A stretch of DNA of 64,000 nt from Voacanga thouarsii. Its lineage: Eukaryota; Streptophyta; Magnoliopsida; Gentianales; Apocynaceae. A program made the position numbers and the translations under genes. Shown in pieces: positions 1 to 64,000 of the stretch; the stretch's first letter is position 1; each line of letters opens with the position of its first letter. The notes under the pieces are model-generated. The model saw only the letters and a program-made list of their open reading frames with translations, was not told the origin of the DNA and searched no databases. The stretch is from NCBI GenBank assembly GCA_026120185.1, contig JANUWF010002200.1, forward strand, positions 4,028,001 through 4,092,000. The letters run 5' to 3'.

Positions 1-1168
1 GAAAACATCCATTAAAAGAAAAATGACTAAGGTCATTACAACCAGAATAGATCTCAAATTTCTCTTCTAATACAAAAAAAAAAAAATGAAAAAGTTAGAT
101 ATTTCAAAAAATATGAATAATAAAAAGTTATGCAGAATAACAAAAAAAAAAAAAACCCAAACTCTATTACTCTAACCGGTTACAGAACATAATGAAAATA
201 AATAAAAGCACAACAAATCAACAATCTTATTCATTGCATTTTTCATATTATCTTCAAGCTATACCGGTAAGACAAACTTTTTTTTAATAGATAAGAATTT
301 AAAAGATTATGAGTATATTAACAGTTTTAGAAATCATCTAAACGATTTAAAAAATCACTTAAAAATAGAGTAAAATATCGAAGAGGAGCCAAATTAAGTA
401 TGAGTAAACAAATAGTTTTGAGAAGGAGAGAGATTAGAGGCTGATGTATAAGGATTAAAAACAAAATTTGTTATTATATTATAGATGTTGTTGAAAATCA
501 TAAATAAAAAATATCGCAAATTTGTAGTTAAAAAAAAAAAGGAATACATATAGTAAAAGATGAAGATCAGGCCAAAATCGAAGCACCAACTGAAGTAGCA
601 ACTCAAATATTGAGATTACACTCTTTTGCAAGTCAACCTATCAATTGATTTTACTGTCTTAACAAACTAAGTGAATTTAAAATGTATTTTAATTGATAGA
701 CTTTAATTTAATTTTAATTGAAAAAAAAATCAAATAAGATAGAATTTGAACCTATTACCATCAACTCACATCGGGAGTTAGAAAACAACGATCAATTGAC
801 GTTGTTATCCCGCACGCAGTTCAAATGTGGTTAGAAGGTGTAGAACGCACAGAACTCAGAAGAGTGGAGTAGTTTCTTAGGGAGGAGGAAATAGTCCGCT
901 GTTGTAATCATAACACTGATAAATATACATTATAAAATTTTTATATTTGTGGATAATATCTCAGTTAAATATTTGACATGCATTCGACATCATGGGGAGG
1001 TGCTTTTAGTGTCCCCTTGGGTCATTTTCCAAAGGACCCTTCAGCCCAAATGAGCCTAATTTAACAATATCTTTCACCAAAACAAAATTTTAAAGAATAA
1101 ATTTGCAAAAATTTTAGTTATCTTCTCACTACCTAGAGTTGCAATGGAACTGAACTATTTTCATTATA
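1..1168. other. AT-rich intergenic DNA
   Basis: I see no coding region, RNA gene or clear transposon end here. Only short reading frames full of low-complexity residues occur. Poly(A)/poly(T) runs are frequent. Confidence 0.6.
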
Positions 1169-1460
1169 GGCATTAATGGAAAAAAATATATATAATTATA
1201 ATTGCCACGCCCTGTGTAATCCTAAGACCAATCAGGCGGCGTGATTTAATTCTCACACCGACATTAATGAAAATATATATATATAATTACAATTGTCATG
1301 TCTTGTGCAATCCCAGGACCAACCAAGCAGTGTGATTTAATTCCCACACCGACATTAATAAAAAAATGTATATATAATTACAATTGTTACGTCCCATGCA
1401 ATCTCACACCGGTATTAATGGAAAAATGTATATATAATTACAATTGTCACGCTCAATGTC
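1169..1460. repeat. Degenerate tandem repeat, about 90-bp unit, 4 copies
   Basis: Four head-to-tail copies begin near 1169, 1259, 1350 and 1413. Each contains an ATTAATG-A-rich segment, TATATATAATTA, CAATTG(T/C)CA(C/T)G and, in the first two full copies, a GTGATTTAATT-C(T/C)CACACC end. Copies three and four are shortened by internal deletion. The copies differ by point changes and indels, so the array is old. A short plus-strand reading frame across it is only a translation of the repeat. Confidence 0.75.
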
Positions 1461-4400
1461 GGCGAATCCGGAAGAGCGACTATGAATCTGGTAGCAGCCA
1501 CAATCAACTATTTAGCCGCTATCCTCGTTGGGTCACAATGAATATCTCAAGTTGATAATGAGTATTTAGGTTCATTCTTATATACCATTCACACTTTTCA
1601 TCCCAATCTCATTTAAAATTGAGATATCACAACAATTTTGCCCTATCTAAAAGAAGTCTATTATTAAAAAAATCATTTTAATTTTGAAAACAAGATGTAT
1701 ATTCAACTTGAGGGCAAGAAATTTCTCCTCTTCCCAAATAGCAGGGAGTTGAGACCCAAAGTCATTCGATTTTGTTTTTTTGCTGGGTTTGGATTGGCTT
1801 TCACAATCACTTCCGCTTTCAATGGTCCAAAACCAATTAAACATCCACTTTATCAAACATTTCTTACTTTGACTTTTCCAAAATACTCAGAAATTGCGAG
1901 CTCAAACTGAAAACTACATTTCCTTTTTTAAAAAACAATACAATTAGGGTTCTATCACTATTATTAGTAAATTGATTGATGTCGTTGATAAATTGCAACA
2001 ACATGATACTTATTTAATAGAGATACAACATTGAAATGGACGGTTATAATGACTCTTTCAATCCTACCTAGGCTTTTTTTTTTCCCCTTTTAATCTTATA
2101 TATTTCATGATTTCTTCTTTCCTCACGCTTCCTAGCCCTCTCCCTGCTGCTTCTTTCTCTCTCCCTTCCCTCGCTGTCCTCCAACTATGACTTTGTTTAA
2201 TTTGAAACAATTTTACAAAAAGAAAAATAAAAAAATAAAATTTACTACGACTGAAATAACTATTCATTTTGTAAGAAATTCATTTAAATCATCGCTGTCA
2301 CTTGGGGTTTGCCTTTACATTGGGTTTAGTGCAATGACAGAGCTAGTGGGGAAGGGGGTGGCGCTTACCTCTCAAAATTTATAAAACTGTGATTTTTTAA
2401 TAAAATTTAAATTATTTTTAAAAAGACGTTTCAAAATCTATTCGTCTCTTTAATTTTTTTTAAATTATAATATTATTTATCTTTTAATATAATTTACTTT
2501 CAATTTTAAATTCTGAGTTTCATCTCTAGTTTAGTGGTAGTTGCGTGCATCGGGTGTCCTAGGGTTGCAATGGATCTCTAGTGATAGATGGGATTTGCTA
2601 AACAAGAAGGGTAATTTCGTAACTTTGTTGGTAATAATAAGAAATTTGAGACCCTTTTCTTTTTTAGTTGAAAAAATGGGATTTTCTAAGGGACATTTAT
2701 TTTATAATTTTTTCTCAAAACAATATTACTTTAACCTTTTTTCCGACTAAAAAATGGATATAATACAAATAAATTTTACTTGTAAATTCATTCAAATACA
2801 TGATAATGTTAATCTTTAAATTTATAAATTTTTTTATAAAACTTTAAATTATATTTACATTTAAAAAAAAAAATTGCATACAATACCAATCGAATTACAA
2901 CTCTGTTAAAACCTCTTTCAAAAGCTACACTTCAGAATAATTTTTAGAACTATAAAATTAAGGGCCATGTCCAAAAGCATATTGCTTCTTTTCTCAAGCC
3001 AATTATTTTTTTACTTCGATGTGAAGAAGATAGAGTACTAAATATGATACCTCTAGATTCTGTTGAATCAGTTGCAACAATGAGTCCAAATATTGGTTGT
3101 TAAGATACCACATAATTAATTTCCCAATACTATATAATTTGAAATCTTTGAGAAAGATCCTTATTTAGTATCATACAGATTAATTTTAAATTAAATATTT
3201 ATATTTAACTTAATATAAAAATATAAGAACATATTTGATCACATTCAAAACTTTACCAAATCTTAATAAACAAGAAAATTAGCCGTAGAATCCATATATT
3301 AGTGAAATCATATTCGTTACACTAAGAAGATTACTGATAAAAAATTTAGATAAAATATATAATATTTATTTTGAAATAAATAACATAAAAATATGGATAC
3401 TTATTTAAATTCAAAGGAATATTAAACTTGAGTTTAGACGTTTCCTATTCCTGTAAGTACCACACAATTGACTCTCTAAGTCTTTCCATTGTTTGTCAAA
3501 AATGAAATTGCAAGTTGAAGACAATTTGTAGCTTCTCTTTTTCAAGCCAGTTGTTTTTGACCTATAAGTGAAGAAGTCATTAAATATGGTGGTTAAGAAG
3601 TCATTCCAAAAGTCGGATGAATGTTCAAACATGGTGGTTAAGGTACCTGATATCTGAGAAGGTTTATGTTTGTAGCTAAGAAAATTCATGATTTTCTTTT
3701 TTTCTCAGCTATTCTTTATATGGTTTTCAAAATTTACCATTATAAGTCACTTCTTATCTTTTTCTATTTTTCTAGCGTGATAAGAATATTCTAACCGATT
3801 AAACTATCATATTATCACTTCTTATACCTTTTTTATGAATTTAAAAATATTTTAACTTTTTTGCCTCAAAAAGTCAAAGTTACCATCATAAATCTTACTG
3901 TAATAAATCTCTAACTTGCGTCTTTTTTTTCTTTTTTTTTTGAAGCAGCTAAATTTATATCCCTCTAATTTGAATTTACACGCAATAAATTAATATTTGG
4001 TATTTAGTAAAAAATGCCCTTCTTCTCTCATCAATATGAATATTTTTATAATTACATAAAAATCTATTGCTAATCATAGTATTTCTTCCTTAGTTTTTAT
4101 TAACATGGTTTCAAGAGTATAAAATTAGCAATAAAATTTTTTCCTCATTTTTATGTTTCTCAATAAGAAGAGGTAATCGAACCTGTTAGTATAAAATCAA
4201 AATATTTGATAAAAAAAAGAAAAATGTTGTTTGTAACAGTTGATTATAATAATTAAAAAATTTTGATAATTAATCATAAATGAATCAAGATTTATCAAAA
4301 AATTAAGTAAGAAAAATATTAAATAATACAATTAACTTGTAAAGACCAGTTGGGAAAACACAGTCAAAGCAAATATTATATGTTAATAATGTGTTAAATC

Positions 4401-4822
4401 CGAAGAGTTTGCATTCAACCCTTCATTTTCTTTTTTTTTTATTTTTATTTTTTTTCCTGTAGATATCTAACTAGAGACATATTGGACTGAAAACTTCATT
4501 TGAAAAAGTCAGAAGCCGGGTATTAAACATTGAAGTATAACTAACAGAATTTCTTATGTATTTTATAGCGGTCAATATATGATGTTCTACGCACACTGAT
4601 TTGAAAAAGTAAATACTTAAATTTCAATTATATATAATGCTTTTTTTTTAATTTTATTTTTAGGAATGTTAAGAGTTACCATCTCATCGATTGAAAAGGT
4701 TAGGTGTAACCGCAAAAGGATAAAAATAATTTATAAATTTTTAGTTACACATTTGTACCTCTAAAAAGTACCTATGCTTTGTCTTGCTCGTTTGAAATTA
4801 ATAAATACATTTGGTAGTATTA
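1461..4822. other. AT-rich intergenic DNA
   Basis: No gene is supported. A weak, diverged direct repeat of about 45 bp is visible near 2985-3030 and 3530-3575, sharing CTTCTTTT-TCAAGCCA and a GTGAAGAAG tail. The rest is low-complexity AT-rich sequence. Confidence 0.5.
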
Positions 4823-5455
4823 GGGCTGTTTACGATTTGATTTAATTTGGTTTTAGTTATTTTTTAAATTAAATTAATAATTACATTTTGAAAATTTTCA
4901 ATTTAAATTGTTGGATTCAATTTTAATTAATTTAGTTTGATCTGAACTGTTTGTTGTTATAAAAATTATTATTTAATAAAATAAACAACAGTATTGCATT
5001 ACATTAAACACAAAAAAGGTCTTTCTAATAATACGAATAAAAAATATGTCTAAGTAAATTTAATAATAAATTTAAAAATATTAATCAAACCGTGAAATAA
5101 AATCTCCACTAATTAAATATAAAGTGTCATAGGTGGCTTGGTGAAAGGACAAAAAAAGAAAGCTAGGGTTAGGCGAAAAAGAGTTTATGAAATAAAAATT
5201 ATAAATTATAAATTATAAATTATAAACATGCCCCTTATATTTTCTGAAGTAAAATAATATTTTAAGTATATAATATTTTATAAAAATTTATTGGTTTGAT
5301 TTGTTTGGTCCGATTTCAAAATTTTCAAATCAAATCATTTTCTCAATTTAAAAATTCTTCAAATTGAAACCAAACCAAATACTATGATTTCGATTTGATT
5401 TGATTTAATTTGATTTGTGCAAGTTGATTTTTCTTTTTTTAATACCCCTAGATAA
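4823..5455. mobile_element. Probable non-autonomous hAT-like MITE
   Basis: The left end reads TAGGGCTGTTTACGATTTGA. The right end carries AATACCCCTA, whose reverse complement TAGGGGTATT resembles the left end. Internal arms are imperfect inverted repeats rich in GATTTGATTTAATTTG and its complement. The flanks GGTAGTAT and GATAATAC could be a diverged 8-bp target duplication. Length is about 630 bp with no coding capacity. The inverted arms are seen; the hAT assignment is inference. Confidence 0.4.
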
Positions 5456-5493
5456 TACTATTAAGACATCATAAAACTTAAAATCCTAAGTAC

Positions 5494-5495
<2 letters not shown>

Positions 5496-5529
<34 letters not shown>
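5496..5529. repeat. (AT)n microsatellite
   Basis: An uninterrupted AT dinucleotide tract of about 34 bp. Flanking sequence to 6060 is AT-rich, with a 24-bp poly(A) near 5684-5706 and no supported gene. Confidence 0.9.
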
Positions 5530-5536
<7 letters not shown>

Positions 5537-6210
5537 TAAATATATATTTTAATCAATTGAATTATTACTTTAATTATTCGCCCATCATTTGTTATGACTT
5601 CTTGTCTCTTGTTCTTAATTTTTTTTTGTTTTAAAAAAAAAAATCTGGGGTTAAAATTTGGCATCTTTTATCTTCACACCTTTAAAAAAAAAAAAAAAAA
5701 AAAAAACTTCTGGGAAAGGGCGAGAAGAATATTAACCAACTACATTAACTCATTTTTAGTACTTACTTTATCAAAATTGAATGTCTACATTTTTATTTTA
5801 AAATATTTAAAAATAAATATTTATTTTTTTAAAATAAACATATTTTTCCTTTAAAAATATCGAATCATTTAAACATTACTTAATAAATTTAGACTACACA
5901 TTTAAATTTGTTTCAAAGTCTAACACTGCAACAAAATTTGCTTGTTCCTAAAATTTATCCTTCCTCGTCTGAAATTTTTTAAAATTTATAATATTATATT
6001 ATTTTATTCACTTTATTCCCTAAATCCAAAATTCCATTTCGTCCTTGTTACTCCTACTATTTCATGCCAATTATCAGATTGGTACGTTCATGACTTCTTC
6101 CACGTATGACTCCTATCAGTTGTGCAACTTTGACTCGCCGGTGAGGTGGTTCCAAACTTTAAAGGCTGGTCCAATTTGACAATTTTGATTTTCTTTTTGC
6201 TTGATCAATA

Positions 6211-6220
6211 CTATAAATAG
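6211..6220 (+). promoter_or_regulatory. TATA box of the P450 gene
   Basis: CTATAAATAG lies 57 bp upstream of the P450 start codon, a normal spacing for a plant core promoter with a short leader. The segment from about 6100 to 6276 is recognisably conserved upstream of the dead P450 copy at 40.66-40.96 kb (minus strand). Both share GGT-GGT-TAAA-GTCCAATTTGACAA blocks and the TATA box, so the whole promoter was duplicated with the gene. Confidence 0.75.
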
Positions 6221-6276
6221 AGCACTTTCAGGTCCAGTTCAGCACAGCCTCCATTGTACACATAGTAGCAGCAGCT

Positions 6277-8529
6277 ATGGAAATTCTTGCATTTTCTCTA
6301 TCGGTGGTAGTCATTGTTTTCACTTTTGCTCTTTCAGTTTTTGCTTTCAGAAGCAAAAAGTCCGAGAATGACCGCAAGCTTCCGCCTGGTAGCTTTGGAT
6401 GGCCAATTATAGGAGAAACGATCGAGTTCTTGTTTGGCAAGCCTGAAAAGTTCGTCGGAGAAAGAATGAAGAAGTATTCTCCAGACATCTTCAAGACTAA
6501 GATTCTTGGAGAAAAAACAGCGGTGATATGTGGTCCAAATGGTCACAAATTTCTCTTCTCAAATGAGCAAAAGCTCTTCACAGCATTCCGTCCACATCCT
6601 ATGCAAAGGCTTTTCAGATCATACCAAACAAAAGCTCCACCTCCTCCTCCCTCTGATCAAGCCCCTCGAAACGATGAGGCCAAGGTCATAAGACAACCTG
6701 GTTTTCTCAAGCCTGAAGCTCTAACCAGGTACTTGGGGAAAATGGACTCCATTTCTCAGCAGCTGCTGCAGAGTCACTGGGAAGGCAAACAAGAAGTCAA
6801 GGCCTACCCTCTTGCAAAAACGGTGACTCTGACCCTTTCTTGCCGGTTCTTTTTGGGCATAGACAATCCAGAAAGAATTGCAAGACTTGTGAACCTCTTT
6901 GATGATGTCACTTTAGGTATGCATTCAATCATTCTGAATGTTCCCGGCACGACATTTTACCGAGCAAACAAAGCTGCAGCAGCCATTAGGAAGGAGCTTG
7001 TAGCTGTGATCAAGGAGAAGAAAGCAGCCATGGCAACTGGTGCACCAATGCAAGACATATTGTCCCATATGATTGTTGCCACTGATCAAACTGGGAAAAA
7101 CATGCCTGAGAATGAGATTGCTGACAAAATAATGGGTTTAGTTGTTGCTGGATACAGCACAGTTGCAACCGCCATAGCTTTCCTTATGAAATATGTTGGA
7201 GAGAGGCCAGATATCTACAAGAAAGTCAGAGCAGGTAATAATTACTCTTCTTTACCTATTTACTTAATGGTTCATCGATGTGACAGTAGAGCCATAAATG
7301 AATCGAGACTCCACTTATGGTGTATCCCTATGCTTTTGAGATAATATCGGCCAAGAAATAGGTTCTGTGACAGTTTTTATTCACCCAATTCGACAAGGTG
7401 AAGTGGCCAAAAATGAAAATAAAGAAAACACTAGTAAGAAGGTTTTAGGGAGTACCTCTTCCCCCTTCATCATCCTAACCCACTTTCTTTCCGTACAGTA
7501 CGTACTATATTATTGCACATTGAATAAATTTAGCAGAATAATAGTGGGGGACTAGGTGAAGTAATTGGTTGTTTTCTATCATCATAAATTCTTGATTATC
7601 TTTTCATTCCTGAAATGAACTATCTTATCGAACCACTTAGACCAAGAATGACCAGTCTGATCTAGTTCATGTCATTTACAGACAGAAAAAGAAAAAAAAA
7701 AAAAAGGAAAACCCTGTAAAATTTGGCAAGATTGGTCAACCTGAAGAATCAAAGAAACTAAACCGATTTAGATTTTCTCTTGTTTTTCACCTTAATTTCT
7801 TCTAGCAACTGTATGGTAACCGTATGCTAGTTTTGATCAAGGAAGTTTCATACCTGCAGAACAAATGGAGATAGCTTCGTCAAAGAAGCCAGGAGAAGTA
7901 TTGGAATGGGAAGACATGCAGAAAATGAAGTACTCTTGGAACGTGATCTGCGAGACCATGAGACTAAATCCACCCCTTCAGGGTACATTTAGGGAAGTCT
8001 TGACTGACTTCACCTATGCTGGCTACACAATTCCAAAAGGCTGGAAGGTATTGTGAAAATTACTGCCATGTTCAGATGCATGACGTTCCCTTTCCCTTCC
8101 CCCTCCGCCAACTCCACCCACAATCCCCACCCCCCACCAAAAAGCATTTATGACTTTTGTGGACCTTGGATTTTTTTTTTTTTTTGTTCCTCAAACAAAG
8201 TCAATTAAACTAACCATGATCTTTTCGCTTAGGTATACTGGACAGTAAGTACCACAAACACGAACCCAGCTTATTTCAAGGATCCTGAGAAATTTGATCC
8301 CTCAAGATATGATGAAGGAGAAGCCCCTGCTCCATACACATACGTTCCATTTGGAGGTGGACCAAGAATGTGCCCAGGAAAAGAGTATGCTCGGCTTGCT
8401 ATACTTGCTTTTGTCCATAATCTGGTGAAGAAGTACAAATGGGAAGTTTTGTTTCCTAACGAAAAAGTTATTGGTGATATGATGCCTACCCCAGAAAAGG
8501 GGCTTCCCATTCGTCTGCACCATCTTTAG
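6277..8529 (+). CDS. Cytochrome P450, CYP85 clan, CYP716-like (three exons)
   Basis: Exons are 6277-7234, 7860-8047 and 8233-8529; all introns are GT-AG and frames join exactly to give 480 aa, the usual CYP716 length. Residues 5-24 form an N-terminal membrane anchor, followed by the hinge [13 protein letters not shown]. The K-helix ExxR is E351-R354, the PERF-like segment is FDPSRY (403-408), and the heme loop [10 protein letters not shown] places the ligand at Cys429. The I-helix reads AGYST (291-295), so the usual acidic residue before Thr is Ser294. Members of this family are ER-bound oxygenases of triterpenoids and related isoprenoids; the substrate here cannot be told from sequence. CYP728 is an alternative subfamily. 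A TATA box lies 57 bp upstream. Two decayed relatives lie at 37.7-41.0 kb and 50.7-51.2 kb. Confidence 0.93.
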
Positions 8530-8814
8530 ATGTAAATTACTGCTAGAAGTCAAAACTTTTATACAGAGAAGTCTGTCCAATTTTATTGAATAATCTTTAT
8601 TACTATGCATGGTGGTGTGCTGCCAACCTTGTTGGACAAGAGATGAGTTTGGGAACATGGAGGCGAGGGGTTGTTGGCTGTGGCTTCGCATTTGTTTAAT
8701 GAATTGTACTCTTTTTAAAATTTATTAATACATACGGTTAATTATTGACAAAAGTTTTGTGCTTAATCATTCAAGTTTTATATACATTTATTAATCATTC
8801 ATGTTTTATATACA

Positions 8815-9190
8815 CTAGGTTAATGTCCCGTACGTTGCACGGGTTATTATATTATTAAAATTCAATGTATTAATATTAAATATATTATTAATTAATTAAC
8901 ATAATTAATTATTTAATTAGTTAAGATTTTAAAATAAATTTAGATAGTATTCAAAGAATCATATATTTCAATATATTAATTTAGATAATATTTAAAGAAT
9001 CACACATTTCAATGTATTAATATTAAATACATATATATTTTATTAATTAATTTAATTAATTAAAATTTTAAATGAATTCAAATATAATTTTTATTTTTCT
9101 TTTAAAAAATTTTTATTTAGTCACGTGTCACCATGCTTTCACTTGTCGTAATGATAGGCTTCTTCTTCGACTTTTATATATATATATAGA
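8815..9190 (-). mobile_element. Non-autonomous Helitron-like element
   Basis: Read on the minus strand, the element begins TCTATATATATA after an A (9191) and ends CATTAACCTAG before a T (8814). The insertion is therefore between A and T, with a 5' TC and a 3' CTRR end, as in Helitrons. A short hairpin, CCCGTGCAACGTACGGG at 8827-8843, sits just upstream of the CTAG terminus. The 376-bp element has no coding capacity and lies about 290 bp past the P450 stop codon. The terminal signals are seen; the classification follows from known Helitron structure. Confidence 0.6.
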
Positions 9191-9251
9191 TTTTATAAAT
9201 GGGACTCATACTATAAGTTAAGTAAACTATTGAATTATTAAATTTACTTAT

Positions 9252-9956
9252 TGTTGTTGTCAAAATAGGGAGCTGATGCAAACGAGGATCGGTTTCGTAT
9301 CCGATAAACACAAACGATCCGATATGGCATAACAAAAAATGGTATCAGATCTTTTTTGAATCAGGGATCGGATTCCTTGAACTTACTATAGAAAGGGTTC
9401 AAGAAAGTCAGCTGAGAATGCTAAACGGAAGGACTTTTCTGGGAAAATGGAATAATACGTGTATTAACCTGCTTAATGGAAGGTACAGAAAAAGTCTGAT
9501 ATTGAAAAATACGAACAGGAAGCTGTAAGAAAAACTGTAAACAAAGCTTGTAAAGAAAAGCTATAACAAAGCAGTAAGAAAGCCCGTAAGGAATTGAGAT
9601 ATTAGATTAGAAAGTTGTAAATGATGACGAAGTAAAAGAAATCGAAATTGAATATTGCTGGTTGATAGTTTGATTCTCTTCAGTTCTGGGTGATGCTCCT
9701 CATTTTATACTTGCTACAAACGAGCCACTAACAGATCGTGGAGTTTCTTCCGGCCAAAGAATGCTCCCACCGGTCGTGCAGGATTCTTGCGCCAAAAGAT
9801 CATGAATCTGTTTTCCTTCTTATCAGCTCCGTGGTGCCAATGTTGACCATGGCTATCGGCTGCTTGAACGGTTGACTTTATCGGCTCATCCCAATTTATT
9901 CAGTCGGATCGGTTCAAAATAACCGTTGCGTCGGCTCAGCAGAGTTGATGTCAACA
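9252..9956 (-). repeat. 3' LTR of the Tat element (left copy)
   Basis: It starts TGTTGTTGTCAAAATAGG and ends GATGTCAACA on the plus strand, with TG/CA termini. Its length equals that of the right-hand copy. A TATAAAA on the minus strand lies at 9703-9709. The 5-bp duplication CTTAT precedes it directly. Confidence 0.95.
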
Positions 9957-9970
9957 CACGCCCCCCGAGT
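9957..9970 (-). other. Polypurine tract of the Tat element
   Basis: On the minus strand the bases directly before the 3' LTR read ACTCGGGGGGCGTG. A G-rich run at this position fits the plus-strand primer site. It supports the minus orientation of the element. Confidence 0.6.
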
Positions 9971-10275
9971 CCCGTTGTTTCGGCAGACGCGAGTCAGCGA
10001 AACAATGGGAATCGTACAACTATTAATGGCAGCCGTTCTTTTTCTGACAAAATCAAAACGTCCTGAACGTTGTGGAATCGTTGTGACACCTCGGCCTTAG
10101 AACCTGCGAACGGCTCAATTTCAAACTTCCTTATAAATTACAGTGGTCCCCAATCGGAACTCCTTACAACTTCTATCTCCTTCAGAATTCTACTGCTTGA
10201 GCAATTCATCGATCTTTTATCTTCTTGCCCTAATTCCCTGCAAACTGTAAGTTTCCTTTCGGTAAAAACATCACA

Positions 10276-13179
10276 ATGGCAACCCCTACTGATAAGAATA
10301 TTATGTCCCTGGTCCAAGCCGATGCCAGACTGTTTGCCTTGGGCCCGCGTCTCTTGCCTGCAGAGGTTACTGCTGAAGACCTGCGGTTTGTCCTGCTGGC
10401 TGGTTTCACATTCCCTTTGCAACAGGATACTTTCACAACCGCCAATCTTCCCTCTTCTTTTCGCCATTGGCCCCGCAAACTCAAGAATTATAGAGAATGG
10501 CGAGACCGCTGCCACGCCCAATTTGGGGCTATCTGGGCGCAATAGGGAATTTCAGACGCCATCATGATGACCGACTTTGAGATGGCGTTTGACCACAATC
10601 TGTTTGCCGCCGTTCTACCTTTTTGGTCCTCGGCGATAAACGGCTTCATCTTCCCGCACGGGATGTTTTCCCCTACCATTCTCGACATCTGCACCATCCT
10701 CGACTTCCGATGCGAAGGCGATGAAATTTCGAAACTTCATGACGAGGAAAACTTACCAGCCGTTGAGGCTCGTCTGGACAAGGCCTCCTCTTCATACGGA
10801 AACTTCATCAGCACTCAATGAGGAGTGGAAGACACTCCTTCAAACCAAGAACAAGCGGCCTTCCTATGGCTTTAGCTGTGTAAGTATCGGCTCTTTTACG
10901 GAGCAAAAGGCGTTGCAACCTTGCCTCTCTAGTCCTTGCCTTGGTCTACCGCACCATTAACCAGCTGATGGCTGCTCTTGCCGCTGGGGAAGATCGTACC
11001 AATCTTGGGGGTCCACTCTGGATTGCCCAACTCTGGTTGTATCAGTATTTACCCAACTTCGGCGTCAGTCAACTTGCGGGTACCCAGGCGGACTCTGCTA
11101 AATAGGCGACCAGCTATCGGCTACTTCGAGTCCCTGTAAAAACTGCTTTTGCTGAAACCATGTCTCGTACCTTTACCGATGTCGAGACTTCCATGGTGCT
11201 ATCTTCTTTCCGTATGCGGCTCGCCAAGAGGGCCCCCTTTGGCTGAAACATTTGTCGGAAAGCCCCGAGGCAACCCAAGAAACTCTCTGGGCCCGAATTT
11301 TGTGCCTCGGGAAATTCTTCTATGGGCTAAGCCTGGAGCCCAGAGTGCTAAAACCTCCTGTGAGAGGTACAACTCCCACTGCTTTTCTCGCCAGTTTGGG
11401 CTGATACAGGACATTCCGGCGGATCCGGGACACGTCTCCTCCTTCTCTGTGAAACCGGTGTTATTAGCTGAAGATGTACAAACTTTAGCTGAACACACTC
11501 AAGCCATTTTGAGGTCCTTTGTGTTTAACTCCTTCCAGGTGGTGCTGGAGATTTCCCAGAATTTCAACTTGTGGTGGAGGCTACTGAGCGGGGCCCTATT
11601 TTCTGCCCCCATAGGCGTCTGGCTCCTGCGAATTCCTGGGCTGGCCACCTCTTTGCTTGAACCGTCATCTGCTAAAAAAGGAAAACAAGTAAAATACCCT
11701 GTAAGTCCTGTAATAATATCAACCTTACATACTCCCTTAGTACAGAAAACCTCTACTGCTGCTTCTGCTGCCGTGGAAGAGGAGGCAGAAGAGATCGAGG
11801 TCCCGCCCCTGCTTCGTCGATCAAAGAGAAAATAGGAAACACTGACTGCTTCTGCTTCTAAGGTTTGTTTCTGGCAATTCTTATTTTGCTCGGTTCCTCC
11901 AATGTTTAATTTTTGTCTAATGGCGTCATCCTTTCTGCAGAGACGCAAACAAGGGATAAACCGTCCCGTTATCATTGACACTTTTTCTTACTCGGAAGAG
12001 GATATGCCGCTCCGAACTTTAGCCGAAAGGGCGACTGAAAGGACTGCTCATCCGACAGTAGATACCCCGTTGGTGGAGGCTACGGCTCCACCTTCCGCGA
12101 CCGACATATCAGCCTCCTTACCTGCGACAACCCTTCCGTCAGCTGAGCTTTTGACTTCTGAAAGTCCATCCTCTGTCCCGCCAAGGCCTGAAAAACAACC
12201 AGTGGCCGCAGATGTCAAGACAACGGTGCCTCCCCCCAGCCAGGGAACTGGAGCAACTACTGCTTCCCTTCCAATGTTAACGTTGGCTTCGGCGTTGGAC
12301 TTCCTTGATGGCCTCCTCGGGACTTCCCTGCCTACTGAGAGGGCCACTCTGGACAATGTTAGTCGAGCCCTTCTGCGGATTGTTCAGTCGGCCGACCCCG
12401 ACATGCCCCTTGTACTTCGGGACCTGGCAATTGGATGTTTGGGGCAAATGCGCTCCACTGGTCGCTTCTTGTTTGATAAGCAGCGCCGTCGGGATAAAGC
12501 GCACGACCAATTAGAGCTTCTGAAGTTGCATCGAGAAAACGCAGCATTTGCAGAAAAAGATGGTCGGGAATTCACGGGTCAACTTACCCTTCTGCGAGCC
12601 GACATTGCGGAGGGCAAAGGGAAGATTGAACGACTCGAACGCCAGATATCTGAACTCCAGGAAGAACTTGCCTCTGAGAAAGAAGCCTTGAAGCAGCGAC
12701 TTGTGTCAGAGAAAGGGCTTCAGGAGACAGTCCAGGCCATTGATGACTCCAATTTTCAGCATAATGACGAACGGCTAATGCTGGAGGTGGAAGAAGAACT
12801 GCTCGAGACTGAATTATTGAACTCAACCGCCCTGCTGAACGAGATGAGGTCCGGGTGGGACCACTTTGTGGCTAAGCTGAAAAAGGCTTTACACCCTTCG
12901 CCTTCTGATGAAGTAGGCTCTTCCGGGACTCAAGCTGAAGATACTACCCCTTCGATGGCCGAAACAGGGGTTCAAGAGATGTTTGTTGAAGAGGTGGTCC
13001 GGCCTTCCGAAAGAGAAGCAGAAATGGAGGCTGAGTGGGCTGAAGAAGAATTCCCCGTTCCTGATCCGCAGCCAACGGAAGCTGCCATGATGTTTAGTCA
13101 AGCGCCCATCAAGTCAGTAGATCCAAATCGATTGGATTCCTTATCGGCCAACACCATTGCCCCCTCCCCCTTCCGATGA
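10276..13179 (+). pseudogene. Antisense extra ORF of the Tat element: plant mobile domain-like protein with coiled-coil tail
   Basis: This region is coded opposite to gag-pol. The N-terminal part (10276-11400) has features of the plant mobile (aminotransferase-like) domain: an FTFPLQQD segment, an FIFPHGMFSPTILDI segment and GPLWIAQLWLYQYLPNF near 11010-11065. It is broken by in-frame stops at 10543 and 10819, further stops, and two frame changes. A likely 78-bp phase-0 intron (11863-11940) joins it to an open 3' half of over 400 codons. That half has a Ser/Thr/Pro-rich stretch, a Glu/Lys-rich coiled coil (about 12480-12760) and an acidic C-terminus. Antisense extra ORFs of this type are known in Tat-lineage elements; their role is unknown. 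I infer the domain from sequence pattern only. Confidence 0.72.
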
Positions 13180-13341
13180 TAGCTAACTTCTCTTGTAATG
13201 GCACTTACGGCTATCTGATTAGCCTCTTGTGATCAGTTCAAAATATCAGGCCAACAAGTTTTGCTCAAAACGCTTTTCTCTCTCTTTTTCTTCTCTTTTT
13301 TTTTTTTACTCGCTAGTCCCTTCCCAGAACGTCGGATAGTA

Positions 13342-14403
13342 CTACTTCAAAAACTTACCGTTAATCGCTTTACCTGCTTCCTTTCCATCGAGTGTCATTA
13401 TGCGGTAAGCTCCTCCATCAAGAACTTGCATTACTAAGAAGGGACCTTCCCAGGATGCGGACCACTTACCATACTTCGGATCTTTTGGAGCAGCAGGGAG
13501 AATAGTCTTCCATACCATGTCTCCTTCTTGAAAACTTCTTTCTCGAACTTTCCGATTGTACGCCCTTGCCACCTTCTCCTTGTGTTGTTTTATATTCTCC
13601 AAGGCAACCCAGCGGTCCATCTCAACTTGGTCTAGGCTTAGAGCCAAAGCTAACTGGTAATCTTCAGTCGTTAGACCATGCTGGTAGGCTATCCGAGCCG
13701 ACTGCAATAATATCTCAACAGGTAACACAGCATCCTGCCCATAAGTTAGTCTAAACGGAGTGAACCCAATTGCAGTTTTAGTAGCATTCCAATGGGCCCA
13801 TAATACTTCCTGCAACGTCTCATGCCATCTTCTTGGATTGTCTTCTACTGCCTTGCGGATCATGCTGATTAAGGTTTTGTTTGTTGCCTCTGCTTGTCCG
13901 TTGGCCTGTGTATAATAAGGAGAAGAGTGGAGCAACTTAACTTTAAACTGTGTTAGGAAATTACGTACCTGGTCCCCTGTAAACACTGTCCCTTGATCCG
14001 TTGTTATTGTCTCTGGGATTCCAAAACGGAAGAGAATGCTTTGTTGGAGAAAGTTGATGACTGCTGTTTGTGTTACTTTGACCAATGGTTGCGCCTCTAT
14101 CCACTTGGTGAAGTAATCTGTTGCCACCAATATGAATGTGTGTCTTTTTGCTGAGGGTGGATAAATCTTTCCGATGATGTCCAAGGCCCATCCACGGAAA
14201 GGCTATGGCTTAATGATCGGATGCAATTCTGTGGAAGGAGTGTGCAATAAAGGGCTATGCTTTTGGCAAGCTTTACAGCCAGTCGCATAAGCATTACAAT
14301 CTGTAGTCATTGATTGCCAAAAGAAACCATGACGTTGAAGCGTCCACTTCAGCTTTGGGCCCGCTTGATGTGCTCCACATAAACTTTCGTGCACCTCTGC
14401 CAT
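13342..14403 (-). pseudogene. Tat element integrase
   Basis: The zinc-binding N-terminus (14403-14203) shows the H-x3-4-H…C-x2-C pattern: HESLCGAH, then CKAC. The catalytic core follows in an open stretch of 280 codons (14184-13342). Its acidic triad sits in ATDYFTKW, TTDQGTVF and QAEATNK, with the GFTPFRLTYG segment and a C-terminal WEGPF module. A stop separates the zinc part from the core at about 14190-14200. The enzyme would insert the cDNA into the genome. In this copy the polyprotein is no longer continuous. Confidence 0.9.
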
Positions 14404-14647
14404 AGCCCGTAAGGTTTCCTACTTGGAGAGGCACTTTAAAAGAATTCCGGTATGACTCCGCCGGAACAAACCATTGCCTACCAATGTAAAGTTGAGGGTT
14501 TTTCATTTCACTTCTCGAGACGTTTGTCCAGTCGAATTTCTTAAATAATCAACAATCTCCTGTCGCCAATCTTCCTGACACTCTGTCTCCGCTATCTGTT
14601 GGTACATTACTGCTTTCCTAAAACCTGAAGCTAGCTGAGCTAAATCG

Positions 14648-15010
14648 TTAGCACTTTGGTTTTTTTGTCCTGGGAACATGAACTAGAGTAACCTCCAGGA
14701 AATGCTGAAGTAGCCCTTTTACCTCCTGTAACTTACTCGAGAGCAACGGGTTAGCACATTTATAATCTCCTACTACTTGTCGGATAACCACTTGTGAATC
14801 ACCTACAATTCTGACAACTCGAGCTTCCAGTGTTTTCAGGATCCGAAATCTTAACAAAAGGACATCATATTCCACCTGATTATTAGTTGTCCCCTTCTTT
14901 AACTCAAAGTGGACCTTGCCCTGCTGTCCGTTCGGAGATTCAAGGACCAGACCAATACCAGCCTTCTGCTGGGTACTTGAGCCATCAAATTGTAAAACCC
15001 ATGGTTTCAA
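14648..15010 (-). pseudogene. Tat element second (archaeal-type) RNase H
   Basis: WVLQFDGSS, NNQVEYDVLL and RIVGDSQVV carry the acidic D-E-D pattern of the extra RNase H that Tat elements hold between the ordinary RNase H and integrase. The reading frame is open for 120 codons and then lost before integrase. Its presence is the main reason for the lineage assignment. Confidence 0.8.
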
Positions 15011-15059
15011 AGAAATGTACCTCTGCGGCTTGTCTCCAGCTGTTTGTGGTATCTCCAGA

Positions 15060-15540
15060 GAAGGATGTTCAGCTAAAAAATCTGCAACAGCTTATCCTTT
15101 CACAGCCCTCAGTGGCACATAAGTTAGAGAAAAAGCATGTAGTTTGACCGCCCAGTTCATAAGCCGCCCATTCAGTAAAGGGCGATTCAACAAAAGTTTG
15201 ATTAAATCTACCTTACATAGGATATGTACCTCCCTAAATAACAAGTAATGCTCTAGCTTTGTGCATGCATAGTGAAGAGATAAGCATAGCTTTTCAATAG
15301 GGATGTACCTGGTCTCCGTATCCGATAGATTTCGACTAAGGTAATATACTGCTCTTTCTATCCCTTGCTGGTCATCCTAAGCCAATAAACTGCCGATAGA
15401 TCCTTCTATAGCTGATATATATAACTTCATGGGGGACTGGTCATGGGGAGGAGCTAACACCGGTGGATGTGATAAAGCTACCTTTATTTGCTCAAACGCC
15501 ATCTGATGCTCAGGCTGCCAGATAAACTCTTGAGATAACT
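15060..15540 (-). pseudogene. Tat element retroviral-type RNase H and connection, decayed
   Basis: Translated fragments of the ordinary gypsy RNase H are visible in shifting frames. They include a YYLSRNL-type segment, IPIEKLCLSL, a YACTKLEHYLL segment and VADFLAEHPS near 15060-15090. In-frame stops interrupt it. It continues directly from the reverse transcriptase. Confidence 0.7.
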
Positions 15541-16688
15541 TTAAACGTAACAAGGAAGAAAATACCTTCGTTTACCTGCAGCGTTTGCCAAAAAATGCCG
15601 TAAAAAGTTTATCTTCCCCAAGAAACTTTGTAGCTCTTTCTTCGTCTGAGGTGGTCTTGCCTGTAGAATATCTCGGGCCTTATTCTGATCTATTTCAATC
15701 CCCCTCTGGTGTACTAAGAACCCAAGGAAATTCCCAGCCGTAACTCCAAAGGCACATTTAGCTGGATTGATCTTCAAGTGGTGTTGACGCATATGGAGGA
15801 ATGCTTGTTGCAAATCAACTAAGTGTTGTAGGAACATGGGGGATTTGACGACCAAATCATCTATGTAGACTTCCATGGTGTTGCCGATAAGGTCGTGGAA
15901 GATAAGGTTCATAGCCCGTTGAAAAGTGACCCCAGTGTTCTTCAAATCAAATGGTAAAACCACCCACTCGAATAAGCCGATAGACCCAGAGCAACGAAAC
16001 GCTTGTCTTGTGTGTGTCCTCTTCCGCTATGAATATTTGGTTATACCACTGAATAACCATCCATGAAGCTCAAAAGCTGGTTACCGCAGCGAGAATCCAC
16101 TAACATATCTGCCATTGGCATTACATACTCATCCTTCGGCGTGGCCAAGTTTACGTTTCTAAAGTCTATGCAGACACGTAGTTGACCGTTCTTCTTAATG
16201 ACCGGCACAATGTTAGATATCCATTCTGCATACCGGCATGTACGGATGAACCCGCACCGGAGTAACATTTCTACCTTCTCCTTGATCATGGGTAGTAATG
16301 CAGGATTGAAACGTCTTGCAGGTTGCTTATGGTGCTTAAAACCTTCTTTCACAGGTAGGCGATGTTCCACAATACTTCGGTCCAAACCGGGCATCTCATG
16401 ATAGTCCCACGCAAAGCAGTCTTTATACCTGCGGATCAAACAGGCTATCTTATCTCTTTGCTCGATAGTCAAATGTAAACTCACCTTGGCTGTTCTGTTC
16501 TCCCCTGCTTCTCCCATGTCGACTTCTATTAACGGATCTTGAGCAACAAAGCCAGGAGCTCGTCGGACCTCCGGATCTTCAGGCCGTAGTCTGCTTGGTT
16601 CCTCAGTGGGGATCAAATTATGGGCCATCATTAGCTTAGCATATTGGCTTGGATCAAAAGTCGGATGATAAAACAAAGCTTCGTTCAT
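15541..16688 (-). pseudogene. Tat element reverse transcriptase
   Basis: The N-terminal part (16688-16041) contains ISNIVPVIKKNGQLRVCIDF and the PKDEYVMPMADMLVD segment. The palm motif YIDDLVVKS is in the second part (15963-15541), followed by GVTAGNFLGFLVHQRGIEID. A frameshift or stop between about 15960 and 16045 splits the domain. The enzyme copies element RNA into cDNA; the break implies a dead copy. Confidence 0.9.
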
Positions 16689-16748
16689 GTGAATTTTGGC
16701 TGAAAACGGATTAGGATCGACTGGGATTTGCTCTACCCGTTCTCCATC

Positions 16749-17204
16749 CTAGATCAGCATCATCTGGTGTAAAGTGGACAGTACGCAACGGTTTGCATGA
16801 ATCCAGTCCCTGCCCAATAAAACGGAATAGGCTGGCTTTGCATTAATTATAAAAAAGACCGTTTTACTGGTTTTGGACCCGACTGTGACTTCACAAGTGA
16901 TAACACTTTCTGCCGCAGCTGCTTCTCTAGTGAAATTAACCATCTGTACATCAATAGGGGATAAATCCAACTTATCTTTTCCCAGCCATTTCAAGGTAGA
17001 GAAAGGCATTATGTTTAAAACAGCTCCACCATCAACAAAAACCCGAGTAAGTGGCTTGCCATTGACATGTGCCTTGATATACAGAGGTCTGAGGTGGTTG
17101 ACATTTTGGGCTGTCAGAATAGGAAAGAGCATCCCCTTTGGGGGAAGTTGGACATCTACCAGCTCCACCGCGGCTCTTTCTTCCGCATGAAAATCCTCTT
17201 CCAT
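16749..17204 (-). pseudogene. Tat element aspartic protease
   Basis: The catalytic loop VFVDGGAVLNIMPFSTL is followed by a VLLGRDWIHANRC segment, as in plant gypsy proteases. The open stretch is 151 codons and is separated from the reverse transcriptase by an in-frame stop near 16749. It would cut the gag-pol polyprotein. Confidence 0.88.
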
Positions 17205-17291
17205 GGATTCCTAACGAGAGGTAGCACGGAAACTTGATGGCAAGATGTTGAGCATATTTTGGCCATTATCAGAGGCTAGTTGTTCTTCAAC

Positions 17292-19268
17292 CTAGGCATC
17301 AATCAGTTGCCTCTGTTGTGCCTGCTTCCGCTGCTCCCGTCTTTTTTGAGACTTTGATAGCCAGGAACAACAACCAGACAGAAATGTCTCCTTTTGGGAA
17401 ACCTGCACTGTTAGTTTCCCTTCTTTGCCATGAAAATGTGCTGCAAAAGAGGGAGGAGATAAACAGGTAAACATTGACGGTTTACCATCCAATCTCTGGA
17501 ATGCTTGCTCTATCCCCTCAGGCTTGTTGTTTCCTATATGCTCTTGTTGTTTCCCACAGATTGTTTGCAGCATGTGTGCATCAGCTAACGGAAATGGATT
17601 TGTGTCTACCAAAGTTTCTTCCTTTTTGTCTGCAAACTTCAATCTTCCGTCCTGGATAGCCTTCTGAATGATGTTCCTGAAGACAATACAACTGTTAGTA
17701 CTATGTGAGAAAGAGTTATGCCATTTACAATACCTTTTTCCTTTCAATTCTTCTGGGCTGGGGATCTTGTGTCCATAAGCCAGACGAATCTGTTTATCTG
17801 CCACCAGTTGGTCGAAGATTTGTTCAGCTTTTGAGACGTCAAATGAATAGGAGGGTCCTGATGTGGCAATTTCCTCATTTCCTTTGCCGGGCTTTAAGTG
17901 AGGACACGTATAGGATGCACCCTTTACTAATTCCGCTGCCATTACCTCTATCGCCTGCTCTCCGTCTTTATCATTAGTGTCATCTATGACAGATATCATT
18001 GTCTGACCATGAGAGAACTTGACGGAATGCCTCTTCGCTTTCTCCTTGATCATCTCCTCTATTCTGATAGCGTGAGACAATAGCCGGGACAAATCCGAGA
18101 AGTCTTGGAGAATGAGTCGTTCTTTGAGCTATGGATGCATCCTGCTAATAGCAATTCTTGCGCATTCTGTTTCAAGCAACTGGGTTGTACATTTGGACTT
18201 AGTTTGCCGAAAACGTTCAATAAAATCCGCCACATCTTCTGATCCCTTTTGTCTTATGGCCAAAAGGTCCGCGATAGAAACTTTCGGTACTGGTTTAAAG
18301 AAGTGTTGGTGGAACATTCTCTCCATGTTAGCCTATGAGTATACAAAATTAGGAATTAGATTGGCATACCATGTGAAAGCTGCTCCTGTCAAAGATAACG
18401 AAAACAATTGTAACTTATGCCATTCATTGTTCCCCAACTCACCGCATTATGCTGTGAATCTCCCGATATGTTCTATGGTGGATTTGTTGTCTTCACCGGA
18501 AAATGTTGAAAACTCCGGCAGCTTGTAGCCTCGAGGAAGTACCGCCATGGAGTCTACCTACTCAGGGTAAGGTTTTTGGTATACGAGCCGGTCCCGTGAC
18601 TGTCGTCGGAATGTTTCCGCTCCCATATCCACCGGCTGGTACGGCTGTTGAAACTGAGATGAGGGAGTTGGCATGACGAGTCTGGGACCCTGTCTTGTAG
18701 ACGGCTCAGTACTTCTAATCCCTTACCCTGGGTTAGTCGCTGTGAGTACCGGATATGAAGGAGGGTAAGGAACAGAGTAATTCGGCTACCCCCAAAATGG
18801 CGACATGTTTCCCCTAACCAGGTTCGGAACTGTTTCATACGTTGACGGTAACCCTGTCAACGGGACTGGACTTCTGCCTGGAAATATTTCTGCTGGTAAC
18901 GTGTTTTGAGCTAACACTCCTGGAACTTGATGCCCCCCGGTAGCAGGGAAACCCATTTCTCTTCGCAGGAGGTGCACAGAGCCATGAGAGGGTGCACCAT
19001 CAGCCGATGGCACGAGGTATGCAGGTGCCATGTTTGTTCCTTGTGCATGGTACCCCGATGGCTGAACAACGATTTGCGCATTTTGCCTCTGCGCAAATTG
19101 TTGAAGCTCATTCTGAAGTAGGGGTCGAAAAATAGTAGCGAATTGTGAAATAAGTCCCTGTAAGAGTTCGCCAGTACATTGTTCCATAGTATGTCGAATG
19201 GCAGTCAATGAGGTGGACATCGACTGAGATGCCGGTGGCGGGGGTGAGGACTGACCCCCTTGCTCCAC
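17292..19268 (-). pseudogene. Tat element gag, frameshifted
   Basis: An N-terminal open part (19268-18786) has a Pro/Ser-rich start and the segment CTGELLQGLISQFATIF. The capsid-like core is in another frame (18326-18129: RMFHQHFFKP, DLLAIRQKGSEDVADFIERF). The C-terminal part (18092-17292) holds the Tat zinc-like motif CKWHNSFSHSTNSC and a FRNIIQKAIQDGRLKF segment. At least two frame changes lie between 18786 and 18100. The protein would form the particle that packages element RNA. Confidence 0.88.
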
Positions 19269-19429
19269 AGAAGTACCCTGAGTACAACTGGTAGTAGTAA
19301 CTGAAGGGTCGAAGACTCCTCGGAGAGCACGAACTGGGGGTCGCTCAGATATCTCCGGTGCCTGTGGCTACTGTGAGTTGTTTGCCATTGCTCGTCCTGA
19401 CCGCAATAGCATGCGAATACTAACCTCAG

Positions 19430-19447
19430 GTCCCACTGAGCGTGCCA
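19430..19447 (-). other. Primer binding site of the Tat element
   Basis: Five bases inside the right-hand LTR, the minus strand reads TGGCACGCTCAGTGGGAC, starting with the TGG expected opposite a tRNA CCA end. The second Tat element has a similar TGGTATGCCTGGTGGGAC at the same place. I do not assign the tRNA. Confidence 0.75.
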
Positions 19448-19452
19448 ATCTG

Positions 19453-20157
19453 TGTTGCTGTCAAAATAGGGAGCCGATGCAAACGGAGATCGGCTTCGTA
19501 TCCGATAAACACAAACGATCCGATATGGCGTAACAGAAAATAGTATCAGATCTTTTTTTAATTAGGGATCCGGTTCCTTGAACTTACTATAGAAAGGGTT
19601 CAAGAAAGTCAGCTGAGAATGCTAAACGGAAAGCCTTTTCTGGGAAAATGGAATAATACTTGTATTAACCTGCTTAATGGAAGGTATAGAAAAAGTCTGA
19701 TATTGAAAAATGCGAACAGGAAGCTGTAAGAAAAACTGTAAACAAAGCTTGTAAAGAAAAGTTATAACAAAGCAGTAAGAAAGCCGTAAGGAATTGAGAT
19801 CTTAGACTAGAAAGTTGTAAATGATGACGAAGTAAAAGAAATCGAAATTGAATATTGCTGGTTGATAGTTTGATTCTCTTCAGTTCTGGGTGATGCTCCT
19901 CATTTTATACTTGCTGCAAACGAGCCACCGACAGATCGTGAAGTTTCTTTTAGCCAAAGAATACTCCCACCGGTCGTGCAGGATTCTTATGCCAAAAGAT
20001 CAGGAATTTGTTTTCTTTCTTATCGGTTCCGTGGTATCGATGTTGACCATGGCTATCGGCTGCTTGAACGGTTGACTTTATCGGCTCGTCCCAATTTATT
20101 CAGTCAATATCGATTCAAAGTAACCGTTATATCGGCTCGACAGAGTTGACGTCAACA
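19453..20157 (-). repeat. 5' LTR of the Tat element (right copy)
   Basis: It begins TGTTGCTGTCAAAATAGG and ends GACGTCAACA on the plus strand. It is 705 bp, like its partner. The minus-strand TATAAAA at 19903-19909 is the probable core promoter for the gag-pol transcript. The duplication CTTAT follows at 20158-20162. Confidence 0.95.
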
Positions 20158-20162
20158 CTTAT

Positions 20163-21153
20163 TATGCATTTAATTTTCATATAAGTGTCATTTTACATAG
20201 TAATTTATACAAATTAAAAAAAGTCTTAGCATATGCATAAAGTTTTAACAGAGAAAATAGTGAATTACTTTTATTGGAGATTATAGAATTGTTTTAAAAA
20301 TTTAAAATCAATTAATGTTATAATTTAGTTGAATAATAAATTATAGAGATATAATTGAAAAAATAATAAATACATTATTAATTTCATAAAGATGACAAAT
20401 AATAAAGAATAAAAAATTTCAAAAATATCATTTATTAGAAAATGAAGAAAGCAGTTTCAACTTAAGATAATTATTGCCCTAGTGTCTTTGAAATCGACAT
20501 ATTCTTAGGCGTTACGGACTTGATTCAATTTTGAGGCTAATAATTGAGCTGAGCCGTCGCGGAGCCACATGCATTCCAGTAAGGGCAAAGGACAACACTA
20601 GAATGGGGAAAATAATATATTATGTTTTTTTAGGATAAAATATATATTATTAACGTAATTTGTGCATATATTCTTCATTTAAGTGTGACTCTACAATACT
20701 ATTTTTTTTAACAATTTTCTTTTGAGGATTCAAGGAGAAGTTTTAATCCTTTCAAAGTTCCTTTTTTTTTCCCTAAAAAGTTTTATATTTATTAGTACTT
20801 TGTCCCATTTGAGAGGGCTTTGTTTGAAATAAAACGTATATAAAAATAAATACTATCAATGTACAACATATATGAAATAATATATGGATAAATTTTACCA
20901 TTTAAATTGGGAATAAAAATGAGGAACAATATTTTTTTTTTTTACCGTTTTTAAGAAATCTCACCATTTAAATTATATTTTTAATTTCTTTTGAACAAGA
21001 TATTCATAAATTTCCTAAAAGGAAAAATAATTTTTCATAAGTAATTATTTCCTTTTTAACCAAATGGTAATGCACAAAATTGTTTTAAAATAAAATTGAG
21101 ATCATAAAACAATTATAAAGTGTAATTGTTTTTAATTACAATGGCAATAGTAA

Positions 21154-21196
<43 letters not shown>

Positions 21197-21743
21197 TAGA
21201 TTGATGTTCTATATTTTTATAGTTATTTTTAATTTTATATACTAAAGATTAGAAATATTAAGAATAATAATTTTTTCGTTTAAATTGAAAATTTGATCTG
21301 GCTCGGCCTTATTGATTTATAGATTTTTTGTTTTGCTGGATTTTCACCCTTACCCCCTTTATTTAGGAGGAAAGGCGAGTGACCTTATTCCACTGGATTA
21401 ATGCCTTTCCAAGCCCAAGATTTTGATTAAATGACTAGTTGTCATTTGCTTGTTCAATCGATAAGAGGTCTATCGTGCTTATTTGTAAAACATAATGAAA
21501 GTCTTCAAAACCTTCCTCATTGCAGGAACCAGGAAAAATCAGTGTGGACGTCTCCGTTGAAATCTCTCTTTTTAGTGCCCGGTTTCCTTTAATTCGATCA
21601 AACGCTCGTAGCTTCATTAAGAGACTATGGAGATAGACAAACAGACCGTTTGGATTGAAGAAAATGGAGGGAAAGGAGAGGATAGTAAATAGAGAGTTTG
21701 AATTCTAGGTGTTTAAATTAGTTTTTAAGAAAAGAAAGGAATG
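20163..21743. other. AT-rich intergenic DNA with (TA)n
   Basis: No gene is supported. A (TA)n microsatellite occupies 21157-21193. A moderately GC-richer stretch at 21300-21670 has only short reading frames and no recognisable domain. Confidence 0.5.
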
Positions 21744-22599
21744 TGTTGACATTCAAAAATGTAGTTAGTTAGACAAGTCAAGACGTAACTGGACAAGCCC
21801 GCCAGAGCATGATTGGATGGGTCATTCAAGAGCATCATTTGGATGAGCCAAACAGATGCATTTGGGCCAACAAAGTAAGCCGAGTCTAGCAGTCTCCAAC
21901 AGAACCCCATGCAAGTCGGAGAAGCAAGCGGCCAGGAGTTTGACTTCAATCAAGATACTTCCTATCTTCAAAGGAGTTAATTATTGAGGTGATAATACGT
22001 GGATTTCTCTCAAAGGAATCTCCTACTTCGCCATTAACAATCATGGAGTGGAGGAGAATAGTCACAATTGCCATATTCTCCATTTTTTATCATGGAGACG
22101 TGACTGGAAACTTGGAAATGAAGGTAATCTACCTATAAAAGCCGGAAGATGAACAGAAGAAAAGGGATATCAAGAAATCATCTCAATAGTATATTTCATT
22201 CCTTAATTTCATTTGAAAGCTTGTTTAACTGCTTTTCTTTAAATTTATATACTTTTATAGCTTTAATCAATTTTAGCCAAGTCTTTCTTTCAAACTATTG
22301 AGTATTTGTGCTCTCGGGGTTATTACTTTGGTCCCCAATTCATTCCTTCCAATTCACACTGATTATTGCATTCACTTCACAAATTAAGCTTGTTTGGAGG
22401 CTTTCTAAAGTGTTCCAAGGAACCTTATCATTTGATCCTCAGCTTCTTGCGCGACTTTCTAGAAAGTTGTGTAGAGGAAGTAATAAGAAGTGTGGAATAC
22501 TTGATTGGCCAAATGTCATCTTCGATCAATCCAATCACAGTCAAATTCATCTGGCCAGTCAATGACTTGATGGGCAGATAGTGAATTCCAGATTCAACA
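21744..22599 (+). repeat. 5' LTR of the second Tat element
   Basis: Proposed ends are TGTTGACATT and CAGATTCAACA, giving the inverted terminus TGTTGA/TCAACA. The length is 856 bp. A TATAAAA box is at 22134-22140. The end is fixed by the primer site eight bases downstream. No second LTR was found, so the left boundary rests on the terminal inverted repeat alone. Confidence 0.7.
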
Positions 22600-22607
22600 C
22601 CTTTTTT

Positions 22608-22625
22608 TGGTATGCCTGGTGGGAC
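22608..22625 (+). other. Primer binding site of the second Tat element
   Basis: TGGTATGCCTGGTGGGAC starts with TGG and matches the pattern of the first Tat element's primer site (TGGCACGCTCAGTGGGAC). It fixes the plus orientation and the LTR end. Confidence 0.7.
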
Positions 22626-22764
22626 AACCAAGTGTAGGTTCTATAAAGTGCTATTATGATTTGGTCGTATAATCAGTCAGATGGAAGGACATTACGGTAA
22701 AAATCCCAATCGGCCAGAAAGTGCACCTCAAACATCAACCGGGGGGAGGGGGCTGAATTCTCTA

Positions 22765-22920
22765 CATATCTTTTGGCCATTCGACAACAGTTCGATGAAA
22801 GTACAGGCGAATTGCTTCAAAGTCTAGTGCAACAGATAGCCACTGTCTTTAAACCTATATTGCAAAATGAATTGCTTACAGTACTAGAAGGACACCGGCC
22901 AGCATCTAGTCCAGTCTATT
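22765..22920 (+). pseudogene. Gag N-terminal fragment, second Tat element
   Basis: Translation gives STGELLQSLVQQIATVF and a KPILQNELL segment, a clear relative of the CTGELLQGLISQFATIF segment in the first element. The rest of gag resumes after the inserted CACTA-like element, at about 27060. Confidence 0.75.
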
Positions 22921-23454
22921 CAGCCACTTTGCAGGGGTAGGGGGCAAGTCAAATTCCCAGACAGCCGGTGCCTCCAGCACAACTATAGTACGGTAGGGTG
23001 TCAATAGAATGCCCAAATCACTCCGTGACAACCAAACAAATACCTCAGATAGGGAACTTAAACCAGATGATTAGTGCATTTTTATCACTTATGACTTGCC
23101 CCTACATAGATGTCCAGTTGCCCATAAGTCACTACAAGAAAATGATACATTGGTGACAAAATTTTAGTTAGGAAAAAAAATTTGTTGCTACTAATTAAGA
23201 CTTTCGGCGACAAAATTTTTATTTCCTAACTAAAAGTGATGGCTCTATTTAGGAAATAAGTATATTAGTGAGGAAAATTTAAGTTTCTTCACTAATGATG
23301 CATTATTAGTAATGAAAATTCATTTTCTAGCTAAATTTTCCTTATTAATAATACATCATCAGCAATGAAAATTTATTTCATAACTAAAAATATTAACTTT
23401 TATTACTATTAACTATATTTTTAGCGACCAAATTCACATTTCCTAATTAGTACC

Positions 23455-23790
23455 TGTCTTTAAATTTTTAAATATTTACAACATAACTCCAAAAATTTTG
23501 TAAATTGGTCTTTAAATTTTATATAATTACAAAATGATCTCAAAAAATTGTAAATTGGTCCCTAAATTATAAAACATTTACAATATGACCTTAAAAATTT
23601 TATAAATTGGATCTTCAATTTTTAAATATATAAAAGATGACACCAAATTTTACAAATTGCTTCTTAAATTTTGTAAATTTATAAAATGATAAAAAAAAAT
23701 TTATAAATTGGTCACTAAATTTTAGAATATTTAAAATATAATCTCAAAAATTTTACAAATTAGTCCCAAAATTTTTATGTATTTATAAAT
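23455..23790. repeat. About 60-bp tandem repeat family inside the CACTA-like element
   Basis: Units with the consensus AAATTGGTC-CTAAATTTT followed by TAAAATGACC-CAAAAATTTT recur about five times here. They recur again at 25185-25400, on the far side of the microsatellite block. The copies are diverged. Confidence 0.7.
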
Positions 23791-23892
23791 GCATTAGATT
23801 TTGGGTTGATTTATAGAAATTAAGCTAGATATGCGGCAAAACATGTCCGATTATCTTCAAATTTGGTCATAATACATTTTTTTAGCAAATCT

Positions 23893-24760
23893 AATAAATC
23901 TAACGTTTGGATCGATAATATGATATGCTTATCTTTGTAAATGCGTTAGGTTTTGGGTTATAATGATTATGTAAGATTATGTGGTAAAATATATATGATT
24001 ACCTTCAAATTTTTAGGTTTTGGGTTATAATGATTATGTAAGATTATGTGGTAAAATATATATGATTACCTTCAAATTTGGTTATAATATTTTTTTTAGT
24101 AATTTTATCAAATCTAACGGTTGGATCGTTAATTTGATATGTCTATCTTTTTAAATATATAAGGTTTTGAGTATTTTTATTGAGATTATGTTAGATTATG
24201 TGGTAAAACATATCCAATTACTTTTAAATTTAATTACAATACCTTTTTATTAATTTTATCAAATTTAACGGTTGGATCATTAATTTGATATGACAATCTT
24301 TCTAAATGTGTTAGGTTTTCAGTATTTTTATAGTGATTATGCTAGATTTTGTAGCAAAATATATTTGTTAGATTTAAATTTGGTCATAATACTTTTTTTA
24401 ATAATTTTATCAAATTTAAAGGTTAGATCGTTAATTTGATATACTTATTTTTCTAATTAAATAAGTTAGGTTTCGAGCATTTTTATTAAGATTATGCTAG
24501 ATTCTGTGGTAAAACATATCCAATTACTTTTAAATTTATTCACACTACTTTTTTTTAGTGATTTTATCAAATTTAACAATTGAATCATCAATTTGATATG
24601 CCTATATTTCTAAATGTGTTAGGTTTTCGGCATTTGTATAGAGATTATGTTAGATTTTGCAGCAAAACATATATTATTACATTTAAATTTGGTCGTAATA
24701 TTTTTTTTAGTGATTTTATCAAATCTACGGTCGGATCGTTAATTTGATATGCCTATATTT
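23893..24760. repeat. About 152-bp tandem repeat, 6 copies
   Basis: Units start near 23893, 24109, 24259, 24412, 24569 and 24720, each with AAAT(C/T)TAACGGTTGGATCGTTAA (or a diverged form) then TTTGATATG. The first interval is about 64 bp longer because a segment starting TTTTGGGTTATAATGATTAT is itself duplicated in tandem. There are no open reading frames. Confidence 0.8.
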
Positions 24761-24761
24761 G

Positions 24762-24762
24762 T

Positions 24763-24821
<59 letters not shown>

Positions 24822-24955
24822 GTATGTATATATGAATATATAAAAATATGTGTATATTAATATATATAGACACACATAAACATAAATAAATATGTATTCG
24901 TATGTTTATATATTTGTATAAATATATATATATATATATATGAATATGTATGTGC

Positions 24956-25011
<56 letters not shown>

Positions 25012-25175
25012 GTGAATTTATGAATATGTGTATATATATATATATATGATATAAATATTCATAAATACATATATATACACATATTCATAAATTCATGTAT
25101 AAATATGTGTGTATATATATGTGTGTATGTGTATTTATGAATATGTGTGTGTGTGTGTATATATGAATATATAAA
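24762..25175. repeat. (TA)n/(TG)n microsatellite block
   Basis: Long pure TA runs at about 24773-24816 and 24965-25010 alternate with TG-rich and ATATG-rich stretches. The block grew inside the CACTA-like element. Confidence 0.9.
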
Positions 25176-25437
25176 TATTTTAATATATATTGGTTCCTAA
25201 ATTTTTATATTTTCAAAATGACCCCTAAAAAATTTTAAATTGGTCCTTTAATTTTTTAATATTTATAAAATGAACCCTCAAAATTTTGCAATTTAGTCCC
25301 TAAATTTTTGAATATTTATTGTATGACAATAAAAAAATTTTAGATTGGTTACTAAATTTTTAAATATTTATGATATAACCTCCAAAACTTTTTACAATTA
25401 TTCTCTAATATATATGTGTGTATATGTAAGTATATAT

Positions 25438-25438
<1 letters not shown>

Positions 25439-25484
<46 letters not shown>
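25439..25484. repeat. (CA)n microsatellite
   Basis: An uninterrupted CA tract of about 45 bp. The complementary (TG)n tract lies about 200 bp downstream, so the two could pair as a hairpin. Confidence 0.95.
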
Positions 25485-25485
<1 letters not shown>

Positions 25486-25685
25486 TTTTTAAAAATATAT
25501 GACAAATAAATTTATTACCATTTAAATTTATCTAATTGTACATACCCAAATTATCGCATATTATTGAATAATATGTATTGATAATAAATTTATATGATTA
25601 TTTATGTTTTTTTCTATATGTGTGTGTATGTGTGTTTGTAGAAATATTTTTAAAAAATATAATGTGTGAGACTTTTTTCTAATTG

Positions 25686-25689
<4 letters not shown>

Positions 25690-25735
<46 letters not shown>
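25690..25735. repeat. (TG)n microsatellite
   Basis: An uninterrupted TG tract of about 45 bp, the inverted counterpart of the CA tract at 25439-25484. Confidence 0.95.
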
Positions 25736-25738
<3 letters not shown>

Positions 25739-25949
25739 TATTTAATAAAACCGATGACATAATTAATAGCATATAGACTTTTAAAATTATATATATATAT
25801 ACACAAATAACTTATTATATTGAATAATTATTTTAATAGTAAGCTTAATATGATTATTATATTTTGTTATAATACTAATGTTTAAAAAAAATTAAAATAA
25901 AACTTTACAAATAGTTTAAGTAAAAAAAAAAAAAAGATATGATCAAATA

Positions 25950-26130
25950 TAAAGTTTGGCCCAGTGGTTGAGTATGCGCATTGCACTCTTGTTGGACCAA
26001 GATTCGAATCTCGCAACTTAATTGGGGTAGTATAATCATTGTGGTGGGTTCACATAGACCAAGCAATAAGAAGTAGTAGTACAGTGTGCAATAGGTGTGG
26101 TGCGATAATGGGTTCTACAATTTTTTTTTT
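25950..26130 (+). mobile_element. tRNA-derived SINE-like element with poly(T) tail
   Basis: An A-box-like TGGCCCAGTGGTTGAGTATG (about 25959-25978) and a B-box-like GATTCGAATCTC (about 26001-26012) are spaced as in an RNA polymerase III promoter. A non-tRNA body follows, then a 12-bp poly(T) tail near 26119-26132. No tRNA cloverleaf can be formed across the unit. It lies inside the CACTA-like element. Confidence 0.6.
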
Positions 26131-26144
26131 TTAAATTCGTAGTG

Positions 26145-26305
26145 ACTCTTAGGCGTATCTCACAACTTGATTAGGGTAGTACAATCAGATGTGGTGAGTT
26201 CAAATGGACCAAGCAATAAGAAGCAGTACAATGTGCAATCAGGTGTGGTGGATTCACATGGACTAAGTAATAAGAAGTAGTATGGTGTGCAATAGGTGTA
26301 GTGCA
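26145..26305 (+). repeat. Tandem partial copies of the SINE body
   Basis: Two more copies of the downstream SINE body follow the first. They share GTGGTG(G/A)(G/A)TTCA, CCAAGCAATAAGAAG and GTGTGCAAT. The B-box-side sequence TCTCACAACTTGATTAGGG also recurs at 26158. The copies are about 55-70 bp long and imperfect. Confidence 0.65.
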
Positions 26306-27059
26306 TGAATGGGTTTTGGAAAAATTCAAAAATTTTTATTTTTTTTAAAATTTGTAATGATTTTTTTGGAGAGGAAAGTTTTCTCGTCGAAGAGATGGAA
26401 GTTTCCTCACCAAAAGACCTTTTTGGCGAGGAAACTTTTTTCCTCGCCAAAGAGCTCTTTCGAAGAGGAAACTTTATGGAAACTTCCTCACCAGAAGCTA
26501 AAAGTTTGCTTTTGGCAAGCGAACATTTCCTCGTATTTTTGTCGCTAATGCCTTTTGTTGACAAAAATGTTTGAATTTTTCCTCCCTTTGGTGAGAAAAT
26601 ATTTGGTCGCCAATGTAAAGATTTTTCTCGCCAATGTGAAGATTTTTCTCACCATTAACCCATTTTGGCTATGAAAATTTTTTATAGTGGCGACGAAATT
26701 TTTTTGCCACAAAAGGTAATATATTTTTTTAAATAATATTATATTTGTAGCGATAAAACTTTTTTGTCACTAAAAATCATCATCAACGACAAAACTAAAC
26801 TTGTTCTAGGTAGCCAATCGATATATACTATAGCGAAGCAAGTAGGAAATCTTATAGTAAGTTACTATGCATGACCAGTTGCAGTTCTTGTGCCAATTCA
26901 ACAAAGAATGCCGGCTGGACAGTTCCCGCAGGTTGCTTCAACTTCGCAAACCTATCAATCAAAGAGCATAGTCCAGGCATAGAATCTTAGTGTTCACCAA
27001 TAAGTGGATTCAAATGCAATAGCTGATATTTTGAGGAAATAATTCGTCTTAATAATTAC

Positions 27060-28190
27060 TAGTGTGGAGAAAGCTACTTCGGAAGTCTTATCCCGAGTGG
27101 ATAGACTCAATACTGACTTTCTCCAAAGGCTTCGAGGTTTCGAATTTCACCAGTTTTTCGAGAGATGATAGTAAGACCACTATAAAGCATATAAGTAGAT
27201 TTACTGTCTAATATGGTGAGATAGGAAGGATTGAATGGCATAAATTACATATTTTTCTATTATCATTAACCGACCATATTTTTACTTGGTATTCCAATCT
27301 ATTGCCTAGCTCTGTTCAAAGCTGATTCGAAATGGAAAGGATTTTTCACAAAAGGTTCTACCGCCTCAATCAGACATCTCAGTTTCTGATCTTTTAGCCA
27401 TCAAACAAAAAATCGATAAGATTGTCACTGATTCTCTAGAAAGATTCAGGTAGTTGAAGGGAAAGTACCAGACACTCTAACCAGAATCAGAATATATACG
27501 GATTAAAAAATGTTGATCGGATGCATCATTTTTTAAGGAAGACTAATTCTACCTAACTTTTCTAATTTGTTATGACTGGCCTCCCATGTAGCCAGAGTTG
27601 AATAGGTCATCAAAGATAGCGAGGCAAAATAGGGGCGAAGTTTCAAAAGAGGCCAACCATGATTTTAGTAATTGACGACATCAATGAGTCAGTCATCGAA
27701 GAAGAAGTTATGACAATTGAGATTGTATCTAAGAAGGCTTAAAGTTGGCTGGCCTAGAAATCGGTTAGGGGTAAAGTGCCTGTTAAGTCAAATGATTAGA
27801 AAACATATTCATATGATATAACTAAGGCCGACCAAATCTTCGATCACGTTCTTAAAGATAGACAGATCAAACTTATGCACCGAAGAATTAAAAGAGAAAC
27901 AATATTACAAATGGCTCAATTCTTTTACTCATTCTACTCACAATTGTGTACTTTTGAGAAATGTTATTTAGAAAACTATCCAAGAAGGGTGTTTTAAGTT
28001 AATGGATGGTAACATTACCGATATTCTAGTAGATATAAACTCCTTTCCGGCTGTTGATTTGAACATGGTGGAAACAAGTAAGGTTGGGCTAGATAATGCC
28101 ATAGTAGTAGTTAGTGATAGGTTGGTTAGTCCCCAAATTTTTGAGGAAACAGTCGATGATAATCTAGGTAATCCTCAAACTGCCTAAGAA
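27060..28190 (+). pseudogene. Gag main part, second Tat element
   Basis: Fragments in several frames match Tat gag: a MERIFHKRFYR-type capsid segment near 27330, and a CKWLNSFTHSTHNC-like zinc motif near 27905-27950. A DGNITDILVDINSFPAVDLN tail at 28002-28187 parallels the same region of the first element. Multiple stops separate the parts. Confidence 0.75.
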
Positions 28191-28959
28191 ACCACTGATA
28201 GTAGTGCAGTTAGCCCAAGATTTTTCATGAAGGCCCCTTAATCAAAAAGTTATTTAGAATAAGTTGGTAAGGACGAATTGATAACAGCTTTACACAAGTT
28301 AAGTGTAGCCAAAAGAAAGGGACAACATAACTAGAAAGGAGGTGACCAGATGAGTTGCTAATTAAAATATGGTGAATATTGTAGTAGCTAGGCCATCTCA
28401 TTTGAAAAATGTGTGGATGCCAAAAGGAAAGAAATTAGACCAACCGGACTTACATCTCGAGCCATCTGTTGGCCGGCCAACCAACCACCCTCGACAAAAG
28501 ATAGATCTGGGAGCCAGGCTTCAGAGAAAAAAGAAAGTAGACTAGTCAGGACCTAGCAGACGGTCTGTGTTTGAGCAACTAAAATTTTCACAAGAAGATA
28601 GATCATAGGCAGCTAAAAAAGTAGCGTTTAAGGTAGACGCGAGGATCTTAACATTGTGCATCTCAGCTCTAAATGTGCAGGATAAATATTATATAAGTTT
28701 AGTACATGTTATGCTTACTGCAACTCAAAAAAGAAAATTACAAAGGAAGAGAGCTTATAAAAGGTATAAGCAAAAAGACATGGATCAGCCAGTCGGACTG
28801 GAAATAATAGAATTTAAAGGTTCTGTGAAAACGGTTAGTTTTCTACCTTTGAAATTTTGTAGGAATAAAAGCAAGAAAGCACTAGTAGCAGATATTTTTG
28901 TTACTGGCCAAGCAGTAATTGAATAGGTTAACCTAGTAGACCAGTCAGACAATACTAAG

Positions 28960-29340
28960 GTGTCTGGCATGTTTTTTGCCAAACCAATAGAGGAAATGGC
29001 CAATCATTTGAAACTGTTATACGCCAAAGCTCATGTAAACGGTAGACCTATTTCTAGAATATTCGTTGACGAGGGATCTGTTCTCAATATCATGTCTATT
29101 TCAACACTTAAGAAGTTGGGAAAGTTAGTAGCAGACTTAGTGGCGACGAATATGCAGATACTAGCTTCATTGGCAATACTACTCCAACATTGGTAGTCCT
29201 AATTTTAGATGTAACTGTTGGTTCAAGGACTAGTTTGATAGTTTTCTTTGTCATTAAAGGGAAACTTTTATATTAAATCTTATTGGGTCGGGACTTGATA
29301 CATGCTAACAAATTTGTTCCTTCTATATTGTATTAATTGT
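28960..29340 (+). pseudogene. Protease, second Tat element
   Basis: The region KAHVNGRPISRIFVDEGSVL aligns with the protease of the first element. The catalytic D-G-G is D-E-G here, so a key glycine is lost. An LLGRDLIHANK-like segment follows near 29280, in another frame. Confidence 0.8.
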
Positions 29341-29639
29341 TGTTATTTTGGAATGATAGATATGTTGAAACAGTGAAGGCCGATCAGAGTCCTTTTCAGA
29401 CAGACGTTAAGATGGTGGAGGCTATGTACTACTTCCCGGTCTTCGAGCCGATTAAAATAGAGACTGTTCAACTTGGTTAGGAGTTCACAGTATGCAATCT
29501 GACTATGACTAATTTTCAGTTACAAAGCATGACTTACTAGATTATCGTTTAAGATATCTTTTAAAGGATAGGCATCTACATAGCCAGACGGTAGGAGGAG
29601 GTCTTTGTCACAACCGTGGCTAGAGGACAGTTTAGGAGA

Positions 29640-30640
29640 ATCATTATCCAGGAAAGAACCCAATTTTGTTCCTCAGAATTCACTCATTGAAGTAAATTTT
29701 GGTGGACCAGACGAATATCGTATGATCAGAGTAAGTGTATTATTGATTGAAAAGTAAAGAACACGGTTGGTTGCTATTATTAGGAACTACAGGGACTGTT
29801 TTGCTTAGAATTATCATGAAATACTTGGGTTAGACTGAAAGATTATCGAGCATCGGCTGCCTATCCAAGATAGTTACAAACCACATAAGCAAACGACCTG
29901 ATGCTTTAATCTTGAAATTATGCCCAGGATCAAGGCAGAGATAGAGCAGTTGCTTAAATGTTGTTTCATCCAAACACCCTAATATGCTAAATAGATCTCC
30001 AACGTGGTACCGGTTATTAAAAAAAATGGCCAGCTGTGGATTTGCATTGACTTCTATGACTTGAACCTGACAATACCTAAAGATGAATATGTCATACCGA
30101 TAACTGATGTGCTAGTAGATATAGCAACTAGCCATCAATTCCTTAACTTTATGGATGACTATTCAGGTTACAACAAGATTTTTATAGCTAAGGAAGATGT
30201 TCACAAAATAGCCTTTCAATTGGACTGTTTGAGTGGATCATTATGCCATTTGGCCTCAAGAATGCTGGAGCAACTTTCTAACGGGTAATAAACTTCATAT
30301 TTCATAACTTGATAAGGGGTCGTATGGAAGTCTACATTGATGATTTGGTAGTCAAGTCAATTAGTTTCACTCAACATTTAGCGAACCAAGAATGGACTTT
30401 TATTAGAATATGAAAACATAACTTGAAAATGAATCCAACTATGTGTGCTTTTGGGGTTGCGGCCAGTCAATTTTTGGTCTTCTTGGTCCATTATAAATGA
30501 ATAAAGGTAGACTCTAACAAGACAAAAGTAATCATGAAAGCTAAACCTCCCAGGAATAAGGAAGAATTGTACAACTTAATTGAAAAAATCAACTTTCTGA
30601 GGCATTTTGTGGCTAATTTAACTTAGAATATGAGAGCTTT
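29640..30640 (+). pseudogene. Reverse transcriptase, second Tat element
   Basis: VPVIKKNGQLWICIDF and PKDEYVIPITDVLVD (30004-30120) are followed, after frame changes, by the palm motif VYIDDLVVKS (near 30330-30360) and an FGVAASQFLVFLVH segment. Stops at several points make it inactive. Confidence 0.85.
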
Positions 30641-31500
30641 TTCATTCTTGCTAAGATTAAGATCGACAGACCAGTTCATTTAGGATAAGGAGTAGCAAAA
30701 CTCATTTGATCAGATCAAGCAGTCCTTAACTAGTCCATGTACTAGTATCCCCTCAATTAGACCGACCACTTAAACTGTACATTTCAGTAGCTTAAGAATC
30801 AATTGGATGCTTATTGGCACAAGATAATCAACATGAAAATGAGCGAGCTATATACTATCTCAGCCGATTGCTTAATGATATTGAAACCAGGTATTCTCCA
30901 GTCAAAAAGCTATATCTTTCCTTATATTATACTTGCACTAGAATACTACTTATTGTCAAGAGAGGTGCATATATTATATAAAGTAGACATAGTCAGGTAT
31001 CTCCTTAACTAGCTTGTACTATAAGTTAGGCTGATGAAATGGGTCAAGCTTAATGCATTTGCCCTTAAATACGTTTCACTTCGTGTAGTCAAAGGTTAGA
31101 TGGTGGCAGATTTCTTGGCTGAACACCCATGTTTACACGTTGAGGATCTAGTCCTAATTGCACAGTACTATGTGAATATCCAGCTGTGGATCATGACATT
31201 TGACGAGTTAAAAGACTAGCCGGGGATAGGAGCTGGCTTAACCATTACTTCCCCAACTGGTCATAAAAGAAGGTTTTTGTTCAAGTTAGACACCACTTAT
31301 ACTAATAATCAGGCAGAATATGAGGCTCTTATCATTGACCTAAAAGTGCTTGTTGCAAAAGGTGGCCAAGCAGTACAAATCATTGATGATTCACAATTGG
31401 TGATCAGGTAGTTGACTGGAGAGTACAAATGCTTGAATCCAAAGTTAATTCCCCTACAACAGAAGGCCCTTGGTCTGATCGGGCAGTTTATTGTTGCCCT
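30640..31500 (+). pseudogene. RNase H domains, second Tat element, truncated
   Basis: The ordinary RNase H is represented by a YYLLSREVHILYKVD segment and MVADFLAEHP near 31100. The archaeal-type copy follows with GIGAGLTITSPTGHKRRF, TNNQAEYEALI and IIDDSQLVIR (31240-31410). Recognisable element sequence then ends, with no integrase. Confidence 0.8.
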
Positions 31501-31666
31501 TGGTACAAATTTTTTTTCCTAGGAATTGCTATGAAGCAACCAAAACTTTTTCTAGTCTTTTATTGTTGCCCCTTTCTTATATTTCTCATCTGGTGCTACA
31601 ACCAAAGTTAAAAAAAGAATCCCACTATTATTTTGTTGCCTTCTTGTATTTCAATTGCAATTTTTA

Positions 31667-31714
<48 letters not shown>

Positions 31715-33300
31715 AATTGAGAAAAAATTTTGAATTATGGAAAAAAAAATATAGAATTAAATAGAAAAAATATGATATTTTATAAATAGAATTCAAAAAA
31801 ATAAGAATCACTAGAATTGAAAATTTTTTTTCCAACTCAATTACAATCTAAAGTATTTTCTTAGTATTTTCTTTGTTTAAAAATAACTATGTTGTTAGTT
31901 TCTTATATTTGGATTGCAATTTTTGTGAGAAAAAACTTATTTGAGAAAAATTTTAAATTATAGAAAACAAAATAAGATTAAATAAAGAGAATATAATGTT
32001 GTATTAATAGGTGATAGTTATTAATAACTAAAAATCACTTTGATTGATTTTTTTTTTTTTAATTGTGTTGAAAAATTTTTCTCAGCTCAATTATATTATA
32101 AGTATACCTAGAACTTTTTTCGTTTAAAATTAAATATCTTATTTTAACTTGATATAAAAATTTAAAAGAATATTTCATTGTGAGTATTCCCTTCATCTAT
32201 GATAAGTATTGCTTTTAATACTTTTTTGTCTATAATTATTTGTTATTATGTAAAATAAATAGTGTATTTTTTACTTTTTTTTAATAATAATATTTTTATT
32301 ATTTATTATTTTACTAAATTATAATACTAATTATTTTACAAAATTCGCATTTGCTCAAAGACAAACATGTCACTGATTCTATTCGATTGTTGACATTTGT
32401 TTTTTTTTTTCTCCCTTCAATAACTTCCCTTTCACTCAGTTTAATCAATATAAAAAGACCTTTATTTTCATTTGCAAGCACAGTATAGCATTCAATCTTT
32501 TTAGTTCATCAGAATAGAGGGCAATGCTCTGTCATAAATATAAAAGAAAGCAATTGTTCATGTTCCACCACAAAAGAAGGGTATGGGAAAAGTACTGAGA
32601 AACATTGACTATTAGAATAATATATCAAGAAAGCTAAAGGCTATCTAGTAACCCCTCCACCAAAGGGAAAAAAAGCCACAGTATTATGAAATGATTGTTC
32701 AAATGATCTGGGATTCCTTTTTCAATAAAAGGGATTTTAGTTTTTGGTGATCCTAATAGAAGAATTCATTTTTTTCTAACAACCACTTTCAATCAACTCA
32801 TACAGCATTATCCAAGATTATTATTCATCAATCTTTTTTGTTGAAACTTTTTCCACTTAATTGAACATAAGGCTTCATTCTCTTTTTTGCACTTGATGTA
32901 AGCAATTCTTACATTTGTTTCCGTTGTGAACTGACTTGTGTTCTGAAAAACAAAAGCAATTTTTTCAGTAAAAGTCATAATTAGTTTTTTCTGGTGCAAA
33001 AGATCAGTAGCCTTTTTTTTTCCCTTTTCTTTTCATACCTTGTAAGTGCCTCTCGCTTCTTCTCTTCTTTGGTGGGTGCCTTCGTTTGAATAATGTTTTC
33101 CATTTATTTTTCTTCTTCTTCTGCCTCAAATGTTCTTCAATTTCCTGAACAGGCTACCAAAGGTATATATGTCTTATCATTTCATTTCCATTACTACATG
33201 TTGACATTTCATATACATATACATATCTATATATATATGTATTTGTATTTATGGCCGTATGTTTTTTTATACCTTTGTGTGTTCTTCTTCTTTGTCAACT
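31501..33300. other. AT-rich intergenic DNA with (TA)n
   Basis: A (TA)n tract occupies 31670-31711. No gene is supported. A 63-codon minus-strand frame at 32808-32999 has no recognisable domain; it may belong to the decayed RPA-like sequence to its right, but I cannot show that. Confidence 0.45.
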
Positions 33301-33549
33301 ATTTCAAATGGTTGATAAACTCGGTTGACCCTATGGTTGTCTCTCATCAATCCTTGTGTCTGCTCATTAAATCTAATTTGATAGATATAAGTTTTACCAA
33401 TTATATTCTTCAATGGTCCAGGTATTGCATCATGAAAATTTGCCTGTATAACAATGAGGATTATGATAGTCTATTATGCAAAATTCACCTTAAAACATTA
33501 ATTCTTATATTTTCAGAAAGAATTCATAATTTGAATCGTATGCTTCTAC

Positions 33550-34680
33550 CACTTTTTATGCTAGTTTAGTAGCTTGCAAACCCACAATCTGCTATACATC
33601 TCTATCAAAGAATATGAAATGTCCTTGCCAGGTGTGATCAACAACAATCATTTCAACCCGATATTTGCATTTTACTCAAATTCAGAATCCGTATTTCTTG
33701 AAATGCAAAAAACTATTCTCTTTTACAACAATATCTATTCCTTCATTTTTTAAAATACCTTGCGTCTGGATAATCTTCCGTCCTGATATATGATTCGCAT
33801 GCTCATTTCTTCCCTTAAAGTTTTAGTTTCTTTCTATATCTCGTGCAAGAATTGTACCTCCATCCATTGTATGTGTTAATGTCCAAGATAGAAATGTAAC
33901 AATAGTATATCTTTTCCTAATATAGCAAAAACAAAATTGCAGCAACGTGAATTGGTTTTTGCACGATCAAGTCATGGTGTAGTTTATTTCAAGGGGAAGC
34001 ATTCATAAACAATTTCAGAAGTGGTATATACCATTTCTTCACCACTCTTGATCATGTTATTTAACTCAGCCAAACTTTTCTTGTTTTTCTCATATTGTTA
34101 TGTAGTTAACACAACAGTTGCGGTACTCAATTCCTTTGTTGTTTCTGATTTGTGATTTTCTTCACACCTATTCAACAAATGAACAAATATATATGTTCAC
34201 AGGTTTTAGAAGTTGTGTTTCCACATCCCGATTCAATGTATTCAAATATGTACATACATTTGTCTGAAGTTTTCCACTTCTAGAGTTTCTAAGTCCATGT
34301 AGACCTTTGTTGCACTATTGCTTGATATTGATACATGCCCTTGGTCATGCTTCACTATCATTGTTGTAAAAACACCAATTTGCATAGTCTAGCTACTCAG
34401 AACTTCTAAACTCTGAATCACATTTGCATGTCCCCCCCCCCCCCCCAAGTGTTATTCTTACTTCCTTTCCCCTGTAGTTCAAAATAATTTCAATCAATAA
34501 TTGTTAAATGTATCTATATGTCTATATGTGTCATTTAACACTAATAAATCTGAGGTATACTTACCTGTGGTCCTTCATAGTTACAAACTATAAACCAATT
34601 TTATTTCCCATTCGAGTCCTTTGTTGAGTTGCTAAAACTTCTGGTATCATACCAATGACATCTACAGGGAAAATGAGAGA
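33550..34680 (-). pseudogene. Decayed replication protein A large subunit (RPA1)-like sequence
   Basis: Minus-strand fragments appear in the order of plant RPA1-like proteins. First comes DVIGMIPEV with RTRMGNKIGL (about 34575-34660), as in an OB fold. Then come VSISSNSATKVYMDLETLEV (about 34290-34350), a KKSLAELNNMIKSGEE segment (about 34040-34090), and a YNGWRYNSC segment near 33860. The last is MIVVDHTWQGHFIFFDRDVQ (about 33590-33650). In the zinc ribbon the second Cys of both pairs has become Tyr (CTRY, CESY). Stops and a C15 run at 34432-34446 interrupt it. RPA-like genes exist both as host genes and as cargo of plant Helitrons; I cannot tell which this was. Confidence 0.6.
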
Positions 34681-35359
34681 AATCAATATATCTTCGCCAT
34701 GTCCTTCTGGCAGTAGCTCTTTTTTTTTTTTTTTATTGACATGGTACATTCATAATTTCATTTTGAAGATGTTCATAGGATTGTTCAATTTGTCAAGCAT
34801 CTATTCAATGCACAAACATTCACAGATAGCTCCAAGATGGGAATTCATGTTACAGTATAGAAGTACGACAAATAACCTCACTATGAGTCTAGCATTTCAT
34901 CTATCCTACTCCAGGCCATCTTAAGCAAGCTTTGAATGGTACTTATGCAAATAAAATGCTGCAAAGTTTGGGGTATGAAGCTTATAGATTTTAGGCTATG
35001 ATATGCGTTTTAGTTTTCGGGGGATTTTAGTCATGAAAATTCATATCGTACATGCTAGCATTCAGTGGTATTTAGCAATTGTAGGCTGATGATTTCATAT
35101 GAACACATGGTTCCAATTATGATGCATATCCCAAAAGTGACATGGTAATAACTTTGTTGCACGAAAATGGTGAACATGATGGTTAAATAGTCTACATATC
35201 TGTATATCATACTTCAACACATAGACCCTCATATTCACATGGAAAATTTTGTGTGTGTTTGAGTATGGGGAGGGGGGTGGGGGCCACAACGTGATTTCAT
35301 CGCAATGTTACCAACTAAGAGACTAATGTCTTCAACTCAGGAATCAATCTCTCATAAGG
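34681..35359. other. Intergenic DNA
   Basis: No gene is supported. It contains short plus-strand frames only and a G-rich run near 35265-35282. Confidence 0.45.
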
Positions 35360-36848
35360 TACAAAACAGAATTTATAATGTCATACAATATAAAATAGGA
35401 ATTTCTTCATAATATTTTTTATATTTTTCAAACATCCTTTTTATAAAATTACCGTATTGGAGATAATTCATATACTCATTAAAAATATGTGCTACCTTAA
35501 CAATTGTGGGGGGAATATGATTAGTAGTGAGATAATAGGATCTTGATAAAAGTTTGGTTGCTTCTTTAAAAGTAAATAAAAATGTTGAAAGTGCAATATA
35601 ATTTTCAAAATGAGTTTCAATGAGTTGAGGTTAAAAACTATTACTGTTACAAAATTTAATAAGTTAATTTTGAAAAGATATAACACTTTCAAACAAATCA
35701 AAAGTTGAGTTCCATCTAATCTAAATTTTTTAAAAGACAAATGCTATTCTCGACATAAAGCTTTAAAATTTTGAAGTCTAATTGGAGAAGTTTTAATAAA
35801 TAAAATAACACTTCTAATTATATTAATAGTATCATCAACATATTTATATCATTCTTTAGCATACAAATTAAGTATATGGCAAGCACAGCTAGTCTAAAAT
35901 AAAACTAAATCTAACATAGGACTCATAATATTTTTCAAAAGTATTATGACATAATCATTATTTGAAGCATTATCTAAAGAAATAAAAATAATTTTATTTA
36001 ATATTCTATAATCACGACATGTTTGAGTAACCATTCTAGCCATACTAGTACCTACATGAGGATATTCAAATAATTTAAAACAAATAGTTCTTTTTTGTAC
36101 TAATCAATCATAATCGATCTAATGACATGTAATGTACAAATAAAACTTATTAGTAATTGCAATCTAATTATCACAAGTAAGAGCAAAATTTCAATTACAA
36201 GAATCAAATATAGTAATAAGACACTCTTTCATCTCTTTTTATATCTTTATTATGTCACTTTTTAATATTGTTATAGGAATCGTTTTCCATATAGGTTGGC
36301 AATATTATTGCATGAATTGTTCATATTGTACATTTTTCTAAAAAATTAAAAGATAATTTAGTTTTAACAAGCATTTTAGCAAATCCAATTCTAGTTTTTT
36401 TATGATCATATTAAAAATTACCTATAATTTGACCTCATGAAGTATGAATTTGTTATTATTTAAGTAGGTTTTCCAACAAATTATTATATGACATTTTCAT
36501 ATGTTTAACTAACACTCTCGTCCCTCCTCTCTTCTTATGTGTATATACTACCCTATAAATTTTATATGTTGTCACATCATTATCATTATTCTTTTAAAAA
36601 AGATTCCAAATCATATATATTTTTGCTTTAGCTATAACTTTAGAAGTTTCACCATCAATCTGGTCCTGGGGCTTACCCAGATTAAATTCACCAGAATTAA
36701 TTGTTAGAGTTGGTTGTTGTACACTAACGCTAGGGCCTTCACTTTCATTATCTATTTCATTATTTATTAAAATTAAGGTTGGATCTATATTGAATTCAAA
36801 ATGTGATGATGATTGTGAAGAAAAATAGTGATATTTATTTGGATTCAT
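35360..36848 (-). pseudogene. Decayed hAT-superfamily transposase
   Basis: Read on the minus strand, an 84-codon Ser/Asn-rich N-terminus (36848-36594) is followed by fragments of a BED-like zinc region. Scattered pieces of the RNase H-like core then follow. The clearest block (about 35740-35390) contains RWNSTFDLFESVI, then LSTFLFTFKEATKLLS, a YYLTTNHIPPTIVKVAHIF segment and a MFEKYKKYYEEI segment. These are the usual RWNST and late-core landmarks of hAT transposases. Stops occur throughout. It has no function now; a GC-rich block at 37470-37635 may be the matching subterminal region. Confidence 0.65.
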
Positions 36849-37469
36849 TATCTCTAAATAAAAAATTAATTAAAATTTAAATAAAAGTTCAAATAAATAA
36901 ACAATAGTTCAAATAAAATGAGATAAAGTATTAACTAATAATGCATTAAGAGATTTGAAAACTACAAAATAACTTGTAAATTAACTTAAAAATTAAATAA
37001 ATAACTAAAACAAATACTTAATTAATAAAGTTTAAAAAAAAGAATATAAAATTAAAAAACACTAACTAGTTGATGGCCAAAAAACAATAACATTTTGTTG
37101 AGCTTTACTTCTTATTTTCTTCAAGACTTGAATTATCCACTGTTTCGCCACTTAATAATCTTCCCAAATATGAAGATTTTGCTTAAGAATTGAAAAAATA
37201 TATATAAAAAATAAATTCTATTCTGCCACTTTTTCTAGAAGAAATTGAGAGATTTAAAGATTATGAGAGAAAGAATAATGAAAATAGAGAATTGGAGAGA
37301 AATGGAGAGAATTAGAGAGTATTTAGTAAGTTTTTGGGAGAATTTGGGTGTATTTATAGAATTTTGGAGGTTGGAGAGGAGAAATAGCTGTTGGGGGCTA
37401 TTATGCACAAAAAAAAAAAAAATCTAATGTTACTGCTATTTTCAGAAGTTTGAGAGCTTCTGGGTAACG

Positions 37470-37635
37470 ACTTTCAAAGGCAGGCCGACTAGCGGGCCAT
37501 GCGGGCTAGCCCGTGGTAGACCAGGGATTTTTATCCTTGGCCGGGCACAAACTGGCCCACCACAATGGCCACGGTTTGGCAGGTGGGCCAGGACCGGCCT
37601 GGCGGGTCAAACCGGCTCACATGCCAATGTTAAAC
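37470..37635. other. GC-rich block with GGCC/GGGC motifs, possible hAT subterminal region
   Basis: In AT-rich surroundings this block repeats GGCCGG/GGGCCA/GCGGGC motifs on both strands. Plant hAT elements often have such GC-rich subterminal motifs, and a decayed hAT transposase begins about 600 bp to the left in matching orientation. No terminal inverted repeat or 8-bp duplication was confirmed. Confidence 0.35.
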
Positions 37636-37689
37636 GTAGCTTAGTATTGAACTCGAGACCTATGTCTCAAACAATAACTCTTCTACGTC

Positions 37690-38020
37690 TTGCCTTATCG
37701 CCTGATCAGCAGGAGGAGAAGATGGAGTTTTGTTTGGTTCATTCAAAAAGCCTCTGCATGGGATGTGGATGGAATATTGTGAAGAGCTTAATTTCACTCA
37801 TTTGAGAAGAGAAACTTGTGACCATTTTGGACAACATATCACTTCTGTTTTTCCTTCAAGAATCTTTGTCTTGAACATGTCTGAAGGGTACTTTTTCATA
37901 CTATCTCCAGCGAACTTTTCTGGTTTCCCAAACAAGAACTCAATTGTTTCACCTATAACTTCCACCGCCCGCGGTCGTGGAAGCTTGCGATCATTATCAG
38001 GGTCATGCCCTATGCCCATA
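37690..38020 (-). pseudogene. P450 pseudogene copy A, second part of exon 1
   Basis: The minus strand encodes an [19 protein letters not shown] segment and MFKTKILEGKTEVIC, matching residues about 30-95 of the intact P450 at 6.28 kb. A frameshift follows [16 protein letters not shown] continues in another frame. Homology ends near 37690, at the segment matching the Pro-rich SDQAP. The upstream part of the same exon lies 2.6 kb away at 40655-40840, so the copy is broken by an insertion and has no later exons. Confidence 0.85.
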
Positions 38021-39753
38021 GGGTGACACGACAATACTTCAAAATGAAATGTCGAACCTCGAATATATACATAGTTATTTCTGCATAATCAATGCCTTTA
38101 AAACTTAGATTAATGACAGTTAGGTACAAGTCTCTTAAGTATAAAATAGAATTTAGAAAGATTAAAGCTTGACAAAATATAGTAACTCAAATTCATAACT
38201 TCAACAAACATTTTATACATAAGTGTACTAAAAAAAAAAAATCCGAACACCTGAGCTAAAGCTTCATTTGACAAATTACTCAAGATCTTCTTCAAACTGT
38301 TCATTTAATTCATCACCTTCTAACTAAAAGCCTGCAAAATGTTAAATAAAGGGCAAGCTCACTAAGAAAAAGTGGATCGGCTAGAATTGAGTATATTACA
38401 TAAATAAAAAATTTCAAAAGTTGATGGCACAAAGAATTACACACTCATGAATCTTTTAGCAAAATCGTTTGCATTTCAAAAACATATGACTCTAGATACT
38501 GGATCCAAAGAGATAATAGAAATAAAGGTGAGATGGCGAAGTTCAATCAGGAAAAAAAATTCATTCAAGAAAGGGGTGGCATTACCTATTTCAAGGGAAA
38601 CGATGCTACTTGTCCCAACTATGATAGCCGCTGGAAAATAGAAAGGAAACGATGCTGCTCAAGGCAAGCTAAACAGCACTTCTAGGTCAAAGAAACCTGA
38701 ATGACTATAGCTTCGGAGAGGAGGCGCCACTTGGTTTCTTGTGTATGTCTTCCAGGCACAAATTTCAACAATTACTAGAATTTTTCTAATACATCCATCA
38801 CAAGAAACAACAAGGATACAGAATAGGAATTCTAAAACCAATTTCAACAAACGAACCAAGATCAAAGGAGCAATAACAACAATCATATTAAATCATCAAA
38901 TCGAGAATAAAGGAATCATAACAAGAATCATAAACAAACTATGAGAACTTGGGCAAGAATTCCAGTACTAGAATGTATAGACCCTTCTAACTAACCATTA
39001 CCAAAACGTTCTTCTTTTTTTTTTTTGTCAAACTCAAAAATTTCCAATACATAGACTTCTTTTCTCAAAATTCTTAAAAGATTGCATATGAAAATTCACA
39101 ATAGACTTCCATAAGAGCTGAATCATGCTTTCTTTAACGCTAAAACCTTTCCCAAAATTTAAACACATCCAAAATATACAGATAGGTTGAATCATGTTTG
39201 GAGTAAGGTTGTGGCTAACTGATATCAATATCTTAACTATTGTATTCCATTAGGAGAGTGATTAGAATAGAGATTAGGTATTTTATCTCCCTAGATAATA
39301 ACCAGAGAACAGATAATTAGATATTATATCCCCCTAACTAAGGGTCGAGATTCATATAAGTTTGTAGAATCCCTACCATAACCACTTACAAGCATAAGAC
39401 AATCCTCAAAAATCAACTTCAGAACAGGATAGAAACTTCATACATTACCAATTTATAAACACACTTTGCAAAAACGTTAATCTCATATACATACATAACT
39501 TTTGAATTACATAAATCACAAATAGCATACTTAACCCAATTCATAATCAAAATATAACATTTTTATGAATTAAAAGCTATCAATTTCTAATAATGGGTAA
39601 TCGAAAATGCAGGAAACCACATATTCTTAATTACTAGATAATCTTGAAATTTTCTCTTACTTCTTCTGAATCCTCTAAACACTTACAAATCCCAAAATTC
39701 ATAAATTAAATTAGAATTCAGATATGATTGACTCTTCTCCCAAAAATAAATAC
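38021..39753. other. Sequence separating the two halves of P450 copy A
   Basis: I recognise no gene or complete transposon here. Short reading frames at 38447-38944 have an Asn/Thr-rich character but no named domain. Together with the MITEs at 39756-40542 it makes up most of the 2.6 kb that interrupts the P450 pseudogene exon. Confidence 0.45.
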
Positions 39754-39755
39754 TA

Positions 39756-40003
39756 CTACCTCCGTGTTATAATATAAGTTGTTTTAAACTTATGCACAAG
39801 AATTAAGGATCCTAAATTTTAGACAATTTTAAAACTAAACATTCGAAAATATCCCTAATTAAGTCTGTCTATTTTGGTAATTGGAAAGAATTGGGTCATA
39901 ATTAGTAAAAAGAGAGAGATTACAAGGAGGGGTAGAATAGAAAAAAAAGCAATAAATGCTTATAGAATTTTGTAAAACGACTTATATTGTAAAACGAACG
40001 TAG
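39756..40003. mobile_element. Stowaway-like MITE (248 bp)
   Basis: Ends are CTACCTCCGTGTTATAATAT and the inverted counterpart ATATTGTAAAACGAACGTAG. The element is flanked by TA on both sides (39754-39755, 40004-40005). The CTNCCTCCGT terminus and TA target are those of Stowaway (Tc1/mariner) MITEs. Confidence 0.8.
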
Positions 40004-40274
40004 TATCAAAAACCTTTTCTATTTTGGACACGGATTCAGACACAAACAAAAGAAGTCCCCCAAGGTCATTAGAACCATAATCTCGCTTTTGGTTTAGCAT
40101 ATCTAATTCCGAACTCTTTTTCGTCTCACCTCACCCATCTTTCTTCTCCTATGTCAGAGAAGTTTTTGACACTAAGCAACGTTGTTCAAAAGAAACGTGT
40201 AACGAACCTTAATTGAAAATAAAAAATCTATTTAATACCACTAATTGCACATAGATTCATAACTTATGATATTA

Positions 40275-40542
40275 CTTTCGTTTCATAATATAAATCGTTT
40301 TAGACTTGTACATAAGAATTAAGGATCATAAATTTCACACCACTTAAAACTAAACTTTCAAAAATACCACTAATTAAGTCTTTATTTACTTTTGTAATTG
40401 GAGAGAGTTGAGTCATAATTAGTGGAAAGTAAGAGATTGTAAGGAGTGATAGAGTTAAAAAAAAATAATAAATATTTATAAAATAACTTATATTATAAAA
40501 AAAAATTTCAAATTCAAAACAATTTATATTGTGAAATTGAGA
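40275..40542. mobile_element. Second Stowaway-like MITE (about 268 bp)
   Basis: It is a diverged relative of the copy at 39756. It starts CTTTCGTTTCATAATATAAA and shares the inner sequence ACATAAGAATTAAGGATC and TGAGTCATAATTAGT. The right end, AATTTATATTGTGAAATTGA, is an imperfect inverted match. Flanking TA is present at 40273-40274 and 40543-40544. Confidence 0.65.
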
Positions 40543-40654
40543 TAATAAGTTACAATCTATCCAAGAACTTGTAGTCAAAGAACCATTAAATTACAAAGTC
40601 CAATTAAGAAAGCCCAAGTAAGCGGGAGGGAGGGACGGGGGCAGGGGTGCGAGC

Positions 40655-40960
40655 GTGGGGTTCAGTGGGCTCACAATCAGACCGTTTCTGAAGGGAAAGG
40701 CTCAAAGAACAGAAGTGAAAACTACAATTACAACAGAGACGGGAAATGCAAGATCGTCTATTGCTGCCGCCGCTGCTGCTTTTTGTACAATGGAGGCCAC
40801 ATTTGCTGGACGGGATGTGACACTGCTCTATTTATAGTAATGATCAAGCAAATTAAATTCAAGATTGCCTCGTTTTAATTTTGTCAAATTGGACCAGACT
40901 TTGGCTTTAAAACCACCCTATAGTCAAGTCAAAGTTGAACAGCTGCATTAGCTATATCAA
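40655..40960 (-). pseudogene. P450 pseudogene copy A, promoter and start of exon 1
   Basis: On the minus strand this region matches 6100-6340 of the intact gene. The match covers promoter blocks (GGTCCAATTTGACAA-like), the TATA box TATAAATA (about 40829-40836), the CCTCCATTGTAC leader and the first codons (ATCTTGCATTTCCCG for ATTCTTGCATTTTCTC). The start codon has become ATA. Exon homology stops near 40655 and resumes at 38020. It cannot make a P450. Confidence 0.85.
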
Positions 40961-41260
40961 TGAGTAATATGCCAAACAAAAGGAACCCTATTGGAAGCCT
41001 TAGCCTGAAACCATCCCTAATGGGGAGTGATTTAATTTCTAAATCAATGATTGCTAACAAAAGTAACACGATATTTTAATACGAAGGACAAATATCAAAC
41101 ACCTATAGCATGCTTGATATGTTAAAATAGAATGACTTTTGTAACTTCTTTCCACTCAAAAACTCGAGGAAAATTTTTTTCAGGTGAAAAAATATTCTTT
41201 AAAAACAGTTTAAATACTATTTTGCCATTCTCTTTAGTACAACATTTGAAATAGATGTTT

Positions 41261-41308
<48 letters not shown>

Positions 41309-41906
41309 TGTTATTTAAGTGTTCACCGGTTAGTTCAATGGACCAAACATTGTAATTATTTTGGAGATGTTCCATCCTTACTAATCCCACCAGCTATTTT
41401 TTGTGATAGAGGGATACTCTAAATGTCTCAAATGTAGATTATGAAGATATATATAGTTGATTTTATCGAGTAATATATATAAATATATATTATTTATTTT
41501 AATTTAATATCCATTATACAAATTATAAATTCTATGGTCCTAACTTTGCATTGTTTAAGTAGTAGTTTGGGTTATAGGAGAAAAAACAAAAAAGTCAATA
41601 GTTTGGGTTATTTAACCATTTATTCTGAAGTTTAGGATACTTATTAAAAGCTACAATATTAATATTTCTAAATCTCCTCTAATTTATCAAATTTGCTATT
41701 CAATAGTGTATAAGAAACTCAATTGTTACAACACTAAAAATACAAAAAAGACTCTCACCCAATCTAGAGTTTTATATCCCAAGAAACTTTTTAAATTAAA
41801 TTACAAGGATTGCCCTCACAAATAAATTTTTATGTCCATTTGGTAATCTTGATTACAAGAGACCACATTGGAGTAAAAATTTAGAATCACCCAAGTGTAA
41901 ATGATA
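40961..41906. other. AT-rich intergenic DNA with (AT)n
   Basis: An (AT)n tract lies at 41266-41304. No gene is supported. Confidence 0.5.
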
Positions 41907-42198
41907 CTTTCTTTATTTTAAAATATTTGTTTATAAAACTTTTTTATTTTGTGTTAAAATATTTGTTTATAGACATATTTGTAGAACTAATGATTAGTTT
42001 CTTCTCATTTTATTCCTATTTATTTCAAGCCAATTATACAACTTTCCAAAACTCTTTTTTCTTCTTACTTTTTAGAAATTTTTACTATGTTTTTTAATAT
42101 AGTTAGAATAGAAACTTTATCAAAATATAATATTGTTTTCAACCCTTTTAATTTATGTGCAAAGAGTTTTAGGAACAAGTATTTTAAAATGGAGAGAA
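41907..42198. mobile_element. Stowaway-like MITE, diverged (about 292 bp)
   Basis: The left end CTTTCTTTATTTTAAAATAT and right end GTATTTTAAAATGGAGAGAA are imperfect inverted repeats. TA flanks both sides (41905-41906, 42199-42200). Its ends differ from those of the 39756 family. Confidence 0.55.
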
Positions 42199-42558
42199 TA
42201 CATAAGAAAGCATCAATTTCCTTTCTCAAAATTAATGATTCACCAAACGAAACTGAAATGCTTATTATAAGAGAGATGTTTCAGAAAATTTCGTGCAATT
42301 GAAAACTCAAAAACTAACAATGGAATACTTCCAAGAGAGTGAGATAAAAATACATGAATTTCATCTTATAATTGGATGAATCTTGAGAAACAAATATTTT
42401 CAGCTAGATTTTGGGGCAGAGATTTTTTTTTTTTTTTTTTTGGGGTCATGTTAGTTCCCTAGAACTGAGAACTAGGCCTTAGAAGTCTTCTACTCGTGAT
42501 TTTCTGAACAAAGTTGTCGGGTGCGCTAAGGCTTTGAGTGCGGCAGCAATGATATATA

Positions 42559-42915
42559 CTCTTTCCATTTTAAATTATTTATCTCATTTAACTGATTATA
42601 CAAATATTAAAATAAATAAAATTTTAAATAATTAAATTATTTTTTTTCATTTTTATTCTTAAAATTTAATTTATTATATATCTCTATTAAGAAATATTCA
42701 AATTGCAAAATTTTAATATACTCTAAATTATTTCTCTCTTCTATTATTTAAATGGAATCATGTTATTGAGAAATAAATTATTTAATATATTTAAGAAATA
42801 TAGTGTTATTAAATTGGAATAAATTTAGAATGTTAAATCTTAATTTTTAAAGAGATAAATAATTTAAGATAAAAATTAAATAAAAAATAGGACAGATAAT
42901 TTAAGACAGAGGGAG
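42559..42915. mobile_element. Stowaway-like MITE (357 bp)
   Basis: The left end CTCTTTCCATTTTAAATTAT is the inverse of the right end ATAATTTAAGACAGAGGGAG. TA flanks both sides (42557-42558, 42916-42917). The inverted repeats extend inward for more than 30 bp with mismatches. Confidence 0.75.
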
Positions 42916-42917
42916 TA

Positions 42918-44767
42918 TGTATTTAGAGATAGAATGGAGAGGTAACAAAGTAGATCATTATTTTTATTTTTTAGTAGTCATTATATAAGTAAAAAAATAA
43001 ATTTAATAGAAAATTTATGTAAAATAGTCAAACAACTAAATACAATATTAAAAAATTTTAATATATTAAATGAACAAAAGACATAGAAAAATATATATTA
43101 GCCTAAAAATTTCTGTTACACGGTACTTTTATTACATATATTTTTTAATGGCTTTGGGTTCCATCACTGCAGATCATGTTGTGTAATTTCAAGAAAATAT
43201 TTAAAAATAAAAAGACTAAAGAATATAATTTATATCAATTAGTTATTTTTTTTACTAGAAGAGAGGCAACCACATTATATTGTTATGGAATCAAAGAGGT
43301 AATGTATCTAAGGCCTTAAACACCTTTATTTCCTTACCTGTTTGTTCAACTGAAGCTTTTAGATAATTTAAGAATAAGATGTGCCCTTCCACCATCTCGA
43401 TCCTTTACCCAAAATAAAGTTAATATATATGCATCATATTTTCTATTTAGAATCTTTTAAAAAAATTATTAAGGAAAAAAATTATAATTACAATAGTTAA
43501 AAAATAAATGCTCAAGAAAAATGAATTAAAATAAATACGAAGATTTAGATGAATGTGTTAAAAAGAAAAAGTCTGTTATAAATTTAATAAATAAGTCCTT
43601 TAAATAATAGGAAATTAAATTTATACTTTTAAGCTTTATTTAATTGTCAAGGAAAGTGCAATGGGTAAATAATCACAATCTTCATTTTTAAAATTCAATG
43701 TTTGGTTTACTATTTATGGAATGGGAAAGAAATCTAAAAAAATAAATGTAGAATATTGAAAAAAGAATCCTTCTTGGGATGTGATATTGTGATTCATTTC
43801 CCAATAATTCTAACAATAAATGATTCTAACAATAAAAGATAAAAAAAATTAAAAAGTAAAGATAAATAAAAATTTTATTTCAATCTACATAATTACTTTA
43901 TCTATCACTTAAGTACTATTTTTTTTTTTTTTTTGTTCCCTTCACACCTTCCTCAACCTAGTAGTGTATTAAAATTTTCTATATTCTCAATTATAATGTA
44001 TAGTTTTGTCAAAAATTTAAAAGACTACATATTTTAAATTAATTGTAAATTTTTAATTTAAAAGTTATATCATGATTGAATTTCATGAAAAGAAAATTTA
44101 TTGAATTTTCTATAAATACTTTAATTTGAAAATAATTATATTTTTTATTAATATTAGAATTTGAACTCAATATCAAGAGTAATTAGAATATCAAATAAAA
44201 TTTATATAAGTGAAAATACTATTTATGTGATTTTTAGTTATTATGACCATTTAAAAAATAATATATAATTAAATGGTACAATAATATGAGAGAAATTTAA
44301 AAATAATTTAAAATATATATAATATTTTATTCTAAAATATGAAAAAAATTATATTACTTTTCTTTATTAATTTTTTTAACTTTCCAAATAGAGGAATGTT
44401 ACTTATTTAGAATCATATTCTGTGAATTCACTTCTCCAAAATTTAAATTCTGTAACATTAGTTTTCTGTGACTAAATCAAACGATGCATTATTTCTTTTC
44501 TTTTTATTGGAAAAGCTGCTAATGTAGAACTAATACAAAACAGCTTACGTCTGAAAGAAAGAAAAAAAAAAAAATCTTATTGCCTCATTTATGTTGTTTA
44601 AGACAAACAGCCGCAATTGCTAGGCACATGTACTTATCTAAAAACAGCCTGAAAGATACTGTAATTTTAGATCAATCTGATTAAATAGCTTAGATCCTAA
44701 ATCTTTCGACCAAGTTATTTACAACAATCATTACCCCCCCCCCCAAAAAAAAAAAACCAAAAAAAGA
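42918..44767. other. AT-rich intergenic DNA
   Basis: No gene, RNA or transposon end is supported. Poly(T) and poly(C)/poly(A) runs occur near 43920 and 44733-44765. Confidence 0.5.
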
Positions 44768-44772
44768 GAAAT

Positions 44773-45044
44773 TGTTATAAAATTAGGGTAGTGTTAGAAT
44801 AAAATCTACACACTGCACACTAAGAAAATTCTAACTATTCTTTGCACAATAATTTCTCTTCAAACTTCTCTCTTTCTTTCTCTCACAATTCTTTCTCTAA
44901 TCTTTCTTTCACTAATCTTTCTTTCACAAAATGATGGTGTCTCCACTAAATGGTGGACATCCATAAAAATCTTCTAATAATTCACATAAATCCATAATTA
45001 GTGGAGCCTCCACTAATTAATGGAGATTCCAATAATTCATAACA
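44773..45044 (-). repeat. 3' LTR of the copia chimera (left copy)
   Basis: Starts TGTTATAAAATTAGGG and ends AATTCATAACA on the plus strand, 272 bp. It contains CT-rich CTTTCTTTCACTAATC repeats. Confidence 0.95.
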
Positions 45045-45053
45045 CTCCCCCTT
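45045..45053 (-). other. Polypurine tract of the copia chimera
   Basis: The minus strand reads AAGGGGGAG directly before the 3' LTR, a normal plus-strand primer. It sets the element's orientation. Confidence 0.8.
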
Positions 45054-45169
45054 GGATGTCCATCCATTACATAAAGAATATGCCTCGTTAAAACCTTACT
45101 AGATAAAAACCCAGTGGGAAAAAAAATCTAGTGAAGGAAAAAGAGTACACTATTCTATATGTTTGTTTA

Positions 45170-46861
45170 TTACTCCCCCTGATGAGATGATTCCTTTAAA
45201 TCTTTAAACCGACGCATACCGATTTTATATCTCAGTTTCTCAAATGTTGCAGTCGGTAAAGTCTTCGTGAAAATATCTGCGAAGTTGTCACATGACCGAA
45301 TTTGTAGCACATCAATTTCACATTTCTTCTGGAGTTCATGAGTAAAGAAGAATTTTGGTGAAATATGTTTTGTCCGATCTCCTTTAATATATCCTCCTCG
45401 TAATTGAGTTATGTAAGCTGCATTGTTTTCATAAAGAAGAGTTGGAATAACTTTGATTGATGATAATCCACAACTTTTTCGGATATAATGAATCATGGAT
45501 CTTAGCCATACACATTCTCGACTTGCTTCATGAATGGCTATAATTTCAGCATGATTTGAAGAAGTAGCTGCTATAGATTGTTTTGTAGAACGCCATGATA
45601 TAGCACTATTTTCACATGTGAATAGATAGCCCGTTTGAGAACGTGCTTTATGTGGATCAGATAAATAACCAGCATCTGCATAACCTATCAATGTTGGATT
45701 GGTTTTATTTGAATAAAATAATCCGAGATCAATTGTACCTTGGAGATATCGAATGACTTGTTTAATTCCATTCCAATGTCGTCGTGTTGGTGAAGAACTA
45801 AATCTTGCTAATAAATTGACAGAAAAAGTAATATCAGGTCGTGTATTATTAGCAAGATACATCAATGCACCAATTGCACTGAGATATGGTACTTCAGGAC
45901 CAAGGAGTTCTTCATCATTTTCTTGAGGTCGGAAAGGATCTTTATCCACATTTAATGATCGGACGATCATTGGAATACTCAATGGATGTGCTTTGTCCAT
46001 GTAAAATCTTTTTAGCACTTTTGCTGTATATGTTGATTGATGAATAAATGTTCCACTCTCCAGATGTTCAATTTGTAAACTAAGGCAAAATTTGGTTTTA
46101 CCAAAATCCTTGATTTCGAATTCTCTTTTTAAATAATCAATTGTTTCTTGGAGCTCTTCAGGAGTTCCAATAAGATTAATATCATCAACATATATAGCTA
46201 ATATCACAAATTTAGAACCAGATTTCTTAATAAAAATACATGGACATACCTGGTCATTTTTAAATCCCGCTTTCAATAAATATTCACTAAGATGTGTGAA
46301 CCACATGCGCCAGATTGCTTCGAGGCCATATAATGATTTACGCAACTTGATGGAGTAATTTTCACGAGGACAATGTTTATATGCTTCGGGCATATGAAAT
46401 CCTTCGAGGATTTTCATGTAAACATCATTTTCTAAATTTCCATACAAGTAAGTAGTGACAACATCTAATAGGCGCATATCTATCTTTTCATGTACTGCCA
46501 AACTGATAAGATATCGGAGTGTAATAGCATCAACAACAGGAGAATAAGTTTCATCATAATCAATACCTGGTCTTTGTGAAAAACCTTGGGCTACTAATCG
46601 CGCTTTATATCGAACGATTTCACTCTTTTCATTGCGCTTTCGCACAAATATCCATTTGTAGCCAACAGGTTTTACACTTTCTGGTGTTCGGACTGCAGGT
46701 CCGAAGACTTCACGTTTTGTCAGTGCATTTAACTCCGATTGAATCGCATCTTTCCATTGCAGCCAATCTTTTCTATGCCGACATTCATCAACTGATATTG
46801 ATTCAGGATTATCACTATCCTGTATAACATCAAGAGATATTATATGCAAACATATGATCAA
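45170..46861 (-). CDS. Copia reverse transcriptase/RNase H, open frame
   Basis: The frame is open for 563 codons. It opens with a WKDAIQSELNAL segment and VGYKWIFVRKRN, then RYKARLVAQGFSQRPGIDY and a TYSPVVDAITLR segment. The catalytic motif is AIYVDDINLIG. RNase H follows with GYADAGYLSDPHKARSQTGY, a SIAATSSNHAEIIAIHEA segment and NFADIFTKTLP near the end. This is the standard copia order after integrase. It stays open because the element is young. The first Met is arbitrary, since the domain is the C-terminal part of a polyprotein. Confidence 0.93.
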   Translation of the reverse strand: MIICLHIISLDVIQDSDNPESISVDECRHRKDWLQWKDAIQSELNALTKREVFGPAVRTPESVKPVGYKWIFVRKRNEKSEIVRYKARLVAQGFSQRPGIDYDETYSPVVDAITLRYLISLAVHEKIDMRLLDVVTTYLYGNLENDVYMKILEGFHMPEAYKHCPRENYSIKLRKSLYGLEAIWRMWFTHLSEYLLKAGFKNDQVCPCIFIKKSGSKFVILAIYVDDINLIGTPEELQETIDYLKREFEIKDFGKTKFCLSLQIEHLESGTFIHQSTYTAKVLKRFYMDKAHPLSIPMIVRSLNVDKDPFRPQENDEELLGPEVPYLSAIGALMYLANNTRPDITFSVNLLARFSSSPTRRHWNGIKQVIRYLQGTIDLGLFYSNKTNPTLIGYADAGYLSDPHKARSQTGYLFTCENSAISWRSTKQSIAATSSNHAEIIAIHEASRECVWLRSMIHYIRKSCGLSSIKVIPTLLYENNAAYITQLRGGYIKGDRTKHISPKFFFTHELQKKCEIDVLQIRSCDNFADIFTKTLPTATFEKLRYKIGMRRFKDLKESSHQGE

Positions 46862-47345
46862 TAATTGTTTCTATCCGATTCCAACTTCTACCGGAAGTGG
46901 TATAATGGATAGAAATTTCAGTATTACTTTCATTTATGTCTGGTTCTTTGTCATAAGTTTTCTCTTGGTCTTTATCATTCTTTGCTTTAATATGATCATC
47001 TGGACCATTAATCATCTCTTCTTTCGAGGATTTTTATCTTTAAAACCAAGAGGTCGGCCATGCTTCTGGCATGCTTTTGGCTCAGCAGCTATATGTAAAA
47101 TCTTTTGTTCTGTTGGAACTTCAATTAGCATAGGAGCATGTATAGCTGGCATATGCGATTTTGTTACTCTTCTAGAGTCAACAAAAGTGTCTGTCATTTG
47201 ATTTGCAATACTTTACAAATAAATTATCTTTTGAACTTCAAGTTCACACGCGCTTGTATGCGGATCAAGATAATTTAATGATGTTGTCCAATCACGATCT
47301 TTCTTGTACTGTTTCTGTTCTCCCCCTAATTTAGGGAATAATGAT
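46862..47345 (-). pseudogene. Copia integrase C-terminal remnant
   Basis: Fragments of the integrase-to-RT connection are visible on the minus strand. FPKLGGEQKQYKKDRDW and CELEVQKIIYL lie near 47345-47215. DSRRVTKSHMPAIHAPMLIE and a HGRPLGFKDKNPRKKR segment follow to 47012. The catalytic core of integrase is absent: copia homology stops near 47345, the left edge of the captured RKD segment. Confidence 0.85.
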
Positions 47346-47598
47346 TTCACAAGAGAATAAGAAAAGAAATATAAGAAAATGATGACAAGCAGGAAATGCC
47401 AAGAAAAATATCTCCTTTTTTTTTTCACTCTTTCCGGTACCGACTTTTCATCTTCCTCTCTTGTCTTTTCTTCTCATCCGACCCTCTACCTACCATCTAC
47501 CTCTTTTTCTTCCTCATACAGATATATATATATGTATCAATATATATCTCAGTTATCAGTCATTAGTAAACATCAAAAACAAAAATCACAAAGCAAAT

Positions 47599-49055
47599 AT
47601 GGAGACTCGTAATTCATTTGAGACATGGTCAAATTTTGACTCGGTTTCTGCAGCAGATGTTGATGTATTTTTCTTTCCAAACCAACCGCTTCTGCCTAAT
47701 TCAAACACAGAAGATTTTGATATGTTTTCCTTTCCAAACCAACCGCTTCTACCTAATTCGAACGCAGAAGATTTTGATATGTTTTCATTTTCAAACCAAC
47801 CGCTTCTGCCTAATTCGAACGCAGAAGATTGTGATATGTTTTCCTTTTCAAACCAACCACTTCCTCCTAATTTCAGGTGAGATACCTTTGAGGGGTTCCA
47901 TTTGTTTTTAGTATGCTTGATAATGAAATTAAACTCTCTTTTGGTTTGTTTTTTATGTAAATCAGTGGAAGTTTTGAACATACTGCTTTGGACCAAGTTG
48001 ATCTGCCCCTACAAGAGACTGCTTTTGATACTATTCCTCTTGATGCTATTCCTTTGCATGAGGATATGCTTGTGCATGATCTATTCTACTCTCTAATGGA
48101 TTTTGAACAAAGCCAGAATATGATTCCAGGTTATTATCCATTTAAACATGGATTTTGAATGGTATTACCTTTACTGATATTATTTTATTTTTCTAGGAGA
48201 AATAATGAGTGGTCTTGACAACGAAGTCGGAGTAAGTACTCATGAAATGCATAATATCGAAGTTCAAGATATTATTGCAGAAAAAATTCTTGGGGAGAAG
48301 AAGATGATTAAGAGGCAGAGAGAGAAGAAGGGCAATAACTCCTAGATACTATCAAGAGAAATAATTTCGCAATACTTTTACCTACCAATCAAGAGCGCAG
48401 CCAAAGAATTGAATATTGGCATAACCTGTCTCAAAAAAAGATGTAGGGAGTTAGGAATTTGTCGATGGCCTCACAGGAAGTTGGTGAGCTTGGAGACCAT
48501 AATTAAGAATGTTCAGGTTCTCTCTCATACATACTTATAATTTGCAAGTATGAAACTATGAAAGATTTATAAGTAAATAACTGATGATATCACTTCGATT
48601 TACAGGAGATGCAAAATAAAGAAGAAGGAGGACATATGGCTGAGAAGAAGTTGAAAGAAGCCATTGCGATACTGGAATGTGAAAAACAGTTGGTGGAAGA
48701 AAGTCCTAATACGCAGTTAGAGGACCAAACACAAAAATTGAGACAAGCATGCTTCAAGGCCAAATATAATAAGAAATTTAATTATAATAAATTTAAGGAG
48801 ATCATAAAATCTCAAGACTCATTTCGCAGTAATTTTACGGCTAATTCTGTTGCTAGTCTCGATGCTGGCTCAAAGGGGAAAGAAAAGGAGGAGGATGTCG
48901 AAAAAGAGGAGTTGAAGTCCATAATTACTAATTGTTTGTCTTCCTCTAATGTAAATATTGAAAAAGAACAATTACAAACCTTCATCTTAAATTTGTCAGC
49001 TCAATTACAAAAGAGCAACTATACGCATGTATCCTCAAGTTCATATGAACACTAG
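47599..49055 (+). pseudogene. RKD-type RWP-RK transcription factor captured in copia element, one internal stop
   Basis: Four exons join in frame: 47599-47876, 47966-48129, 48197-48516 and 48606-49055. All introns are GT-AG, giving 403 codons before the final stop. Exon 1 encodes a 19-aa repeat (core NQPLLPNSN) almost four times. Exon 2 is acidic (DQVDLPLQET, FYSLMDFEQSQN). Exon 3 holds the RWP-RK domain: ISQYFYLPIKSAAKELNIGI, LKKRCRELGI and CRWPHRKL (codons 198-254). Exon 4 is a charged helical tail. Codon 197, directly before the domain, is TAG (48343-48345); it is the only lesion I found. RKD proteins are nuclear DNA-binding regulators of egg-cell and embryogenic programmes. The gene lies antisense to its copia host. 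A truncated, read-through or re-initiated product cannot be excluded. Confidence 0.88.
47674..47870 (+). repeat. 57-bp in-frame tandem repeat in RKD exon 1
   Basis: Three full units and one partial unit each encode FxNQPLLPNSNxEDxDMFS (19 aa). Units differ at a few codons (TEDFD, AEDFD, AEDCD; last unit NQPLPPNF). The frame is kept in every copy. Confidence 0.9.
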
Positions 49056-49099
49056 TGATATGAATAAAAGACGTGATGCTTATTATTAATGGAAATATC

Positions 49100-49600
49100 T
49101 TTTTCCCTTATTATCTTTTATGTTCCACTTCAGGTGGCCAGTATTTCTCTGTGATAAGGGAAATATCGAGTGTGTCCATGACCATAACCACGGCCACTAC
49201 CACAACTACGACTATAACGATGGCTTCTGCTGGAGCCAACAGTATTCACTTCTGGGAGTGCTGTTGAGCCAGTTCATCTGGCTTCATAATTTCTCAATAA
49301 TAACTCATGTTAAAGCTGTCAATTTTGGATACGCTTTTTCTCCATAAAATTTTTAACTAAGATGTAGTTTTATACATCACGGAGTTCACGGTTTTACAAT
49401 CTTGCAACTTCAGGTGCAACCATTCATACCGTGCAGTGGGTAGTACGACCATCTTCAGGTGGTCAAATCTTTCTTTTTATCCACATGACATATGGATCTC
49501 CTTTTTTTAGCATTTAGATGCATTTCTGTATGACATATAAATTTTTTTTCAGAAATATCAAGGGTTACAAATTCGAATTTAGCGAGATCAATAAATGCGT
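49100..49600 (-). pseudogene. Copia gag remnants
   Basis: On the minus strand, KFEFVTLDISEK and EMHLNAK near 49580-49510 match the start of copia gag. NYEAR, TGSTALPEVN and a Ser/Arg/Gly/His-rich stretch near 49300-49150 match its C-terminal part. The middle of gag is deleted and stops are present. ACCTGAAG-type repeats occur at 49132, 49412 and 49455. The right edge of the captured RKD segment lies between 49056 and about 49120. Confidence 0.7.
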
Positions 49601-49628
49601 ACCTGTCTTCTGGCTTTAATAACGGCAG

Positions 49629-49646
49629 AGACTCGTGTTGATAACG
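49629..49646 (-). other. Probable primer binding site of the copia chimera
   Basis: Directly inside the right LTR the minus strand reads CGTTATCAACACGAGTCT. It lacks the usual TGG start but resembles the TTATCAGCACGAG-type sequence I associate with some plant copia elements. The tRNA is not assigned. Confidence 0.5.
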
Positions 49647-49918
49647 TGTTATAAAATTAGGGTAGTGTTAGAATAAAATCTACACACTACACACTAAGAA
49701 AATTCTAACTATTCTTTGCACAAGAATTTCTCTTCAAACTTCTCTCTTTCTTTCTCTCACAATTCTTTCTCTAATCTTTCTTTCACTAATCTTTCTTTCA
49801 CAAAATGATGGTGTCTCCACTAAATAGTGGACATCCATAAAAATCTTCTAATAATTCACATAAATTCATAATTAGTGGAGCCTCCACTAATTAATGGAGA
49901 TTCCAATAATTCATAACA
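49647..49918 (-). repeat. 5' LTR of the copia chimera (right copy)
   Basis: 272 bp, the same ends as the left copy, with four single-base differences by eye. It is followed by the duplication GAAAT. Confidence 0.95.
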
Positions 49919-49923
49919 GAAAT

Positions 49924-50690
49924 TTATTTATCAGTATCCATGAGGAAATTAATTAGACGTCTTCCCTTCCATTGTACTTCTAACTCCCGATCGAAAAAAT
50001 AATATCAGTATAAATTACAATACTTTATTTTCTTTTTTAATAACATTAACCCTGAGCAAACCAAAAAATTATACAAAATAAAAATAATGCGTATAGTATG
50101 GGTTTTTAGATTAGGTATATGTTTACTAGAAACATTGTACTTTTAGGACCAGAAAAAAAAAAATGTCAAACATTAAAATTTTCAAGGATAAAAAAGATGT
50201 ATTACGATGGTATAGACACATTAAGTACATATAATTTTTTTTTGTATATTTTGATAAATATGAAAATTTAAATGAAAATATTTTCAAAGAAGTCCTTACC
50301 GACAAATCAAAAGCTTCTATCTATTAGAGAAGATGCAAGTGCCTTCGCTTCGCACTTTTTTCCCGTTGTAGGGATGTCAAGTTGATATCCCCTCCTTGTA
50401 CTTCTTTCCTTATTAAAATAAATCGGTAGGAATCCACAAAATCCTCCACCAATCAATGGTAGTTTTTGTTAAAAAAAAGAAAAAAAAAATCCCTTACAGA
50501 TTTAAGTAGCTTTCTTTTCATGAACAAAGAGTGCTAATATAGCACTAATTAAAAACAGCTTTAAATGCCGCACCATCTAGTAGATAATTTAGATGTTTTT
50601 CCTTCTGTGGGACTTCAAAATCAGAAAGAAGATAATTCCAAAATCTCAACTCCTGCTACACTTGAGTGGTCCCATTTGTCTTCCTTGTCA
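49924..50690. other. Intergenic DNA
   Basis: No gene is supported. P450-related sequence begins at its right edge. Confidence 0.45.
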
Positions 50691-51240
50691 GTGTCAAACT
50701 GTGGTCTCTCGGAGACTTCAATAAGATTCTTGGAGGAAAAACAGTAATCATATGCGGTTCGAATTGGTAAAAAATTTAATCTTCTTCAATGATCAAAAGC
50801 TCTTCACAGCATGCTGCCCACAACCCACGCAAAAGGCTTTTCCAGCCATACCAAACTATGACCCTATCACCAAAAACAAAACGATAATATTCGCTTTTCT
50901 CCTGTCCCCCAACTATGACCGCCTGGGATCTCGGACTATGGGTGGCAATGGACATATGGTACAACCATCCATCAATTTTTGCCCCAAACTAGTCAACTGG
51001 GAGCTCAGGCAATGCCACCATTTGGACATACTGGGAAGTGGGTACCAAATGTTGACATTGTAAGGGGGACCAAGAATGTAGACGGGAAAAGATTATACTC
51101 GGTTAGCCATACTAGCTTTTTGTCTGTCCATAATTTGGTGAAGTACAATGGTAATTGTTGTTTCCTAATGGAAAAAGGTCATTAGAGATATGCTGCCAAC
51201 CCCAAAAGAAGGCCAACCTAATTGTCTCGTACATTGAATA
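50691..51240 (+). pseudogene. P450 pseudogene copy B, internally deleted
   Basis: The left part (about 50720-50850) matches exon 1 of the intact P450 around [10 protein letters not shown] and [17 protein letters not shown]. The right part (51064-51235) matches the C-terminus from GGPRM to the final [11 protein letters not shown] segment. Everything between is missing or replaced by about 200 bp I do not recognise. The heme-ligand Cys codon, TGC in the intact gene, is TAG at 51078-51080. Frameshifts are present in both parts. It is the third P450 locus of the window, in the same orientation as the intact one. Confidence 0.85.
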
Positions 51241-52051
51241 GTCAGTTAGTTGGTTGAAAACCAGACACAAATTGCTCAATCTAAAAATGTCAACAAAAAC
51301 TTCTGATATGATATGACGTTTGTAAAGATCGTGCATTATAGCATTATGACCATTGAGAAGGTAAAAACATATGGTTCACGTGGTATAAAATTTCTTGCAA
51401 TCTTTCAAAGACAACATGCCTATTTTCTAGATATATGTAAAGATAGAATTATGATTACAGTATTATGATACCAAAAGATCCTGTTATGAACTATTATACT
51501 GAAAGATTCTTATGACTATAATCCCGAATTGGGACATTCTCCTGTTTCAGACACTTGAGATTACCAATATAGCCCATTTCTTTGGCAAGTACGACTACCT
51601 ATCCAAACCTTCCTATAATCCAGAATGGGAGAATTGTACAGTTTCGGAAAATAGAGATGCACTTGCCTATTCGGCTGAGTACAACTAATGATTCTAAAGC
51701 TGTAACCGAAGAATCTGAAACAGCTGTATAAGCTGTCCCCGGCTACTACCAAAACTGCAGCAACCTCAGGCTGCCCTAAGACAGGATAAATTCGGTTCAA
51801 TTCTTGACGTCAAAGTTCAAATTTCTATATTTTCCTTCTTAAAATTCTAACGGGAGCTATATGTACAAGCAAACATTCTACACATAAAAAAGGTAAAACA
51901 AATACTTAGTACAATATATCACCGGAGATTTTTCACAGCCTACTTACAAAGCTCCTATCTGAGGTTCCCGCTTTTACAATGTCAACTAAAGGGAAGCCCT
52001 CTGTGTCCACTGGAAATAAATTTCTAGACTCTCTCCAACCGCTGTCCAACT
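51241..52051. other. Intergenic DNA and 3' flank of the homeodomain gene
   Basis: No coding region is supported. The right part probably contains the 3' untranslated region of the minus-strand homeodomain gene that ends at 52052. Confidence 0.5.
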
Positions 52052-55000
52052 TTAATCTGCTGAGGTACTAGTCTCTGCAGTTTCATCATCTTCACTGAAA
52101 CTAGATGGCATCTCAGCAGCAGACCTAAAAAGCGTACACATACATTAGCAAGATATAGCATATGTAATATAACCATACAAATATCCGCCATTCTAGATGT
52201 AGTAAATTAATAGGGTAAAAGGAGATAGACTAGGCAGGAACATGGATATTATGGGACATATATGTCAAACATACGTCAATCTTTAATTATAGCTATAAGA
52301 ATAGCATTTGTGCCCAAAAGATTTCAGGGATTCCGAGGAATATGAAACTGTTGGTCTCATGGTCTTGGTGGTTAGATAACCACATGCAAATATTCAAAAG
52401 ACAAAGATAAAACAGACGTTAAGCTCAACTAGAATTTATATACAAATTAACCACATACAATCATATCTTCAAATAAATATCAGTACTTCACTAAGAAATG
52501 AAGATAAATCATAGACAACAGTATTCAAGAGATACATAAACCGTATAAAACTCCAAAAATCCTTAAAAATGAGAGGAACGAATGCAAAGGAACCCTTAGG
52601 ACAGCAATTAAACCCCAAAGTTCCATCAAGTTCAAACCTTGGCATCTGATTTGCTGGATTAGTCCATGTTGGTCTAAAATGCAGCAAAGGAAGTTCATTC
52701 CTGACTCTCTTGGCAGCCTACAAAAGAAGTAAGTATGTCAAAAGATTGAACAAGTATTTCCCCAAGAGTTATCCCATCTGCACTGGCACACAACTTACTT
52801 GCTCTTCGTTCTTAGGTGGACCTTTTAAGTGAACTGAATCAGAATCATCATTTCTTGAAATCCTTTGTCCAAATAATTTTGTCTCCTACATTTCACATAT
52901 TAAAGCATCAGAAAAAAGAAAGACAAAGAAAGAAAACAAAAAACATATTTACGAACAAAAGCCTAAATAGAAAACCTTTCCCATTCTTCTAGAAGGCCCT
53001 TTATCAAGGAAACCATGAGATGCATCACCCTTGGAGGTCAAATTTGATGGCTTATATTCAAAATGTTCAGCTGGTGCAGCCTTAAGGTGGATATCATTGT
53101 AGTTTTGAGGCCGAATCTCTGCTTGTTCCCTATTGATTCTTACACCATGGGAACCTACACGATGTTGACCAGGAGCAGAATCCACATTCATCATTCCAAC
53201 ACCATGCTTAACCCATTGATGGGTTTCCTGGCTGTCAAGAACAGGATTTCGTCTGTTAGATCCATCATGCATGTCCATTGACGAGCTCCTCCCGGGATAA
53301 AGTTCACCATAATTGAAATTCTGCTCAAACTTTTGGTGAAAGTGATTTTCTGGATGATCGAGTCCACGTGTCGTTCTAAATCTTGATGCTTCTGACTCAG
53401 GGTTATGGGAGCCTGTCTTTGTGTTGTAGCCGTAGATCTGCAAAAGATAATGAAAGAGAATCATTAATCTTAATTATAGATGAAATATAATTGCACATTG
53501 GTAAGCTGAGAAAAGACATGTGATAAGGGTATTCTCAATATGGATTCTGCATGTTTTTGAGCATGTCTGTGTGTTGTTCTTTTTCTTTGGGAACAGAGAA
53601 TGTGACACACGCATGCATGTATGAGTTGCATGCGCAAGTGTTTTTGGGAAACGGAGAATTGACACACAAGGACCAAAAGCTAATAAGATGGATTAAACAT
53701 TCACATCAGTAAACAACAAACACAAGTTCTGTTTGTTAGTTGGAATGCATCTACAGAGCATAAACAAGCTCTTCAACTTTAAAAACCTAGTTATACTGAA
53801 GAGCCACACAAGTGCATCCAAGCTGAACCAAGTTGCTTAAAGTTTACAACTTTCCACTGAGCTTGTTATCAGCATAAGCCATTGTGAAACTTGTGTTGGC
53901 TAATCTACTATTCTTGAAAGTATTTCTTTACCCTACCAACACCAAAGCTCACCAGTTATCAGTCACTGCTGAGGAAGGACACTGTCAGGAGTGTGGAGTT
54001 CAGAGTTGATGCATCAAGTAAGTTGAAACCAAGTCAACCAGCAAAGCACAATACATTCTTCACTTTTCATTTCTTTTAAGGCAGAAGAACTGATTAGAAA
54101 GAATTTGTTTGGAAAAGAAAATTTCACTGACAAGGACATGGTTCTAACACCTTTCCATGCTGGAGAGGCAAGGACAATGGAGACCAACAATGGGAGCCGG
54201 CTACAGAGTGATGGTGAATGAATATTATAATGGTTCCAACGAAATGAAGTTACTTGTTCAGAAAGTTCACACAACTGGCATTATAATGGAAAAAATGGAA
54301 AATTGCAACGGAAAAGAGGGGGGAGGTGGGGGGGATGGCGGATGGAGGGGAAGATAATTCTAGGAGACATTGACATTTCAGACCAATAGAAGGGAAATGC
54401 TTCCTTTACTTTTCACCACAAGTTATGAAATACAAAAGCAAGAACACGTATACTGAAGCACCTGAAAGGTGTTCAAAAGGAAAATTATAAGTTGGATGAT
54501 TCATAAGCAAGCATAGAAATACCTCATGTGCATCACATGGGTATATAATCACAAGTTTGAGATGATTATATTATTTTGAGTTTAATTAGGTAAAAAGCAT
54601 TGGCATAAATGTCAGATCACACTTACTGTGCCAGGATGGGGATTCTTGTGAACAACTGAAATATCCTGTGAGCGAAGCAGACTTGGTTCTGGAGCATAAT
54701 AAGAATCTGTTATTCATTCAACAAGTAAAACAAAAGTCAGGACAATCTAGTGCTTGAGATAAAGATAGCTCACAGCTGAGACCTGGGGATGCCTTAAAGA
54801 AACTAATCTATCGGTAGAATTTGTCCACTTGGAAATGAATATAAATCAAACAGAAATGGAAATGGCACCTGTAAGCAACAGTGACACAACAGGAAAGGGA
54901 TCCAGAGTTTCAATAGGTTAATCCTCTTTGATCGAATATATGGTTAGATAAAGAAATAATGAGGAGAATACTGGTAAGGGTTTTTTCTATTTGTGAATTG

Positions 55001-57487
55001 CAAGAACAATCAATGCACCTGTATAAAGGAGCATCTTTGAGAACGACAACATAGAGAATACCATAAATGAGGTAAACAAAGAATAAGAACAAGAAATGAC
55101 ATCAAATCGTTTAGCCCCACAAGATGACCACAAGTGAATAACGCTTTGCAACCAATTTTTCTGAAAGCAAACATGTCAGTTTCTTCATGTTAAAATATCA
55201 TTTATGATGAAATATAAAAAATAAAAAATAAAACCAAAAAGACACATACTATAAATCAATATATTCTAAGCCTTGTTTCCAAGATAGGTGATGTTGAATC
55301 AACCTATAAGAGAACAGCACCAAAATGATATAATTGATATAGTACATGAATCATCAGCAAAAACTCTGAGCTTTCGATTAACAATATAGCAGCATAAATT
55401 TGTACAAACATCACCAAACTCAAAACATCGGAAGCGTCATAGTGAGAAAAGGAAAAACAGAAACATTTATTATAGTGTACCATTTTGTGGATCCTCAATT
55501 GGAGACTCAAATGCACCAGGCGGAAGGGGGTCAAATTCAACACCTAGGGGAGGACCATCTTCCCGATAATGTCTACCAAGCTGCCTCTTAACTGAAGTAA
55601 TAGCAGGACTTTCAACTCGACCCTTCACTTTCAGATATCCAGATGGGCCAGTCCTAGCTTGCGCACCCTTCATCTCCATTGGGACACCCTGCATTTGGCA
55701 TCCCGCACTTGCAATTTTGAAAGGACCCTTATCAGATGGAACTAACATATTTTGCAGGGAAGAGCTACTTCCTGATGATGTATCATCAGGACGAACTGGA
55801 TTCCTAGTATGGTGACCACCAAGCTCATAATTGAAGTCAGCTGCAGAATGCTCTTGCGAAGTTAATCGTCTACTTTCAACTTCTCTGAGATCAAAATTCC
55901 TACCATCCCCTTGTTTGGTGCTACCACAAGAATCCTGCTTGAGTCCACTACCACGATCCTGTAGAATGGCACTAGAACGATCTTGTCTTCCATTTGCATT
56001 TGCTTCACCATTCAGTAACCTCTTATCCTTCAACCTTCTGTGACAAAACCAGCCAGAGACCTGCTTATCTGTCAAACCTATTGATTTTGCAAGTTGTTCT
56101 TTCATTGCCTCTGTAGGATATTTGTGGTCTGAAAATATACAACATTTATTCTTACTTCCAGTTTATGTAGGACAGATATGGCAAGAGAATACTGCAAGAC
56201 AAGAGACAACAGCAAAGTTCTTTTACCCTCATAAAATTTCTCCAGAGCTTCAACCTGAGCACGCGTTTTGACCGTTCTCTTCCTGTTCGTCTCTGGAGGA
56301 GTTTTATCCTCTTGGGAATGAGCTTCAGATGATTCTACAGCATCAGAAAACAATCAACGTTTAAGGGCGTGGCTTAAGAGAAAATAGGTGGACAAGAATG
56401 GTCAAAGTCCCTAATGTTGAAGACGTGGAAATAAACTCCAAAAACTTTTTGTAAATGGAGGGCATTTCCAAAGGTCCAAGATATGTAAGCAATCCTGAAA
56501 CCGAAACTGTACCACGTGACAGATTACCAAATGGCATCAACAATCATTGACCACCTATTTGACCATGGAAGGTGAAGCGGCGGTCAAGATCTGCCAATGC
56601 AAAAGAAGGGGGCAAACTAATTTACAAGGGAGCTGGACCCAACTGTATATGTAAAACTAAAGATGGACATTGGATGACAACCGAATATCTATATTAGGAC
56701 AGCAACTGGTTTTGTGGCCCTTATCTTATCATTGATATCATTCCTTCAAGCCCAAAATCCAAATCACGGAAAAGAGTTCCCCTTCGTAATTATACTTGAG
56801 GGGTGAAAAGAGCCCCTTGCAAGGAAAAGAACACAGAGAATCAAACAGAGAGACATGCACATTCAGTAATACACAGATGTCTAGTATAATCAGCCATAGT
56901 TACTATTAACATGAATTAAACTTCCTCCGGGGCAGAATCCCCTTTACAAAACTGAAACAAAACTCCCAGACTGCTTTTAGGTTTAGGTATGAAATCTGTT
57001 TAACTTCTGAAGCCTAAATCACAATGGCTACCGGTAGAACACAAACAAAGGGCAAATGAAAACCACATTCATATCCCTCAAACACATACAAACAAGATAT
57101 ATACCTTTTCTCGGCCAGGGGTACATTCAAATCAATAAAACGCCAAGATCTAAAACAAAGACAGTCGAGAAGAGATCAAACGTGAGTTTAAACCAAAACC
57201 CAGAAAGGATTTAAGACGACACGACTGTTAAAACATAAAACCCAGAAAAAATTTATCTTTTAGGAAGTCAGATTGTTGCTTCTGCGATTGAACCAAAGTT
57301 CTATAGTCATTTGAAAACAAAAACCCAAAATCAAACAATTCACAGAAATTTGTTTGTGAATTTGCAAGTAATCAACAGAAAACAAGACCTGCTAAAGCCC
57401 AAACGTTAAACAACATTAAAATTGAGTTATAATCTGAAACTGATAGAGAGAAGTAGAGGTGAAATTTTAAAAAATTATACCTTCCAT
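52052..57487 (-). CDS. Homeodomain-like transcriptional regulator (eight coding exons, 514 aa)
   Basis: Exons, in transcript order, are 57487-57481, 56334-56227, 56128-55481, 54706-54627, 53437-52976, 52885-52799, 52717-52638 and 52124-52052. All introns are GT-AG and all phases agree, with no internal stop. The homeodomain is at residues about 19-77 (RKRTVKTRAQVEALEKFYE to VSGWFCHRRLKDKR); W65, F66, R69 and R70 form the recognition-helix core. It resembles the RINGLET (RLT) homeodomain, but no DDT domain follows. The rest is hydrophilic and low in complexity, ending in an acidic EDDETAETSTSAD tail. It is probably a nuclear DNA-binding protein; targets are unknown. I think it belongs to a small plant family that includes Arabidopsis At4g03250, but that is from memory. 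The first coding exon is only 7 nt, followed by a 1.1-kb intron. Confidence 0.9.
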
Positions 57488-60400
57488 GATCCAACACAAA
57501 TTCTGAGGACGGTTTTACAAAGCGGGTTCCTTCTTCCCTCTCCCTCGCTTTGCTTTGGTATTAATTCAACATCTCAACCAACAGGGTGGACGGAGAATGC
57601 AAGAACACGTTTTTTCCACTCCTCTTTTGTGCTTATTACTGTGGGCTGAAGAAATCTGGAAATGCATGAGTTTTTAGCTTTTATAGACTTGGATTCTTTT
57701 GCACATTTGATGAATAGGAGAGAGAGAGAGGAAAGATTTGCATAAATGCTGCCTGTTAAGGAAAAAAGTTGGAAGGCCCATGGAAGAAGATTTTGTGAAT
57801 TCTTGGGGATGTCTATTGGAAAATAAATACTATTGCTTGTATTATATGCTTTGCTTGTCAATTTTGCTTTTGTACTGGCTATTCAATTTAGCGTCGCTTC
57901 AGTTTCTCTACCCAACCCCTCCCCTCTCCCCTCCTTCCATTCACCGTCCTGTCCCCAGAAAACATGATCTTGAATATTTTTCTGTAATTTTGCCAAAAAT
58001 TCACCATGTAAAAGAACGATGTTGAATCCAGAATTCTTGCGTGTACAAAAAGGAGCCCATCCACACAAAAAAGGAACACATATTCCAATAGAAAACTATA
58101 TAACGGTAGATAAAATGTTTTAAAAGTTGAAAATGAATAGATGAATGAAGAAGGTCCATCTACTCTTATAGTGACTGCAATATTAGGGAATGGATGATGC
58201 ATATTGTTTATTTGTTTTTTTGTCACTTTTAGCTTTCCATAAAGCTTTTGGATTGGAGACAAAGAGTTCATTTTTTCTTATCTTTAATTAAAGGGGCAAA
58301 AAATTATTAATTATTAATTTTTATTTTTTTACTTTTTTACACGTTACTTGTGATATTTGAAATAATTAAATGTCAATATTACATATTAGAAAGAAATAAA
58401 ATTTCAAGTTTGATTAAACTGTCTAATGTAATAATACCTTAGAAATCAATCATAGAATAAGACATCATAAAATACTAAAGTTGTAAATCTTGTAAGGAAC
58501 AAATGAAATAATTTATTTGAAATTCAATGGTTATTTAAGAATGTGTTTTTCAGATTTTACAAAATAGAAGTATTCACACACTCAAAGACAAATATTTGAT
58601 ATGAAAAGATCATTATCATTATTAAAACTATACGTGTACGTAAAAAAAGTCATGCAATTTTATTGCAAAGTTAAAAAAATGAATAAGTAAACTATATTTT
58701 ATATCTTTATTATATTTTGGAAGGAATATATATATAGATGTGCTCTTTTTTTTTATCAAATAAATGAAGAGCCATTACTTACGAATTTTATCTTTCTTGC
58801 ATTGTTGGTCACATATGTAATAGTTAATTATTTCTTCTATATACTAAAGAGGGAGTTGAAAATTGAAGTCGAGATTGAGGATCTAATGTTATAATACTTG
58901 CGAATTAATTGTGAAGTATGCACAAAAATATGCAGCAATGCTCAACTTTCTAACAAAAAAAATGATATTCACAATTTGTTTTTTTGTCATTTTTAGCATT
59001 AATATTTAAGGGCAATAACATATTATTAGGCAAATTGTAGGTTTGAAGAGCTTATTATTATTGTTGCAGAAAACATCAATGAAAGAAGAAGGCCAACACT
59101 CTTCAGTCAGGGTTTGATTGGGGTAAAAAAAAAAAAAAAGAAAGTAAATAAAAAATATATATTTAATTGGAAGTAAAAATAGAAAAAAAAGTAAATTAAA
59201 AAATGTTACTTTCGTTCCGCGTCAACAAATCTTCCATTTTAATTTTGGAATGATTGAAAAATAAATGAGGTTAAAAGAAGAAGATATATAATAAAGAAAG
59301 GAAGTAAATTGGACTCCCTCCCATATTAATAAATGAAGAGTCATTACCTAAGATTTTTTTTCCCCTTCTCGTTTCTTGGCATTTTTGCACAATAAACATT
59401 TTACATTGTGTTAAATCTTTTTACGTATTTGTAATTTGTAATATGATAATATTTAAACAATTAGGTTCTTGTAATTAATTTAATATATGATAATCATAAA
59501 AATTAATCAAAACTAGATTTTTATAATTTTAATTCAATAGAAGATAATTATAAAATAAAATAAATAATTAGATTTCTATAAATATACAGGAGTTATAACT
59601 AAGTTTAGACAGTTATATTTTTGTAGTTTATAATCTAATGCATGAGTTATAGAAAGGTTCCAACAATTAGGTTCTTTTAATTTGATATACAAGAATGACA
59701 TAAAATATTTTAAATTCCTTTGAAAACTTTTATCGTGAATACTAATAATTTTTCTAGAACAAATTCATGAGTACAAAGTTTTTTAGGAGGGTTGTAGTGT
59801 AGTATTCGAACTTAGAACTTCAAACTTTTGATAGCAAGTCACTGAGGGGAAAGGAGGAGAGGATATGGTGAATAGGGTTGTGGCTTTGTATTTGAATGTA
59901 TACTTTTAAGTTTTAAATAAATGTCACCGGATTATTGAGTTAAATTACTTCGACATCATATATACACAATTATATCTAAAAAAATAACATTAAATTACAT
60001 TATTTCTATTCATTCCCATTAAAAAGCTTATGTTTATAAAATATAAAATTTAATATAAGTTTAACTTTAATCGTTGAGTATTTTTCCCTATTTTTATTTT
60101 CTCAAAAAGTCTAAAGTTGGCATTCTGGTTTCTTCAACTATAAGTTTAGGTTTCTTCCATGAAATTACTACCTCAATTGTATGCAAGAGTGCCTAGAGGA
60201 GACTGGATATATCTAGCCTTTCATGTTCAACTAGAGAAGAATTTTAGTGCTGCAAAACTAGTTTGGGTAAATAATCAAGAGAAATTTCACTTACTTATAA
60301 ACTAAGTTGCTGTTTGTTGAAGGATTTTGAAGTTGGGAATACAAATGCATCGGAATCATATTTATTGTTCGTGTTTGGTAGTTTTTATTTATGGATTTTA

Positions 60401-60972
60401 AAGTTAAAAAAAATTAATAATTAAAAATTGTGATTCGTGATTAAAATTAAAATTTGTATATTTAAAAAAAAATTAGTATTTAAAAATAAGTTTCATTACA
60501 TTGATAAATCAAACATAGTTAAAATAATAATAATTATTGTATGATTTTGATTACCATTTTTATTCTCAGTGTAAATTATACTAAAAATTTTACACTTGAG
60601 TAATTGGAGCTTCGTACGAGGATGTTACCATCCTCATATGTCACATGCACCCGTTATGATTAATGGGAAAAACTCCAACGAAACAAAAATGAAAAAGTTT
60701 TTGCGCAACATCCAGAAAATAATTTAGAATTTAGAATTTCGATTTTTTGTTTTTTGGTTTGTATCAGAACACAACATACAAGAAGGCAAAAATGGAAAAT
60801 GAAAGATAAGGCATTGCTGATCACAAAACAGCATGATGGAAGGATCACATGGAGGGATGCAAATGTCCAAGAAACCTTTCAGAAACCCAAATGACTTTTT
60901 GAAACAACACTACAAATGCAACCGCCTCTCTGAAGGTAACCAAAGCTTCAAGCTTTTGAGGTCAGGTAGAAG
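57488..60972. other. Divergent intergenic region between the homeodomain and J-domain genes
   Basis: The left end (57488-57720) includes the leader and probably the promoter of the minus-strand homeodomain gene, with CT-rich tracts. The right end (about 60790-60972) is the leader of the J-domain gene. A weak diverged repeat (AATAAATGAAGAG-CATTAC) occurs at about 58761 and 59330. A Stowaway-like end (CTTTCGTTCCGCGTCAACAA) is seen near 59209, but its partner is unclear. Nothing else is supported. Confidence 0.55.
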
Positions 60973-63907
60973 ATGCAAATCATGTTTCTCTGCCACAAAA
61001 CTTCTGTTTCAATTTCACCCCTTTTCCAGAAATCGCTCGAAAGCTCCAGTAACTGCGACTTTTCTCCCTTCACTTGTTCTTTTAGGTCTGCCATGAAAAA
61101 CCCACTTCATTTATTGTCCTCTTCTTCATCTAGGCTAAATTGCCAGTACAAAGATGACGAACCTCTTTCCACTTCTCTAGCTTATGATGTTCTTGGGGTT
61201 GCTCCTAATTGTACTTCAGATGAACTCAAGTCTGCTTTCCGAGCCAAAGTATGAAAATTTGCCCTTTCAACTTAATTCAATTGAAGATTGATTCCGTTTT
61301 TTATTTTAATTGCCATTTTTTTTGGTGGATTTCTTTTGATCATGTCATTTAACTTCCGAGGGATTTCATTTGAGTATGTTGATATTGGTTATGGGTTGTA
61401 CAGGTGAAGCAGTTTCATCCTGATGTGAGACTGGATAGAGGAAGTTCAGATATAATGATTCGTCGTGTAATTAAAGCATACGAGGTAATGAATGATTTCT
61501 CTAATGAAGCTCATTGAATTTTGTTCCTTTAATTCTCTTTCAGAATGATGTTACTATAGAAATAATCTCGCAGTCTTGATAGCACAAAAAGATTTTGGAA
61601 TGAATCCCAGAATATTGGCTAGAACTATTTATTGAATTAGGGTTAGGTTTCTTTCTGCAAGTAGTCCCAAGATCAAGAAGACTACGGTAGCTATAGGGAA
61701 TCAGATCACATAAGCTGGAGTTTGAGTAAACCGATGAATTTTCCTCGCAGGTGTATGGCTTAAATAGAATTGGTATCTTGCTAGTTTGCCTTTATGAAGT
61801 TCAGCAACAGTATGATGGCTTCTAATTTCTGTACTTTTAATCTCCGTCCACAGATTTTTTGAATAATTTCTGTATTCACTATGCTCATTTACAGAAGGTG
61901 TAGCATAAAATTGAAAAAATTTCTATCTTGATGATCAGATAGCTGACCACTCTGGTTTGGAAATGTGAGCAGATATTATCCAACTACAGCAGGCCAGAAA
62001 TTATTGAGAGGTATCCCAATAAATTAGCTTTCAAGCCTTGTACCGTATAAAAGGTTCTCTGTGCTGTCCATTCATCTGTTGATTCCTTCATCCTATGTCC
62101 TATCAGTAATGTCATATTGGCCATGGAATATTGTTACCAAACATTTATTAAATAATAAGCCAGATATTTCAGAAAGCAAAGAAAAATGCAAAAGTTTTTT
62201 AGCATTTGATTACTAATTCTGGTGCTACCAGCTAACCAAAACTATTCTTATGTTTTTAGTATTCTAGTTGTCACAATATATGTTTGCTTATGTATTCATG
62301 GATCATTATTTATCTGTTGTAGGGAATGCCAGGATCCCTTTGATGAACCAGAATGTGAAGCATTTGACCTTTTTGTTAATGAGACTCTTTGTATCGGTAA
62401 AGGTATCTATTTCTTTATGTTTCCTCTTTCCACGAAAAGCAATTTAATTGAAATTGGAAGTTGTCATTTTCTTCGAAGTCTTTTTCTTTACAAAAAATGT
62501 GATAATATTTCCATAATTATTTATTCATTTGCCTTTTCACAATAAGGAAGTGTAGCATAAGGCAGGAGAAGCTTTTTTACTATTACATTTGCAGTGGCCT
62601 AAGCTTCCCTCAAAAGTTTTGTATTATTATTTAGGTCCATTAGAGCATTCTACTCAGAGCCTGGATTTTATCTGACCCGGCTGAGCTATCCCATTGAAGA
62701 TTTCATTGCACTTCTGCACTTAAGTCGTGAAAATTAGTCCATAATTATGAAAGTGTGAAACGTTATAATATGAAGCCAAAGTTACTTTAATGTACTCCGC
62801 AAGAGGAAGGAGAGGATTATCCAATCAGGGTATTGACTAAAAGAAGAATGTGGCTAAGATCATTCAAATTTCTGGCCCAAATATGGCTATGTTTCAAGCG
62901 AAATTCTTTTGCAGTGATTTCTTTGTATCAAATTCATTATGCACTTGGAATCCTCCAAGAAGAACTCCATGATATTTTGATGTTGGTCATTTGCAGAGAA
63001 TTCTTAAATTGTTTGTTGTTTATGAACTGACCATAGTTTACACACTTTCTGAATGTGTGATTGTCAAGTATTTCATCCAAACACACTGGCCCTTTAATTA
63101 TTTCCTAACCATAAATGATGGTTGTCTCTAACATGTTTCACTGGAGGAACACTATCTTTAATTTTGAATTCCTTATTGAGGAAGTTGTTAGATTACATAT
63201 TTTCTAACGGGAAGAGTATAAGAACATAAATAAGGAACAAATCAAGTTCCTTGGAGAATTAGGTAATCAGGTTTTGGATCCTTCTGCAATTGTTGCACCT
63301 TTAGAATTACTTTTGGTTTCTCTGGTCTTGCTATTAGTCCCCTGATAGTTTCTATTAGTATTCCTACTTCAATATACCTTTTCTGTTCTTGACTTGCCAT
63401 TGGCATGAATTTTTATGCAGGCTGTCCGTATTCTTGTGTGAAGAGAGCACCTCAAGCATTTGAATTTTCATCTGTAAGGGGAACTGCCCATGCTACTTCT
63501 CAAGGTCGATGCTCCACCACCAACCTTGTCTAATCGTCAATTAACCCTTGATCTTCAACTCCCAGCCCAGCATAAAACAATATCATTTGTTATTTTGTTA
63601 TTTGAAAAAATTATTTACAACATATTGATAAATCCAAGAGACAACAAGAATATAGGAGACTTCACAATTGGTTCTTTCTTTAGATACCAGATTTTTAAGT
63701 ACTGGACTTTTCTAAATGAGTTGCCAAAGGAAAAAAAAGAAAATGTGCTTTTTTTCTGTTTTTTACTGTGACTTTGACATCTGAGTTTTTTCTTTAAGGG
63801 CATGGTGAAGATTATGAAGTACAGATTGCCATAGGTCAGTGCCCGAGGAGTTGTATTCACTATGTTACTCCTTCTCAAAGGCTCATTCTGGAAGAGCTGC
63901 TTGACAG
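60973..63907 (+). CDS. Chloroplast J-domain protein with ferredoxin-like domain, partial at the window edge
   Basis: Exons are 60973-61248, 61404-61484, 61973-62010, 62323-62402, 63421-63504 and 63799-63907; the gene continues past the window. Splice sites are GT-AG and frames agree. TAG at 60967 lies in frame just upstream, so ATG 60973 is the first possible start. Residues 1-60 are Ser-rich, like a plastid transit peptide. The J domain starts near residue 70 (LAYDVLGVAPNCTSDELKSA) and has the HPD motif (KQFHPDV). A Cys-rich domain follows with CIGKGCPYSC and QCPRSCIHYVTPSQR, the spacing of ferredoxin-type iron-sulfur domains with one ligand shifted. J-domain proteins stimulate Hsp70. The J plus ferredoxin arrangement matches the plant DJC76/77/82 group, probably the DJC76 type. 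An 87-codon upstream frame (60833-61096) overlaps the start. Confidence 0.9.
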
Positions 63908-64000
63908 GTATATTAACATTACCTGTATGTATTATTGAACATGAATTACATATATGAAAACCCCATCCAATAGGGAGGAAAAGTGGAGGTAAATCAATTG

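What the first reader, a model, noticed from the sequence alone, without database searches (positions are those of the whole stretch)
44773..49918. Young copia retrotransposon carrying an intron-bearing RKD gene in antisense orientation
The 272-bp LTRs (4 differences by eye) and the GAAAT duplication enclose gag remnants, a plus-strand four-exon RWP-RK gene, the end of integrase, and an open RT/RNase H. Element genes read minus, RKD reads plus. RKD introns are antisense to the element transcript, so they would not be spliced from the genomic RNA; this explains how an intron-containing gene could survive reverse transcription. RKD factors control egg-cell and embryogenic programmes (established, including a link to citrus nucellar embryony), so a mobile copy could matter for dosage or silencing. 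That the capture preceded insertion is inference from the intact target duplication.
Basis: partly seen in the sequence, partly recalled or inferred. Interest (0 to 1): 0.92.

Follow-up and report, generated by a model that had tools for sequence, protein, structure and literature searches.

The report
Jumping element spreading backwards RKD gene
A plant jumping element picked up a whole egg-cell regulator gene backwards, introns included, and copied it to roughly 2,500 places in one genome, an unusual case of a gene with introns surviving repeated copying through RNA.

Summary
The window copy is a Ty1/copia element (272-bp LTRs, 4 differences, GAAAT duplication) with a four-exon RKD gene on the opposite strand, in place of gag zinc knuckle, protease region and most of integrase.

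The own-genome search (1.35 Gb) settles movement. Six further complete copies fetched hold the same RKD at the same junctions, with their own target duplications; six complete sisters lack it. Whole-genome pattern counts: left junction 2,499, right junction 2,467, RKD-free junction 3,919; reversed controls 0. The unspliced exon 1/intron 1 boundary occurs 2,652 times; the spliced exon 1/exon 2 junction 0 times. So one antisense capture was amplified with introns kept.

Corrections: the window RKD has a premature TAG at 48343; most sampled copies are broken (8 of 35 open; 0 of 8 in a junction-chosen sample). The host looks like Gentianales, not citrus.

Open: the RWP-RK domain shows a modest sign of purifying selection among transposing copies (shared variants 9N:12S) while RT in the same family does not (125N:46S). 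This is suggestive only, but raises the possibility that the element uses its stolen regulator.

The parts
44768..44772 (.). target-site duplication GAAAT (left)
44773..45044 (-). LTR (3' LTR of the minus-strand element), 272 bp
45045..45053 (-). polypurine tract AAGGGGGAG next to the 3' LTR
   Evidence: name by recalled motif
45170..46861 (-). RT/RNase H reading frame, 563 aa
   Evidence: RVT_2 E=1.3e-54; 21 of 217 near-invariant columns altered
46833..47347 (-). tail of integrase, broken
47347..47348 (.). left junction element/RKD, at the same place in 7 of 7 chimeric copies; 6 of 6 RKD-free copies continue into integrase instead
   Evidence: 2,499 genome matches
47348..47598 (+). about 250 bp of RKD 5' flank
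47599..47876 (+). RKD exon 1 with in-frame 57-bp tandem repeats (47650-47872)
47877..47965 (+). RKD intron 1, GT-AG, 89 bp
   Evidence: boundary found 2,652 times in the genome
47966..48129 (+). RKD exon 2
48130..48196 (+). RKD intron 2, GT-AG, 67 bp
48197..48516 (+). RKD exon 3 with RWP-RK domain
48343..48345 (+). premature in-frame TAG, also in 2 others of 35 copies aligned
48517..48605 (+). RKD intron 3, GT-AG, 89 bp
48606..49055 (+). RKD exon 4 to the stop codon
49098..49105 (.). right junction RKD/gag, in a T/C-rich stretch shared with RKD-free copies
   Evidence: pattern found 2,467 times
49101..49637 (-). degraded gag, 72-84% identical to RKD-free sisters, with internal deletions
49647..49918 (-). 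LTR (5' LTR of the minus-strand element), 272 bp
49919..49923 (.). target-site duplication GAAAT (right)

Best explanation
This is one member of a non-autonomous LTR-retrotransposon family of about 2,500 copies that carries a captured host RKD gene, whole and with three introns, antisense to its own RNA. Shown: identical junctions in all seven complete chimeras examined, separate target duplications, LTRs that differ by 1-8 positions, RKD-free sister elements, intron retention throughout the sample, and no spliced exon 1/exon 2 junction found in the genome. Inferred: one capture event in an ancestral copia element replaced about 1.7 kb coding for the gag zinc knuckle, protease region and integrase core with an RKD gene and its short 5' flank, by DNA repair or template switching. 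Because RKD is antisense, the spliceosome does not see its introns in the element RNA, so they pass through reverse transcription. Packaging, reverse transcription and integration come from proteins of intact relatives. Individual insertions, such as the window's, then decay.
For: LTR query: 53 matches from 40 scored of 952 candidates, many in pairs about 5 kb apart. Of 18 stretches fetched, 12 held complete elements: 6 with RKD and 6 without. Exact 5-bp duplications in 5 of 7 chimeras (GAAAT, AGATC, CATTC, TTATC, AAAAA), one mismatch in the other two. Junctions identical in 7 of 7; RKD-free copies have 1,696-1,702 bp there against 1,638-1,754 bp. That stretch in sisters matches SH3_retrovirus, rve, gag_pre-integrs and Pol_BBD, and weakly zf-CCHC (below cut-off). 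Counts with up to 3 mismatches: left junction 1264+1235, right junction 1236+1231, RKD-free junction 1967+1952, unspliced boundary 1350+1302, spliced junction 0; all reversed controls 0. RKD segment: 40 scored of 3,397 candidates, 38 of them matching from position 1 to at least 1698 of 1743. All 35 copies aligned keep introns of 79-91, 67 and 89 bp; 31 of 35 with all GT-AG ends. RKD groups with Gentianales RKDs, SH-aLRT 96.
Against: The donor RKD was not identified: the intron-bearing relative read (L057) is only 72-92% identical over its matches. No RNA, packaging or transposition data. The spliced test covers one of three introns with 3 mismatches allowed and would miss diverged spliced copies. 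Junction counts include fragments and cannot say how many copies are complete. Two target duplications are imperfect, and L016 has 8 LTR differences and a further LTR piece beside it.
Confidence: 0.93

Rival explanations
1. RKD entered this resident element after its insertion and never moved with it.
For: It was my second choice before the genome could be searched; DNA repair can insert genes in any orientation.
Against: Identical junctions in 7 of 7 complete copies at separate sites with own duplications and about 2,500 junction matches.
Confidence: 0.01
2. The RKD cargo is neutral baggage: the family spreads because its LTRs and RNA signals are good, and nothing selects for RKD protein.
For: Mean pairwise exon divergence 4.0% is not below intron 3.1% (595 pairs). 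27 of 35 copies, and all 8 junction-chosen copies (exons 2-4), are broken. Shared-against-singleton contrast over exons 2-4 is not significant (P=0.13).
Against: RWP-RK part: shared variants 9N:12S against singletons 39N:16S (P=0.034) and against RT shared variants 125N:46S (P=0.010).
Confidence: 0.68
3. The RKD acts in the element's favour: its DNA-binding domain is kept working in transposing copies, perhaps by turning on element or germ-line programmes.
For: RWP-RK selection signal with no such signal in RT; 8 of 35 copies most like the window keep an open RKD frame.
Against: Partition chosen after seeing the family; signal weakened from P=0.007 to 0.034 when 8 copies were added; no expression data.
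Confidence: 0.25
4. The chimeric copies are an assembly artefact.
For: Reads cannot be inspected.
Against: Thousands of consistent junctions on many contigs, with different target duplications where complete copies were read.
Confidence: 0.01

Closest known systems
Bs1 of maize and LTR-retrotransposon gene transduction (672 captured genes in rice, 1343 in sorghum; 425 maize elements from at least 189 captures)
   Same: Host sequence between the LTRs of an element (passages of PMC3726574, PMC2774510, PMC7264820)
   Different: Bs1 is described as exons only (PMC4717578); transduced genes usually lie in the sense of gag-pol and in one or a few copies (PMC7264820). Here a whole gene with introns lies antisense in about 2,500 copies
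Retroduplicated NLR genes inside LTR retrotransposons of pepper
   Same: Host genes amplified between LTRs
   Different: About 32% were multi-exon, all with fewer introns than the parent (PMC5664825 passage); here all sampled copies keep three introns
Antisense additional ORFs of Grande, RIRE2 and Retand
   Same: Frame antisense to gag-pol, conserved across many copies
   Different: Those lie between pol and the 3' LTR and have no host homologue (PMC7264820); here a recognisable RKD replaces part of gag-pol
RKD genes of Gentianales
   Same: RWP-RK domain; clade with Coffea, Cinchona, Oldenlandia, Catharanthus
   Different: Extra 19-aa N-terminal repeats, eroded conserved sites, location inside an LTR element

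Membership tests
Ty1/copia LTR retrotransposon | LTR pair with TG...CA ends and 5-bp duplication | tested here: met
Ty1/copia LTR retrotransposon | copia-type RT, integrase upstream of RT | tested here: met
Ty1/copia LTR retrotransposon | gag | tested here: met
   remnant aligns to sister gag, Retrotran_gag_2 in L014
Autonomous element | complete gag-pol | tested here: not met
LTR-retrotransposon gene transduction | host gene between LTRs of one insertion | tested here: met
LTR-retrotransposon gene transduction | chimera moved as a unit | tested here: met
Retrogene through spliced mRNA | introns lost | tested here: not met
Functional RKD gene (window copy) | open frame through the DNA-binding domain | tested here: not met
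   TAG at 48343
RKD subfamily | RWP-RK domain and grouping with named RKDs | tested here: met
Pack-type DNA transposon | inverted repeats and duplication at the gene edges | tested here: not met
Cargo gene selected for the element's sake | purifying selection in transposing lineages | tested here: inconclusive

The most novel reading that the evidence does not exclude
A retrotransposon has traded its integrase and protease for an egg-cell transcription factor and keeps that factor's DNA-binding domain working because it helps the element multiply, for example by creating or prolonging a germ-cell state in which LTRs are active; antisense orientation lets the intron-bearing gene, with its own 5' flank, survive the RNA stage thousands of times.
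Probability: 0.25. Interest if true: 0.93.

Novelty: new variant of a known kind. Interest (0 to 1): 0.82.

Why it matters
Gene capture by LTR retrotransposons is usually described as sense-oriented, exon-only and low in copy number. Here an intron-bearing gene passed repeatedly through an RNA stage because it sits antisense, on the logic of laboratory retrotransposition reporters (recalled), and reached about 2,500 copies. Surveys that use intron loss as the mark of retroduplication would miss it. The cargo belongs to a family tied to egg-cell identity and somatic embryogenesis (recalled; CitRKD1 seen in a search listing), so it makes two questions testable: whether elements can recruit germ-line regulators, and whether thousands of antisense RKD transcripts silence the resident RKD genes.

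Tried and rejected
Native RKD locus flanked by unrelated LTRs: rejected. Citrus host: no row named Citrus among the 120 listed representatives for P450 or RKD (some rows are unnamed), and trees. Retrogene: rejected. DNA-transposon carriage: no repeat ends beyond chance. Viral-contig scans for RT and RKD exon 4: no relative. Rfam at gathering scores: none. PDB for RT: none. Pfam over 15 minus-strand pieces of 47300-49646: no element domain; no CCHC motif.

Indirect decay test made before the genome answered: RKD 7 of 55 and RT 21 of 217 near-invariant columns altered (120 relatives each: maxima 3 and 13), P450 control 0 of 176; excess over LTR divergence 4.6-fold, P=0.001. Against it: at columns identical in all 120 relatives RT has 1 of 45 altered, expected 0.73, and with upper-limit LTR divergence P=0.024 for RKD and 0.11 for RT. 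It is now only supporting.

A cryptic 114-bp intron (48232-48345) that would remove the TAG: possible, untested. Literature: no held paper contains RWP-RK, RKD and LTR retrotransposon; none all of LTR retrotransposon, captured, transcription factor gene, high copy, antisense, non-autonomous; one holds the intron/antisense/capture set and its passages concern other elements. This covers only the held open-access library.

Script flaws: one search's last part printed nothing; one search missed loci on the other strand (redone, where two cuts, L032 and L034, were over-long); mis-set the LTRs of L016 and L018 (redone).
Full report
The window copy. The element runs from 44773 to 49918 with 272-bp LTRs (4 differences, GAAAT on both sides) and reads minus. 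Inside lie degraded gag, an RKD gene on the plus strand, the tail of integrase, and an open RT/RNase H frame. The RKD has four exons and three GT-AG introns (89, 67, 89 bp) in one frame of 403 codons, interrupted by a TAG at 48343 directly before the RWP-RK domain. At that place 80 of 120 relatives have K and 29 R; in the seven copies it is TAG in two and begins CA in four.

The host. A CYP716-type P450 at 6277-8529 is 82% identical to a Cinchona protein over its full length. In a 36-row tree it lies in a starred set of 10 rows that also holds Ipomoea, Solanaceae and Lithospermum, nearest by path to Cinchona and Coffea and paired with Calotropis at 90. The RKD lies with Coffea, Cinchona, Oldenlandia and Catharanthus (SH-aLRT 96) on a long branch, 0.81, against 0.77 for Catharanthus. 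The host is most likely a Gentianales plant; the family is unresolved. The assembly has 1,345,666,469 bases in 1,848 contigs.

Other copies. The LTR finds 53 matches (40 of 952 candidates scored), many in pairs about 5 kb apart. I fetched 18 stretches. Twelve hold complete elements: six with the RKD (L009, L011, L012, L015, L016, L019) and six without (L010, L013, L014, L017, L018, L020); the other six are partial or single-LTR stretches. With the window that makes seven complete chimeras. Five have exact 5-bp duplications, all different; two have one mismatch. LTR differences are 4 (window), 2, 1, 2, 2, 8 and 1; the RKD-free copies have 0 in five cases and 1 in the sixth. RKD-free duplications are exact in five of six; L018 abuts another LTR piece and shows none.

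Junctions. All seven chimeras leave element sequence at the same base, 47347, and re-enter gag in a T/C-rich stretch at about 49098-49105. All six sisters continue with integrase at the first place, and carry 1,696-1,702 bp where the chimeras carry 1,638-1,754 bp of RKD. In sisters this stretch matches SH3_retrovirus, rve, gag_pre-integrs, Pol_BBD and, below cut-off, zf-CCHC. So one capture replaced about 1.7 kb of gag-pol. Against the window, sisters are 94-97% identical in RT and 97-99% in LTR, but only 81-88% in the integrase tail and 72-84% in gag; the other chimeras are 94-97% in RT and 90-98% in the integrase tail. This suggests that chimeras and sisters exchange LTR and RT by template switching; that is inference.

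Copy number and introns. With up to three mismatches the left junction occurs 2,499 times, the right junction 2,467 times and the RKD-free form of the left junction 3,919 times; reversed-pattern controls are 0. About 39% of left junctions are therefore of the RKD type. The unspliced exon 1/intron 1 boundary occurs 2,652 times, the spliced exon 1/exon 2 junction 0 times. In 35 aligned copies, all keep the three introns (79-91, 67, 89 bp), 31 with all GT-AG ends. The RKD introns thus survived an RNA stage, best explained by their antisense orientation; this is the natural counterpart of reporter designs (recalled).

Is the RKD selected? Most copies are broken: 8 of the 35 copies most like the window have an open frame, and 0 of 8 copies chosen by their exact left junction have exons 2-4 of normal length and free of early stops. 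Exons diverge at least as much as introns (4.0% against 3.1%, 595 pairs). Yet variants shared by at least two copies, which arose in transposing lineages, are poor in replacements in the RWP-RK part: 9N:12S against 39N:16S for singletons (P=0.034), with P=0.002 against a neutral expectation. RT in the same family shows 125N:46S shared and 199N:70S single, no difference (P=0.91). The rest of exons 2-4 shows no contrast (P=0.52), the whole of exons 2-4 P=0.13, and before eight copies were added the RWP-RK contrast was P=0.007. The domain split was made after seeing the data. I treat this as a lead.

Wider RKD expansion. A Cinchona RKD finds 245 matches in this genome (126 of 7,219 candidates scored), including many single-piece, decayed copies that look intron-less and many intron-bearing ones. 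One intron-bearing relative (L057) shows no stop inside its exon pieces and is 72-92% identical to the element's RKD over its matches; L060 is intron-less and decayed. Whether those lie in other elements was not examined.

Against what is known. Passages that I read say that transduced genes in plant LTR retrotransposons usually lie in the sense of gag-pol, in one or a few copies (PMC7264820), that Bs1 and gene-carrying TRIMs hold exons only (PMC4717578), and that multi-exon genes inside pepper LTR elements all had fewer introns than the parent (PMC5664825). Captured genes as such are common (PMC3726574; PMC2774510). An antisense, intron-keeping capture at about 2,500 copies is a new variant of that kind, of high interest.

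Noticed in passing
G000; L057-L060: RKD-like sequences are widespread in this genome outside the chimera sample: many look intron-less and decayed, many intron-bearing. RKD seems amplified in more than one way.
   Followed up: partly
G000:C198:1600627-1605463: Tandem array of at least five copies of the 3' part of the RKD segment (query 1073-1698).
   Followed up: no
L019, L020: A second LTR form of 357 bp occurs in one RKD-carrying and one RKD-free copy, so both kinds share LTR variants.
   Followed up: partly
9252-20083: Another LTR-type element: direct repeats 10.2 kb apart (93-94%), minus-strand pol (rve at 13345-14202) and a plus-strand 447-codon frame at 11836-13176 without Pfam match.
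   Followed up: partly
37801-38088 (-) and 50773-50840 (+): Pieces resembling exon 1 of the P450 at 6277-8529 (by eye).
   Followed up: partly
48232-48345: The premature TAG also makes an AG acceptor at the end of a 114-bp stretch that begins GTAAGT; splicing there would keep the RWP-RK frame open.
   Followed up: partly
47650-47872: In-frame 57-bp tandem repeats in RKD exon 1; their number varies between copies (exon 1 shorter by 57 or 114 bp in three of seven copies).
   Followed up: partly
46286-46339: RT motif KQSGRMW of relatives reads EAIWRMW here, like a compensating +1/-1 indel pair.
   Followed up: partly
23879-24764: Diverged tandem array of about 151-bp units next to a long AT-rich tract.
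   Followed up: no
55473-56162 (-) and 60970-61251 (+): Nearby host genes: a homeodomain match (E=2.3e-11) and a DnaJ match below cut-off.
   Followed up: no
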